Below, in pieces: positions 1 through 42,118 of a stretch of DNA of 42,118 nt (positions within the stretch are counted from its first letter, which is position 1; every line of letters starts with the position of its first letter). The DNA lies in IMG/VR virus record IMGVR_UViG_3300027687_000027, positions 1-42,118 of that record; one strand, 5' to 3'. The stretch is from a virus. Under the pieces are notes generated by a model. The model worked only from the letters and a program-made list of their open reading frames with translations. It was not told where the DNA came from and did no database searches. The position numbers and the translations under genes were made by a program.

Positions 1-1
1 T

Positions 2-58
2 AAGTCAAACGAAACTGATAGTATGGATGTTATACTCAGTTATGTCGATATTGTATAA
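2..58 (+). CDS. 3' end of an upstream gene (partial)
   Basis: An open frame enters from the left edge and ends at a TAA at 56-58. Its 18 visible residues end in DVILSYVDIV. The next gene starts 10 bases later behind an AAGGA-like ribosome site, which fits tightly packed phage genes. A second open frame (3-65) also enters here and would run up to the next start, so the frame choice rests on spacing and on the acidic/aliphatic composition. No function can be assigned; in related phages a baseplate or tail protein would be expected here. Confidence 0.4.
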   Translation, partial: KSNETDSMDVILSYVDIV

Positions 59-67
59 GGAATAATT

Positions 68-445
68 ATGTCAAATTACGTAGGAAGTAGTCAGGATCAC
101 ATTAACGCTGCAGTTCAAAATAGATTCTTTTATGGATTAAGAAGAACAGACGAAGGAGAATTATTTATTGGAAAAGTTGACCAATTAAAAAATGAAGACT
201 CTTTAACATTAAACAAGCCTGGAGATCCTACAGCAAACTATCCAGACTTTACTGAAGGACAAGACTTTTTTGAAGGCAGAGATGTTAATCACGGATTAAT
301 ATATGAAAATTTAAACTACGAACAATTTCGTTGGGATGACAAAAATATTTATTATTATGTAAATTCTGAAGGCGAATTAGTAGCAAGAGTAAATCAAAGT
401 TGGACATACGATGATGGTTCGTCATCTGATAATGGGATAATATAA
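68..445 (+). CDS. Small virion structural protein, marine T4-like family
   Basis: This 125-aa acidic, aromatic-rich protein has an N-terminal section (residues 1-50) containing RFFYGLRRTDEGELFIGKVD and a later DFFEGRDVNHGLIYENLNYEQ-type stretch. This pattern resembles small structural proteins beside the baseplate/fibre genes of cyanophages; I recognise the family but know no biochemical function. The start follows AAGGAATAATT, a reasonable ribosome site. The stop overlaps the next ATG as TAATG, so it is probably translationally coupled to the giant fibre gene and may form its attachment base. That role is inferred from position. Confidence 0.75.
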   Translation: MSNYVGSSQDHINAAVQNRFFYGLRRTDEGELFIGKVDQLKNEDSLTLNKPGDPTANYPDFTEGQDFFEGRDVNHGLIYENLNYEQFRWDDKNIYYYVNSEGELVARVNQSWTYDDGSSSDNGII

Positions 446-3400
446 TGGCAGATTTTAGAATTGATAGAATTAGGTTTCGTTGGAAAAGTGCGTGGACTAC
501 TGCAACGATATACATAAAAGACGACTTTATTATCTATCAAGGTAAAGCATATGTTTGTTTAATAGGACATACTTCAAATGCAAGTTTTTATACTGATTTA
601 GGTGCAGCTTCGCCTAACTGGATATTAATGCAAGACGGATATGAGTGGAAGAATCAATGGTTGCCAAGTACATATTATGATGTAGGGAACATTGTTAAAT
701 TTAATGCATATGTTTACAGATGTTTAACACAGCATACTTCTGCAGCAACAACACTATTAGGAATAACTAGCGATAACAGTAAATGGGAAATTGTAGCTAA
801 AGTTACTAATTGGTTACATAACTGGACAGTTAGTACTGAATACAACCTAGGGGATGTAGTAAGGTATAATGGATATGTATATGTAGTCAACACCAAGCAC
901 ACATCAACTACTACACTAGCACTAGGTTTAGAAAACGATCAATCGTATTGGTCGCAAGTTACAACATCAGATCATTGGAGCGGTGATTGGACTGTTTCAA
1001 CTAGATATAAAGTATCAGACGTAGTAAAACACGGCGGTATACTTTATAGAGCTAATCAAGGTCATACTAGTGCTGCAGATTATATAGACGGTGAATATTC
1101 GTACTGGGATATTGTAAACTCAGGGATTGAATATAAAGGTGAATGGGCAGTATCAAATAGGTACAAATTAAACGATGTTATCAAATACGGACCAAGTCTT
1201 TGGAAATGTAAAACTGAACATACTTCTAATGCAACATTATTTACATTTGATCAAACTACTGATGTAAGTACAAATAAATGGGATATATGGTTACCTGGAT
1301 TAGAGTTCGAAACAATTTGGAACTACCAAACTCAATATTCTCAAGGCGATATTGTATTGTATGGCGGCTATGCGTATACTGCTTTAACAAATCATCAAGG
1401 CTCAGTTCCAAGTATAAATGGAATATTACAAGATACAGGAAACTGGGAATTATTAAAAGCTGGTTACAAGCATATGGGAGACTGGGGAGAAGACAGCTCA
1501 GGATTTGATTATAATACTGGCGACGTTGTTCGCTTAAATGGTTTCTTATATATTTGTGTATCTGACTCACACGATGGTGCATCTCCAGACGGCTCTGCTT
1601 TATGGCAGATATTAGTTACAGGTCGTCATCATAGAGCTGAATGGAATGATAATACACAATACGAAAAAATGGACGTTGTATTGTTTGCAGGCTCTGCGTA
1701 TCTATGTGTTAAACAACATTTATCAACAGCATCAGCATCAAGACCAGATTTAGATATTCCTTATGAACAAGAACAATTTTGGTCATTATTAATTCAAGGT
1801 GAAGCTACAAACGTACTAACAGAGGTTGGCGATTTAAGAACAACTAACTCTGAAGTAGATAGTTCAATGGCAGATGAAAGATTAGGCATTGGCGCCGCCG
1901 GTATGGTTCTTAAATCTAATAATCCTTTTGATGCAACAATTGCAACAGGAACATTACCCCAATGGGGTAACTTTGGCGCTATACCAAAAGTTTATTATGT
2001 GTCAGTTTCAAATGGGATAGATGTTACTACAAACGGCACTACTGAGGGTGCACCGTTTAAAACAATAAAATATGCATGTGATTATATTCAAGCTAGTTTA
2101 GCAGCAAGAGCTCCGGCAACTGTATTTGTTAAAACAGGAATGTATGAAGAAATTCTTCCAATTAGTATTCCAGCTGATGTTGCTGTTGTAGGCGACGAGT
2201 TAAGAAGCACATCAGTGTTTCCAAAAGCAGGTTATGAAACTAGTGACATGTTCTATATGAGAAACGGCTCGGGACTTAGAAATATGTCGTTAAACGGTCT
2301 TAGCGGAACACTAGGAGCAATAAATTCATACGGAACAAGACGTCCTACTGCTGGTGCTTTTGTAAGTTTAGATCCGGGAACAGGACCAGCAGATACTTCA
2401 GTGCATATTGTTAGTAAATCTCCGTACGTACAAAACGTATCAACATTTGGTACAGGATGTATTGGATTAAAAATTGACGGTTCTTTGCATAATGGCGGAT
2501 ATAAATCTGTAGTAGCTAACGACTTTACGCAAGTATTAACAGATGGTATCGGTTATTGGGCAAAGTTTAACGGAGTATCAGAACTTGTATCAGTGTTTAC
2601 ATATTACTGTCATATAGGATATCTAGCAGAAAATGGCGGACGGTTAAGAGCTACTAACGGTAATAACTCTTATGGAGATTTTGGATCAGTAGCCGAGGGA
2701 GTTAATCCTAGTGAAACAGCAAAAACAGGAACAGTAACCAACCAATCTACAGAAGCACAAATAAAAACTGTAGAAACAAACGGTGAAGGCATACTAGCAT
2801 TTGCTTACTCAAATACAGGATCAAACTATACTGGTACGCCTAGTATAACATTAGCAGGATCAGGATACGGGGCTAGTGTTGCATACGAAGAAATTAGAAA
2901 GAATGCACTATCAGAAATAAGAATAACTGACCCAGGAGATTCAAGTACAGCTGGCGGAATTAATTATACTTACATTGTAAATAACGCCCAACTTGGAGAT
3001 AGCGTTAGTATTACGTTATCAGCTGCTGATGTTACAGGAACTCAAGTAGCATATCTTGGACACCGAATTGTTATACTATCAGGAGCAGGCGTTGGACAAT
3101 ATGGTCTAATTAGTTCTTATAATAATGTAACTAAAATTGCAACAGTTGAACGAGAAGTTGACGGAACAGCTGGATGGGAACATCTTTATCCAGGTTACCC
3201 TATTGCAAATGTGTTAAACGCATCAACAAAATATGCAATTGAGCCAAGAGTTGTAGTACCCGAACCAGCATTTGCATCAAGTGTAAAAACAGCACCTCAT
3301 ACAATAGGTGCATTAACTGCATTAGGAAATACTTTTATATCAACTACAACTAATGCAATATCATACTCGGCAAACGCCGGAACAACATGGTCATCAGCAA

Positions 3401-5490
3401 CGGGAGACATTACAGGATCTTGGGATAATGTAAAAGCATATCGAGGAACTTCGTATGTGACAGCATTGCAATCAGGTCTCTCAACAACATTAGGAAGATC
3501 ATCAGATACCGGACAAACTTGGACTCAAACCACAGTAGTCCCTCAATTAACTAATGCTATTGTCCAGGAAGCTATATTGAATATATCAAGAGGCATTACT
3601 GAAGAGAGTGCCGCTTATCCGTTAAATGCATATTTAAATGAGGTTGTTCCTGGAACATCTTATAAGCGAGCCGACATTAATAATAGTGGAAATGTTAATA
3701 TTGACGATGTTATGGGATTTCTAGCATTTAAGAATGGAGGCAGCAACACCTGGATTGAGACTAATATTATCCCAGGATTAGACTTTAGTGTACCACTAGG
3801 TAAGACCTGGAGTGATATTGCATATAAATCAGATAAATGGATAGCAATTGCACCTAGTGAAGACAGTACTAGTTTTACTGAAGTTGTTTTAAGCACAGAT
3901 AACGGAGCCAATTGGCTTCCAGGACGGAACATATCCGGAGTACACACTAGTATAGAATTTGGAAACGGGATATTTGTAGCAATTGGATCTGGAAATACTG
4001 TGTCAACATCAACCGACTGCATAACTTGGACTAGTAGAACTCTTCCAGTAACATCAAATTGGAGTGATATTAAATATGCTAACGGAAGATTTGTTGCTGT
4101 AGGAACAAGTGACGCAGCTATTATTTACAGCTTTGACGGCATTACATGGTACCAGTCATATATTAACGTAACAAATTTACAAGACAGTAGTACTGGTACT
4201 TGGACTAAAGTTGCATATTCCGGTGGAGTATGGGTGTGTGTTAATGAAACAGACGAAACTATTATAACATCACAATGTGGTAGTATTTGGTCTTCATTAT
4301 TAGATGACAGTACAACAAAAGTATTTGCTACTACTGGACCATATAAATTTATTGCAGGGGCCGAAACTACTAGTGGAATGCCAGTATGGTTAGGTTCAAA
4401 AGGAACAGCTGATGCATCCTCTGTGTCATATGGCGCAAAGGCGTTTGTAAGAGCAGTAATTGGAAATTCAAGAGTTTCAGAATTTAAGATATATGATCCA
4501 GGCAGTGGACTAGCATCTGCTCCGAATATAACAATCTATGATTATGCTAATACAGGCGATGTAACATATGATGTAAGAATTAGTGCTACTGGAGTTTTAG
4601 GACAGCCGGTATTTAATAATAGAGGACAAGACTGGAATGTAGCATCAGCAACTATAATAGGTTCTGGTTATTCAGATAGTTTTCAAACAGGTGATACACT
4701 AGTATTAACTAGCGTAACACAACTACCATCACCGGGTGAAAACTTAATCATTACAGGAATTAATGATGTTATTTACAAAGTAGTAAGTATTGAAGCCCAG
4801 TCAGGATCAGGACCATATGGATTAACATTGAAAATTAGTCCATCAATTGGAAGAGCTGAGTCACCAGCACATAATACTGCTATTGAATTAAGAGAAAATT
4901 ATAGTCAAATAAGATTAACAGGTCATGACTTCTTAGATATTGGTACAGGAAACTTCAGTGAAACAAACTATCCAATATTATATAGAGAAGGGTATGACTT
5001 TGCATCAGGAGCAGAACCTAAACAATTTAATGAAGTAATTGAAAAAGGTGGCGGCAGAGTATTTTATACAGCTACTGATCAAGACGGTAATTTTAGAGTT
5101 GGAGAGCAATTTTTAGTTGAACAGTCAACTGGAATTATAACATTAAATTCATCATTGTTTAATTTTTCAGGCTTAGAGAGCTTAACATTAGGTGGTATCA
5201 CAATTGGTGGAACAGCCGTTGTTGTTACTGAATTTTCTAAAGAACAAACGTTTATTGCAAACTCAAATAGTATAGTGCCAACACAAAAAGCAATTGGTGC
5301 TTACGTATCATCAAGAGTAAGTGGTGGAGGATCTGAAGCAAATACTAACGCCCTTAATGCAGGGCAAATAAGGATTTCAACAAACAACATCACAACTGCA
5401 GGTGGAGGGTTTATTGAGATACCGGATAAAATGACTATAAAAGGTGGAGCAGATGGACACTACTTAGCGGGTATGTACTATGGTTCTTAA
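445..5490 (+). CDS. Giant tail fibre/adhesin A: CBM-like repeats, pectin-lyase-like helix, Asp-box propeller, dockerin-like loop
   Basis: The protein has 1681 aa. Residues about 10-450 hold eight repeats of about 50 aa with the pattern W..xTxY..GDVVxYxGxxYxCxxxHTS, like carbohydrate-binding CBM5/12 modules. Residues about 515-750 resemble a right-handed beta-helix/pectin-lyase fold (YVSVSNGIDVTTNG, then VFVKTGMYEEILPI, then ATNGNNSYGDFGS). Residues about 945-1320 carry Asp-box repeats (SSDTGQTW, STDNGANW, SFDGITW), so a sialidase-like beta-propeller is likely; inside it D1077-D1088 matches a dockerin-type calcium loop. The C-terminus (TDQDGNFRVG, then NSIVPTQKAIGAY) is shared with the next gene. 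The role is inferred: a host-recognition fibre binding surface glycans, possibly with lyase activity, though no catalytic residues are assigned. It is translated from a TAATG overlap with the preceding gene. Confidence 0.85.
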   Translation: MADFRIDRIRFRWKSAWTTATIYIKDDFIIYQGKAYVCLIGHTSNASFYTDLGAASPNWILMQDGYEWKNQWLPSTYYDVGNIVKFNAYVYRCLTQHTSAATTLLGITSDNSKWEIVAKVTNWLHNWTVSTEYNLGDVVRYNGYVYVVNTKHTSTTTLALGLENDQSYWSQVTTSDHWSGDWTVSTRYKVSDVVKHGGILYRANQGHTSAADYIDGEYSYWDIVNSGIEYKGEWAVSNRYKLNDVIKYGPSLWKCKTEHTSNATLFTFDQTTDVSTNKWDIWLPGLEFETIWNYQTQYSQGDIVLYGGYAYTALTNHQGSVPSINGILQDTGNWELLKAGYKHMGDWGEDSSGFDYNTGDVVRLNGFLYICVSDSHDGASPDGSALWQILVTGRHHRAEWNDNTQYEKMDVVLFAGSAYLCVKQHLSTASASRPDLDIPYEQEQFWSLLIQGEATNVLTEVGDLRTTNSEVDSSMADERLGIGAAGMVLKSNNPFDATIATGTLPQWGNFGAIPKVYYVSVSNGIDVTTNGTTEGAPFKTIKYACDYIQASLAARAPATVFVKTGMYEEILPISIPADVAVVGDELRSTSVFPKAGYETSDMFYMRNGSGLRNMSLNGLSGTLGAINSYGTRRPTAGAFVSLDPGTGPADTSVHIVSKSPYVQNVSTFGTGCIGLKIDGSLHNGGYKSVVANDFTQVLTDGIGYWAKFNGVSELVSVFTYYCHIGYLAENGGRLRATNGNNSYGDFGSVAEGVNPSETAKTGTVTNQSTEAQIKTVETNGEGILAFAYSNTGSNYTGTPSITLAGSGYGASVAYEEIRKNALSEIRITDPGDSSTAGGINYTYIVNNAQLGDSVSITLSAADVTGTQVAYLGHRIVILSGAGVGQYGLISSYNNVTKIATVEREVDGTAGWEHLYPGYPIANVLNASTKYAIEPRVVVPEPAFASSVKTAPHTIGALTALGNTFISTTTNAISYSANAGTTWSSATGDITGSWDNVKAYRGTSYVTALQSGLSTTLGRSSDTGQTWTQTTVVPQLTNAIVQEAILNISRGITEESAAYPLNAYLNEVVPGTSYKRADINNSGNVNIDDVMGFLAFKNGGSNTWIETNIIPGLDFSVPLGKTWSDIAYKSDKWIAIAPSEDSTSFTEVVLSTDNGANWLPGRNISGVHTSIEFGNGIFVAIGSGNTVSTSTDCITWTSRTLPVTSNWSDIKYANGRFVAVGTSDAAIIYSFDGITWYQSYINVTNLQDSSTGTWTKVAYSGGVWVCVNETDETIITSQCGSIWSSLLDDSTTKVFATTGPYKFIAGAETTSGMPVWLGSKGTADASSVSYGAKAFVRAVIGNSRVSEFKIYDPGSGLASAPNITIYDYANTGDVTYDVRISATGVLGQPVFNNRGQDWNVASATIIGSGYSDSFQTGDTLVLTSVTQLPSPGENLIITGINDVIYKVVSIEAQSGSGPYGLTLKISPSIGRAESPAHNTAIELRENYSQIRLTGHDFLDIGTGNFSETNYPILYREGYDFASGAEPKQFNEVIEKGGGRVFYTATDQDGNFRVGEQFLVEQSTGIITLNSSLFNFSGLESLTLGGITIGGTAVVVTEFSKEQTFIANSNSIVPTQKAIGAYVSSRVSGGGSEANTNALNAGQIRISTNNITTAGGGFIEIPDKMTIKGGADGHYLAGMYYGS

Positions 5491-5508
5491 ACAAACATTG
5501 CTAAATGG

Positions 5509-5516
5509 CATAAATA
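5509..5516 (+). promoter_or_regulatory. Late promoter octamer CATAAATA
   Basis: CATAAATA lies 18 bases before the ATG at 5535 and matches the T4 late-promoter core TATAAATA at seven of eight positions. It sits in the short gap between the two giant fibre genes, so fibre B can be transcribed separately. An ACGGAGTA ribosome site follows. Confidence 0.65.
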
Positions 5517-5534
5517 TAAAAAACGGAGTAGCAC

Positions 5535-8500
5535 ATGGCTGAATTTAAATTAGGAAGAATTAAGTTTGTATGGAAAGGTGATTGGACCACTGCAACTATA
5601 TACTATAAAGACGACATTGTTAGACAAGGTGGTAATACGTATATATGTATTAAGGGTCACACTGCCGCGGCGCTATTTACAACTAACCAAGCAACATATT
5701 GGGATAAAATTTCCGACGGACAGGATTGGAAAAGTGATTGGGTTGCAGGAACTTATTATAAAGTTAACGATGTTGTTGCGTACGGTGGTTACTTATATAT
5801 TGCCAACACAGGACATACAGCAGCAGCTACAAGTACACTAGGACTAGAAGCAGATCAAAGTAAGTGGGATACTTTTGCTGAAGGGTTTAATTATAAAACA
5901 GCTTGGGCTACTAGCACTCGATATAAAATTAACGACCTTGCAAAATACGGTGGAACAGTATATACTTGTATTACAGGACATACATCTGCAACAACTACAG
6001 CAGATGGATTAGAAGCTGATCAATCTAAATGGCAAATATTTTCAGAAGGTTTTAATTGGAAAAGTGATTGGACGCAAACCTACCGTTATAGAGTAAACGA
6101 TATTGTAAAATACGGCGGAACAGTTTACGTTTGTATTACAGGACATACATCAGCAAGTACTTCATCAGGCCTTGAACAAGATCAAGCTAAGTGGCAGTAT
6201 TCAAATAAAGGCATAGAATACTTAGGTAACTGGGCAACTGCCACACGCTATAAAGTAAACGATGTTGTTAAGCACGGTGGTGCAATTTGGATTTGTGTAA
6301 CACATCATACTAGCCAATTATACCTTACAGAAGACGAATCAAAATGGGACCAATTTGTTGAAGGTTTAGAATTTGAAGATAGTTGGAGCGGAACAGTTCG
6401 CTATCAACCAGGCGACTTTATTACATATGGCGGTTATTCATATGTAGCTATTACTAATAGTTTAGGAGCAAGACCTACATCAAGTCCAAACGATTGGGAT
6501 TTATTTACAGCAGGTTTCCGCTTTATTGGTGACTGGGGAGATGATAGTTCAAACTACGAATATTTTACAGGAGATGTTGTTAGATTAGGCGGATACACTT
6601 ATCTTGCTATAGCAGACAACTCAGGACAACGTCCACCTAACGCAACTTACTGGCAGAAACTAAACAGTGGTATTGCTTGGAAAAATGCCTATGCTAACTC
6701 TACATTATACGATGCAGGAGATTCAGTTAGACAGGGAACAAGCAGTTATATCTGTATACTAGCACACACTTCAAATACTGGTGTTAACGATCCAGCTAAT
6801 GATGGCCCTGGAACTTATTGGAACCAATTAGCAGGCGGACCTGAAACTGACGTATTAACAACACAGGGTGATTTACTTTATTATAGTGGTTCAGGCCCAG
6901 GCAGATTACCAGTAGGTGCTGCAGGACAAGTTCTTACTGTAAACGCAGGAGCAACTGCACCTGAGTGGGCATACCTTGGAAAAATCAATAATATATTCTA
7001 TGTAGATACAAATACAGGCCAAGATCTTCCACCATCAAATTACGGTGTAACATTAGCAAGACCTTGGAAAACTTTAAGGTACGCTACTGAACAAGTTGAA
7101 ATTGGAGCATTAAGAGAAAATTCTACATACTTACTTAAAAGAAATAGAAACTTTATTGCAGAAGAAATTGTGCAATGGGTTAAATGGAACATTGCAAACC
7201 CGTCAGGTATCTGGGCAAGTTTTACTTTAGATAGTGAAACAGCGTGTCGTAGAGATATGGGACAAATTGTTGATGCATTAGTTTGGGATATATCGCACGG
7301 TGGTAATAAACGAACAAGAGATGCTACAAACGCATATTTTCAATCTAACGGAAATCTACTTACAGTGGTTGCAGATGAAGATGACCAAACAGTGGCTGCA
7401 ATTAATTACGGACTAACAGTTATAGATAGAGTTTTAAGTAACTTAGCGCCAGCTACAAACTATCAAACAACAAATAGTTTTAGTCCGGCGCATGTACAAA
7501 TAATTGATGCAACTTATACTGAAGAAACCGACGCTCAGGGCATAGTAACAAGTCTAGTAGGAGTTATTACAACAGCAATTACAGCTGGTGTAAATACAAA
7601 TGTTCCTGCAGAAAGAGTAGCAAACAATAGTATATTTGTTAAAACTGGACAATTAAATGAAGTATTACCAATAATTGTTCCTAGAGAAACTGCAATTATA
7701 GGAGACGAACTGCGTAGTACTAAAATTGTTGCAGCAGGAGCGTTAACAGCGGCCGCTGATACTCCAAAGAGTTTAGCAGCAATTGTTAGATTAAAAGCTC
7801 TAATAAGCAATATTTGTACTAATACCGGAGTTACAAAAACTTCCGGAAATGCACTAAGTCAAATAACTACACGGGTAGCAGGATCAAGTGCAGCAGGAAC
7901 TGCTGCAAACGGATTGCTCCAGGAATTAAATGACTACATTGATTATCGTGTTAATGGCGTAAGCGGTGACTCTACAGTTCCAGTAACTACAGGAACAAAT
8001 ACACCTAGTACGGATACAGGATATCTTTTTGCTGTAGAATGTATCGAAGCAAACAGAGCATTCCTTAAAGCAGAAGCAATTGCATTTATTAATGCAACAT
8101 ATCCAAGTTATGTTTATATTGAAGCAAGTTGTAGTAGAGATGTTGATAGATACTTAGATGCAATTATACATGATATGATTTACACTGGAAATTATAAAAC
8201 ATTACTACATGCACGTTATTACAGTAATTCAGTTAGCGGAAGTTTAACTGAAGATATGTTCTACATGAGAAACGGAACTGGATTAAGAAATTGTAGTATT
8301 AGCGGACTTGCAGGAGCATTAGGTAGTGCTAACAGTTACGGAACTAAGCGTCCAACAGCAGGAGCATTTGTAAGTCTAGACCCAGGTTTTGGTGTATCAG
8401 ATACAAGAGCTCATATCGTTAGTAAGTCACCATACGTACAAAATGTATCAACATTTGGTACAGCATGTATTGGATTAAAAGTTGACGGAGCAATACATAA

Positions 8501-10319
8501 TGCAGGTTACGATTCAATTGTTGCTAACGACTTTACACAAATTTTAAGTGACGGTATTGGTGCATGGGTTACTAACTTAGGTAGAGCAGAACTTGTTTCG
8601 GTTTTTACTTATTATAATCATGTTGGATATCTAGCAGAAAACGGTGGTAAGATTCGTGCTACTAACGGTAATAACTCCTATGGAGATTTTGGATCAGTAG
8701 CTGAAGGACAAGATGCAACAGAGGTACCTATTACTGGTACAGTTGATAACAGGTCTACTGAAGCAACAGTTACTAATGTATTAACAGACGGCAACAATAT
8801 TTTAACATTAGAATATTCTAATGCTGGTGTTGGATACACAGCAGGCGGTACAACAATATCACCAACAGGAGAAGGATACGGAGCTGCAATAAACTCAGCA
8901 GTTGTAGCTACAACTGGCGGAGTATATGAAGTTAGGTTATTAAATCCGTCAAATGATTTAGGTGGCGCAGGATATAAAGTTGCAGCAGGTGTAGCACAAG
9001 CAGGAACAACTACTCAAATAACAATTTCAAACACTGATACTGGTACTAATAGTACCTATACTGGAATGAGTATTTTTATTACTTCTGGAGTCGGAGCGGG
9101 ACAGTATGGTTACGTTAACGCCTATAACTCAGGAACTAAAATAGCAACAATTAAAAAGCACAGTGATGCTAGTGACGGATGGGATCATGTTACAGGAGTT
9201 GCTATTGCAGCAACACTTAATGATACTACAAATTATATAATTGAACCACGTGTAACGTTTAGCGGCGGAGGAGTTAGTGCATATGCTGACATTGCCAAAG
9301 GGCGTGTTAGTGTTGCAGACGGCAAAATAGCAGCAGTTAGAATATGGGATTCAGGTACTGGGTACAGCTCAGCACCAACATTTACATTAACAGACCCAAA
9401 CAATACAGACGATGCTCCACATGCAGTTAGATACGGCGATGGCGTACTAAGACAGCCAACGTGGACTAATAGAGGAACATCATTCACTACAGCTGCAGCA
9501 ACAATAACTGGTGACGGTTATGCTGATAGATATCAAGCAGGTAATTTTGTACAAGTTTCAGGATTAGCATCGAGTCCTCAAGCAGGAGCAAATATTACAT
9601 TTGCTGGTGTTGCAGGAACTTGGTATAAACTAGTAGCAGTTACTAACTTAACAGGATCAGGACCGTATGCCGGATTATTACAACTTAGCCCACTTGTTAG
9701 TGTAACAGATGCTCCAGAGCACGGCGAAGCAGTATCAGCAACTATTAGGTACAGTCAAGTACGATTAACAGGACACGATTTCTTAGATATTGCTACTGGT
9801 GATTTTGCTGAAACTAATTACCCAGGCACACCAAGTACTAATCCTAATCAAACAAAAGAAACAAACGATTTTGGTGGCGGAAGAGTATTTTATACATCAA
9901 CAGACCAAGACGGTAACTTCCGTGTAGGATCGTTGTTTAGTATTGAACAGTCTACTGGTATTGCAACACTAAATGCTGATGCATTTAATATATCAGGACT
10001 AAATCAGCTACAACTTGGTGCAGTTGCCCTAGGTGGTACTGGTGCTACAATTACAGAATTTTCCACAGACGGAACATTTACAGCAAACAGCGATAATATT
10101 GTTCCAACACAAAAAGCAATTAAGACTTATATTACTAGTCAAATTGGTGGAGGAGCAGGTGAACTTAATGTAAACAGTCTAACAGCAGGAGTAGTGCAAA
10201 TTAGTGGTAGCACAATAACCACAACTACAGGTGTTGGAATAAATACACTACAGAAGGTAAACTTTACTAAAGGTGTTGACGGTCATCCGTTAGCAATGAA
10301 CTACTACTTAAATCAATAG
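5535..10319 (+). CDS. Giant tail fibre/adhesin B, paralogue of the preceding gene
   Basis: The protein has 1594 aa. Residues about 10-435 contain eight CBM-like repeats in the same register as fibre A. A beta-helix region runs from about residue 490 to 1070 and contains IFVKTGQLNEVLPIIVPRET and ATNGNNSYGDFGS. The C-terminus repeats the TDQDGNFRVG, NFNISGLxxLxLG and IVPTQKAI elements. Unlike fibre A it has no propeller. Instead two helical C.RD...ivDA...D modules (near residues 568 and 865) are inserted in the helix region; a related module occurs at the N-terminus of the 2031-aa protein at 19079. A tandem duplication with later domain swapping explains the pair. It probably forms a second fibre, or a heteromeric fibre with A, for glycan recognition. 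Confidence 0.85.
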   Translation: MAEFKLGRIKFVWKGDWTTATIYYKDDIVRQGGNTYICIKGHTAAALFTTNQATYWDKISDGQDWKSDWVAGTYYKVNDVVAYGGYLYIANTGHTAAATSTLGLEADQSKWDTFAEGFNYKTAWATSTRYKINDLAKYGGTVYTCITGHTSATTTADGLEADQSKWQIFSEGFNWKSDWTQTYRYRVNDIVKYGGTVYVCITGHTSASTSSGLEQDQAKWQYSNKGIEYLGNWATATRYKVNDVVKHGGAIWICVTHHTSQLYLTEDESKWDQFVEGLEFEDSWSGTVRYQPGDFITYGGYSYVAITNSLGARPTSSPNDWDLFTAGFRFIGDWGDDSSNYEYFTGDVVRLGGYTYLAIADNSGQRPPNATYWQKLNSGIAWKNAYANSTLYDAGDSVRQGTSSYICILAHTSNTGVNDPANDGPGTYWNQLAGGPETDVLTTQGDLLYYSGSGPGRLPVGAAGQVLTVNAGATAPEWAYLGKINNIFYVDTNTGQDLPPSNYGVTLARPWKTLRYATEQVEIGALRENSTYLLKRNRNFIAEEIVQWVKWNIANPSGIWASFTLDSETACRRDMGQIVDALVWDISHGGNKRTRDATNAYFQSNGNLLTVVADEDDQTVAAINYGLTVIDRVLSNLAPATNYQTTNSFSPAHVQIIDATYTEETDAQGIVTSLVGVITTAITAGVNTNVPAERVANNSIFVKTGQLNEVLPIIVPRETAIIGDELRSTKIVAAGALTAAADTPKSLAAIVRLKALISNICTNTGVTKTSGNALSQITTRVAGSSAAGTAANGLLQELNDYIDYRVNGVSGDSTVPVTTGTNTPSTDTGYLFAVECIEANRAFLKAEAIAFINATYPSYVYIEASCSRDVDRYLDAIIHDMIYTGNYKTLLHARYYSNSVSGSLTEDMFYMRNGTGLRNCSISGLAGALGSANSYGTKRPTAGAFVSLDPGFGVSDTRAHIVSKSPYVQNVSTFGTACIGLKVDGAIHNAGYDSIVANDFTQILSDGIGAWVTNLGRAELVSVFTYYNHVGYLAENGGKIRATNGNNSYGDFGSVAEGQDATEVPITGTVDNRSTEATVTNVLTDGNNILTLEYSNAGVGYTAGGTTISPTGEGYGAAINSAVVATTGGVYEVRLLNPSNDLGGAGYKVAAGVAQAGTTTQITISNTDTGTNSTYTGMSIFITSGVGAGQYGYVNAYNSGTKIATIKKHSDASDGWDHVTGVAIAATLNDTTNYIIEPRVTFSGGGVSAYADIAKGRVSVADGKIAAVRIWDSGTGYSSAPTFTLTDPNNTDDAPHAVRYGDGVLRQPTWTNRGTSFTTAAATITGDGYADRYQAGNFVQVSGLASSPQAGANITFAGVAGTWYKLVAVTNLTGSGPYAGLLQLSPLVSVTDAPEHGEAVSATIRYSQVRLTGHDFLDIATGDFAETNYPGTPSTNPNQTKETNDFGGGRVFYTSTDQDGNFRVGSLFSIEQSTGIATLNADAFNISGLNQLQLGAVALGGTGATITEFSTDGTFTANSDNIVPTQKAIKTYITSQIGGGAGELNVNSLTAGVVQISGSTITTTTGVGINTLQKVNFTKGVDGHPLAMNYYLNQ

Positions 10320-10334
10320 ATATGGAGAAATAAA

Positions 10335-10652
10335 ATGGCAAGTGGAAGATTAGGAGCAAATGATGTAGCGGCAGCAACATATACGACAGTATATACCTGT
10401 CCGGCGTCTACATTTGCTGTTGTAAGCATTAACTTTTTAAATAGAGGAAATGCATCGTGTTTTGTAAGATTAGCAGTAGCTGATGCAAGTACCCCAACAG
10501 CAGGAGAGTTTATGGAATATGATACTGAACTCACTGCTAAGTCGGTTCTAGAAAGGACTGGACTTGTGTTAAGTGCTGGTCAATTATTAGTTGTTTATTC
10601 GAACATTGCAAACATAAGTGCTGTGACGTTTGGAATAGAGACAGCGGCATAA
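10335..10652 (+). CDS. Small virion structural protein
   Basis: This 105-aa, beta-rich, Ala/Ser/Thr-rich protein contains RLGANDVAAATYTTVYTCPA at the N-terminus and LNRGNASCFVRLAVADA in the middle. Similar short proteins occur in the fibre regions of marine T4-like phages and are usually called virion structural proteins; no biochemical role is known to me. It follows fibre B by 15 bases with a GGAGA ribosome site, so it is probably co-transcribed. A small beta-sandwich capping or decorating protein would fit. Confidence 0.65.
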   Translation: MASGRLGANDVAAATYTTVYTCPASTFAVVSINFLNRGNASCFVRLAVADASTPTAGEFMEYDTELTAKSVLERTGLVLSAGQLLVVYSNIANISAVTFGIETAA

Positions 10653-10655
10653 ATA
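10648..10655 (+). promoter_or_regulatory. Late promoter octamer CATAAATA
   Basis: CATAAATA overlaps the TAA stop of the preceding gene and lies 21 bases before the ATG at 10677, with an AAAGGA ribosome site between. It matches seven of eight positions of the T4 late core. Confidence 0.6.
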
Positions 10656-10676
10656 CAATGACAAAGGAATTATAAA

Positions 10677-11009
10677 ATGGGAAGATATATTAATGCAACT
10701 CCTGGAGTAGCTTCGGTAATACGTACAATTAGTACAACCTACCAAGCATTGCCAAACGATCGTATAATGGCAGATTGTAATAGCGCCGCTTTTACAATTA
10801 CATTACCAGCTGCAGCAAGTATTGTAGCAGGAGATGTAATACAAATTTACGATATTACCGGAAGTGCAGCTACAAATAACATTACAGTAGGCAGAAACAG
10901 TTCAAATATTAATAGTACTGCAGCCGACTTAACAATAAATGTTGCTAACGCTGTGACTACACTAACGTATACTAATGTAACGTACGGCTGGGTTATTACA
11001 AATAACTAA
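10677..11009 (+). CDS. Small fibre/adhesin-like domain protein
   Basis: This 110-aa protein contains the pattern FTITLPAAASIVAGDVIQIYD, then GSAATNNITVGRN, then TLTYTNVTYGWVI. That combination is a common beta-stranded module in phage tail fibres and appendages (ITLP..GD.I.I.D..G.A..NNITV..N). Here it stands alone as a single-domain gene. It probably forms a trimeric or stacked appendage element beside the cysteine-rich adhesins; exact function unknown. The spacing to the next gene is 15 bases with a GGAGAGAG ribosome site, so the next gene is likely in the same transcript. Confidence 0.65.
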   Translation: MGRYINATPGVASVIRTISTTYQALPNDRIMADCNSAAFTITLPAAASIVAGDVIQIYDITGSAATNNITVGRNSSNINSTAADLTINVANAVTTLTYTNVTYGWVITNN

Positions 11010-11024
11010 TGGAGAGAGTTTAAA

Positions 11025-12032
11025 ATGGCTACGCTATCATCGATCATACTGGCAAAGAATCCAACATTTGTTAACCAGGAAAATAATCTAGAAAAAGGGA
11101 GATTGTTTTATTTCTCTCCTGTTCAACAACATAATCAATGCACTAAGTTTACCTGGAAATCTCCAGGTGCAGGAACTGCACGGATAGAAATTTGGGGGGC
11201 AGGCGGAAGCGGTGGCAAAATGTGTTGCTGTGGAGGCGGAGTACCCGGCAACCCTGGAGCATATGTAGTTAAAACTTTTATAACTGATGCAGCAAGCAAA
11301 GTTTGCGGATGTATTGGTATTTCTTGTGGTAATGCTGACGTATTGTGTTACAGAGGAAGAAGTACAGGAACTTGTGTGTGCTGGTTTGGAACAGCTGCAG
11401 ATTCAGCACTTTGTGGTTGTTTATGTGCAGAAGGCGGCGAAGGCGGAACAACATGGTGTGCGCCAAGTTCGTCAAATTTTTGTTGCTTTGTAGCAGACGC
11501 AAAATTTTGTACAACAGCAATGACCAATCCTGCAGGAGTAGCCTGGGGAACAGGTTGTGGACTAGCATGTAATACAAGAAACACAACTGCCGCATTAACA
11601 ATAGCCAATGCATATGGCGGAGATCTTAACTGCCCAGGCGGAATTAGCTGTACAAGTTGGTATAATTGTGATAGTGCAAACCATTGTTATGCTCAATACC
11701 ATATACGAACTCCAGCAGGTGTACACAGTACATGCGGAGCAACAGTAACGTACTCAGGAGACAACGACAGTGCAATCGCTGTAGGCGGAACAGCACAGTA
11801 TCACTCATCACACAAAATGGCATTAGAAGCAGCATCAAGGTCTCCAGAAGCCGGGCACACTATGGGGTTGTGTTATTTTAGTAGACTGTGTGGATGTTAT
11901 GAAGTTAACGGTTGTCAAGCAACTCTACCGCACGGGCATGGCGGCGCACCTCCACAAACATGTAGTGGTGTTAGAGATCAAGGACAACGTGGCGGCATGG
12001 GGGCTATTAGAATATTATGGAATGCAACTTGA
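11025..12032 (+). CDS. Cysteine-rich glycine-rich tail adhesin, paralogue 1 of 3
   Basis: The protein has 335 aa and I count 29 cysteines (8.7%), many as CC or CxC pairs. A strand ending IEIWGAGGSGG (near residue 54) is followed at once by a CCC cluster, and the C-terminus is RGGMGAIRILWNAT. This IxIWGAGG ... GGxGxxRIxW frame is the pattern of glycine-rich phage fibre-tip domains, including T2-type gp38-like adhesins built from glycine-rich motifs. The cysteines occupy the loops between. I infer a receptor-binding tip protein stabilised by disulfides or bound metal. The N-terminal NLEKGRLFYFSP segment is shared with the next two genes and may be the attachment region. A zinc- or iron-loaded spike is an untested alternative. 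Confidence 0.6.
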   Translation: MATLSSIILAKNPTFVNQENNLEKGRLFYFSPVQQHNQCTKFTWKSPGAGTARIEIWGAGGSGGKMCCCGGGVPGNPGAYVVKTFITDAASKVCGCIGISCGNADVLCYRGRSTGTCVCWFGTAADSALCGCLCAEGGEGGTTWCAPSSSNFCCFVADAKFCTTAMTNPAGVAWGTGCGLACNTRNTTAALTIANAYGGDLNCPGGISCTSWYNCDSANHCYAQYHIRTPAGVHSTCGATVTYSGDNDSAIAVGGTAQYHSSHKMALEAASRSPEAGHTMGLCYFSRLCGCYEVNGCQATLPHGHGGAPPQTCSGVRDQGQRGGMGAIRILWNAT

Positions 12033-12057
12033 TGATTAACTATAGGAATTTATTATA

Positions 12058-13065
12058 ATGGCAACTTCACTCTCAACTTTAATTAACGACAGACTAGCAA
12101 AGTCGTTTCCTCCCGAGGAATCTAATCTAGAAGATGGACAGATTTTTGTATTTTGTTCAGCTAGAGAGTTTGGCTGCTTTACTAACTGTTTTGCTTGGTA
12201 TGCACCAGCAGCAGGAACTGCTAAAATTGAAATTTGGGGAGCAGGAGGAAGTACTGGGTGTCAATGTTGTTGTAACTATAGTGTAGGTGGACAATCAGGC
12301 GCTTATGTTAAAAAATCAGTAACAATGGCATCAGGAGGATATGTTTGTGGAAACACAGGTCATCCTTGTATGCCTAACGCAGCTTTTTGTTATCCAAACT
12401 GTTCAATGGCAACGTGTGCAACAATTTGCTTAGGAACAGCAAGTTCATGTAGTTGTATATGTGCTCAAGGTGGTAACGGCGGATTTTCAGGATGTCATAC
12501 AGGACAATCAACTCATTGTTGTTTACAAAAATGTTGTTTTGGTACTGTAAATGGATCTAGTTTAACTGTAACCCCAACAGGCACAGGTTGCGGATATACA
12601 TGTGGATGTAGAAATACATATGCTGTAGCAACCGGCTACGGCGGAGATATTAATTGCCCAGGAACATATGGTTGTACTGGATATTGGACTTGTAACACAT
12701 CAAGTAGTACAAATCATATGCAACACTCAAACGCTATACCACATGGACAGTACTCAACCGGTCAAGCAACGTCAATGGTTGGAGCAGACAGTGGTCATAC
12801 AATGGGTAACTCACAATCAGGACAGGGTCCTAGTAATTTACAAGGTGGTAGAGGAGCGATAAACAGAAACAGCGGAGCAGGCCATATGGGGCTCTCATCA
12901 TGTTGGGCCAGTGGTACAACATGTGCATGTTATGAAACATTTGCGTGTATCTCATTAGTACCGCCAGGACAAGGATCTTCAATGATGCAAGGTTGTCCAG
13001 ATGTAAGAAACGTTGGTAGCAGGGGCGGCCTTGGTTACGTAAGAATATTATTTAAAGCGACATAG
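12058..13065 (+). CDS. Cysteine-rich glycine-rich tail adhesin, paralogue 2 of 3
   Basis: The protein has 335 aa with 32 cysteines by count (9.6%). It has the same frame as its neighbours: NLEDGQIFVF near residue 25, IEIWGAGGS followed by CQCCC, a CSCICAQGGNGG motif in the middle, GYGGDINCPG around residue 195, and C-terminal RGGLGYVRILFKAT. The section around residues 225-280 is rich in Gly, Ser, Gln and Asn and differs most from paralogue 1, as expected for a receptor-contacting loop region under diversification. The gap from paralogue 1 is 25 bases with a TAGGAA ribosome site. The function is inferred to be host recognition. Confidence 0.6.
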   Translation: MATSLSTLINDRLAKSFPPEESNLEDGQIFVFCSAREFGCFTNCFAWYAPAAGTAKIEIWGAGGSTGCQCCCNYSVGGQSGAYVKKSVTMASGGYVCGNTGHPCMPNAAFCYPNCSMATCATICLGTASSCSCICAQGGNGGFSGCHTGQSTHCCLQKCCFGTVNGSSLTVTPTGTGCGYTCGCRNTYAVATGYGGDINCPGTYGCTGYWTCNTSSSTNHMQHSNAIPHGQYSTGQATSMVGADSGHTMGNSQSGQGPSNLQGGRGAINRNSGAGHMGLSSCWASGTTCACYETFACISLVPPGQGSSMMQGCPDVRNVGSRGGLGYVRILFKAT

Positions 13066-13076
13066 GAAAAAATTAC

Positions 13077-14171
13077 ATGGCAACTTTATCATCATTATTA
13101 TCAAGCAAGTCTTTGCTTACAGACGGAACTGAAGAAACAAATCTGGAAGGTGGAAGACTATGGGGCTACAGTCCGCAAAACCACAGTGAATTTTCAGGAG
13201 GCGGAGCAAAGTTTTATGGTTGTCAAATTTCAAACGATAATGCTTGGGTAGGCGAAGTCGAGGTAGAGATGTGGGGAGCAGGCGGTCGAGGCAATAGCTG
13301 TAGTTGTTGCTGTGCTTCAGGACCAGGTGGTAATCCAGGGTCCTATATAAGATTTAAAACTATAATGACACGGTCAGGATTTATCTGTACTACAGGAATG
13401 AGAGCATGTCAAAGTGGTGCACACTGTCAATGTGGAGGACAAGGATCTGCAACTTGTGCAATTGTATGTGCTGGATGTATACCGAATACATGTGTATATA
13501 CATGTTCTTGTGCATGTGCTCAAGCAGGGCTAGGCGGAAGATCTATGTGTATTAGTGGCGGCGCATCAATGATGTGTTGCTTAGGAACAAACGGAGCATG
13601 TATTACCCCTAACGTAGATTATGAAGGTAATGCTGTTAGTGACGGATGTGGAATGGTTTGTAATGTTGGTAACGCTAACAACTGGCCTACAGTAGCAAGT
13701 TTACCGGTAGCTAATTACACTAATGGCGGCAATATATCTAGCGTTGTTTGTTGTAACAGTGATATTAACAGAGTAGCATGTATATTCTACGGACATTGTA
13801 ATCAATGTTGCTGGAACTGTCATAGACAAATAATACATACAGCACCAATGAGATATTCAACATGTGGCGGAGAGATGCAACTTAATCATGGTTGGAGTGA
13901 CAACATGACATACCAGGGTAGTCCTTTTGGACAGATGGATGCAGCTGTGCAAGGGATGAGTAGATCACCAACAGCTGGGTTAAGACCAAGTTTTTGTTGG
14001 CAAGGATCAAAAATGTGTACTTGTTATGAGTGGACAGGATGTACACCGTTTTGGCCTATAGCACAATCGGCTCCGTCTGATTTTGCATGTAGTGGTGTTA
14101 GAACACACGGGTTCACAGGCGGTCACGGAGCAATAAGAATTAAATACTTAGGAAATATAACAGTCTATTAA
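13077..14171 (+). CDS. Cysteine-rich glycine-rich tail adhesin, paralogue 3 of 3
   Basis: The protein has 364 aa with 35 cysteines by count (9.6%). The frame is conserved: NLEGGRLWGYSP, VEMWGAGGRG followed by CSCCC, CSCACAQAGLGG in the middle, and GFTGGHGAIRIKYLG near the end. A unique stretch around residue 240 combines His and Cys (HCNQCCWNCH), which resembles a metal-binding cluster more than disulfide pairs. It is longer than its neighbours and has a short extra tail (NITVY). It starts 11 bases after paralogue 2 with a TAGGAAAA ribosome site. The set of three suggests a repertoire of related tips or a hetero-oligomer. Confidence 0.6.
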   Translation: MATLSSLLSSKSLLTDGTEETNLEGGRLWGYSPQNHSEFSGGGAKFYGCQISNDNAWVGEVEVEMWGAGGRGNSCSCCCASGPGGNPGSYIRFKTIMTRSGFICTTGMRACQSGAHCQCGGQGSATCAIVCAGCIPNTCVYTCSCACAQAGLGGRSMCISGGASMMCCLGTNGACITPNVDYEGNAVSDGCGMVCNVGNANNWPTVASLPVANYTNGGNISSVVCCNSDINRVACIFYGHCNQCCWNCHRQIIHTAPMRYSTCGGEMQLNHGWSDNMTYQGSPFGQMDAAVQGMSRSPTAGLRPSFCWQGSKMCTCYEWTGCTPFWPIAQSAPSDFACSGVRTHGFTGGHGAIRIKYLGNITVY

Positions 14172-14177
14172 TAACAG

Positions 14178-14198
14178 TTATACAGTTTACCTGTATAA
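14178..14198. repeat. Perfect 8-bp inverted repeat over a late promoter
   Basis: TTATACAG (14178-14185) and CTGTATAA (14191-14198) are exact reverse complements separated by five bases. There is no T-run after it, so it does not look like an intrinsic terminator. Its right arm overlaps the TATAAATA octamer at 14194-14201, so it could be an operator or an RNA hairpin at the promoter. Confidence 0.55.
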
Positions 14199-14201
14199 AT
14201 A
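14194..14201 (+). promoter_or_regulatory. Late promoter octamer TATAAATA (exact T4 core)
   Basis: The exact T4 late-promoter octamer sits 31 bases before the ATG at 14233, after the end of the third cysteine-rich gene. It marks the His-rich gene as a separate late transcription unit. Confidence 0.75.
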
Positions 14202-14232
14202 TAACATAGATACTTAATTAAGGAATGAAAAA

Positions 14233-14901
14233 ATGATTACAAAAACTTTTACCCAGAATTACCCAGATCAGCCTTGGGCAGCGGCAGTAACAGATGGAAA
14301 CAGTGTTACTGTAACATGGAAAGGCACTCGTTATTATACTTTTAGTAGAGTTACTGCAACAGGCGGAGTACATGCATTTGAAGATCAAGATGACAATCGT
14401 GATAGGTTAGCAGCTGAACTAGCTTCTCATGTACACGAAGGTCATACTTTTCACATATTAGATGCATTAGCACATCCACATGTAGCAGCTTACATAATGG
14501 GCGATGACACTATTCCTGCACACGATGCAACAGGAGGCATACCACATTATGTTTTCAACACACCAAACGATGATGAAGATTACGTATATGAGTACAACGT
14601 TCAAAACTTTGTACAATCATTATACAACGGACAGGAAGCAATAACATATAATGTTGATAGTGACACTTTTACAATGCCTGGCTTCTTGGCACATCCACTT
14701 TCTAACACAAGTATTTTTACTGCATACGAAGAAGAAGCAGAAAGAATTGATTCAGCAGTTACAGGTAGAGCAGATGAATTTACAGCAGATGAACTAACAG
14801 CATTAAAAGCTTCTTCAGTATGGCTTAAAGGTGTAAGAGCAAGGTACGGATCAATTGAACCGTGGAAAATTCCACACCCAGAGCACGGCGTTACATACTA
14901 A
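14233..14901 (+). CDS. His-rich protein of unknown function in the adhesin locus
   Basis: This 222-aa protein resembles no family I can name firmly. It has a beta-rich N-terminus (residues 1-50), then a histidine cluster with six His in about seventeen residues (SHVHEGHTFHILDALAHPH, near residues 76-94), an acidic Asp/Glu-rich middle, and a helical C-terminus (EEEAERIDSAV, ELTALKASSVWLKGVRARYG). A helical C-terminus on a beta head recalls tail-fibre assembly/chaperone proteins, and its place directly after the adhesin genes would suit a gp38- or gp57-like helper; this is only inference. The His cluster could bind a metal, which is notable beside three cysteine-rich proteins. The start has an AAGGAA ribosome site. 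Confidence 0.6.
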   Translation: MITKTFTQNYPDQPWAAAVTDGNSVTVTWKGTRYYTFSRVTATGGVHAFEDQDDNRDRLAAELASHVHEGHTFHILDALAHPHVAAYIMGDDTIPAHDATGGIPHYVFNTPNDDEDYVYEYNVQNFVQSLYNGQEAITYNVDSDTFTMPGFLAHPLSNTSIFTAYEEEAERIDSAVTGRADEFTADELTALKASSVWLKGVRARYGSIEPWKIPHPEHGVTY

Positions 14902-14931
14902 ATAAAATCGTTTCATAATTAAGTAAGGCCT

Positions 14932-14961
14932 TTGGTCTCACTCTATAAGTAGTAGTATAAT
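14932..14961 (+). promoter_or_regulatory. Possible sigma70-type promoter for the glycan-modification pair
   Basis: A perfect TATAAT at 14956-14961 lies 30 bases before the ATG at 14992, with TTGGTC 18 bases upstream as a weak -35 element. An AAAGGAAA ribosome site follows. The -35 match is poor (three of six), so the call depends mainly on the -10 box and on the 90-base gap. Confidence 0.4.
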
Positions 14962-14991
14962 GTTTACTACAATCCAAAAGGAAATTTATAG

Positions 14992-15945
14992 ATGAGATCA
15001 AAGGCTTTTTTTGTCAACGGCGGATACGGTAGAGTGGTTAGTTCTATTCCCGGCTTTGAACTATATGCTAAAGAATCAGGCGATAAAGACTTTATTATTG
15101 TTTGCGAAGGCGGCACTGATGCATTTAAAGGACATCCAGATTTAGATCATAGAGCGTATGATAACTGGCACAAGAATTTATTTAAAGAAAAATTAATTGA
15201 TAAAGATATTGTATCACCTGAACCATATCGAATATGGGAATACTATAATCAAAAAGCTAGTTTAGCTCAAGGTTATGATATTGCAATTAATAACAAAGGT
15301 TTAAGAGATTTACCAAAACCAAGAATGTTTCTATCAAAAGAAGAAACACTTATGGGTAGACAAATAGTTAATCAAGTAAAAGAAAAATTAAAAAAAGAAA
15401 AAGTTGCAATTATTCAACCATTTGGTAGAGGAATAACTCACGTAGATAACACATTTGTTGACAACACTGGACGAAGTATTGAATACAAAGATCTTAAAGA
15501 AATAATTAGAAAACTACAAGAAAATGATTTTGCTGTAGTAACAATGGCAGAAATGGGATTTGATTTTACTAAAGATAAATTTAAAGACGATGTTGCAATG
15601 CCAGAATCAGTTTCATTGAGACATTGGTCTGCAGCAATTAAGTTTGCCAATCATTTTATTGGTTGTGATAGTGTTGGACAACATTTGTCGTATATCATGG
15701 ACACACCTTCAACAATTATTCTTGGTCCTACATATCCTATAAACGTATCTTATCCTGATTGTGATTATTTTAATATTGTTGATTTAGGTCAACACGGTAG
15801 AGTATATGATCCAATTAGAATAATGCCAGACGAAACTACATCAAGACATAATGAAAATTTAATGTCAATGAGTAAAGATATTGTTGAATATGTAATTGAT
15901 AGAGTATTAGGAAAACCAATAGAGGAAGAAAATGACACAAAGTAA
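14992..15945 (+). CDS. GT9/heptosyltransferase-like glycosyltransferase
   Basis: This 317-aa protein appears to have two Rossmann-like halves. The C-terminal half carries HFIGCDSVGQHLSYIMDTPS followed by TIILGPTYP, which corresponds to the FIGxDSGxxHLAxxLGTPtvxLFG motif of GT-B family 9 enzymes (LPS heptosyltransferases and relatives). The segment KVAIIQPFGRG near residue 145 fits the start of the donor-binding half. The N-terminus (FFVNGGYGRVVSSIPGFELYAK) fits the acceptor half. GT9 enzymes commonly use ADP-heptose, and ADP-heptose genes are on the minus strand about 10 kb away. The substrate is inferred. Its end overlaps the carbamoyltransferase by 14 bases, so the two are coupled. It could instead use another ADP- or GDP-sugar. 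Confidence 0.65.
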   Translation: MRSKAFFVNGGYGRVVSSIPGFELYAKESGDKDFIIVCEGGTDAFKGHPDLDHRAYDNWHKNLFKEKLIDKDIVSPEPYRIWEYYNQKASLAQGYDIAINNKGLRDLPKPRMFLSKEETLMGRQIVNQVKEKLKKEKVAIIQPFGRGITHVDNTFVDNTGRSIEYKDLKEIIRKLQENDFAVVTMAEMGFDFTKDKFKDDVAMPESVSLRHWSAAIKFANHFIGCDSVGQHLSYIMDTPSTIILGPTYPINVSYPDCDYFNIVDLGQHGRVYDPIRIMPDETTSRHNENLMSMSKDIVEYVIDRVLGKPIEEENDTK

Positions 15946-17743
15946 AACACAATGGATTGCAGGAATTGCAAGAGGCCACAATTCAGGAATTTGTTTATTA
16001 AAAGATGGCAAAATTGTATTTTCAATAGAAGAAGAAAGACTAAGTCGTACCAAATACGATGGAGGACCGTTGGCGTCTATTGTTAAAATCTTAGAATATA
16101 CAGATAGACTAGATTACTTAGTTGTAGCTCATACTCAACCGTTAAGTGTGTCATCGCCTAAATTAGAATTTTCCGGTGACGATGTATATACAGGGTTGTG
16201 TAAAAAATTAGGATTAATAGATGGAAAATTTAGAGGACAGGAGCAGCATCCTCAAGTTGTCGATGTATCTGATCAACATCATAAGTTACATGCAGCGTGT
16301 GCGTTTTATAGAAGTGGATTTGAAGATGCAGTGGGTGTAGTAATTGACGGTGCAGGAACATTTATACAAATGACTGTGAATAACGAAGATACAATGGGTT
16401 TTGAAACTGAAACATTATTTAACTGCTCTTATCCTGCAAAGTTTCAAACAATAGGAAAACATATTGCAACTAGAGGACCGCATGCTACAGATTTTATTCA
16501 AACAGAAGAAGATGGAAACTCGCTTGAAATAACAGTATCCGATCGTGCCGGCATAGTTAAAGTTTATGAAGCAGTTACTCAGTACTGTGGGTTTAGTGCA
16601 ATTGAGGCTGGAAAAACTATGGGACTATTTCCATATGGTGAAAAGAATGATAAAATTCCTCAATTATTTGACGATATGGGCAGAGTTCCGTTGTCAAATA
16701 GAAATTTAGTTGCTCCAACATATCCTAATGCTGCAGTAGTGAATGAACATTTATACACTGAGTTATCTGGAAAAAATATTTATGATGGATCACCAGAAGG
16801 CGAAACCATTGACCTAACTCTTTTGCAAAATAGAAGAGACCTTGCGTATGCATGTCAAACCGAAACTCAACAAGCCGCTTCTAATTTAATTAGAGAAGCT
16901 GTTGAAAGAAGTGGTAAAAAGAATGTAGTAATTAGTGGCGGATACGGATTAAATTGTGTAGCAAACTATTATTACTTAAAAGATCTAGAAGACTTAGATA
17001 TAAACCTTTACGTAGAACCAGTGTCTAATGATGCAGGTACTGCTATGGGTGCTGCTATGATGATGCATCATCAACTTACAAATAGCGAAGTAGTTTTAGA
17101 TAGAACAAATAATTTATATCTTGGACCAAAATATGATTATAAGTCGCAACAACTTAAAGCAATTGCTAAAGAATATAACGCAGATGTAACTGATTGCACA
17201 AATGAAGATGTAATAGATTTAATTACTTCAAAAAATATTGTTGCAATTTTTCAAGGTCAAAGTGAAAACGGACCAAGAGCACTAGGCAACAGATCATTGT
17301 TATATGATCCTACTGATCCTAACGGCAAGGATCATGTTAACGAAATTAAACATCGAGAATACTTTAGACCGTTTGCAGGTAGTATCTTAGAAGAAGATGT
17401 ACACGAATGGTTTGACCTACGTGGTATGGAAAGTTCTCCAACTATGATGTATGCTGTAAATTGTCAGCCTGGCATTGAAGAAAAGATTCCTGCTATTATT
17501 CATGTTGACGGAACTTGTCGTATTCAAACCGTTAATAGAGACCAAAATAAACATTATTATGATCTAATTAAAGCGTTTAAAGAAAAGACAGGATGTCCTA
17601 TAATCTTTAATACAAGTTTTAATTTAGGTGGTGAACCTCTTGCAGAAACTCTTCAAGATGCACTTTGGACCTTGCAGGAAAGTAGAATAGAATACTTGTA
17701 TCTTCCTGAATATCAAACTCTGTTTACATTGAAAAACGAATAA
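15932..17743 (+). CDS. O-carbamoyltransferase, NodU/CmcH/TobZ family
   Basis: This 603-aa protein has the family's usual length and two-domain order. The N-terminal Kae1-like domain has ARGHNSGICLLKDGKI, the acidic EEERLSR motif, the metal-binding HxxxH (H116 KLH120) and VVIDGAGTF. The C-terminal YrdC-like region includes SGGYGLNCVANYYY, the phosphate-binding NGPRALGNRSLLYDP and EYFRPFAGSIL. Such enzymes move a carbamoyl group from carbamoyl phosphate, via carbamoyl-AMP, onto a hydroxyl of a sugar or antibiotic. Overlap with a GT9-like gene points to a sugar acceptor. In Pseudomonas aeruginosa the LPS core heptose is 7-O-carbamoylated, so a heptose acceptor is plausible but unproven. Confidence 0.88.
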   Translation: MTQSKTQWIAGIARGHNSGICLLKDGKIVFSIEEERLSRTKYDGGPLASIVKILEYTDRLDYLVVAHTQPLSVSSPKLEFSGDDVYTGLCKKLGLIDGKFRGQEQHPQVVDVSDQHHKLHAACAFYRSGFEDAVGVVIDGAGTFIQMTVNNEDTMGFETETLFNCSYPAKFQTIGKHIATRGPHATDFIQTEEDGNSLEITVSDRAGIVKVYEAVTQYCGFSAIEAGKTMGLFPYGEKNDKIPQLFDDMGRVPLSNRNLVAPTYPNAAVVNEHLYTELSGKNIYDGSPEGETIDLTLLQNRRDLAYACQTETQQAASNLIREAVERSGKKNVVISGGYGLNCVANYYYLKDLEDLDINLYVEPVSNDAGTAMGAAMMMHHQLTNSEVVLDRTNNLYLGPKYDYKSQQLKAIAKEYNADVTDCTNEDVIDLITSKNIVAIFQGQSENGPRALGNRSLLYDPTDPNGKDHVNEIKHREYFRPFAGSILEEDVHEWFDLRGMESSPTMMYAVNCQPGIEEKIPAIIHVDGTCRIQTVNRDQNKHYYDLIKAFKEKTGCPIIFNTSFNLGGEPLAETLQDALWTLQESRIEYLYLPEYQTLFTLKNE

Positions 17744-17746
17744 ATA
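17739..17746 (+). promoter_or_regulatory. Late promoter octamer AATAAATA
   Basis: AATAAATA overlaps the TAA stop of the carbamoyltransferase gene. It ends seven bases before the ATG at 17754, so a transcript from here would have almost no leader. A TATAAT also occurs at 17750-17755, but over the start codon. Confidence 0.45.
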
Positions 17747-17753
17747 TTGTATA

Positions 17754-18155
17754 ATGTTTAGTTTAGCAAAATTTTTTAATAAAGGTCTAAAGGACAGTGT
17801 GTTATTTCTTTCAAATGGTGCAATGTCTCATAATGGTCCTTGGAAGCAAGTATATACTAATACACTTTTAGATAGGTTTCATGTTGGTGACTTTTCTTCA
17901 GCGGAATACACTATCTCGGTTGATTATGATAAAGACAAAAAAGAAATACTTAAAGTATTAGTAACTGCAAGCCTAGACGAAGCAAGTATTATAATTTATG
18001 CAAGGAATAATCTAGGCACCAATCTTGTTAATATAACTGCTACAGTAAACAACAGCTATGTTGATATTATTGCTAATCCTACGGCATCAAATGAAGGATC
18101 CAAAATAATTTATACTGTTCAATATTATCAGAATCAAAATCCTCAAGTTGTCTAA
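17754..18155 (+). CDS. Hypothetical protein, orphan
   Basis: This 133-aa protein is unrecognised. It starts with an amphipathic, basic segment (FSLAKFFNKGLKDSVLFLSN), followed by beta-rich sequence with alternating hydrophobics and a C-terminus ending YYQNQNPQVV. There is no clear ribosome site before the first ATG, which lies ten bases after the preceding stop and just after a late octamer. An internal Met at residue 24 (MSHNGPWKQV) is an alternative start that would remove the basic segment. Its place between carbamoyltransferase and fibre genes suggests a small virion or fibre-associated protein, with low certainty. Confidence 0.6.
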   Translation: MFSLAKFFNKGLKDSVLFLSNGAMSHNGPWKQVYTNTLLDRFHVGDFSSAEYTISVDYDKDKKEILKVLVTASLDEASIIIYARNNLGTNLVNITATVNNSYVDIIANPTASNEGSKIIYTVQYYQNQNPQVV

Positions 18156-18167
18156 CATTTATAATAT

Positions 18168-18175
18168 GATAAATA
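18168..18175 (+). promoter_or_regulatory. Late promoter octamer GATAAATA
   Basis: GATAAATA lies 25 bases before the ATG at 18201, with a strong AGGAGGA ribosome site between. It matches seven of eight T4 late-core positions and sits in a 45-base intergenic gap. Confidence 0.65.
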
Positions 18176-18200
18176 TGTTAACTAGGAGGATTAATAGGAT

Positions 18201-19073
18201 ATGCCAACAGTTACAAATAAACAACTAGAGTCTACGTACGGTTTTAAAAGTACAGGCTTTTCTGTAGATAATGCTGGAAATATAACAGCTCTGTCACTTG
18301 TACAAACTGGATTAGTTTCAGAAGAAGTAATAGACGGATCTACCCCAGCTAATTATACTATAACTGAAAACGGATCTAATACTGCATATATTTGGGCACC
18401 TGGCGTTAGCGAAAATCCTACAGTAGTTTTATCTAGATCTTCGTCATATATTATTGACTTAACTTCATTAACAAACGGACTATATTTTTATAATGGTGCA
18501 ACACAGTTTAGTACAGGACTTACGCACACAGACGGAAGTAATGGCGACACAGCTCAAGGCAAAACATCTGGCAGACTAGTTTGGAACGTACCACTTACTA
18601 CTCCGGATACTATAACATATAGAAATTTATCTGGAACAATATCTGGAACAATATCAATAACTGACCCTATAGGACAATTTGATACTGTTACAATTAATAA
18701 TTCTACTATCTCAACAAATAGTACAACCGGTGCATTAATTGTAACTGGTGGAGCAGGAATAGCATTAAATTCTAACTTTGGTGCAGATGTAGGTGTTGTT
18801 GGAACATTAACAGTACCAACAATAAACTCATTAACATCACTTGCACTTAAAGTTGCAGGATCCACAGTTGGCACTCTAACAGCAACAGGAATGGCTGATA
18901 TGGCTATAAATAACAGTAGTATAAACAATAGTGTCATTGGCGCAACTACTCCAACAACAGCTAGTTTTACTTCGGCTATAATAGCAAATGCCCCGACAAC
19001 AAAAACATCGGGAACAAATAAGAAATATGTAGATGATACAGCTTTAGCTTTATCAATAGCACTTGGGATTTAA
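18201..19073 (+). CDS. Tail fibre protein with cupredoxin-like and fibre-shaft segments
   Basis: The protein has 290 aa. Residues about 45-155 (YTITENGSNTAYIWAPG, then PTVVLSRSSSYIIDL, then GRLVWNVPLTTPDTITYRNL, then GTISITD) follow the layout of a cupredoxin-like beta-sandwich often found in marine phage virion proteins, but without visible copper ligands. Residues about 160-260 are short Ser/Thr/Asn/Gly-rich repeats (VTINNSTISTNSTTGALIVTGGAG) typical of a trimeric fibre shaft. The C-terminus NKKYVDDTALALSIALGI resembles the helical end of phage fibre proteins that precedes removal or a partner-binding site. It is probably a side or distal fibre subunit, co-transcribed with the next gene five bases downstream. 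Confidence 0.7.
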   Translation: MPTVTNKQLESTYGFKSTGFSVDNAGNITALSLVQTGLVSEEVIDGSTPANYTITENGSNTAYIWAPGVSENPTVVLSRSSSYIIDLTSLTNGLYFYNGATQFSTGLTHTDGSNGDTAQGKTSGRLVWNVPLTTPDTITYRNLSGTISGTISITDPIGQFDTVTINNSTISTNSTTGALIVTGGAGIALNSNFGADVGVVGTLTVPTINSLTSLALKVAGSTVGTLTATGMADMAINNSSINNSVIGATTPTTASFTSAIIANAPTTKTSGTNKKYVDDTALALSIALGI

Positions 19074-19078
19074 ATAAG

Positions 19079-22000
19079 ATGGCAAAAACACAGATTAAAG
19101 ATTACGTTTTTAAACCAGGTATAAGTGCAACAGCTTACGTTTATCCAGATGGTTACAGTTTAATAAGTCAAAACAAAGCATACTTACAAGCAGAAGCTAC
19201 AGCTTGGATAGCAGCACAAGTTACGGCTGGTGCATCAGGGTTTGTAGGTTATACATTTAACGAATCAAAATGCCAACGAGATTTAGGATATATTATTGAT
19301 GCATATCTTAATGATTTGCGATATGGCGGCAATGAGGAAACAAGTAGAGTTACTGGATATTATTGGGAAGGCACAACAGCTCAAATTGATGGCGACAGAC
19401 AACCGGAAATACAAACTCATACAGAAATAAGAAATATAATAAACAATTATATATTAACTAATACTGCACATACTTCTTTAAGCCTTTCTTCACAAGTAAT
19501 TGATTCAAGTAAAACTACAGAATCAGGTGTAACTACACGAGTTACAGAGTTATCAAGTATTGTAATCAATGTTATTACAACAGGATTATCAGCAATGCCA
19601 ACACTAGTACCTACTGGTGTTACTACTATTAAGATACAAGGCAGATACGAAGGTAAAGAGTTACTGTTAATTACTAATACTACAAGTAACGAAGTAATTT
19701 ATAATTTTACATCTAATGAATTAGGCGGAACAGTTAAGTATAAAACACATGGTGCTGATACTGATTTTCCAAAATATTTACAAATTACTGATAGTGTAAC
19801 TACATTAAGTCTTAATAAAGATACATCGTCACATGCAAGCACAGACGATATTCAATTATTTGTAGAATCAGAATTTATAAGAACTAAGCCATATGATTTT
19901 GGTGTTGACGCAATTGAGAGACAAAGAATAGCAACACCATTAGCTATGCTTGACGCTGACTTTGAATACGGACTACAGCCTACTAAATGGTCAGCTATTG
20001 GAACGCTTCGAGGATATCCTAGCATATACGAAATTCCAGGAACAAATACAGACGTTCAAACTGTAGTTACAGATGCAAGTGCTGGTACAAGTGGTGTGGG
20101 ACAATCATTAATAACTGTTACAAGTGTTAGCCCGCATGGATTTCAAGAAGGCGAACCAATTACTATTAAAGCGTTAGAAAATAGTGTTGCAGGAGCTGCA
20201 AGAGCTGAAGGTAGTTTTGTAATTAATTCTACTCCAACAACACTTACGTTTACATATTATGCAAAAGCAAAAGTTGGTACATCAAATGGTGATATACTTG
20301 CTACGTCTTATACTCAATTAAGAAAAGCAGGATTTTATACAGGAGCAGCAATTGGTAGTCCGCAACTTGCTGTTGCTATTCAAGGATTTACTGTAATAGC
20401 TCAAGGCGCCTCGGGGGTATTAACTTCTGAGCTTATTACTCCGTCAGGTAGTACTAGAGTTCCATATGATGGAACGTCTCCAGAAATTGGTGCTCCATTA
20501 GTTGTATCACAGATACCAACTGGTTCGCAGGTAACAGGAGTTATTGATCAGTCAGCAGGTGGCGGCTCTTACTTAACACCTCAGTTAGCTAATGATGTGC
20601 CAGCTGGATCATCTAGTATGACACTAGTTGATGCAACTGGAGTATTAGCAAACTTAGCTCTTGACAACGGAACAGGAACTGCGTCATTTGTTGAAACTGT
20701 TAATTATAGCACAAAGGTTATTACTTTGTCATCTCCAACTACTGCTCCGTATTCAGGTAATGTAGTTATATACTCAGGTGTAACGGGTACTAATTATGTA
20801 TCAGTAGGGCAAAACGTAGCTATTACGATTGCGTCAGACGGAACAGATTATACTGTGTCTAGTATCACTGTTCCAGGAACTGGATATCTAGTCGGAGACA
20901 GGCTTACTGTATCAGGAAGTAGTCTTAGCGGATCAACACCAACAAACGACCTTGTTGTAAGAGTTAGCACAATTGATAGTGACAATGGAGTAACAGCATT
21001 AACAGTTATTTCAGGAACACCGTTTGGCGGTGCAGCAACGTTTAATGGATTAACACCATCAACAGCAAATGGTACCGGAACAGGAGCAACTTGGACTGGT
21101 AGCTACACAGATAATGTATATTCAACAGTAGTATTAGGTGGCACAGCCACTGGATATGCAGTAGCTGATAGAATTATTATTTTAGGATCTGTATTTGGAG
21201 AGAACGGGGTAGACGGAACACACGATCTTGTTATTAGTATTGCAGCCGTCGACGGCAGTGGCGCTCCGACGTCAACAACACAAACAGGAACAGCACCTGA
21301 TGCAGTACTTGATTTTGTAATTACTGATGACAGTACACAGATGGTTATGTCAGCTGCAGGATCACACTTAACATTTAATAACATTGGATCAGCAGATAGT
21401 TCTAGAACAGCAGGATCATACATTGGTGTAACTGGTACAAGTGGTGGTTCGGGTACGGTAGGAACATTTAACATTACTGTTGATGCAACAGGAACAGCAC
21501 AAGTGGCTAAAACAACTAGTATTGGATCAGGGCATACTGTAGGTGATACAATTACTATAGCAGATAGTGCATTAGGCGGTGGAGGCGCAGCAAATTTAAC
21601 ATTTGATATATCAACAATTGGTAGCGGTGCTGGAATAAATGCAGCGTTTACTGTACGAACAAATGGAGTAAATTATAGCGTAATTAATATTACAGCAGGT
21701 ACAGGATTTATGGTAGGTGAAACCATTACCGTGCCTGGAACTGAAATGAACGGAGCAACAACTGCAAACGATTTACTAATTGAGATAGGAACTGTATCAG
21801 GTACTGGCGGACTAGTAGGGCTTACGGCGGCTGGTACCGCAGTTAATAGTGCTACCTGGGCTAACGCTGGAACAAATTTAATTGGTTCAGGATTTATTGC
21901 TGATATTTCATTTACAGGTGGAACATATAGTATAGACTTTACTAGTCCCGGAGACGGTGGAACAAATTACGGACTAAATCAAACTTTTGTTGTTCCAGGA

Positions 22001-25000
22001 AATCTGCTAAGTGGAGCAACACCAGCAAACGATGCAACAATAACAGTTACAGGAGTTATTAATGACGACTCAACTGCAAGAGGCGAAGTAACATCAGTAA
22101 CAATAGCAGGTTCGGCTTCTACAGGAACAGGAACATTTACTGGTGTAACAGCATCAAATATTCAAACTTCTGGATCAAATTCGGTCTTTAACGTAACTAG
22201 ATCATCGCAAGATAGCACAGGAATATACGAAAATATTGCTGGAGCAGGATCAATGAGTGGATATGTAATTGGTGATAAAGTTACTATTCTAGGAACCCAA
22301 TTAGGCGGCACAAGTCCATCAAACGATTTAATACTTATAGCAGATGGCGTTGATTTTTCTAGTGTTAGCTTAGTAAGCGGAATTCCAGCCACTGCTTCAG
22401 TACTTAATTTAATTTGTACATTTACAATGACTGAAGCAACAACAGCTAGTATGCCTGCAAATACTAGTATATCATTTGAAGCATTAGCAACATTAGAAAT
22501 AGACTTTCCTAACGCTCACGGGTTAGTTCCTGGAAACAGCTTTATTGTTACACAGCAATCAGATGATGGATCAAATAATCACAACTTAGCATCTGGTGCA
22601 TTTATTGTTACAGATATTCCGGCACTAGACAAATTAAGATATCAAGCAAGAGCTGCTGGAGCAATTGATGTTAGTAGTAGTGATGTTATTGGTATTGTTT
22701 ATCCAAGACCAGATAGCTTCTTTGTTCACAGACCGTTTGACGGTGGTGTACAATTAGGTACAGGTGGCCCACAACACGGCGCACAAGCAATACGTCAAAG
22801 TAAAAAATATATTCGTTACCAATCAGGTAAAGGCATTATGTATACAACTGGTGCATTACTTGCACCAAGTTATGACTTACAGAGTGTAACATCAGACGGT
22901 GTTGAACTTAATTCATTAATTACTGTTACCTGTGATGACAACGATCACGGTTGTCAAGTTGGTGGCATAGTACGTTTAATTGGTATACAAACTGCAGGGT
23001 ATAATAGTGGTCCAGGAAATAGTACGCCGCCTGATTTTGATTATGAAGTAGTTGGTATTGTTGACGAAAGATCATTTCAAATTCGTTCTAACCGCAGACT
23101 TGGTAGTACAACTGCTGATTTAGGATTTAATTCTCAAATGAGTGTTATTAGCTGGCATGGTGCTACAGTTAGAGCCGGAGTATTTGACGATCAAAACGGA
23201 ATTTTTTGGGAATATGACGGAACAAATGTTAACGTAGTACAACGAACAGGAACGTTCCAGTTATCGGGTACTATTGCAATGTTAGCTGATGCAAACATTA
23301 TTACAGGAACTAGTACAAAATTTACTAAACAATTAAAAGCCGGCGATAGAGTTATTATTAAAGGAATGACTCACGTTGTTACTAATGTTGCTAGTGATAC
23401 TAGTATTGCTGTTACACCAGACTTTAGAGGTGTAAACAATATAACTGGTGCAAAGATGATGTATATAACAGATAAAAAAGTTAAACAATCAGATTTTAAT
23501 ATTGATAGATTAGACGGAACTGGTAAATCAGGTTATAATATGGATCCGGCAAAAATGCAAATGATCGGAATTCAATATAGTTGGTACGGAGCTGGTTTTA
23601 TTGACTTTATGGTACGTGGTGCAGACGGTAACTTTATATATTCACACAGAATGCGTAATTCAAACGTAAACACAGAAGCGTTTATGCGTTCAGGTAACTT
23701 ACCAGTACGTTACGAAATTACAAATGAAGGACCTCCAGGTCAATTAGTATCAGCAATTAATTCATCACAACTTACTATTCCTTTAGTTGACAGTAGTTTC
23801 TTTCCAACATCTGGAACACTTTATATTGATAATGAAATTATTACTTTTAGTGCAAACAATAAAGTAACAAATACATTAACTGGAGCAGTTAGGGCAGCAA
23901 CATTCTCAAACTATCAAGCAGGTGCTACTAGAAGTTATACTGCTGGTGTCGCAACAAGTCACGTTATTAAAACTGGAGTAGTTTTAATATCAAGTACAAT
24001 TACTCCGTTGATTAGTCACTGGGGTAGTGCGTTTATTACAGATGGCGGATTTGATGAAGATAGAGGTTATATTTTCTCATACGCAGAAACAAACATTTCG
24101 GTTAGTACTACAAAACAAACAGCATTTTTACTTAGACTGTCACCAAGTGTATCAAACGCTATTATTGGAGACTTAGGTGAAAGAGAACTACTTAATCGTG
24201 CTCAGTTATTGCTAAACGGTATTGAAATTACATCAGAATCAGGCGCAGGAGGTATTATTGTTGAAGGTGTGTTAAACCCACAAAACTATCCAGTTAATCC
24301 AGCAGATATTGGGTGGTCAGGACTATCAGGACTTGCACAAGGTGGACAACCTAGTTTTGCTCAAGTAGCATCTGGTTCGTCAGTTGCCTGGAGTTCAGGA
24401 GCAACTCCAACAACAGCTAGTGCTACTGCTCTTGCTACAACTACTGCGGTACTAGATAGTGGAATATATAGTGTAGGAAATAACAGTTCGTATGTATTCA
24501 TAAGTGCTACAGATTATAGAACTACGTTTGGTACTAACAGTTTAGATGATGTATTAGGTAAAGTTGTAACAGGTACTAACGTACGATCTGGTACAACAGT
24601 ATCCGGCGGATATATTGCTAACTCCGGAACATATGGTTACTTTTATCTAAGTAATCGAACAAGTGGAAGCATTAGTGCAAACACAAGTGACCATTTTAGC
24701 ATTGTGTTAAACAATCCCCAAATAAACTCAAACAAAGCATTATTTGATACAACTACCTGGACAGCAACAGCTGCAGGAAACGGTACTTCTACAACAGGCG
24801 GTAGTGTTACATGGCCAGCAAGTACGTTAGTTAACAACGTAGCGTTAAAGTCTTGGGCTGGAACTAGTTACTATGAAGTAACATTTAACAATGCATTTAC
24901 AGGAACACTTGCTAACGGTTCTGGAACAGTTGAATTTACGTTTGAACAACCACCATATGCATTACCAGGAGAAACAGTATTTTCATATATTGCGGTTCCA

Positions 25001-25174
25001 GGAGAAAGATCAACGCAGGACTTATCACAACTTAAAGAAATTACAAATACGCCATTAGGAGGAAGAGGAACATTTCCAAATGGTCCTGATGTGTTGGCTA
25101 TTAATGTGTATAAGATTTCAGGTGCTACACTTAATGCTAATATTTTGCTTAAATGGGGTGAAGCTCAGGCTTAA
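19079..25174 (+). CDS. Very large virion structural protein with internal tandem repeats
   Basis: The protein has 2031 aa, the largest gene here. The N-terminus (IKDYVFKPGISATAYVYPDG, then ESKCQRDLGYIIDAYLNDLR near residue 61) matches large structural proteins of marine T4-like phages and shares the C.RD...IDA helical module with fibre B. Residues about 580-1110 contain several diverged copies of a unit with GYxVGDxixVxGxxLxGxxPxNDLxI. Residues from about 1219 (RPFDGGVQLGTGGPQHGAQA, then KKYIRYQSGKGIMYTTGALL) to 1640 look like the conserved core, and the C-terminus ends NVYKISGATLNANILLKWGE. The role is probably a long tail fibre or baseplate-associated appendage. It abuts the convergent minus-strand gene with no spacer. 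Confidence 0.8.
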   Translation: MAKTQIKDYVFKPGISATAYVYPDGYSLISQNKAYLQAEATAWIAAQVTAGASGFVGYTFNESKCQRDLGYIIDAYLNDLRYGGNEETSRVTGYYWEGTTAQIDGDRQPEIQTHTEIRNIINNYILTNTAHTSLSLSSQVIDSSKTTESGVTTRVTELSSIVINVITTGLSAMPTLVPTGVTTIKIQGRYEGKELLLITNTTSNEVIYNFTSNELGGTVKYKTHGADTDFPKYLQITDSVTTLSLNKDTSSHASTDDIQLFVESEFIRTKPYDFGVDAIERQRIATPLAMLDADFEYGLQPTKWSAIGTLRGYPSIYEIPGTNTDVQTVVTDASAGTSGVGQSLITVTSVSPHGFQEGEPITIKALENSVAGAARAEGSFVINSTPTTLTFTYYAKAKVGTSNGDILATSYTQLRKAGFYTGAAIGSPQLAVAIQGFTVIAQGASGVLTSELITPSGSTRVPYDGTSPEIGAPLVVSQIPTGSQVTGVIDQSAGGGSYLTPQLANDVPAGSSSMTLVDATGVLANLALDNGTGTASFVETVNYSTKVITLSSPTTAPYSGNVVIYSGVTGTNYVSVGQNVAITIASDGTDYTVSSITVPGTGYLVGDRLTVSGSSLSGSTPTNDLVVRVSTIDSDNGVTALTVISGTPFGGAATFNGLTPSTANGTGTGATWTGSYTDNVYSTVVLGGTATGYAVADRIIILGSVFGENGVDGTHDLVISIAAVDGSGAPTSTTQTGTAPDAVLDFVITDDSTQMVMSAAGSHLTFNNIGSADSSRTAGSYIGVTGTSGGSGTVGTFNITVDATGTAQVAKTTSIGSGHTVGDTITIADSALGGGGAANLTFDISTIGSGAGINAAFTVRTNGVNYSVINITAGTGFMVGETITVPGTEMNGATTANDLLIEIGTVSGTGGLVGLTAAGTAVNSATWANAGTNLIGSGFIADISFTGGTYSIDFTSPGDGGTNYGLNQTFVVPGNLLSGATPANDATITVTGVINDDSTARGEVTSVTIAGSASTGTGTFTGVTASNIQTSGSNSVFNVTRSSQDSTGIYENIAGAGSMSGYVIGDKVTILGTQLGGTSPSNDLILIADGVDFSSVSLVSGIPATASVLNLICTFTMTEATTASMPANTSISFEALATLEIDFPNAHGLVPGNSFIVTQQSDDGSNNHNLASGAFIVTDIPALDKLRYQARAAGAIDVSSSDVIGIVYPRPDSFFVHRPFDGGVQLGTGGPQHGAQAIRQSKKYIRYQSGKGIMYTTGALLAPSYDLQSVTSDGVELNSLITVTCDDNDHGCQVGGIVRLIGIQTAGYNSGPGNSTPPDFDYEVVGIVDERSFQIRSNRRLGSTTADLGFNSQMSVISWHGATVRAGVFDDQNGIFWEYDGTNVNVVQRTGTFQLSGTIAMLADANIITGTSTKFTKQLKAGDRVIIKGMTHVVTNVASDTSIAVTPDFRGVNNITGAKMMYITDKKVKQSDFNIDRLDGTGKSGYNMDPAKMQMIGIQYSWYGAGFIDFMVRGADGNFIYSHRMRNSNVNTEAFMRSGNLPVRYEITNEGPPGQLVSAINSSQLTIPLVDSSFFPTSGTLYIDNEIITFSANNKVTNTLTGAVRAATFSNYQAGATRSYTAGVATSHVIKTGVVLISSTITPLISHWGSAFITDGGFDEDRGYIFSYAETNISVSTTKQTAFLLRLSPSVSNAIIGDLGERELLNRAQLLLNGIEITSESGAGGIIVEGVLNPQNYPVNPADIGWSGLSGLAQGGQPSFAQVASGSSVAWSSGATPTTASATALATTTAVLDSGIYSVGNNSSYVFISATDYRTTFGTNSLDDVLGKVVTGTNVRSGTTVSGGYIANSGTYGYFYLSNRTSGSISANTSDHFSIVLNNPQINSNKALFDTTTWTATAAGNGTSTTGGSVTWPASTLVNNVALKSWAGTSYYEVTFNNAFTGTLANGSGTVEFTFEQPPYALPGETVFSYIAVPGERSTQDLSQLKEITNTPLGGRGTFPNGPDVLAINVYKISGATLNANILLKWGEAQA

Positions 25175-25804
25175 TTACATTTCCAAAGATTTTACAAAAG
25201 CACTTAGATCATCAAATATTTTTGTTTTAGCTTTTATCTTTTTATATGTAAATCTGTTTAGTAGTTTTTCAGTTTCTTCGCCGTAACCTGTTCTAACTAG
25301 GATAGGAGTTGCATCCATTTTCATAGCTACTTTTAGATCAGATATTTTATCACCAACGTAATACCCTGTTGAGAATTTAATATCAGGGTGTTCTTTTTCA
25401 CAACGCTTAAACATACCAGTATTAGGTTTAGCATACATGTCATCTTTTCTATTACTCTCACTATAGTATAAAGCTTCAATGCTCATACAACCTGCTTTTC
25501 CTAACAATTCAAACATCCGTTGATTTACTAAGGCAACATCAGACTGTGACATGATGCCTTTTTCAATGCCGCCTTGATTAGATATAATAACAACTTGATA
25601 CTGATACTTCTTTAATGTTGTAATTGCTTCTAAGCTACCAGGAATTGGGTCAAAGTCTTCGGGCTTAGTTACATACGTTCCTAAGTCTTTATTAATAGTG
25701 CCATCGCGATCTAACCCAATTACTATTTTAGAATTTTTTGCAGATTCATTAATTAACTTAGGTATGTCAGATGTCCATCTAATCGTTGGTTGTGGGTCTG
25801 TCAT
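25175..25804 (-). CDS. gmhB: GmhB-like heptose bisphosphate phosphatase (HAD-IIIA)
   Basis: This 209-aa protein is a HAD-superfamily phosphatase. It has the DxD nucleophile motif (D32-R-D34 in GLDRDGTINKD), motif II IISNQGGIEKG, a lysine in YAKPNTGMF and motif IV VGDKISDLKVAM. Spacing and sequence (FDPIPGSLEAITTLKK, then TPILVRTGYGEE) match D-glycero-D-manno-heptose-1,7-bisphosphate 7-phosphatase. The Cys/His zinc loop normally found before the lysine motif is absent (SESNRKDDMYAKPN). An N-terminal extension of about 25 residues precedes the core. The start is supported by CCAGGAGA ten bases upstream, and it overlaps the cupin gene by 26 bases. A related HAD sugar-phosphate phosphatase is the alternative, but its neighbours HldD and HldE favour the heptose pathway. 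Confidence 0.78.
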   Translation of the reverse strand: MTDPQPTIRWTSDIPKLINESAKNSKIVIGLDRDGTINKDLGTYVTKPEDFDPIPGSLEAITTLKKYQYQVVIISNQGGIEKGIMSQSDVALVNQRMFELLGKAGCMSIEALYYSESNRKDDMYAKPNTGMFKRCEKEHPDIKFSTGYYVGDKISDLKVAMKMDATPILVRTGYGEETEKLLNRFTYKKIKAKTKIFDDLSAFVKSLEM

Positions 25805-26171
25805 TTTGACTGTCTCCTGGCGTAATTCTATAATTATCTTCTACTGAATCAGGCGTACTAACTTCTGTAATACTACTTCCGTCTTCTAGTGCTTCAATTT
25901 GATGCGGCTGCAAAGGAGGATTGTGCCATGTTTGTCCTTCGCATAATTCTTGTTCATGATGCGTAGCATCGTTAGTATTAATCCACCTTACAATAAATTT
26001 ACCGTTGTTTACAAACCAAGTTTCATCTTTTTCTCTATGAAAGTGCATACTAAATTTATTACCTGTTTTTTCAAATACCATAATCTTGCCGCAGTACTTG
26101 TCGTTAGTTGCCCAGATGAGTTCATACCCCCATCCTTTTTGTACAACTCCATTTAACCGTTCAACTTCCAT
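25779..26171 (-). CDS. Cupin-fold sugar-phosphate isomerase-like protein
   Basis: This 130-aa single-domain cupin starts its core with KGWGYELIWATNDKYCGKIM. The first metal-binding motif is H43-F-H45 with E50 (SMHFHREKDETWFVNNG). The second is PPLQPHQIEALEDG with a His near residue 94. The KxWGYE opening resembles the cupin domain of type II mannose-6-phosphate isomerase/GDP-mannose pyrophosphorylase, whose members bind a divalent metal and act on sugar phosphates. Lying between hldD and gmhB, it may replace or assist a sugar-phosphate isomerisation step such as that of the missing GmhA, but this is speculation. It overlaps hldD by 11 bases and the phosphatase by 26, so all are translationally coupled. 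Confidence 0.7.
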   Translation of the reverse strand: MEVERLNGVVQKGWGYELIWATNDKYCGKIMVFEKTGNKFSMHFHREKDETWFVNNGKFIVRWINTNDATHHEQELCEGQTWHNPPLQPHQIEALEDGSSITEVSTPDSVEDNYRITPGDSQNDRPTTND

Positions 26172-26979
26172 TTATATATTCCTCAATATTAATCCAGTTA
26201 TGATAACAAACAGAGTTTAACTTAGTTAAATCTGCACTAGTAAATTTTTGATATTGTGCTTTTAAATTATTTGGCATAGGAACGTATTTAATTGTAGCGT
26301 TATGCTTCTTTGCTATAGCAGTAGCAACCGTTTCAAAACTTACAGGATTTCCTGTACCAATATTCCATATATCAGACTTGTCTACATTTAACATTTTTTC
26401 ATGTACCTGGCACAGGTCCTCTACACAAACAAAATCTCGTTTATATTCTGAGCTATTTTCAAATACATTAATAACTCCGTTTTCTTTAGCTTGTTTAGTG
26501 AACTTTGTATAAGGGCTTGCTTGATCTTCTTTATGCTCTTCTAACGGACCATATACATTAAAGTATCTAAACCCTTGTACTAGTATATTAAAATCTCCGT
26601 TGTGCTGCATTACAAACCTATCAAATAGGTATTTACTCCATGCGTAAGGAGACTGAGGCAGCAACGGGCCGTCTTCTGTAAAGTGAGTGGTAGTACCATA
26701 TACACTAGCACTTGATGCATATTGAAAATTTGTACCCATTGTATCACATGCTTGTAATAACCGCATACTGTTTTCGTAATTCTGTGATAAAATTTGCTCT
26801 ACATCTGTACAAGTTGTACTAGAGATAGCACCAAGGTGTATAACCCAATCATATCCACTTGGGTCTGGGACTGCATTTTCCATGTATTCCCATCCTTCAA
26901 CTTCGTGTCCACAAAGTGAAAGATATGCACATAAATTTTGCCCAATAAATCCTTGATATCCTGTAACTAAAATTTTCAT
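26161..26979 (-). CDS. hldD: ADP-L-glycero-D-manno-heptose 6-epimerase (HldD/RfaD)
   Basis: This 272-aa extended short-chain dehydrogenase has the NAD(P)-binding GxxGxxG at residues 7-13 (GYQGFIG), the catalytic region YASSASVYG (87-95) and the Y112-xxx-K116 pair. Segments diagnostic of HldD are all present: HLGAISSTT, GFRYFNVYGPLEEHK, YKRDFVCVEDL, WNIGTGNPVSFETVA and LKAQYQKFTSADLTKL. The enzyme epimerises ADP-D-glycero- to ADP-L-glycero-D-manno-heptose, the last step in making the donor for LPS inner-core heptose. It is somewhat shorter than the E. coli protein (about 310 aa). It overlaps hldE by four bases (ATGA) and the cupin by eleven. This is the most secure member of the heptose cassette. 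Confidence 0.9.
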   Translation of the reverse strand: MKILVTGYQGFIGQNLCAYLSLCGHEVEGWEYMENAVPDPSGYDWVIHLGAISSTTCTDVEQILSQNYENSMRLLQACDTMGTNFQYASSASVYGTTTHFTEDGPLLPQSPYAWSKYLFDRFVMQHNGDFNILVQGFRYFNVYGPLEEHKEDQASPYTKFTKQAKENGVINVFENSSEYKRDFVCVEDLCQVHEKMLNVDKSDIWNIGTGNPVSFETVATAIAKKHNATIKYVPMPNNLKAQYQKFTSADLTKLNSVCYHNWINIEEYINGS

Positions 26980-28115
26980 TTAATTTCCTTTATTATATTT
27001 GTAGTACTGTATCCTTCAATAGTAGGAACAATATGCACATTGGCTAAATCGTTACCAACGACAGTATCTATAGTATAGTCACCGCCTTTAACAATTATAT
27101 CAGGATGTATATCTTTAATTAGTTCATACGGAGTATCGTTATCAAACACAATTACGTCATCTACCCACGGCAAACATTTTAGTTGCTCTGCTCGTATGTG
27201 CTGATTGTTGATAGGTCGGCTGTTGCCTTTTAATCGTTTAACACTAGCATCACTATTAATACCAACAATTAACTTATCACCTTTTGTCCGTGCTTCTTTT
27301 AAAAGGTCAAAATGACCTTTGTGTAATATATCAAATACACCGTTAGTAAATACAGTCTTATTGCGTAAATCAGATAAAGTTAGTATATATGTTCCAACAT
27401 GTTTAACTGATTCAGTTGCTGCTTCTACTGCTAAACTTAAACATTTATTATAATTATATCCATTAGTTAACGCATATACAAACGTAGCAAGGAAACAATC
27501 TCCTGCTCCTGTAACATCACTTACTTCAATTTTCTCTGGAAAAACTGTATAGGAAATTTTATCTATGTTTGCTTCAACTGCACCGTCTGCAGATGTTGTA
27601 ATAATATTACCGGTCCATTCGTCAAATTCAAATTTAGTAAATTCACTATTGTTAGGTTTTACTAGCCAGGCACCTTCATACTCGTGTGCATACCGTTTAG
27701 GGTCTACAATTACTTTAGGTCCTTGACTGTTAATATGTGCAATAATTTGTTTTGCATTGTCTAATACACCTTTGTCGTAGTCACTTAGTATTACATAATC
27801 CCATTGTGAAAAATCACTCTTTAGTACGTTTGTTAGTACAGCATTAGAGTCTGCATCTTTATCATTGTCAATGCGTGTAATATAATGTCCGTCACAAATT
27901 ACTCTAGTTTTAATACTACTAGGCTGTCCAGTTTTAAACAGTGTTACGTCAACACCTAGACTTTTTAAGTTTTCATAAACAAGTCCAGCACCTCCAGTTG
28001 TTTCAACTTCTCGTTGGTACTTAACAACAGGCACAGGAGCCTCAGGACTTAATCGTTCTGAGGTACCATAGATATATTTGTCAACAATTACATCGCCAAA
28101 AACTAACACTTTCAT
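26976..28115 (-). CDS. hldE: Compact bifunctional heptose-phosphate kinase/adenylyltransferase (HldE/RfaE)
   Basis: This 379-aa protein holds two activities in the HldE order. Residues 1-245 form a PfkB-type kinase: FGDVIVDKYIYG, SPEAPVPVVKYQ, the TTGGAG substrate loop and the catalytic DVTGAGDCF near residue 200. Residues about 253-379 form a nucleotidyltransferase with TNGVFDILHKGHFDLL (HxGH motif), GINSDASVKRLKG and IVKGGDYTIDTVVG. It phosphorylates heptose-7-phosphate at C1 and later adds AMP to make ADP-heptose. It is about 100 residues shorter than E. coli HldE (477 aa), nearly all missing from the kinase half. A perfect sigma70 promoter lies so close that transcription is predicted to start at the ATG itself. 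It is first in a four-gene operon. Confidence 0.9.
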   Translation of the reverse strand: MKVLVFGDVIVDKYIYGTSERLSPEAPVPVVKYQREVETTGGAGLVYENLKSLGVDVTLFKTGQPSSIKTRVICDGHYITRIDNDKDADSNAVLTNVLKSDFSQWDYVILSDYDKGVLDNAKQIIAHINSQGPKVIVDPKRYAHEYEGAWLVKPNNSEFTKFEFDEWTGNIITTSADGAVEANIDKISYTVFPEKIEVSDVTGAGDCFLATFVYALTNGYNYNKCLSLAVEAATESVKHVGTYILTLSDLRNKTVFTNGVFDILHKGHFDLLKEARTKGDKLIVGINSDASVKRLKGNSRPINNQHIRAEQLKCLPWVDDVIVFDNDTPYELIKDIHPDIIVKGGDYTIDTVVGNDLANVHIVPTIEGYSTTNIIKEIK

Positions 28116-28121
28116 ACTATT

Positions 28122-28150
28122 ATTATACCTTCTTTTAACTTATTTGTCAA
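28122..28150 (-). promoter_or_regulatory. Consensus sigma70 promoter for the heptose operon
   Basis: On the minus strand, TTGACA (28150-28145) and TATAAT (28127-28122) are both perfect with a 17-base spacer. The -35 box lies inside the 3' end of the Nudix gene. The ATG of hldE starts seven bases after the -10 box, so the mRNA should be leaderless or nearly so. It would let host RNA polymerase express the cassette early. Confidence 0.85.
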
Positions 28151-28577
28151 GTAAATTAATTGTTTGAAATACAGTTTCTAACTTAGAAAGATTAACCCTA
28201 CTTTGTAGAGTATTGCGTAATCCTAAATGTAAAGGTTTTGGCCATTTACCAAAACTGCACCAAGCATAACCACTATGTTCGTGATTTAATTTTGGAATAA
28301 ATTCTTCATTAATTACACATAGGTATGTATGAAATTGGAAATGCTCGTCATTAGATACAAAAGACTCTAACGGTAATATTTTTTTAATATTAGGCACACT
28401 GCCTATTTCTTCTTGGATTTCTCGTTGCAACCCTTCCCAAGGGGTTTCAACCCCTTCGTTGGTTCCGCCAACTAACCCCCACAGGTTAGATTTTTTTCCA
28501 TTGGCTCGAAGCAAGAATAAAAATCTATTTGTATCAAGTGTGTAGAAAAGAGCTCCACTGCAAACAATTTGGTTCAT
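28140..28577 (-). CDS. Nudix hydrolase
   Basis: This 145-aa protein has a perfect Nudix box GX5EX7REUXEEXGU: G38, E44 and R52-E-I-Q-E-E-I-G59, preceded by NLWGLVGG. The box binds Mg2+ and positions water to cleave a nucleoside diphosphate linked to another group; the substrate cannot be read from the box. The N-terminus (QIVCSGALFYTLDTNRFLFLLR) and FQFHTYLCVINEEF in the middle fit the fold. It lies 13 bases downstream of gp15, so it is probably in the gp14-gp15 late transcript, and it precedes hldE. It could act on a nucleotide sugar such as ADP-heptose or on nucleotide pools. The start has only a weak ribosome site. Confidence 0.85.
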   Translation of the reverse strand: MNQIVCSGALFYTLDTNRFLFLLRANGKKSNLWGLVGGTNEGVETPWEGLQREIQEEIGSVPNIKKILPLESFVSNDEHFQFHTYLCVINEEFIPKLNHEHSGYAWCSFGKWPKPLHLGLRNTLQSRVNLSKLETVFQTINLLDK

Positions 28578-28590
28578 ACAAATAATTATC

Positions 28591-30057
28591 TTAAAATACT
28601 AAGCGCCAGGTGCCGTCTGGATATTCACCTTCAAATGATAATACCCATTCAAATGTATCCCATTTATATTGAATACCTGTGTTTAGATTAGTAGTATATG
28701 TTATATCAGTAAGTTGATTTGTTTTAGTCGAAGCATTAAATACTATACTCCATTGGCTTCCATCCCATTCTACTATATCGTTTGCACTAGCAATAAAGTC
28801 AGTTCCGTCTGCATTTTTCCAAGCATCTGCACCGTCTGTATTAATTGTGCTTCCAATTGCTCCTAGTAATAAAATTCTATTGCCTGCTGTTTTTAAAGTT
28901 GTTGGATTTGTTTTTGTAGGGTCGAGAATATAATCAATTTTTGCTTTTTCCTGAAGTGGACTAGTTATAATAGTATCACTGGGCAAACTATCTTCATCCC
29001 AGTTAACTACTGCTTTACTAGCATCTAAAGGATCAATAGCAAAAGTACCAATAATATCGTTAGTAAGGTCTGTCCTAGCTAATCTTATTTGTGTTAACCC
29101 TGTTCGAAAATTGCCAGGCATTTCGTCTAAATAAGTCTTCCAATCAATATTACCAACAACTCCTTTATATACTAATTGTAATACATTATTTAATACTAGA
29201 AGATTGTGGTTATTGTGAGATAATGATATTACTATATCAGACGATCCCCTACTAACATTACCGGATTGTGTAATACTAGTAACTTCACCTGTTGGTGCTA
29301 CTACTACTGAGCCGTGTATTGATTCGTTATCAGTATCAAGTTTTGGAGTTTTTTCTTCCTCACTATCAAATATATTAACATTACCTGATTCATCAAATAT
29401 ACTTGTAATAATGTTTGTAATAACACCTAGTCTTTTTACTTTAACTGGAGGCGATATATAAATAGGTGTTTTAAATGCAAGTGTAGCAACATCAATATCA
29501 GAGTCAACTCCAACTGGTATAGTTCTACTACTAAAAGTAATTCCATCTAAATTAACAACACTTAAACTAGTCCAGTCAATATAGTTATCAGTAGTTTGTA
29601 TTTCTAAACTAGGATTAAACAACATTAATATTTGCTCTAAAATTTGTAATTTTTGATCAGTATTAGTTGTCCAAATATCCACATTAACACTAAGGGTATA
29701 CGGAGTTGGCATAAGACGTTCAACTGTATAATTTTTACCTTGTTCATTTAAGTATTCTTGACCTTGAGTATCATATGCACGTTCACGTATGTTAACTTTA
29801 CTAACATAACTTGCATCAGCAAGCATAGCAGTATTCATTTCAATACCAGTAACGTATATACCCATCCTTGGAGCACTTGGAATCTTATTCTCTGAACCAT
29901 CTTTAATAATGCTACCAACCTGTCTAGTAATATCACCGTACATTACAGGAACTTGTACTAATTGTTTCTTGCTATCTGCGTAAGAAAAGTTACTCATCAG
30001 TCTAACCATCTGAGTTAAATATCTTCTTATTTGACCATCGTAAAAATGTTGAGCCAT
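28591..30057 (-). CDS. 15: Proximal tail sheath stabilisation protein (T4 gp15-like)
   Basis: The protein has 488 aa. The N-terminus FYDGQIRRYLTQMVRLMSNF and QLVQVPVMYGD correspond to the T4 gp15 opening (FYNSSFRRYATLMGDLFSN..., VPITYAS). MPTPYTLSVNVDIWTTNTDQ and ILEQILMLFNPSLEI match the conserved IPxPYxxxxxLxIxT and QIVEQILPYFxP region. Gp15 forms the hexameric ring that terminates the tail and joins it to the head neck. The homologous core ends by about residue 215; the remainder (about 270 aa) is an extension beyond the T4 length of 272 aa, with Ser/Asp/Asn-rich and beta-strand sequence. The start shares a base with the gp14 stop (TAATG). It is on the minus strand, opposite to gp13 and gp18. 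Confidence 0.82.
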   Translation of the reverse strand: MAQHFYDGQIRRYLTQMVRLMSNFSYADSKKQLVQVPVMYGDITRQVGSIIKDGSENKIPSAPRMGIYVTGIEMNTAMLADASYVSKVNIRERAYDTQGQEYLNEQGKNYTVERLMPTPYTLSVNVDIWTTNTDQKLQILEQILMLFNPSLEIQTTDNYIDWTSLSVVNLDGITFSSRTIPVGVDSDIDVATLAFKTPIYISPPVKVKRLGVITNIITSIFDESGNVNIFDSEEEKTPKLDTDNESIHGSVVVAPTGEVTSITQSGNVSRGSSDIVISLSHNNHNLLVLNNVLQLVYKGVVGNIDWKTYLDEMPGNFRTGLTQIRLARTDLTNDIIGTFAIDPLDASKAVVNWDEDSLPSDTIITSPLQEKAKIDYILDPTKTNPTTLKTAGNRILLLGAIGSTINTDGADAWKNADGTDFIASANDIVEWDGSQWSIVFNASTKTNQLTDITYTTNLNTGIQYKWDTFEWVLSFEGEYPDGTWRLVF

Positions 30058-31217
30058 TAGTTGTCTGCCTTAGGTTTAAGTGCTTGTGAAAGACTTTGTC
30101 TTTCTGTAACTGTTTCGCCGCCAATATTATCTGTTGTAGTGTTATTAACAAAGCCACCTTTTTGTGTTGACTTTGTATTTGTATTTGATAGTGTTGTACG
30201 GACATTATCTTCTAACTTAACCCACCGGCTGCCGTCAAATTTAAATAATCTATTAGGCAAAAAATCTGTCCTTAAAAAGTAATCGTGTGTTGACGGTGCA
30301 GATGGAAAATTAAGTCCGTGCCCAAATACTTCACCGTTGGGCGGTAGTCCGTCACCTAACAGGTATCCCTGATAACCTGTGTTACTTGGAGGTTCCATTA
30401 TTTTATCAACTGAGATGCCATCTGATGCATCAAGCGTATCTGAATCAACAGTTACTAATTCTGTATCTCCGTTAGCGTCAGTTTGCAATGTAAACAGATG
30501 ACTAGTATCGTATCCACTTTTAGGAGCGTCTGCATCGGCCTGTGCAATAACTGCATTATTAATTTGCATCTCTTTTTCATAAGTAGATAATAAATCTCTT
30601 AACGTATTGCCACCTGGAGCATCTTCCTCAGCTGGCAAATCAAGTATTTCTTTATATTCTTGACTGTCCATTATTTGCTTGAGTTTTAATCTATATAAAT
30701 GTGGATACCACGTTTGTGTAAATCCTTCACTCGCACGATTAACATCTTCAACAACATAAAATCTTTTAAGTGCTACAGCATGATCGTTTAACGCATATTC
30801 ATCTTTTAAATGAGGCAGTTCAATAACATCTCCGGACATAATTTTTCGTCCTAGCGATTTTACGCTACTTCTAATATGAATAGTAAGCATTAACGTATCA
30901 TTCTGTAAAAATAGTCCAAATTGACTAAGATCAAAATCTACGTCTTGTACATTGTATATACCTCGCATAGTATATACATCTTGATCGTATTTTCTATCTC
31001 TATTTTCTAAAAATAACAAATCTTGTATGTTAGTTTCTTTAACTGCATCATATTGCGGGCGATCAGCGGTTGCGTCTGCTGTATCTGGATTATCTGGTCC
31101 TAAATATTTGTGAATAAACAGATCAGTTCCGCCAACAGTAAACATCTCTAGAATCTGTCTATCTAGGAATTCAAAATCTTTACCACGTTCGGGTTTATAT
31201 AAGCTAAGTCTCGGCAT
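30057..31217 (-). CDS. 14: Neck protein (T4 gp14-like)
   Basis: The protein has 386 aa. Its N-terminal part has MPRLSLYKPERGKDFEFLDR, VGGTDLFIHKYLGP, ETNIQDLLFLENRDRKYD and SGDVIELPHLKDEYALND, a pattern I recognise from the gp14 neck proteins of marine T4-likes. Gp14 with gp13 forms the neck at the portal vertex. Residues from about 200 onward are poorly conserved-looking, acidic and linker-like (LPAEEDAPGG), with a SRWVKLEDNVRTTL segment; this resembles a C-terminal decoration. It sits divergent from gp13 across a 42-base gap holding paired late promoters. The octamer ends five bases before this ATG, so a leaderless mRNA is expected. Confidence 0.82.
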   Translation of the reverse strand: MPRLSLYKPERGKDFEFLDRQILEMFTVGGTDLFIHKYLGPDNPDTADATADRPQYDAVKETNIQDLLFLENRDRKYDQDVYTMRGIYNVQDVDFDLSQFGLFLQNDTLMLTIHIRSSVKSLGRKIMSGDVIELPHLKDEYALNDHAVALKRFYVVEDVNRASEGFTQTWYPHLYRLKLKQIMDSQEYKEILDLPAEEDAPGGNTLRDLLSTYEKEMQINNAVIAQADADAPKSGYDTSHLFTLQTDANGDTELVTVDSDTLDASDGISVDKIMEPPSNTGYQGYLLGDGLPPNGEVFGHGLNFPSAPSTHDYFLRTDFLPNRLFKFDGSRWVKLEDNVRTTLSNTNTKSTQKGGFVNNTTTDNIGGETVTERQSLSQALKPKADN

Positions 31218-31222
31218 ACAAG

Positions 31223-31230
31223 TATTTATC
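31223..31230 (-). promoter_or_regulatory. Late promoter octamer GATAAATA for gp14-gp15
   Basis: On the minus strand GATAAATA runs from 31230 to 31223, followed by five bases and the gp14 ATG. It forms the left arm of the palindrome. Confidence 0.75.
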
Positions 31231-31235
31231 GGAAC

Positions 31236-31243
31236 GATAAATA
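31236..31243 (+). promoter_or_regulatory. Late promoter octamer GATAAATA for gp13
   Basis: GATAAATA lies 16 bases before the gp13 ATG at 31260, with a GAGGAGA ribosome site between. It forms the right arm of the palindrome. Confidence 0.75.
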
Positions 31244-31259
31244 CTACGAGGAGAACTTT

Positions 31260-32018
31260 ATGGCTGACCTACAAACACAACGACAAGAAGTATTTGATTA
31301 CGTGCATACAATGCTTGGTGGAGGCATGATTGATGTAGAACTTGATCCTATTCATTATAATACTGCATTAGACAAAGCGTTATCAAGGTTTAGGCAACGT
31401 TCCGACAACTCAGTTGAAGAATCATATGTTTTTTTACCTACAGTAATTGATCAAAATGAATATATTCTTCCAAGTGAAGTAATTGAAGTAAGAAAGATAC
31501 ATAGGCGTTCAATTGGTTCTAGAAGCGGTGGCGGAGAAGGAGGTTCTCTTTTTGAACCGTTTAACCTAGCGTATACAAATAGTTATCTGCTATCAAGTTC
31601 AAGCATGGGCGGATTAGCAACTTATGAGATGTTTGCTGGATACCAAGAAATGGTTGGACGTATGTTTGGATCATTTATAGAATTTAAATGGAATACTGCA
31701 AACAAAAAACTTACACTATTACAACGACCACGAGCAGAAGAAAATTTGTTACTGTTATGTTATAATTATAGACCAAATAGTGAATTACTTAAAGATTACC
31801 TAGCAAGACAATGGTTAAAAGATTACACCCTTGCTACTTGCAAGTTTATGTTAGGCGAAGCTCGTAGTAAATTTGCAACAATTGCAGGACCACAAGGCGG
31901 TAGTCAATTGAACGGTGACACTCTTAAACAAGAAGCACAAGCTGAACTAGAAAAACTGGAAACAGAAGTAGCGTCACAGATTACAGGCGGAGTTGGCTAC
32001 AGCTTTGTCATTGGATAA
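31260..32018 (+). CDS. 13: Neck protein (T4 gp13-like head-tail adaptor)
   Basis: This 252-aa protein has the helical, adaptor-like layout of gp13 neck proteins. It has TQRQEVFDYVHTMLGGGMIDVELD and ALDKALSRFRQRSDNSVEES near the N-terminus, the strand IDQNEYILPSEVIEVRKIHR, and a C-terminal helical bundle with YLARQWLKDYTLATCKFMLGEARSKFATI and GDTLKQEAQAELEKLETEV. The family connects the portal to the gp14/gp15 ring after DNA packaging. The N-terminal pattern is highly typical of marine T4-likes. It is divergent from gp14, although in T4 genes 13, 14 and 15 run in one direction. The start has a good GAGGAGA ribosome site nine bases upstream. Confidence 0.85.
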   Translation: MADLQTQRQEVFDYVHTMLGGGMIDVELDPIHYNTALDKALSRFRQRSDNSVEESYVFLPTVIDQNEYILPSEVIEVRKIHRRSIGSRSGGGEGGSLFEPFNLAYTNSYLLSSSSMGGLATYEMFAGYQEMVGRMFGSFIEFKWNTANKKLTLLQRPRAEENLLLLCYNYRPNSELLKDYLARQWLKDYTLATCKFMLGEARSKFATIAGPQGGSQLNGDTLKQEAQAELEKLETEVASQITGGVGYSFVIG

Positions 32019-32024
32019 AAACAC

Positions 32025-32053
32025 TTGACATTTTAATATTTTTATTGTATAAT
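32025..32053 (+). promoter_or_regulatory. Consensus sigma70 promoter for the oxygenase/dNMP-kinase pair
   Basis: TTGACA (32025-32030) and TATAAT (32048-32053) are both perfect with a 17-base spacer, just after the gp13 stop. The expected start near 32060 gives a leader of about 25 bases, including AAAGGTGA before the TTG codon at 32085. This points to early transcription by host polymerase, unlike the flanking late genes. Confidence 0.88.
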
Positions 32054-32084
32054 AGTTATTATATACAGTAAAGGTGACCTCAAC

Positions 32085-32759
32085 TTGTTTAAATATCAAA
32101 TTACCCCTGCGTTTTCAACACCAATTGTAAGTGTTAACATTGGTCAAATTGACGTAATGACATTAGCTTGGGTTAAAAATTTAACATACCCAACTCAAGG
32201 AGTTGCTTGTACAGGTAATGATGATCATTTACCAATAAACGAACGAGGCTTTGATATTATCAATGCACCTCCACTTACTTCTCTTAAGAAAAAAATTAAA
32301 GAAGCAGTAGATTATTATGCATACACTATATTAGATGTCGATACTAGTACTAACTTTGCTTTTACTTCAAGTTGGATTAATAGATTAGAGAAACACGAAG
32401 ATATACCTAAACATATCCACAAAAATAGTATTATATCAGGAGTGTATTATATAGACGTAACTCCTAATTCAGCACCTATTACCCTTCATAAAAATATAAC
32501 ACATTTAAATACTTGGCCTGCATCTACAACGCCTGCATCAGCAGGAGTAAATTGGAATCAATTTAATACTGATGCGTATACATTTAATCCAGTTAACGGC
32601 TTAGCTATCTTATTCCCAAGTCACTTAGAACATTCTGTAGCGGCTAGTAATGAGGATACTTATAGATACGGTCTTGCATTTAATATGTTTGCAACCGGAA
32701 CACTTATAGGCGATGCTGGACCAGCCTCTCGTTGCACTATTACAGGAGTAACTTTATGA
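32085..32759 (+). CDS. 2-oxoglutarate/Fe(II)-dependent oxygenase
   Basis: This 224-aa protein follows the phage 2OG-Fe(II) oxygenase pattern. HIHKNSIISGVYYIDV provides candidate metal ligands H110 or H112 with a nearby Asp, PITLHKNI follows as the next strand, and AILFPSHLEHSV supplies the distal ligand H183; RYGLAFN contains the Arg expected to bind 2-oxoglutarate. Such enzymes hydroxylate small molecules, proteins or nucleobases; the substrate is not predictable here. They are frequent in marine T4-like phages. The only reasonable start is TTG at 32085 with AAAGGTGA upstream, giving MFKYQITPAF. It is coupled to the kinase through an ATGA overlap and driven by a perfect sigma70 promoter. Confidence 0.82.
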   Translation: MFKYQITPAFSTPIVSVNIGQIDVMTLAWVKNLTYPTQGVACTGNDDHLPINERGFDIINAPPLTSLKKKIKEAVDYYAYTILDVDTSTNFAFTSSWINRLEKHEDIPKHIHKNSIISGVYYIDVTPNSAPITLHKNITHLNTWPASTTPASAGVNWNQFNTDAYTFNPVNGLAILFPSHLEHSVAASNEDTYRYGLAFNMFATGTLIGDAGPASRCTITGVTL

Positions 32760-33367
32760 TTATTGGCATATGCGGTCTAATAGGTAGTGGCAAAGACACT
32801 ATTGCAGATTACTTAATTAAACGACACAACTTTCAAAAACTTAGTTTTGCAGATAAATTAAAAGATAGTGTAGCAACTATGTTTGATTGGGATCGAAGTC
32901 TATTAGATGGTAAAACAGATCAAAGTAGGCAATGGCGAGAAGAAATAGACAAATATTGGTCTAACGAAACAGGTGAAGAAATAACTCCAAGGTTAGTATT
33001 ACAACTATTTGGTACTGAATGTATGCGTAATGGTTTTTATGACGGTATATGGGTTAGTCTAACCAAAAAGAAAATATTAGATAATCCAATGCAGAATTTT
33101 GTTATTCCAGATGTACGATTTCCTAACGAAGCTAAAATGATATACGGAATAAACGGACAAGTTTGGCGTATCAAAAGAGGCGAAGATCCAGACTGGTTTA
33201 GCGAATATCAAACACTAGGTGTAGAACCTAAAGAAGTACACCCTAGCGAATGGGCCTGGGCAAACACTAAATTTACATATATTTTAGAGAATAACAAAAC
33301 TATAACTGAACTTAGAAATCAGGTAAAAGATCACCTTGTTTCCAACGAACTCCCTCTTTTTGCATAA
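32756..33367 (+). CDS. 1: Deoxynucleoside monophosphate kinase (T4 gp1-like)
   Basis: This protein of about 203 aa starts at ATG 32756, preceded by ACAGGAGT, not at an upstream TTG. The P-loop is G7-LIGSGKDT15, followed by ADYLIKRH and SFADKLKDSVATMFDWDRSL, which is characteristic of T4 gp1-type dNMP kinases. LLDGKTDQSRQWREEIDKYW, LQLFGTECMRNGFYDGIWV and FVIPDVRFPNEAK are also conserved. The enzyme phosphorylates dTMP, dGMP and modified dCMP derivatives to diphosphates to feed phage DNA synthesis. The start overlaps the oxygenase stop (ATGA), so both are expressed together, which fits early metabolic genes. Its last 56 bases are overlapped by the antisense HNH gene. Confidence 0.9.
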   Translation: MIIGICGLIGSGKDTIADYLIKRHNFQKLSFADKLKDSVATMFDWDRSLLDGKTDQSRQWREEIDKYWSNETGEEITPRLVLQLFGTECMRNGFYDGIWVSLTKKKILDNPMQNFVIPDVRFPNEAKMIYGINGQVWRIKRGEDPDWFSEYQTLGVEPKEVHPSEWAWANTKFTYILENNKTITELRNQVKDHLVSNELPLFA

Positions 33368-33650
33368 TACGTTGACAGTTGGCACACACTGTCTTTAAAT
33401 TATTAAACTGACAGTTATCTAACGAACCGTCTATATGAAAAACATTAAACTGTTCCTTATGTAAACTATTAAAATTACATTTTTCACAATAGTCTTTCTT
33501 TTCGTATCCTACACGTTTCCATTTAGGAATACCGTGCCCTGTGCCGCCGTGCTTAGTACAGGTTTCGCACTTGCGTCGATAGAAAGTTTTGTTGTTTTTC
33601 TTATAATTTATTGCCGCAGGACGTAGTCCACATACACATAAAGGTCTCAT
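33312..33650 (-). CDS. HNH-type endonuclease-like zinc protein
   Basis: This 112-aa minus-strand protein has two zinc-ribbon pairs at the N-terminus (C5/C7 and C28/C31) and one before the nuclease core (C55/C58). Its core is VFHIDGSLDNC with H72 and D74, NFNNLK-like N84, and a final C89xxC92, matching an HNH/His-Me finger fold with structural zinc. Small HNH proteins in T4-like phages are often homing endonucleases or recombination-linked nucleases. It overlaps the dNMP-kinase 3' end by 56 bases in convergent orientation and faces away from gp18. This is typical of an inserted free-standing endonuclease. A tandem 11-base repeat lies just upstream of its start. Confidence 0.72.
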   Translation of the reverse strand: MRPLCVCGLRPAAINYKKNNKTFYRRKCETCTKHGGTGHGIPKWKRVGYEKKDYCEKCNFNSLHKEQFNVFHIDGSLDNCQFNNLKTVCANCQRIMQKEGVRWKQGDLLPDF

Positions 33651-33659
33651 ATTGTATTT

Positions 33660-33681
33660 ACCTACCCTTTACCTACCCTTT
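33660..33681. repeat. Tandem 11-bp duplication upstream of the HNH gene
   Basis: ACCTACCCTTT occurs twice without a gap, at 33660-33670 and 33671-33681. On the minus strand this places two AAAGGGTAGGT copies 10 to 31 bases before the HNH start, so it may supply duplicate ribosome-binding sequence or mark a slipped replication event. Confidence 0.8.
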
Positions 33682-33717
33682 ATCTAAGTGTCTTCCTAGG
33701 GTTTTTTATTTAATTAA

Positions 33718-33725
33718 TATAAATA
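33718..33725 (+). promoter_or_regulatory. Late promoter octamer TATAAATA (exact) for gp18
   Basis: The exact T4 late core lies 36 bases before the gp18 ATG at 33762, followed by an ACAGGAGA ribosome site. It drives the tail sheath gene. Confidence 0.8.
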
Positions 33726-33761
33726 CATATAGAATAGACAATTCCAACAGGAGACAAAAAA

Positions 33762-36700
33762 ATGGCATTAGTATCACCCGGCGTACAAGTAAGCGTTATA
33801 GACGAGAGTTTTTATACTCCAGCTGAACCAGGAACAACACCTATGATATTTGTTGTAAGTGCTCAAGATAAAGCAAACGCATCAGGTACAGGAACAGCAA
33901 CAGGAACAACATTAGCAAATGCAGGAAAACCATTCTTGTTAACATCTCAAAGAGATTTAGCTGATACATTTGGCGATCCAGTATTTGAAACAGACGCAAG
34001 TAACAATGCAGTGCATGCAGGAGAGCTTAATGAATATGGACTACAAGCAGCTTATTCATACTTAGGTATTAGTAATGCTGTTTATGTAGCTAGAGCAGCA
34101 ATTAACACTACTCAGTTAAAACCTTCAGCAACGGCTCCGGCGTCTAATCCAGCAGCTGGCACATATTGGTTTGATACTTCAATTACAAAATTTGGTCTTC
34201 AAGTTTGGAATTCAGCAGCAGTTACAGTAACTGGCGGACAGAGTTTTACTAATAAAATTCCAAGTGTAATTACTAGCGTTGCATACGTTACTGGTTCTTT
34301 AGAATCACCAGGAGCTCCTAAAACATCTTACGGTACAATTGGCGACTACGCAATTGTTGCTCTTACAACACTTAACACTATTTGGTACAAAACAGCAGGT
34401 AATGCCCCTGGTGTAACTCCAGGTACTTGGGTGCAATTAGGTAGCGAAGATTGGCTAAAGAGTTGGCCAACTGTACAAGGTTCAAAAGCTAACCCAACAT
34501 TTTCAGGTAGCACAGCAATTACAATTAACGGAGTTTCAATTGCAATTGGATCATCAGATACGGTTACAACTATTACAGCAACAATTAACGGATTATCAAT
34601 TCCAGGAGTTCTTGCAGCAGTTGTAAACAGCAAATTAGAAATTTACAGTGACGGTAACTCATCAGGAGCAGCAGATTCGACATACGGCGGTCCACTTATT
34701 ATTGCTGGAGACGCTCCTACATTGGTATTACTAGGTATAACTGCTGGAACATATTATCCACCAGCTTTACAAGTTTCACCACATACATCAATTCCAGAAT
34801 TTAAAACATCTGATACATACACTCGCCCAACAGGGAGTGTTTGGTTTAAAACAACCGAAGCTAACTTAGGCGCAAGATTTAGAGTAAAAGTATGGAACTC
34901 AGCAACATTACTATGGGACACAGTAGCAGCTCCGTTATATGCAACACACGAAGAAGCATTATATAAATTAGATAGAAGCGGTGGCGGTGCAGGACTTGCA
35001 GCTGGATCTTTATATGTACAAACTAACGTAGCAGGAGATGCTCAACCGTTAGGAACATATAAATTTTATAGAAGAAACGCTGCATCTCTTACTTCTATAA
35101 CAAGTAAGAAAATAGTTGCAGCAACTATCACAGCAGGAACACGTACATTTACAGTAGCTTCAACTGATGCAGGACAAGCTGCATTTAATGATCCAGTTAC
35201 AGTTTCGGCAGTGACTAACGGTACTATTACTGATGCAGACACAATTGCGGCGGCTATTACAGCAGCAAACATTGAAAGCGTTACAGCAGATGTTGATACA
35301 CAAAACAGAATTACTATTACACATTCACAGTTTGGTGATATACGATTTGTAGATACCAGCGGTGTATTAACAGAAGCAGGATTTGCAGCATATATTAGTT
35401 CTACAAGTGGTACTCCAAATCTTTATTATGTAGCAGGAACAACCGGCGATACAAGTCCGTTACAGTTACAAGCAAGTCAATGGAAGCCATTAGTATATAC
35501 TGCTAGTGATGATGAAGTTACTGCACTAACTGTACAAGACACAATATGGTTTAATTCAGTTGTTGATGAAGTTGATATGATGATTCATAACGGTAGTACA
35601 TGGGTTGGTTACTTAGATTCAACAAGCCCATATTATAGTGCAGACGAAGCAGAACAAACTGATCCAGCAGGACCACTTGTTACAGCAAGCACTCCATTAT
35701 TACAAAGCGATGGTACTGCACTTAAGAATGGTGATATATGGATTAGTACAGCTACTATTTCTACATATCCACAAATTTATGTTTTTAATGCAAACAAGTT
35801 AAACACTCCAATTGCTAATAGATGGGAGTTGCGTGATGCAGCTGACCAAACTACAGAAAACGGTGTACTATTTGCTGATGCTCGTTATGCATCAACTGGT
35901 GCATTATCAACAGCAAGCGATATTGATGTGTTATTAGAAAGTAACTTCTTAGACGTTGACGCTCCAGATCCAGCATTATATCCAAAAGGAATGTTGCTAT
36001 GGAACTTACGTAGAAGCGGATTTAATGTTAAGCGTTTTGAACGTAATTGGGTTAACGTAAACGGCGACAATATTAGAATGAATGATGCGGCTATGGAAAC
36101 TTACTATCCACACCGTTGGGTTACAGAGTCAGGAAACCAAGCAGACGGTTCTGGTAGTTTTGGTTCTAAAGCACAACGAAAGGTTGTTGTACAATCTTTA
36201 CAGGCACTAGTTAGTAAAAATGATGAAATTAGAGATGATGAGTCAAGACTGTTTAACTTATTAGCTGCTCCAGGTTACCCAGAACTAATTGGTGAAATGG
36301 TTAGCTTAAACTATGATAGAGGACTAAGTGCATTTATTGTAGGAGATAGTCCAGCAACACTAACGTCAAACTCAACTGAACTTCAGGCATGGGCAACTAA
36401 CACTGCACTAGCGCCAGAAGATAATGCAGATGGACTTGTAACAAGAGATGAATATATGGGAATGTTTTACCCATGGGGATTCACTAGTGATAACGCAGGA
36501 AACAACGTAGTTGTTCCACCAAGTCATATGATGCTAAGAACAATAGCATTAAGTGATCAAGTTAGCTATCCATGGTTTGCACCAGCAGGTATTAGACGAG
36601 GCGGCATTACTAATGCAACCTCAACAGGATTTGTTGATGCAGAAGGCGAATTTAACGTAGTTTCATTAAATGAAGGACAGCGTGATGTATTATATGCACA

Positions 36701-37103
36701 AAATGTTAATCCAATTACATTTATTACAGGATCAGGTTTAGTTGCATATGGTCAAAAAACTCGTGCAAGAGGCACTAGTGCTTTAGATAGAATTAACGTA
36801 GCACGTTTGGTTATTTACTTACGTAGTCAATTACAGAAACTAGCTAAACCTTATATCTTTGAGCCTAATGATAAGATTACACGAGATGAGATTAAAGGAG
36901 CCGCAGAGAGCTTACTACTAGAATTAGTAGGTCAAAGAGCACTCTATGATTTCTTAGTAGTTTGTGATGAATCAAATAATACTCCGAGTAGAATTGACCG
37001 TAATGAACTTTACTTAGATATAGCTATTGAACCAGTTAAGGCTGTGGAGTTTATTTACATTCCATTAAGACTTAAAAATACTGGTGAAATTGCAGGACTC
37101 TAA
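33762..37103 (+). CDS. 18: Tail sheath protein (T4 gp18-like) with large insertion
   Basis: This 1113-aa protein is far longer than T4 gp18 (659 aa). The N-terminus MALVSPGVQVSVIDESFYTP and FVVSAQDKANASGTG are typical sheath openings. The C-terminal third holds the conserved contractile core: FITGSGLVAYGQKTRA, ALDRINVARLVIYLRSQLQK, ITRDEIKGAAESLLLELVGQ and LYLDIAIEPVKAVEFIYIPL. In between (residues about 125-715) lie repeated surface-domain modules such as AGTYWFDTSITKFGLQVWNS, TGSVWFKTTEANLGARFRVK and NGDIWISTATIS. Sheath subunits polymerise around gp19 and contract to drive the tube. The insertions should project outward from the tail. The start has ACAGGAGA upstream and an exact late octamer. 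Confidence 0.93.
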   Translation: MALVSPGVQVSVIDESFYTPAEPGTTPMIFVVSAQDKANASGTGTATGTTLANAGKPFLLTSQRDLADTFGDPVFETDASNNAVHAGELNEYGLQAAYSYLGISNAVYVARAAINTTQLKPSATAPASNPAAGTYWFDTSITKFGLQVWNSAAVTVTGGQSFTNKIPSVITSVAYVTGSLESPGAPKTSYGTIGDYAIVALTTLNTIWYKTAGNAPGVTPGTWVQLGSEDWLKSWPTVQGSKANPTFSGSTAITINGVSIAIGSSDTVTTITATINGLSIPGVLAAVVNSKLEIYSDGNSSGAADSTYGGPLIIAGDAPTLVLLGITAGTYYPPALQVSPHTSIPEFKTSDTYTRPTGSVWFKTTEANLGARFRVKVWNSATLLWDTVAAPLYATHEEALYKLDRSGGGAGLAAGSLYVQTNVAGDAQPLGTYKFYRRNAASLTSITSKKIVAATITAGTRTFTVASTDAGQAAFNDPVTVSAVTNGTITDADTIAAAITAANIESVTADVDTQNRITITHSQFGDIRFVDTSGVLTEAGFAAYISSTSGTPNLYYVAGTTGDTSPLQLQASQWKPLVYTASDDEVTALTVQDTIWFNSVVDEVDMMIHNGSTWVGYLDSTSPYYSADEAEQTDPAGPLVTASTPLLQSDGTALKNGDIWISTATISTYPQIYVFNANKLNTPIANRWELRDAADQTTENGVLFADARYASTGALSTASDIDVLLESNFLDVDAPDPALYPKGMLLWNLRRSGFNVKRFERNWVNVNGDNIRMNDAAMETYYPHRWVTESGNQADGSGSFGSKAQRKVVVQSLQALVSKNDEIRDDESRLFNLLAAPGYPELIGEMVSLNYDRGLSAFIVGDSPATLTSNSTELQAWATNTALAPEDNADGLVTRDEYMGMFYPWGFTSDNAGNNVVVPPSHMMLRTIALSDQVSYPWFAPAGIRRGGITNATSTGFVDAEGEFNVVSLNEGQRDVLYAQNVNPITFITGSGLVAYGQKTRARGTSALDRINVARLVIYLRSQLQKLAKPYIFEPNDKITRDEIKGAAESLLLELVGQRALYDFLVVCDESNNTPSRIDRNELYLDIAIEPVKAVEFIYIPLRLKNTGEIAGL

Positions 37104-37106
37104 TAT

Positions 37107-37114
37107 GATAAATA
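37107..37114 (+). promoter_or_regulatory. Late promoter octamer GATAAATA for gp19
   Basis: GATAAATA lies 23 bases before the ATG at 37138, with an ACAGGAGC ribosome site between. It allows the tube gene to be transcribed separately from the sheath. Confidence 0.7.
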
Positions 37115-37137
37115 TAATTATAACAGGAGCAAACTAA

Positions 37138-37764
37138 ATGTCTATATCAACACTATCAAAAATTACAGTCCCGTTAGCAAGTGGAGATTCCGCAAGCAAT
37201 CAGGGTTTGTTAATGCCGAAACTACAATATCGATTTAGGGTGTCGTTAGAAAACTTTGGTGTAACTACTCCTACTACAGAATTAACTAAACAAGTAGTAG
37301 ATGTAACAAAACCAAAAGTTGCTTTTGAACCAATTACAATCGATGTATACAACTCCAAAGCATACCTAGCAGGTAGACATACTTGGAGCCCAATTACACT
37401 TAACTTGCGTGAAGATGTTAATAACAACGTTCAGAAACTTGTTGGCGAACAACTTCAGAAGCAATTTGATTTTTATGAACAGTCAAGTGCCGCATCAGGA
37501 CAAGATTACAAGTTTACAGCTAGAATTGAGATATTAGACGGTGGTAATGGTGCTAACACACCAAACGTACTAGAAACTTTTGAACTTTACGGTTGCTTTG
37601 TAACTAACGCTGATTACGGATCATTAGCTTATGCAAACAATGAGCCAATGGCAATTACACTTGAAATTCAATATGATAATGCAATACAATCACCGCAAGG
37701 TACTGGTATTGGTACAGCACTTGGACGTACAGTGAACACACTTATTACAGGTGGCGGCGTTTAA
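37138..37764 (+). CDS. 19: Tail tube protein (T4 gp19-like)
   Basis: This 208-aa protein is the expected partner directly after gp18. It contains LQYRFRVSLENFG, ELTKQVVDVTKPKVAFEPIT, VYNSKAYLAGRHTWSPITLN and a C-terminal beta region (ETFELYGCFVTNADYGSLAY, then MAITLEIQYDNAIQ). This is the Hcp-like barrel pattern of contractile-tail tube subunits that stack into hexameric rings inside the sheath. T4 gp19 is shorter (163 aa), as is common for T4 compared with marine relatives. A strong terminator follows the gene, so tube mRNA probably ends there. The gp48/gp54-like protein at 38167 looks like a relative. Confidence 0.88.
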   Translation: MSISTLSKITVPLASGDSASNQGLLMPKLQYRFRVSLENFGVTTPTTELTKQVVDVTKPKVAFEPITIDVYNSKAYLAGRHTWSPITLNLREDVNNNVQKLVGEQLQKQFDFYEQSSAASGQDYKFTARIEILDGGNGANTPNVLETFELYGCFVTNADYGSLAYANNEPMAITLEIQYDNAIQSPQGTGIGTALGRTVNTLITGGGV

Positions 37765-37787
37765 TACATAATAAAATAATATATAAC

Positions 37788-37814
37788 AAAAGGAGCGGAA
37801 ACGCTTCTTTTTTT
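37788..37814 (+). terminator. Rho-independent terminator after gp19
   Basis: AGGAGCG (37791-37797), a GAAA loop, and CGCTTCT (37802-37808) pair over seven base pairs with one G-T, followed by a run of Ts to 37814. Upstream As extend the stem. It lies 27 bases after the gp19 stop and is the clearest intrinsic terminator in the window. Confidence 0.9.
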
Positions 37815-37847
37815 ATGACTAAATTATCTACCCAGTTAATTTAAATA

Positions 37848-37855
37848 GATAAATA
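37848..37855 (+). promoter_or_regulatory. Late promoter octamer GATAAATA
   Basis: GATAAATA lies 18 bases before the ATG at 37874 and just after the terminator, with an ACAGGAGA ribosome site. It restarts transcription for the next tail/head-completion genes. Confidence 0.72.
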
Positions 37856-37873
37856 TTAACACAGGAGAACCGT

Positions 37874-38167
37874 ATGGCTACTAAAATAAACGAAGGTACA
37901 GAATTTGCAATTCCATTAAAAAACATTGTTGGATTAATTGCAGCAACAGCCATTGCCGTATGGGCATACTTTGGAATAGTAGAAAGAATTGGACACTTAG
38001 AATTAAAATCAATGCAAGCTGCAACTAAAATAGAACACAGCTATAATTGGACTAATAACTTTAAGCCACCTGAAGCAGTTGCAGATAGTGTAAAACGAGT
38101 TAGAAAAATGGAACTACAGATAAAAGAGCTTGAAATGAGAATTAAATTTTTAGAGAGTAAAAACTAA
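37874..38167 (+). CDS. Small single-pass membrane protein with coiled coil
   Basis: This 97-aa protein has one hydrophobic segment (about residues 17-36, NIVGLIAATAIAVWAYFGIV), followed by a polar linker and a charged C-terminal helix (VKRVRKMELQIKELEMRIKF) with heptad-like spacing. Such layout fits a membrane-anchored protein with a coiled coil on one side. It is not a recognisable holin or spanin, but a lysis or membrane role cannot be excluded. It begins a new late unit after the terminator. Its stop overlaps the next start as TAATG, so it is coupled to the baseplate-tube gene. Confidence 0.7.
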   Translation: MATKINEGTEFAIPLKNIVGLIAATAIAVWAYFGIVERIGHLELKSMQAATKIEHSYNWTNNFKPPEAVADSVKRVRKMELQIKELEMRIKFLESKN

Positions 38168-39426
38168 TGGCGTCAGCATTTAATGGATTTTTAGATAGTG
38201 TAGCAAATGGAGCATTAAGCCCTAAAGGAAACTTAGGCGACTATGCTCATGCTAGTAGACTATTTGTAACAGAAAATCAAAAACTAGCACCTCACCAAAA
38301 GTTTTTATATCATTGCTTTTTTCAGATGGATCCGTCTGCAGCTAGTGTATTACCTGAATTAAAATCTAAACACGAATTAGAAATTGGCATGCTTGTTAAA
38401 AGTGCAGAGCTTCCAAAGTTTAGTGCAGATATTGAAACAAAGAACAAGTATAATAGAAAAAAGAACGTACAAACTGCGATTAAATATAATCCAGTAACTA
38501 TTACGTTTCATGATGACAATTATGGCGTAACTACTGCATTATTAGAAGCATATTATAGATACAATTTTGCAGACGGCAACTATAAAGAAATACCAGGTGC
38601 ATATAATAAAGCAGGCGCTGGAGACAGCACATATAAAGGTGCAGGCGCAAATAAGTATAGTTATGGTTTAGATAATAATCAAACTGTACCATTTTTTCAA
38701 AATATACAAATTTCGCAAATGGCTAGAAAAGCCTTTACAACATACACATTGGTTAATCCTATTATTTCTGATTGGCAACATGATACTGTTGATTCTTCAG
38801 ATGGTACAACTACTATGATAAACACAATCACTGTAATGTATGAATCTGTTTTTTATAGTAGAGGTAACGTTGAAACAGGAGCTAACGGTAATCCAAAAGG
38901 ATTTGGTAATACAGCTCATTATGATATTACTCCTAGTGCATTAAATGGAGGTGGATTAGGAGACATTCTTGGAACAGCTTCACAACTATTTGGATTTATT
39001 ACTCAAGGCACAGGATTTAATAATCCATTACAAGCTGGATTGGCTGCAGCTGGATTAGTTAGTAATTTACGAAACTTATCACCCGAAGGCTTACGACAAG
39101 AAGGATTTAATGTACTTACTGGTGCAATTGGAGCAGCTAGTGGGATTGACGTAAGTGGAGTATCACAGACTTTCTTTCCTAAAAATGGAGGCAAGGGCGG
39201 CGCTGAAAGTTTAGCTATAGTTGCTGCGGTTGTTGGAATAAGTTCAATAGCATCAGCAGTTAAAACTTCTAATGCAGCTTCTGCAGAATCAGAAGCAAAA
39301 GCGAGAAATGTAGGAAAGTTCCAAGCTAATGGTCAAGCTGGCGGCATAAATGCAGCAAATGCTAATTTTAATGCTAAGAGTGCAGGTGCTAAAACAACTG
39401 CAATTAACGAAGTATTAGGAACATAA
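38167..39426 (+). CDS. Baseplate tail-tube-initiator/cap-like protein (gp48/gp54 type)
   Basis: This 419-aa protein has a tube-like N-terminal half: FLYHCFFQMDPSAAS, LEIGMLVKSAELPKFSADIE, NKYNRKKNVQTAIKYNPVTI and TFHDDNYGVTTALLEAYYRYN, then LVNPIISDWQHDTVDSSDG and TITVMYESVFYSRGNV. This is the gp19-related fold used by T4 gp54 and gp48, which start and cap the tail tube on the baseplate. The C-terminal half is Ala/Gly/Asn-rich with a hydrophobic stretch (SLAIVAAVVGISSIASAV). I cannot separate gp48 from gp54. T4 gp54 has 320 and gp48 364 residues, so this one is longer. The start is TAATG-coupled to the membrane protein. Confidence 0.7.
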   Translation: MASAFNGFLDSVANGALSPKGNLGDYAHASRLFVTENQKLAPHQKFLYHCFFQMDPSAASVLPELKSKHELEIGMLVKSAELPKFSADIETKNKYNRKKNVQTAIKYNPVTITFHDDNYGVTTALLEAYYRYNFADGNYKEIPGAYNKAGAGDSTYKGAGANKYSYGLDNNQTVPFFQNIQISQMARKAFTTYTLVNPIISDWQHDTVDSSDGTTTMINTITVMYESVFYSRGNVETGANGNPKGFGNTAHYDITPSALNGGGLGDILGTASQLFGFITQGTGFNNPLQAGLAAAGLVSNLRNLSPEGLRQEGFNVLTGAIGAASGIDVSGVSQTFFPKNGGKGGAESLAIVAAVVGISSIASAVKTSNAASAESEAKARNVGKFQANGQAGGINAANANFNAKSAGAKTTAINEVLGT

Positions 39427-39427
39427 T

Positions 39428-39799
39428 ATGACATCTTTACCTTCAACAAATGCTGCAGAAGGCAGTGATAAAAAAGTTACTCAATTTTTTGACAAGTACT
39501 ATACTAAATCATTAAGTTTTCCAACTAATGATGTTAATGCAGTATTAGGTTATTTTGAAAAAAGAGGATTTAATAGCGAAGCTGCAGGAGCAGTTGCTAC
39601 AGTATTATTATCACAAGCAAAACTTGATAATATTCCAGTTTTTCAACTATTAGATACATTAAAAGGATTAACTGAATCTCAACTAAGCAATGTAGTTGCT
39701 GAAATATTAAATTATAATAGAGACAGAACAAGTTCAATTGGTTATTCAACAGCCTCTCAAGTATCTGATAAAATAGAACGCAGAAATATCTTGGTGTAA
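39428..39799 (+). CDS. Conserved marine T4-like protein, probably tail- or baseplate-associated
   Basis: This 123-aa protein contains FFDKYYTKSLSFPTNDVNAV, LGYFEKRGFNSEAAGAVATV, LLSQAKLDNIPVFQLLDTLK and LNYNRDRTSSIGY, ending ERRNILV. I recognise this helical pattern from small proteins of marine T4-likes, found beside gp48/gp54-like and gp4 genes, but know no tested function. The ERRNIL ending is a common feature of short proteins in these phages. The gene lies one base after the previous stop and three bases before gp4, so all three are one transcript. Confidence 0.68.
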   Translation: MTSLPSTNAAEGSDKKVTQFFDKYYTKSLSFPTNDVNAVLGYFEKRGFNSEAAGAVATVLLSQAKLDNIPVFQLLDTLKGLTESQLSNVVAEILNYNRDRTSSIGYSTASQVSDKIERRNILV

Positions 39800-39802
39800 C
39801 CC

Positions 39803-40240
39803 ATGGCAAGATTTGCTCAAGGCAAATATTCGTTAAAAAACCCAGCAAAGTATATTGGTACAACAGTACCTACATATAGATCAAGTTGGGAATTTGCATT
39901 TATGCGATTTTGTGATGAACATAATAGTGTATCTAATTGGGCAAGTGAAGCAGTAAAAATTCCATATAGAAATCCGCTAAGTGGTAAGTTTACAATATAC
40001 GTTCCAGACTTTTTTATTACATATGTAAATGCTCAAGGAAAACAACATGTTGAACTTATTGAAGTAAAACCTGCTAGTCAAACCTTTGAAAACAAGTTAG
40101 GAAAAAGTAAATACAACAAAGCACATTTCGTAGTTAATCAGGCTAAGTGGGGTGCAGCAAGAGCCTGGTGCAAACAAAAAGGAATATTTTTTAGAGTAAT
40201 TACAGAGGGCGATATTTTTCATAAGGGTAGACGTGGTTGA
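39803..40240 (+). CDS. 4: Head completion protein (T4 gp4-like)
   Basis: This 145-aa protein starts ARFAQGKYSLKNPAKYIGT and continues TYRSSWEFAFMRFCDEH, the conserved gp4 opening. It has a PD-(D/E)xK-like nuclease core: E30, D69 in YVPDF, E87 and K89 in LIEVKPAS, as in TnsA-type folds. The region ARAWCKQKGIFFRVITEGDI follows. T4 gp4 completes DNA-filled heads before tail joining and has been linked to trimming packaged DNA ends. The length and N-terminus match the family. It ends in overlap with the next TTG-started small gene. Confidence 0.88.
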   Translation: MARFAQGKYSLKNPAKYIGTTVPTYRSSWEFAFMRFCDEHNSVSNWASEAVKIPYRNPLSGKFTIYVPDFFITYVNAQGKQHVELIEVKPASQTFENKLGKSKYNKAHFVVNQAKWGAARAWCKQKGIFFRVITEGDIFHKGRRG

Positions 40241-40437
40241 CAGTATATGTACATGGAAATGCAAAGCTATTATTAGAGCATAATAAATCAAAACTTTATA
40301 TAGATGAACGATTAGTTTTTAGCGGGTCAGGTTATCCGGGTATAACCCAATTTGTAAAATACTGCAATTCTCCAAAAGTTACTAAAAAATTTAAAGCACA
40401 ACTTGAAATGAGAGAAAAACCTAGATTTAAAGATTAA
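40237..40437 (+). CDS. Small hypothetical protein
   Basis: This 66-aa protein has TTG as the only available start; it overlaps the gp4 stop by four bases (TTGA). It reads as two short beta segments (TVYVHGNAKLLLEHNKSKLY and RLVFSGSG) and a basic C-terminal helix (KVTKKFKAQLEMREKPRFKD). I do not recognise it. Coding is supported by close packing and the overlap, a frequent arrangement in this window. No alternative start downstream improves it. Confidence 0.5.
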   Translation: MTVYVHGNAKLLLEHNKSKLYIDERLVFSGSGYPGITQFVKYCNSPKVTKKFKAQLEMREKPRFKD

Positions 40438-40460
40438 CAAATAGAAGGGCAAGAGGGCAA

Positions 40461-40682
40461 TTGATACATGCATTTATATTGATGGTACTAATAGCAGACG
40501 CACAGCAACCAAATCCAATGTACTTTAGGAGTATTAACGTATGTCAATACTACGCTAAACGGATAGTTCAGCAGTATGGCAATTATGGCTATAGTTCAAT
40601 GGTTCCTGCAGAACATAGGATCACAGCCTATTGTAAGCCTATGAAAGTTAATCCTAAAACTACATTACTATATGATCATTAA
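40461..40682 (+). CDS. Small protein with signal-peptide-like N-terminus
   Basis: This 73-aa protein starts at TTG 40461, giving a hydrophobic opening IHAFILMVLIADAQQ that resembles a very short signal peptide with possible cleavage after ADA. The remainder has two cysteines (NVCQYYAKRIV and ITAYCKPM), compatible with a disulfide if exported. Similar small proteins near the packaging genes occur in marine T4-likes; no function is known to me. An internal ATG at residue 8 is an alternative start but would cut the hydrophobic part. Confidence 0.5.
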   Translation: MIHAFILMVLIADAQQPNPMYFRSINVCQYYAKRIVQQYGNYGYSSMVPAEHRITAYCKPMKVNPKTTLLYDH

Positions 40683-40715
40683 GATAAGTATAAACAGTTA
40701 AGGGAATACTTTATT

Positions 40716-41210
40716 ATGACTAAAAAACTTGAAGAACTTTTAAATTTGCCTTCATCTAAAGAGATTGTTGCAGAGACAAAAGAAAATTCTAATAGAGCTG
40801 AGATGGCATTAAAGGATCAACAACCTACTGTCCGTGATATTGCAGAATTTGATAAAATTGCTGGAGCATTGCCTGCTATAAAAGGCTTAGGTAAAATGGC
40901 AGATGACGAGCTTAACGAAATTGCGGGGAAAGCAATGCAAGCATACGATGACTTAATGGATTTAGGTATGAATGTAGAAAGTCGTTATAGTGGTAGGGTA
41001 TTTGAAGTTGCCGGTGGGTTACTTAAAACTAGTTTAGATGCTAAAGTAGCTAAACTTAGTAATAAATTAAAAGTAGTTGAATTACAACTTAAAAAAGAAA
41101 AACTAGATAATGATAGCGTAGAAGGCAGTAGTATTACTGCTGGCGAGGGTTACGTAGTTACTGACCGTAATAGTTTATTAGCAAAAATAAAAAATATGGA
41201 TAAAGAATGA
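40716..41210 (+). CDS. 16: Probable terminase small subunit (T4 gp16-like)
   Basis: This 164-aa acidic, largely helical protein has DIAEFDKIAGALPAIKG at residues 40-57, then ESRYSGRVFEVAGGLLKTSL, and a long charged helix (KVAKLSNKLKVVELQLKKEK) before a flexible tail (SSITAGEGYVVTD). T4 gp16 (164 aa, the same length) has a central coiled coil with flanking N- and C-terminal flexible parts and oligomerises to start DNA packaging with gp17. The pattern of long helix preceded by F..A..LL.....AK is shared with gp16 of marine T4-likes. No gp17 is in the window, so the call is not fully backed by context. A scaffold-type protein is an alternative. Confidence 0.62.
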   Translation: MTKKLEELLNLPSSKEIVAETKENSNRAEMALKDQQPTVRDIAEFDKIAGALPAIKGLGKMADDELNEIAGKAMQAYDDLMDLGMNVESRYSGRVFEVAGGLLKTSLDAKVAKLSNKLKVVELQLKKEKLDNDSVEGSSITAGEGYVVTDRNSLLAKIKNMDKE

Positions 41211-41216
41211 TAAATA
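41209..41216 (+). promoter_or_regulatory. Late promoter octamer GATAAATA
   Basis: GATAAATA overlaps the stop of the preceding gene and lies 30 bases before the ATG at 41247. It starts a late unit that includes the capsid-targeting-sequence protein. Confidence 0.6.
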
Positions 41217-41246
41217 ATGTAACAACACAATTGGGGTTAAACACAC

Positions 41247-41804
41247 ATGAAATCTTTTGAACAATATCTAACAGAATCGAAAAAAATTTATAAATTTAAA
41301 GTCCGTGTTGCAGGCGAGTTACCAGAAGGCTTCGCAGATAACTTAGAACAGTGTCTACAAAAGTACGATGTGTCAAATATTACTGCTGGTAAACGATCTC
41401 CAATACAGGAAACACCTTTAGATTTTCCACAACTACAAAATTGCGAAGTTACACATTATGAAGTAGACTTAAACTATCCTACAACAAGTCATGTGCTAGA
41501 ACATTACCTAGTAAATTCTTGTAATATTAGTCATAGTTATATTTGTGTAAGAAGTGAATTTGATCCAATTGATGAATACCAAAAACCAGAAGATAAGACG
41601 CCATATGCATCAAAATTAAACACTGAAGATATGGGCGGCGAAAGTGCTCAGGATAGTGTTGCTGAGCCAAGAATAATGAGCTTACTTAAAGAGTTAGAAA
41701 CAGCTCGGCAAGAAAGAGATATGGATATGACTGGCGGAGTTACTGCTGGTAAAACTAAAGACATACAAAACGTTGAGAATTCAACAAGTGTTGTAGGAGG
41801 ATAA
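41247..41804 (+). CDS. Possible internal head/prohead protein with capsid-targeting-like N-terminus
   Basis: The protein has 185 aa. The first ten residues MKSFEQYLTE match, with mostly conservative changes, the T4 capsid-targeting sequence MKTYQEFIAE that brings internal proteins into the prohead, and they end in L-T-E, which fits the gp21 protease preference for cleavage after (L/I)xE. The middle has an alternating strand pattern (KIYKFKVRVAGELPEGFADN, then EVTHYEVDLNYPTTSHVLEH, then ICVRSEFDPIDEY), suggesting a compact folded domain. The C-terminal third is Asp/Glu- and Gly-rich and may be a linker. I infer a packaged or scaffold-associated protein. The sequence match is short, so the call is moderate. 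Confidence 0.55.
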   Translation: MKSFEQYLTESKKIYKFKVRVAGELPEGFADNLEQCLQKYDVSNITAGKRSPIQETPLDFPQLQNCEVTHYEVDLNYPTTSHVLEHYLVNSCNISHSYICVRSEFDPIDEYQKPEDKTPYASKLNTEDMGGESAQDSVAEPRIMSLLKELETARQERDMDMTGGVTAGKTKDIQNVENSTSVVGG

Positions 41805-41805
41805 C

Positions 41806-42118
41806 ATGAAAAATTTTAAAGATCTTATTAAGATCGCTGACACATATGGCACTGAAACAAGGAACTTAGCTGAAAAACGCGAAGCTGAGATTCAAAGACA
41901 TTTAGACGAAAATGTTTTTGCTGATGCTATAACTGCAATTAAAAATGCATTAGGTATTGGTGAGAAAGAAGCTAAAAAATTAATCAATAAAGATGAAGCT
42001 CTTAAAATTCAAGATCCAACAGGTGGCGTAGGTGGAGCAGATGCAGCAGCAAAAGCAACAGCAGATGCACCAGGCAATTCAGGTGCAGCAGCACTTCAAG
42101 ATCCAACAGGTGGCGTAG
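41806..42118 (+). CDS. 5' part of a gene with an Ala/Gly-rich repeat (truncated by window)
   Basis: The frame starts at ATG 41806, one base after the previous stop and with TAGGAGGAT ribosome sequence, and stays open for 104 codons to the window edge. The N-terminus MKNFKDLIKIADTYG is followed by a helical, charged part (ETRNLAEKREAEIQRHLDEN, then AITAIKNALGIGEKEAKKLI). It ends in a low-complexity Ala/Asp/Gly section with two copies of QDPTGGV about 29 residues apart. The position suggests a prohead core or other head protein, but I cannot assign it. The MKxF opening loosely recalls the preceding gene's N-terminus. Confidence 0.7.
   Translation, partial: MKNFKDLIKIADTYGTETRNLAEKREAEIQRHLDENVFADAITAIKNALGIGEKEAKKLINKDEALKIQDPTGGVGGADAAAKATADAPGNSGAAALQDPTGGV

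Follow-up and report, generated by a model that had tools for sequence, protein, structure and literature searches.

Three tandem genes next to the tail fibre genes of a marine phage encode cysteine-loaded paralogous proteins. The recurrence of the trio in scores of aquatic phages and the fidelity with which it keeps its cysteines suggest a tip for host binding that is chemically cross-linked, or else loaded with metal, and seemingly undescribed. The genes lie in a 42,118-nucleotide stretch of DNA, referred to here in its entirety as the window, and their products are designated paralogues A, B and C. We give a probability of about 0.5 to the reading that these proteins are distal tail-fibre-tip adhesins with a Pam3 gp24-type fold, forming an A:B:C tip with a cysteine network whose disulfides arise after release. 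Receptor-binding tips determine which microbes a phage kills, and cysteine at 9–10% (against 2.1% in phage Milano), kept in three versions across many aquatic phages, implies a host-attachment chemistry that we did not find described in the literature. Infectivity would be controlled by redox state if the disulfides form when the phage is released; if it is metal that the thiols bind, these phages could also transport trace metal in the sea.

The three genes and their predicted fold

Encoded on the forward strand are paralogue A (11025–12032; 335 residues, 29 cysteines, 8.7%), a predicted TNF-like and glycine/cysteine-rich fibre-tip adhesin, paralogue B (12058–13065; 335 residues, 32 cysteines, 9.6%) and paralogue C (13077–14171; 364 residues, 35 cysteines, 9.6%), with B and C being 40% and 36% identical to A, respectively. 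Our recount of positions, lengths and cysteines is identical to that of an earlier sequence-only reading of this DNA. A homology search with A recovers B (E = 2e-51) and C (E = 3.5e-28) and, judged by their sequences, the three are true paralogues. Common to them, as the earlier reading had pointed out, are an (I/V)E(I/M)WGAGG strand, a CCC cluster and a GGxGxxRI C-terminus; the DNA pattern WG..G..CCC has three sites in the window, exactly those of A, B and C, and none in 100 shuffles. The remaining proteins of the 32 window ORFs tabulated contain 0–2.6% cysteine. Of the description of the trio as cysteine-loaded and glycine-rich, the first half stands and the second holds in part, the overall glycine content of 14.6–16.1% being below that of true polyglycine tips.

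Structure prediction, one of the checks suggested earlier, was run for the A monomer with AlphaFold2 (39 relatives; pLDDT of 75.4 and pTM of 0.76) and gives a TNF-like fold with a glycine-rich domain. The highest structural similarity is to the Pam3 tail fibre (7ypx; VIA-align Z-score of 15.4 over 193 residues, r.m.s.d. of 3.3 Å), followed by the Bxb1 tail tip (Z-score of 11.5) and the glycine-rich domain of ALK/LTK (Z-scores of 8–10), with unrelated entries below 5. Among predicted viral models, a member of the phage S-CAM3 trio ranks first, a P-SSM2 protein second and Syn9 gp38 next, and many phage proteins labelled ‘glycine-rich domain’ also match. The gp38 fold of T2/S16, a polyglycine sandwich with a β-helix, is not among the listed matches of A. 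Located in loops of the model are 11 of 15 near-invariant cysteines, and these loops are, as modelled, the part packed as glycine-rich strands in Pam3; the conserved cysteines at 283–291 fall in a low-confidence part.

Upstream, on the same strand, are two large tail fibre genes (445–5490, 1,681 residues, and 5535–10319, 1,594 residues; 0.7% cysteine each) that match the tail fiber family phrog_9851 (E = 3.9e-173 and 5.6e-214, respectively). The product of the second is a candidate shaft for the tip, its attachment being read from gene order. Near the N-termini of both are repeated W...Y..G..V...G..Y modules, which by eye resemble carbohydrate-binding repeats. Between the fibre genes and the trio, also on the forward strand, are a small tail-fibre-domain protein (10335–10652, 105 residues; phrog_11338 tail fiber, E = 6.7e-8), a conserved upstream neighbour with equivalents in phages S-CAM1 and P-SSM2, and a second small protein (10677–11009, 110 residues; phrog_31104, E = 3e-16, and phrog_972 tail fiber proximal subunit, E = 2.4e-7), whose domain occurs in many phage tail fibres.

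Following the trio on the same strand is a gene (14233–14901, 222 residues, no cysteine) that likely encodes a fibre assembly chaperone. Equivalents are found downstream of the trio in the loci examined, those at this position in phages S-SSM7 and Sf-FS3 exceed the cut-off of PF16778 (Phage_tail_APC), and the profile of the window gene’s group matches that of the cyanophage group at 98.5%. The model of this putative chaperone (pLDDT of 94.6) comprises an N-terminal β part and two long C-terminal helices; a fold search with it matched no solved chaperone, only helical look-alikes. The adhesin identity proposed by the sequence-only reading is backed by the predicted fold of A, by a gene position between long fibre genes and a chaperone-like gene, and by a link to the Gly_rich_2 family through cyanophage relatives.

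Further downstream, a conserved gene with an FxNGGxGR motif (14992–15945) comes after the chaperone-like one at almost every locus, its positional equivalent in S-CAM1 being phrog_8954. Segments 15932–17743 and 25175–28577 encode a carbamoyltransferase, an epimerase, a PfkB kinase/cytidylyltransferase fusion, a HAD phosphatase, a cupin and a NUDIX protein, a sugar (heptose-type) cassette set amid tail genes. A similar cassette adjoins the trio-type genes of P-SSM2 and S-CAM1, and the ‘cysteine dioxygenase’ annotated there may be such a cupin.

Relatives, copy number and cysteine retention

PHROG 4205, of unknown function, matches A (E = 6.8e-13) and B (E = 0.0056), whereas C has no match of its own in PHROG or Pfam profile searches; the PHROG 4205 profile is matched by 29 of 33 aligned family members. 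The Pfam search gave no match for the window trio, Gly_rich_2 (PF21722) included. One of the 33 family members matches Gly_rich_2 at E = 0.055, short of the curated cut-off, and a relative from S-SSM7 passes it (26.4 versus 24.3 bits). A sequence-profile search of solved structures gave no match for the trio, and the best result of tblastn with A, B and C against phage records was a weak match in S-CAM1 (E of about 2), which provided the route to cultured relatives.

The Synechococcus phages S-CAM1, S-CAM3, S-SSM7 and Sf-FS3 carry three such genes each (24–36 cysteines in 260–329 residues), placed directly after a tail fibre gene or, in S-CAM1 and S-CAM3, behind the genes of two small fibre proteins. 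An ORF census (at least 150 residues) of S-CAM1 and S-SSM7 found the trio and no further cysteine- and glycine-rich relative; one unrelated S-CAM1 frame with 5.6% cysteine is likely spurious. Three copies are not universal, since P-SSM2 has two cysteine-loaded members only, PSSM2_304 and PSSM2_306, with 36 cysteines each, on either side of a cysteine-free gene of 225 residues. All of these trio genes and the P-SSM2 pair are annotated as hypothetical. The profile of the window family matches that of the cyanophage family with 99.6% probability over 258 columns, a type of score inflated by biased composition, and the two families agree in the order of the WGAGG, CCC and CAEGG motifs and in gene order. 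The hosts of the cultured isolates are marine picocyanobacteria. The closest relatives of the window tail sheath (33762–37103) are sheaths of very large phages of other bacteria.

Phage Syn9 has neighbouring fibre-tip-like relatives (gp36, gp38 and gp39; 17856–21328 of locus L130) with 22–35% glycine and 2–8 cysteines, the ordinary, cysteine-poor counterpart of the cysteine-loaded tips. Our reading of this contrast is that cysteine replaces much of the usual glycine. Syn9 gp39 seems to contain an internal duplication and a disrupted frame.

Scanning viral contigs with a profile identified 241 relative-encoding stretches, and the analysis covers the best 80; as the search patterns include CCC or WG motifs, cysteine-poor relatives may be under-sampled in this set. 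The survey of cysteine counts in homologues that had been called for covers 209 full-length members in the loci analysed, some of them near-identical, with 7.4–11.6% cysteine (mean of 9.8). In a whole-contig search, exactly three paralogues are present in 29 of 29 informative contigs, a count reached after joining split matches (the longer second paralogue in G016, G023, G026, G027 and G028, and the interrupted third copy in G013). This includes a clade in which about 22 kb separate one paralogue from the remaining pair (whole in G012, G013, G015, G017, G019, G029 and G033). Nine contigs have a single member; each of these contigs ends before the place where the missing pair would be expected, and those present in the tree all belong to the split clade. 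The tree of 127 sequences has no same-phage paralogue cherry among 42 and groups the genes by position in the trio, with poorly resolved deep branching among the classes. The three-copy contigs, the lack of same-phage cherries and the clustering by position indicate that the trio is old and has been kept as a trio, making its presence in three copies firmer than the sequence-only reading had claimed.

Several variants were observed. In contig G013, the third paralogue (35190–36142) contains stops, which may reflect either an error in sequencing or decay of this copy. In one clade (L038, L051 and L065) the second paralogue is about 75–80 residues longer (394–418 residues, up to 43 cysteines), apparently owing to an insertion in one loop. 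Searching bacterial and archaeal genomes with the DNA pattern found one contig, from a marine MAG labelled Euryarchaeota archaeon (PAOW01000006, 15 kb; L166, 217–2930); it encodes two trio members and a chaperone-like gene, and is probably of phage origin and misbinned.

In a comparison of the window with three relatives, cysteine is kept at 97% of 288 sites, compared with 86% for arginine, 84% for glycine and 47–79% for other residues, and 28–33 cysteines per gene are retained with 3–10 synonymous TGT/TGC changes; cysteine richness is therefore not due to chance. Across 123 diverse sequences, 15 columns hold cysteine in 95% or more of them (numbered as in A: 67, 68, 69, 101, 132, 134, 145, 154, 178, 182, 283, 289, 291, 297 and 313). 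Homologues with unconserved cysteines had been named as grounds for abandoning the idea, and conservation is what the family shows. The variable cysteines are gained and lost along the tree mostly singly and with no pairing signal, and because only a few weak pairs of cysteine columns change together, disulfide partners are not assignable. Of 36 trios, 15 have an odd cysteine total and 21 an even one, parity being uninformative. Of the redox genes sought, thioredoxin is absent from the 15 records searched and glutaredoxin is present in 7 of them, which we take as ordinary in large phages; a search for sulfhydryl oxidase gave no match, with the control equally silent.

A probable three-subunit tip and its alternatives

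The trio probably makes one three-subunit tip. A, B and C would join as a single trimer, in place of a homotrimer, and cap a long fibre distally, with the product of 14233–14901 assisting their folding and assembly. The dense cysteine network would serve as an internal scaffold in the same loop region in which polyglycine tips pack glycine strands, taking the place of the main-chain hydrogen bonds between those strands. Least certain is the next step, in which thiols kept reduced during assembly in the cell would form disulfides in oxic water after lysis. The result would be a hardened tip, with the sequence-variable loops between conserved cysteine blocks binding the receptor. Disulfides formed after release are our first choice and bound metal our second.

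In favour of this explanation are the fold matches, the conserved trio, the cysteine retention and the conserved fibre neighbourhood, and virion disulfides have precedent in the tails and fibres of Milano and the fibres of Pam3. Standing against it are the two members of P-SSM2, the mostly single cysteine changes, the odd totals, the placement of cysteines 283–291 in the model and the failure of the chaperone model to match a solved chaperone; free thiols, intersubunit bonds or metal could account for the odd totals and single changes. More tentatively, the tip may be an obligate heterotrimer in which about 85–110 thiols per trimer replace the polyglycine lattice and are locked by oxidation or metal after exit, a new adhesin architecture in two distant groups of aquatic myophages.

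Alternatively, each of the three proteins could be an adhesin in its own right, forming a homotrimer on a fibre of its own or serving a different receptor, a possibility that we hold to be somewhat doubtful. The deep divergence of the paralogues (36–40% identity), the location of one of them about 22 kb away next to another fibre-like gene, the homotrimeric state of the solved homologue Pam3 gp24 and the pair in P-SSM2 all fit such an arrangement. A host-range arsenal would, however, show losses and extra copies, whereas the number is fixed at three in all informative contigs, and one chaperone-like gene follows the group in most loci.

It is unlikely, in our judgement, that the same adhesins use their cysteines to bind zinc, iron or copper through CCC, CxC and CxxxC clusters, the metal either stabilizing the tip or acting as bait for a metal receptor of the host, along the lines of the Trojan or Ferrojan Horse idea. 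Dense, clustered cysteines that change singly rather than in pairs suit metal binding, as do thiols that survive in a reducing cytoplasm, and iron is bound through HxH motifs in T4 gp37 tips and has been proposed for fibre tips of marine phages (PMC11705849). That motif is HxH and not cysteine, however, the family alignment has no invariant histidine, and 24 to more than 40 cysteines per protein exceed the usual number of sites. Very improbable is that these are cysteine-rich non-virion proteins that might, for instance, buffer thiols or store metal in the course of infection: the hypothetical annotation of the P-SSM2 and S-CAM1 copies would allow it, but the predicted fibre-tip fold, the Gly_rich_2 match in relatives and the adjacent fibre and chaperone-like genes of all phage groups examined argue otherwise. 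An annotation or assembly artefact, conceivable for an uncultured virus record, is refuted, since cysteine-loaded genes recur in tandem at the corresponding position of five cultured phages and in scores of contigs of independent origin.

Comparison with known systems

Already known are TNF-like/glycine-rich fibre tips and PHROG 4205 as a family of unknown function; to our knowledge, neither a cysteine content of about 10% nor three co-retained paralogues is known in such tips. A full-text search of the literature, itself of incomplete coverage, found no paper on cysteine-loaded fibre tips. Closest in gene content are the PHROG 4205 trios of S-CAM1 (SXBG_00224–00226) and S-SSM7 (SSSM7_114–116), likewise three tandem paralogues with 8–12% cysteine between a tail fibre gene and a chaperone-like gene. 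They are shorter (261–311 residues) and about 22% identical to the window family in a profile alignment, and they belong to T4-like cyanophages, whereas a search for psbA as a pointer to the host found none in 16 contigs with trios of the window type.

Pam3 gp24 (7ypx, 7yfw) binds the receptor as a homotrimer and has a chaperone (PMC9608196). It shares with A the predicted TNF-like and glycine-rich-domain fold, and the layout of its chaperone gp25 is paralleled in the putative chaperone encoded downstream in the window, with a predicted β part and C-terminal helices. Pam3 gp24 is, however, the product of one gene, has 39% glycine in its tip domain and bears a long N-terminal helical shaft, whereas the window has three paralogues with 15–16% glycine and 9–10% cysteine and only a short predicted N-terminal helix. 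ALK/LTK belongs to the same fold class, but is an animal receptor domain that shares the fold alone. The gp38 of T2-type phages and S16 is, like the trio, a separate glycine-rich receptor-binding tip with variable loops (PMC12892980; comparison in PMC9608196); it differs in having a polyglycine lattice and a single gene, and is not listed among the direct matches of the A model.

Disulfides themselves have been described in phage particles. Pam3 fibres are attached through disulfides, as described in PMC11821841, and in the Agrobacterium phages Milano and 7-7-1 structural proteins including fibres are disulfide-linked in mature particles. The tails and fibres of Milano are cross-linked in this way, and 2.1% cysteine in its structural proteins counts as unusual (PMC10811340). 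In Milano this cysteine is spread through the virion; in the window, the other recognized tail proteins have 0–1.9%, so that there is no Milano-type enrichment across structural proteins, and the 9–10% is confined to the trio.

Follow-up and report, generated by a model that had tools for sequence, protein, structure and literature searches.

A marine phage heptose cassette with a cupin as putative replacement of the isomerase GmhA

Which enzyme provides the heptose-7-phosphate for an ADP-heptose cassette that is carried by a phage and shows no recognisable gene for the isomerase GmhA? The question is raised by a marine phage (IMG/VR record IMGVR_UViG_3300027687_000027), of which positions 1-42,118 were analysed; this stretch, referred to as the window, is a fragment of 42 kb. 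GmhA is described as the enzyme that commits metabolism to heptose synthesis, and drugs against it are being sought (PMC11056994). A sequence-only reading had described four overlapping minus-strand genes at 25175-28115 as three ADP-heptose enzymes plus a cupin, with the isomerase possibly supplied by either the host or the cupin. As judged from the sequences analysed here, the pathway is probably self-contained, with predicted enzymes and with the cupin doing the job of GmhA.

Composition of the cassette

The four genes, encoding a compact HldE, an HldD, a cupin and a GmhB-like HAD phosphatase, were recovered on the minus strand with all coordinates as described (Table 1). They overlap by 4 nt (HldE/HldD), 11 nt (HldD/cupin) and 26 nt (cupin/GmhB-like). 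The three enzymes beside the cupin have the NCBIfam models for HldE, HldD and GmhB as best matches, and the chance level for these assignments is negligible. All three proteins score below the NCBI naming cut-offs, with 290 versus 521 bits for HldE, 223 versus 275 bits for HldD (TIGR02197) and 127 versus 178 bits for GmhB. The NUDIX hydrolase gene adjoining that of HldE is often kept in the locus layouts of relatives.

Table 1. Genes of the heptose cassette and of the tail-fibre region in the window.
Feature	Position	Strand	Basis and remarks
GT9-fold, heptosyltransferase-like protein (phrog_8954)	14992..15945	+	AF2 model, pLDDT 87.8; overlaps carbamoyltransferase
Nol-like carbamoyltransferase	15932..17743	+	phrog_1601 9.1e-167; PF16861 and PF02543
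GmhB-like HAD-IIIA phosphatase	25175..25804	-	TIGR01662 above cut-off; PRK08942 4.2e-37; alignment with 4pnh/3l8h
Cupin, proposed sedoheptulose-7-phosphate isomerase replacing GmhA	25779..26171	-	PHROG 7851 ('cysteine dioxygenase')
HldD-like ADP-heptose 6-epimerase	26161..26979	-	TIGR02197 3.7e-66; 1eq2 1e-43
HldE-like protein: PfkB heptose-7-phosphate kinase (27372-28115, compact) fused to heptose-1-phosphate adenylyltransferase (26976-27371)	26976..28115	-	NCBIfam HldE 2.3e-86, TIGR02198, TIGR02199; 4e84 and 5x9q alignments; kinase alignment
NUDIX hydrolase	28140..28577	-	PF00293 3.1e-15; directly upstream

The HldE-like protein combines a PfkB domain (PF00294) with a CTP_transf_like domain (PF01467) in a single ORF. 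The kinase half aligns with structure 4e84 (2e-23) and retains GAGD, the transferase half aligns with structure 5x9q (5.9e-29) and retains HxGH; we take these to be the kinase and transferase motifs of HldE, respectively. At about 248 aa the kinase is short and, as seen in the alignment, lacks segments that cellular HldK has, and because of this shortening and the score under the naming threshold the protein is labelled HldE-like. The second enzyme is designated HldD-like due to its score. It aligns with E. coli HldD (1eq2) and conserves the Rossmann glycine motif as well as Ser, Tyr-x3-Lys and the second (HK) lysine, which are presumably the catalytic residues. The phosphatase passed the HAD-IIIA model TIGR01662 (82 versus 44.6 bits), aligns with 4pnh and 2gmw and keeps DxDGT and the later HAD motifs. 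The Cys/His zinc loop of bacterial GmhB (CPH...CxC in 4pnh/3l8h) is replaced in the phage enzyme, and since these cysteines are absent, it is called GmhB-like only. The diagnostic motifs claimed earlier for HldD and HldE were thus borne out by the structure-based alignments, and a placement of kinase and epimerase in non-heptose families was not found, all three enzymes belonging by sequence to heptose families. The reading of the cassette as a set of predicted enzymes for ADP-heptose synthesis is supported.

The usual bacterial operon based on GmhA shares with the phage cassette the fused HldE architecture, the HldD residues, the HAD-IIIA phosphatase and the organization in one operon, whereas the cassette is phage-borne and differs by the cupin in place of a SIS-type GmhA, the compact kinase and the phosphatase without zinc loop. 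HldA, HldK, cupin and HldD also occur together in the heptose/LPS clusters of the cyanophages P-SSM2, S-SM2 and S-SSM7, and the co-occurrence of the respective T4-GC 304, 305, 307 and 308 has been described (PMC3037559). There, however, HldA and HldK are encoded separately and a small HAD is annotated as 'phosphoheptose isomerase', whereas the window encodes a fused HldE and a GmhB-like phosphatase.

Transferases in the tail-fibre region

A GT9-fold protein and a carbamoyltransferase are encoded as a pair in the tail-fibre region of the window; a Pfam scan of the ORFs at 11025-14901 yielded no match. The GT9-fold protein of the window itself has no match to PF01075. Among 24 records, two exceeded the cut-off of this model and nine reached E<=0.001; three of these records hold orthologues that do match it and share 58-59% identity with the window ORF. 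With its whole chain the AF2 model resembles 3tov (VIA Z 22.8, 279 aligned, rmsd 3.5), followed by WaaF (20.5), WaaC (19.2) and TibC (19.0), and other GT-B proteins reached at most 11.6. The fold is therefore shared with GT9 heptosyltransferases along the whole length (Z 19-22.8), but at 10-13% identity. The carbamoyltransferase adjoins the GT9-fold protein in 80 of 80 loci. An assignment of the pair to heptose by proximity was dropped, as HldK, HldA, HldD or cupin genes lie within 6 kb in just nine of these 80 loci; an HldA match above 100 bits is found in 19 of 36 long contigs. Both transferases, located in the tail-fibre region, fit the decoration of a surface.

This surface may be that of the host, which is somewhat less likely than not: the cassette product would then enter host LPS or capsule, for superinfection exclusion or receptor masking, and not the virion. 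LPS heptosyltransferases belong to the GT9 enzymes, but the GT9 model fits WaaC and the protein heptosyltransferase TibC about equally well. Such clusters have been assigned to LPS or capsule by earlier authors (PMC3037559, PMC7824862), yet in the window the cassette and the transferase pair lie among tail-fibre/virion genes, and in P-SSM2 they are found close to tail genes. Furthermore, the LPS of Synechococcus WH8102 is described as free of heptose and KDO (PMC4515613), yet WH8102 phages carry the cassette.

Distribution of the cupin and of GmhA

No other gene accompanies the heptose genes as constantly as the cupin. Out of 147 viral loci 83 are uncut, forming 30 groups at 80% kinase identity, and all 83 hold HldK, HldA, HldD and cupin; a recognisable HAD phosphatase was detected in just 39 of them. 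The 24 viral loci without a cupin are, every one, cut by an end. The cupin is likewise present in 29 of 29 marine phage records in which the match to HldE spans 80% or more of the query. In three cyanophages or marine phages the cupin is part of an HddA-cupin-HddC arrangement of the GDP-heptose branch, accompanied by HAD genes as well. Isomerase and phosphatase are the only steps which the ADP- and GDP-heptose branches have in common.

That GmhA is not evident was confirmed by a SIS_2 search of the 42-kb fragment, which gave no match. A SIS-type GmhA was found in none of the 52 viral records examined (chosen from the 147 loci), and on this ground its presence elsewhere in the phages was rejected, with the exception of SynMITS9220M01; this phage and locus L190 hold both a cupin and a SIS protein. 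In a MAG with phage contigs of 335 kb and 153 kb, SIS matches are located on other contigs (68,576 and 18,677 bases). The phage genes annotated as 'phosphoheptose isomerase' were rejected as GmhA: the P-SSM2 and P-TIM68 versions are about 110 aa long and start with DxDGT, and the P-SSM2 protein has no Pfam match, wherefore they are considered small HADs by motif. Among the genes in the gaps between cassette genes no cluster was recognised as GmhA. The commonest gap cluster (63 loci) looks, judged by reading, like a 2OG oxygenase.

In DPANN archaea and CPR bacteria the cupin completes five-gene heptose operons without GmhA. Ten of 11 loci hold cupin, HldD, HldK, GmhB and HldA, in the order named in nine. 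HldK and cupin are fused in one ORF in two genomes, cupin and HldD in one. The replacement of GmhA by the cupin is directly visible in the operon order, which is GmhA-HldK-HldA-GmhB/HldD in genome G219 and (HldK-cupin fusion)-HldA-GmhB/HldD in G139. Three of the 11 operon genomes (G071, G083 and G084) also encode a SIS protein that scores more than 80 bits against TIGR00441; in two of them, G083 excepted, it lies within its own HddA-GmhA-GmhB cluster.

Of 141 genomes, 13 contained a strong HldA: six with the cupin only, five with GmhA only, none with both and two with neither. The cupin is associated with HldA (Fisher p 1.2e-6) and tends to exclude GmhA (p 0.016), where related and partly incomplete genomes were treated as independent and the thresholds were set after the lists were seen. 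A second genome class comprised only six strong-HldA genomes (one with cupin, two with GmhA, three with neither). Since five of 19 strong-HldA genomes, partly incomplete, have neither a strong cupin nor GmhA, HldA does not require either. Likewise, 16 of 41 cupin-bearing cellular loci lack an Hld gene within the fetched flanks (nine non-Hld neighbourhoods were read), thus the cupin family has further functions or solitary members. Between host and cupin as source of the missing isomerase, the two options offered by the sequence-only reading, the cupin proved the better one by its constancy, the operon replacement and the gene fusions.

Residues, fold and predicted role of the cupin

Pfam and the AF2 model assign the window protein to the cupins; a SIS domain is absent, so it is no member of the SIS-type GmhA family, outside of which it may nevertheless work like GmhA. 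Lyx_isomer (PF07385) matches 32 of 32 members of the cupin family weakly. The window cupin reaches 16.2 bits, under the Pfam gathering cut-off of 20.8, and is therefore not filed as a D-lyxose isomerase. Its YC-x-K, HxH, KxE, H and TE-x-S align with D-lyxose isomerase 2y0o, and the metal ligands (HxH, E, H) and the catalytic Lys of D-lyxose isomerases are present, the roles being adopted from TsLI (PMC8378251). None of the residues Y26, C27, K29, H43, H45, K48, E50, H90 and E103 varies among the 38 cupins compared. By sequence, these putative metal and catalytic residues match those of D-lyxose/D-mannose isomerases (YdaE 2y0o, TsLI 7nzo, E. coli Z5688 3kmh), with which the phage cupin has fold and residue pattern in common. 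It is shorter, however (130 versus 171-227 aa), and is presumed to act on a seven-carbon sugar phosphate; as the characterised lyxose isomerases use free sugars, phosphate binding is an assumption. The proposed comparison with known isomerases hence gave a divided result. The similarity to D-lyxose/D-mannose isomerases holds (22-25% identity by structure alignment), but the fold singles out no isomerase, because CapF, quercetinase and KdgF score equally or higher, and fold by itself was dropped as proof.

The cupin is most likely a non-orthologous, putative sedoheptulose-7-phosphate isomerase. It is unlikely that GmhA or another isomerase of the host makes heptose-7-phosphate and that the cupin acts later, e.g., as epimerase or ketoisomerase on activated heptose. 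RmlC and FdtA are indeed cupins acting on nucleotide sugars, some phages have additional epimerase or GMD-like genes close to the cupin, and orphan cupins exist. The usual substrate of RmlC and FdtA cupins, though, is the 4-keto sugar formed by a 4,6-dehydratase, and no such enzyme was recognised in the window cassette; moreover, the cupin has as a fusion partner the kinase acting on the product of the isomerase, fills the operon place of GmhA, occurs in the ADP and GDP branches alike and is found with HldA in six DPANN genomes from which GmhA is absent. That the cupin is an oxygenase or other metalloenzyme travelling with the cassette is highly improbable, for despite the PHROG 7851 name (4.2e-37), which is probably due to weak fold similarity, and quercetinase, oxalate decarboxylase and a putative cysteine dioxygenase among the fold matches, the metal-binding Glu and the K-x-E pattern known from aldose-ketose isomerases are kept in 38 of 38 sequences and the fusions with HldK and HldD fit a pathway step.

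With the cupin as isomerase, the window phage would convert sedoheptulose-7-phosphate first by the cupin, as GmhA would, with K48 assisting. The HldE kinase would then add the 1-phosphate, the HAD phosphatase remove the 7-phosphate, the transferase half of HldE form ADP-D,D-heptose and HldD epimerise it to ADP-L,D-heptose. The GT9-fold transferase and the carbamoyltransferase would probably attach and carbamoylate the heptose on virion fibres or a host surface glycan. The marine phage genes look sufficient for building and attaching heptose. As a tentative overall picture, the cupins might form a second isomerase family, heptose might be made even in heptose-free hosts, and carbamoyl-heptose might be placed on the phages' own tail fibres.

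Cyanophage cassettes are already published; a role of the cupin as isomerase was not found in print, and no literature naming a cupin as sedoheptulose-7-phosphate isomerase was detected outside subscription papers. The passages of PMC7824862 state that sugar isomerases with a cupin fold may be among the genes of cyanophage sugar clusters and do not use the word heptose. Further reports concern a type II mannose-6-phosphate isomerase in a cyanophage (PMC9602691), heptose genes named in SynMITS9220M01 (PMC7378029), rfaE/hldE and waaF among viral genes (PMC10653327) and hldE in ultra-small prokaryotes (PMC9938205).

If the proposed role is true, small cupins resembling D-lyxose isomerases would represent another family of sedoheptulose-7-phosphate isomerases, unrelated to GmhA, in marine phages, DPANN and CPR and in both the ADP and the GDP branch. 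Due to this non-orthologous replacement of GmhA, the heptose pathway would have been missed or called incomplete in phage, DPANN and CPR genomes, and two public annotations, the small HAD as 'phosphoheptose isomerase' and the cupin as 'cysteine dioxygenase', would be corrected. Phages would make heptose from an intermediate of central metabolism, which would explain how those of cyanobacteria with heptose-free LPS could still produce it, and what these phages glycosylate would become a matter for mass spectrometry.

The heptose cassette in the window and in other phages

The window, a viral record from IMG/VR, represents a tailed-phage fragment with tail fibre, sheath, tube and head-closure genes, and the nearest kin of its sheath-stabiliser-like protein occur in jumbo phages, e.g., Phosso, PA5oct and Atu_ph07. 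The four cassette genes named in the sequence-only reading were found where it placed them, each overlapping its neighbor. Profile matches were clear for HldE (HldK kinase and HldA transferase halves), HldD and the GmhB-like HAD phosphatase, alignments to solved enzymes agree and the catalytic motifs are in place; all three scored below the NCBI naming cut-offs. The interpretation as an ADP-heptose pathway stands. The kinase is short and lacks segments found in cellular HldK. Bacterial GmhB has zinc-loop cysteines that are missing from the phosphatase, hence its name GmhB-like. GmhA, the usual SIS-type sedoheptulose-7-phosphate isomerase, had not been evident either, and a SIS_2 search of all 42,118 bases gave none.

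Features in the window and in related loci (L-numbers)
Feature	Position	Remarks
Heptose cassette	window:25175-28115	minus strand
Cupin	window:25779-26171	cassette gene
NUDIX hydrolase	window:28140-28577	directly upstream of HldE, as in many relatives; retains sheath-gene neighbor where cassette is rearranged
2OG-Fe(II) oxygenase	window:32085-32759	4 kb from cassette
Four ORFs, 222-364 aa	window:11025-14901	between tail fibres and GT9-like gene
GT9-like ORF	window:14992-15945	overlaps Nol-like carbamoyltransferase
2OG-oxygenase-like gene	L073:9090-9719	gap gene
Aldolase- or transketolase-like genes	L035:6738-7562; L002:6847-7992; L152:5844-6437	adjoin cassette
T4-GC 306	L001:13113-13457	small HAD-like
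Second cluster	L153:14556-16317; L190:8335-10086	HddA-like kinase, SIS GmhA-like protein, small HAD; cupin cluster also present
508-aa protein	L165:13277-14803	C-terminal part a second cupin of the same family; front reads by eye like NeuB sialic acid synthase

Scans of viral contigs with HldE (80 of 316 loci kept) and HldD (69 of 69), together with P-SSM2 and P-TIM68, yielded 147 loci, the four common to both scans being counted once; two pairs are duplicate contigs (L029/L084 and L034/L083). HldK, HldA, HldD and the cupin were all present in each of the 83 uncut loci, which extend more than 1,500 bases on each side of the cassette genes, while the HAD phosphatase was recognized by the queries used in only 39 of them. 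Clustered by kinase identity, these 83 loci make 45 groups at the 90% level and 30 at 80%. All 24 loci missing the cupin are cut by an end. Since loci were chosen by HldE or HldD and not by the cupin, its constancy is informative. It is kept in one phage clade whose kinase is of another kind and shares about 30% identity with that of the window. The cassette is real and well beyond chance.

By reading, a 2OG-oxygenase-like gene of about 200 aa lies within or adjoins the cassette in 63 loci, where a hydroxylation linked to glycosylation is possible. Aldolase- or transketolase-like genes adjoin the cassette in certain phages and may be relevant to how sedoheptulose phosphate is supplied; Pfam confirmed a class II aldolase in L152 alone.

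Among 50,697 phage records, 31 matched HldE with at least 80% query coverage: 29 are from marine phages or cyanophages, the other two being a bacterial contig and a faecal fragment. The cupin query matched 35 records including all 29 marine ones; the remaining six are two of S-SM2, in which HldK and HldA are separate genes, two of Bellamy, SynMITS9220M01 and AG-345-E15. The cassette had been noticed in part in the earliest publications on these phages, where T4 gene clusters 304, 305, 307, and 308 (HldA, HldK, cupin, HldD) are noted to occur together in three of them (PMC3037559). A jumbo-phage survey names sugar isomerases of cupin fold as possible members of clusters of this kind (PMC7824862). 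The T4-GC 306 proteins of cyanophages are annotated as ‘phosphoheptose isomerase’, start with DxDGT and gave no SIS match; the adjoining cupin is named ‘cysteine dioxygenase’ or, in some records, a nucleotidyltransferase. The P-SSM2 gene of this name encodes a 114-aa product without Pfam match, which was rejected as GmhA and is, by its initial DxDGT, a small HAD.

Possible use of the product

Along its entire length, the model of the GT9-like ORF (AF2, pLDDT 87.8) matched heptosyltransferases of family GT9 (3tov, Z 22.8; WaaF, 20.5; WaaC, 19.2; TibC, 19.0), followed by a plastid NDH-complex subunit (17.7-18.3) and then other GT-B enzymes (11.6). Orthologues in three other records (58-59% identity) are hits for PF01075, and two of these hits exceed the cut-off. 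A carbamoyltransferase gene was located nearby in all 80 relatives kept (of 240), and of 36 contigs of at least 50 kb with the GT9-like gene, 25 matched the HldA model with an E value no higher than 0.001; in 19 the score exceeded 100 bits. The four ORFs preceding it gave no Pfam match; three share short similarity with PSSM2_306 of P-SSM2.

In the window, the GT9-like gene is surrounded by tail-fibre and virion genes. The LPS of Synechococcus WH8102 and CC9311 is described as containing neither heptose nor KDO (PMC4515613), and WH8102 is the recorded host of the cassette-carrying phages Sf-CH5, Sf-CH8, and Sf-FS3. Because of these virion-gene surroundings and the heptose-free host LPS we lean to a decoration of the virion, with a chance little better than even.

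The cupin as candidate isomerase

The cupin model is good (AF2, pLDDT 90.4); the predicted fold is common to many enzymes and does not discriminate function. The sequence is more telling. All 32 cupin members weakly matched the Pfam D-lyxose isomerase model, and the cupin profile aligned with the Bacillus subtilis enzyme 2y0o through YC-x-K, HxH, KxE, H, and TE-x-S. In the Thermofilum enzyme, the equivalents are the metal ligands H75, H77, E88, and H143; for K86, stabilisation of the enediol has been proposed (PMC8378251). Eleven of 12 positions checked are invariant in all 38 phage and cell cupins. Activities among D-lyxose isomerase kin include the conversion of D-mannose to D-fructose.

No SIS_2 match occurred in 52 records drawn from the 147 loci, including the complete P-SSM2 and P-TIM68 and contigs up to 198 kb. 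The 13 phage-collection records found with Escherichia coli GmhA share none with the 35 cupin records, and a second set of seven records gave a single weak SIS match, in SynMITS9220M01. The cupin gene of Bellamy, SynMITS9220M01 and AG-345-E15 has a GHMP kinase gene on one side and an NTP_transferase gene on the other; in Bellamy the two match the GDP-heptose enzymes HddA (7.2e-83) and HddC (4.2e-17). Isomerase and phosphatase are the only steps common to the ADP and GDP branches and HAD genes are also present in these three phages, so the cupin fits the isomerase step. In its second cluster, SynMITS9220M01 encodes an HddA-like kinase and, after it, a SIS protein matching GmhA at 2.8e-12, and contig L190 likewise holds both cupin and SIS clusters; in both, each kinase is adjoined by its own isomerase. 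Kinase and SIS proteins of the second clusters of L153 and L190 are 65-66% identical.

Strong HldA matches (E below 1e-40) were found in 13 of 141 genomes of one archaeal class, six with a strong cupin, five with GmhA, none with both and two with neither (G136 and G210, the latter with a weak cupin match only). The cupin's association with HldA (Fisher p 1.2e-6) and its exclusivity with GmhA within the 13 genomes (p 0.016) treat related and partly incomplete genomes as independent, with thresholds set after the lists were seen. A second class (285 genomes; six with strong HldA: cupin in one, GmhA in two, neither in three) adds little. None of ten strong-cupin genomes had GmhA where 1.5 would be expected, a difference short of significance (p 0.19).

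Hld genes flanked 25 of 41 cupin loci from genome contigs (HldK and HldA in 21, none in 16 within the fetched flanks); two loci lie on MAG contigs that clearly belong to phages. Close relatives without nearby heptose genes occur in bacteria and archaea (L159, L160, L161, L163, L166, L172, L183, L188) and reach 71% identity to the phage cupin family. Eleven DPANN or CPR loci carry a compact heptose operon, ten with cupin, HldD, HldK, GmhB, and HldA (nine in that order) and one, L168, without GmhB. A SIS protein of at least 80 bits to the GmhA model is absent from eight of these genomes and present in G071, G083, and G084, located in G071 and G084 in a separate HddA-GmhA-GmhB cluster. Single ORFs join HldK to a C-terminal cupin in two genomes (443 and 439 aa) and an N-terminal cupin to HldD in one (418 aa).

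We consider the strongest single piece of evidence to be the comparison of genome G219, with the operon GmhA-HldK-HldA-GmhB, and genome G139, with [HldK-cupin]-HldA-GmhB, HldD being on the other strand in both: the cupin replaces GmhA and the remainder of the operon is unchanged. The cupin is the most likely candidate for the absent first enzyme, in which case the phages would encode a heptose pathway started by a non-orthologous isomerase.
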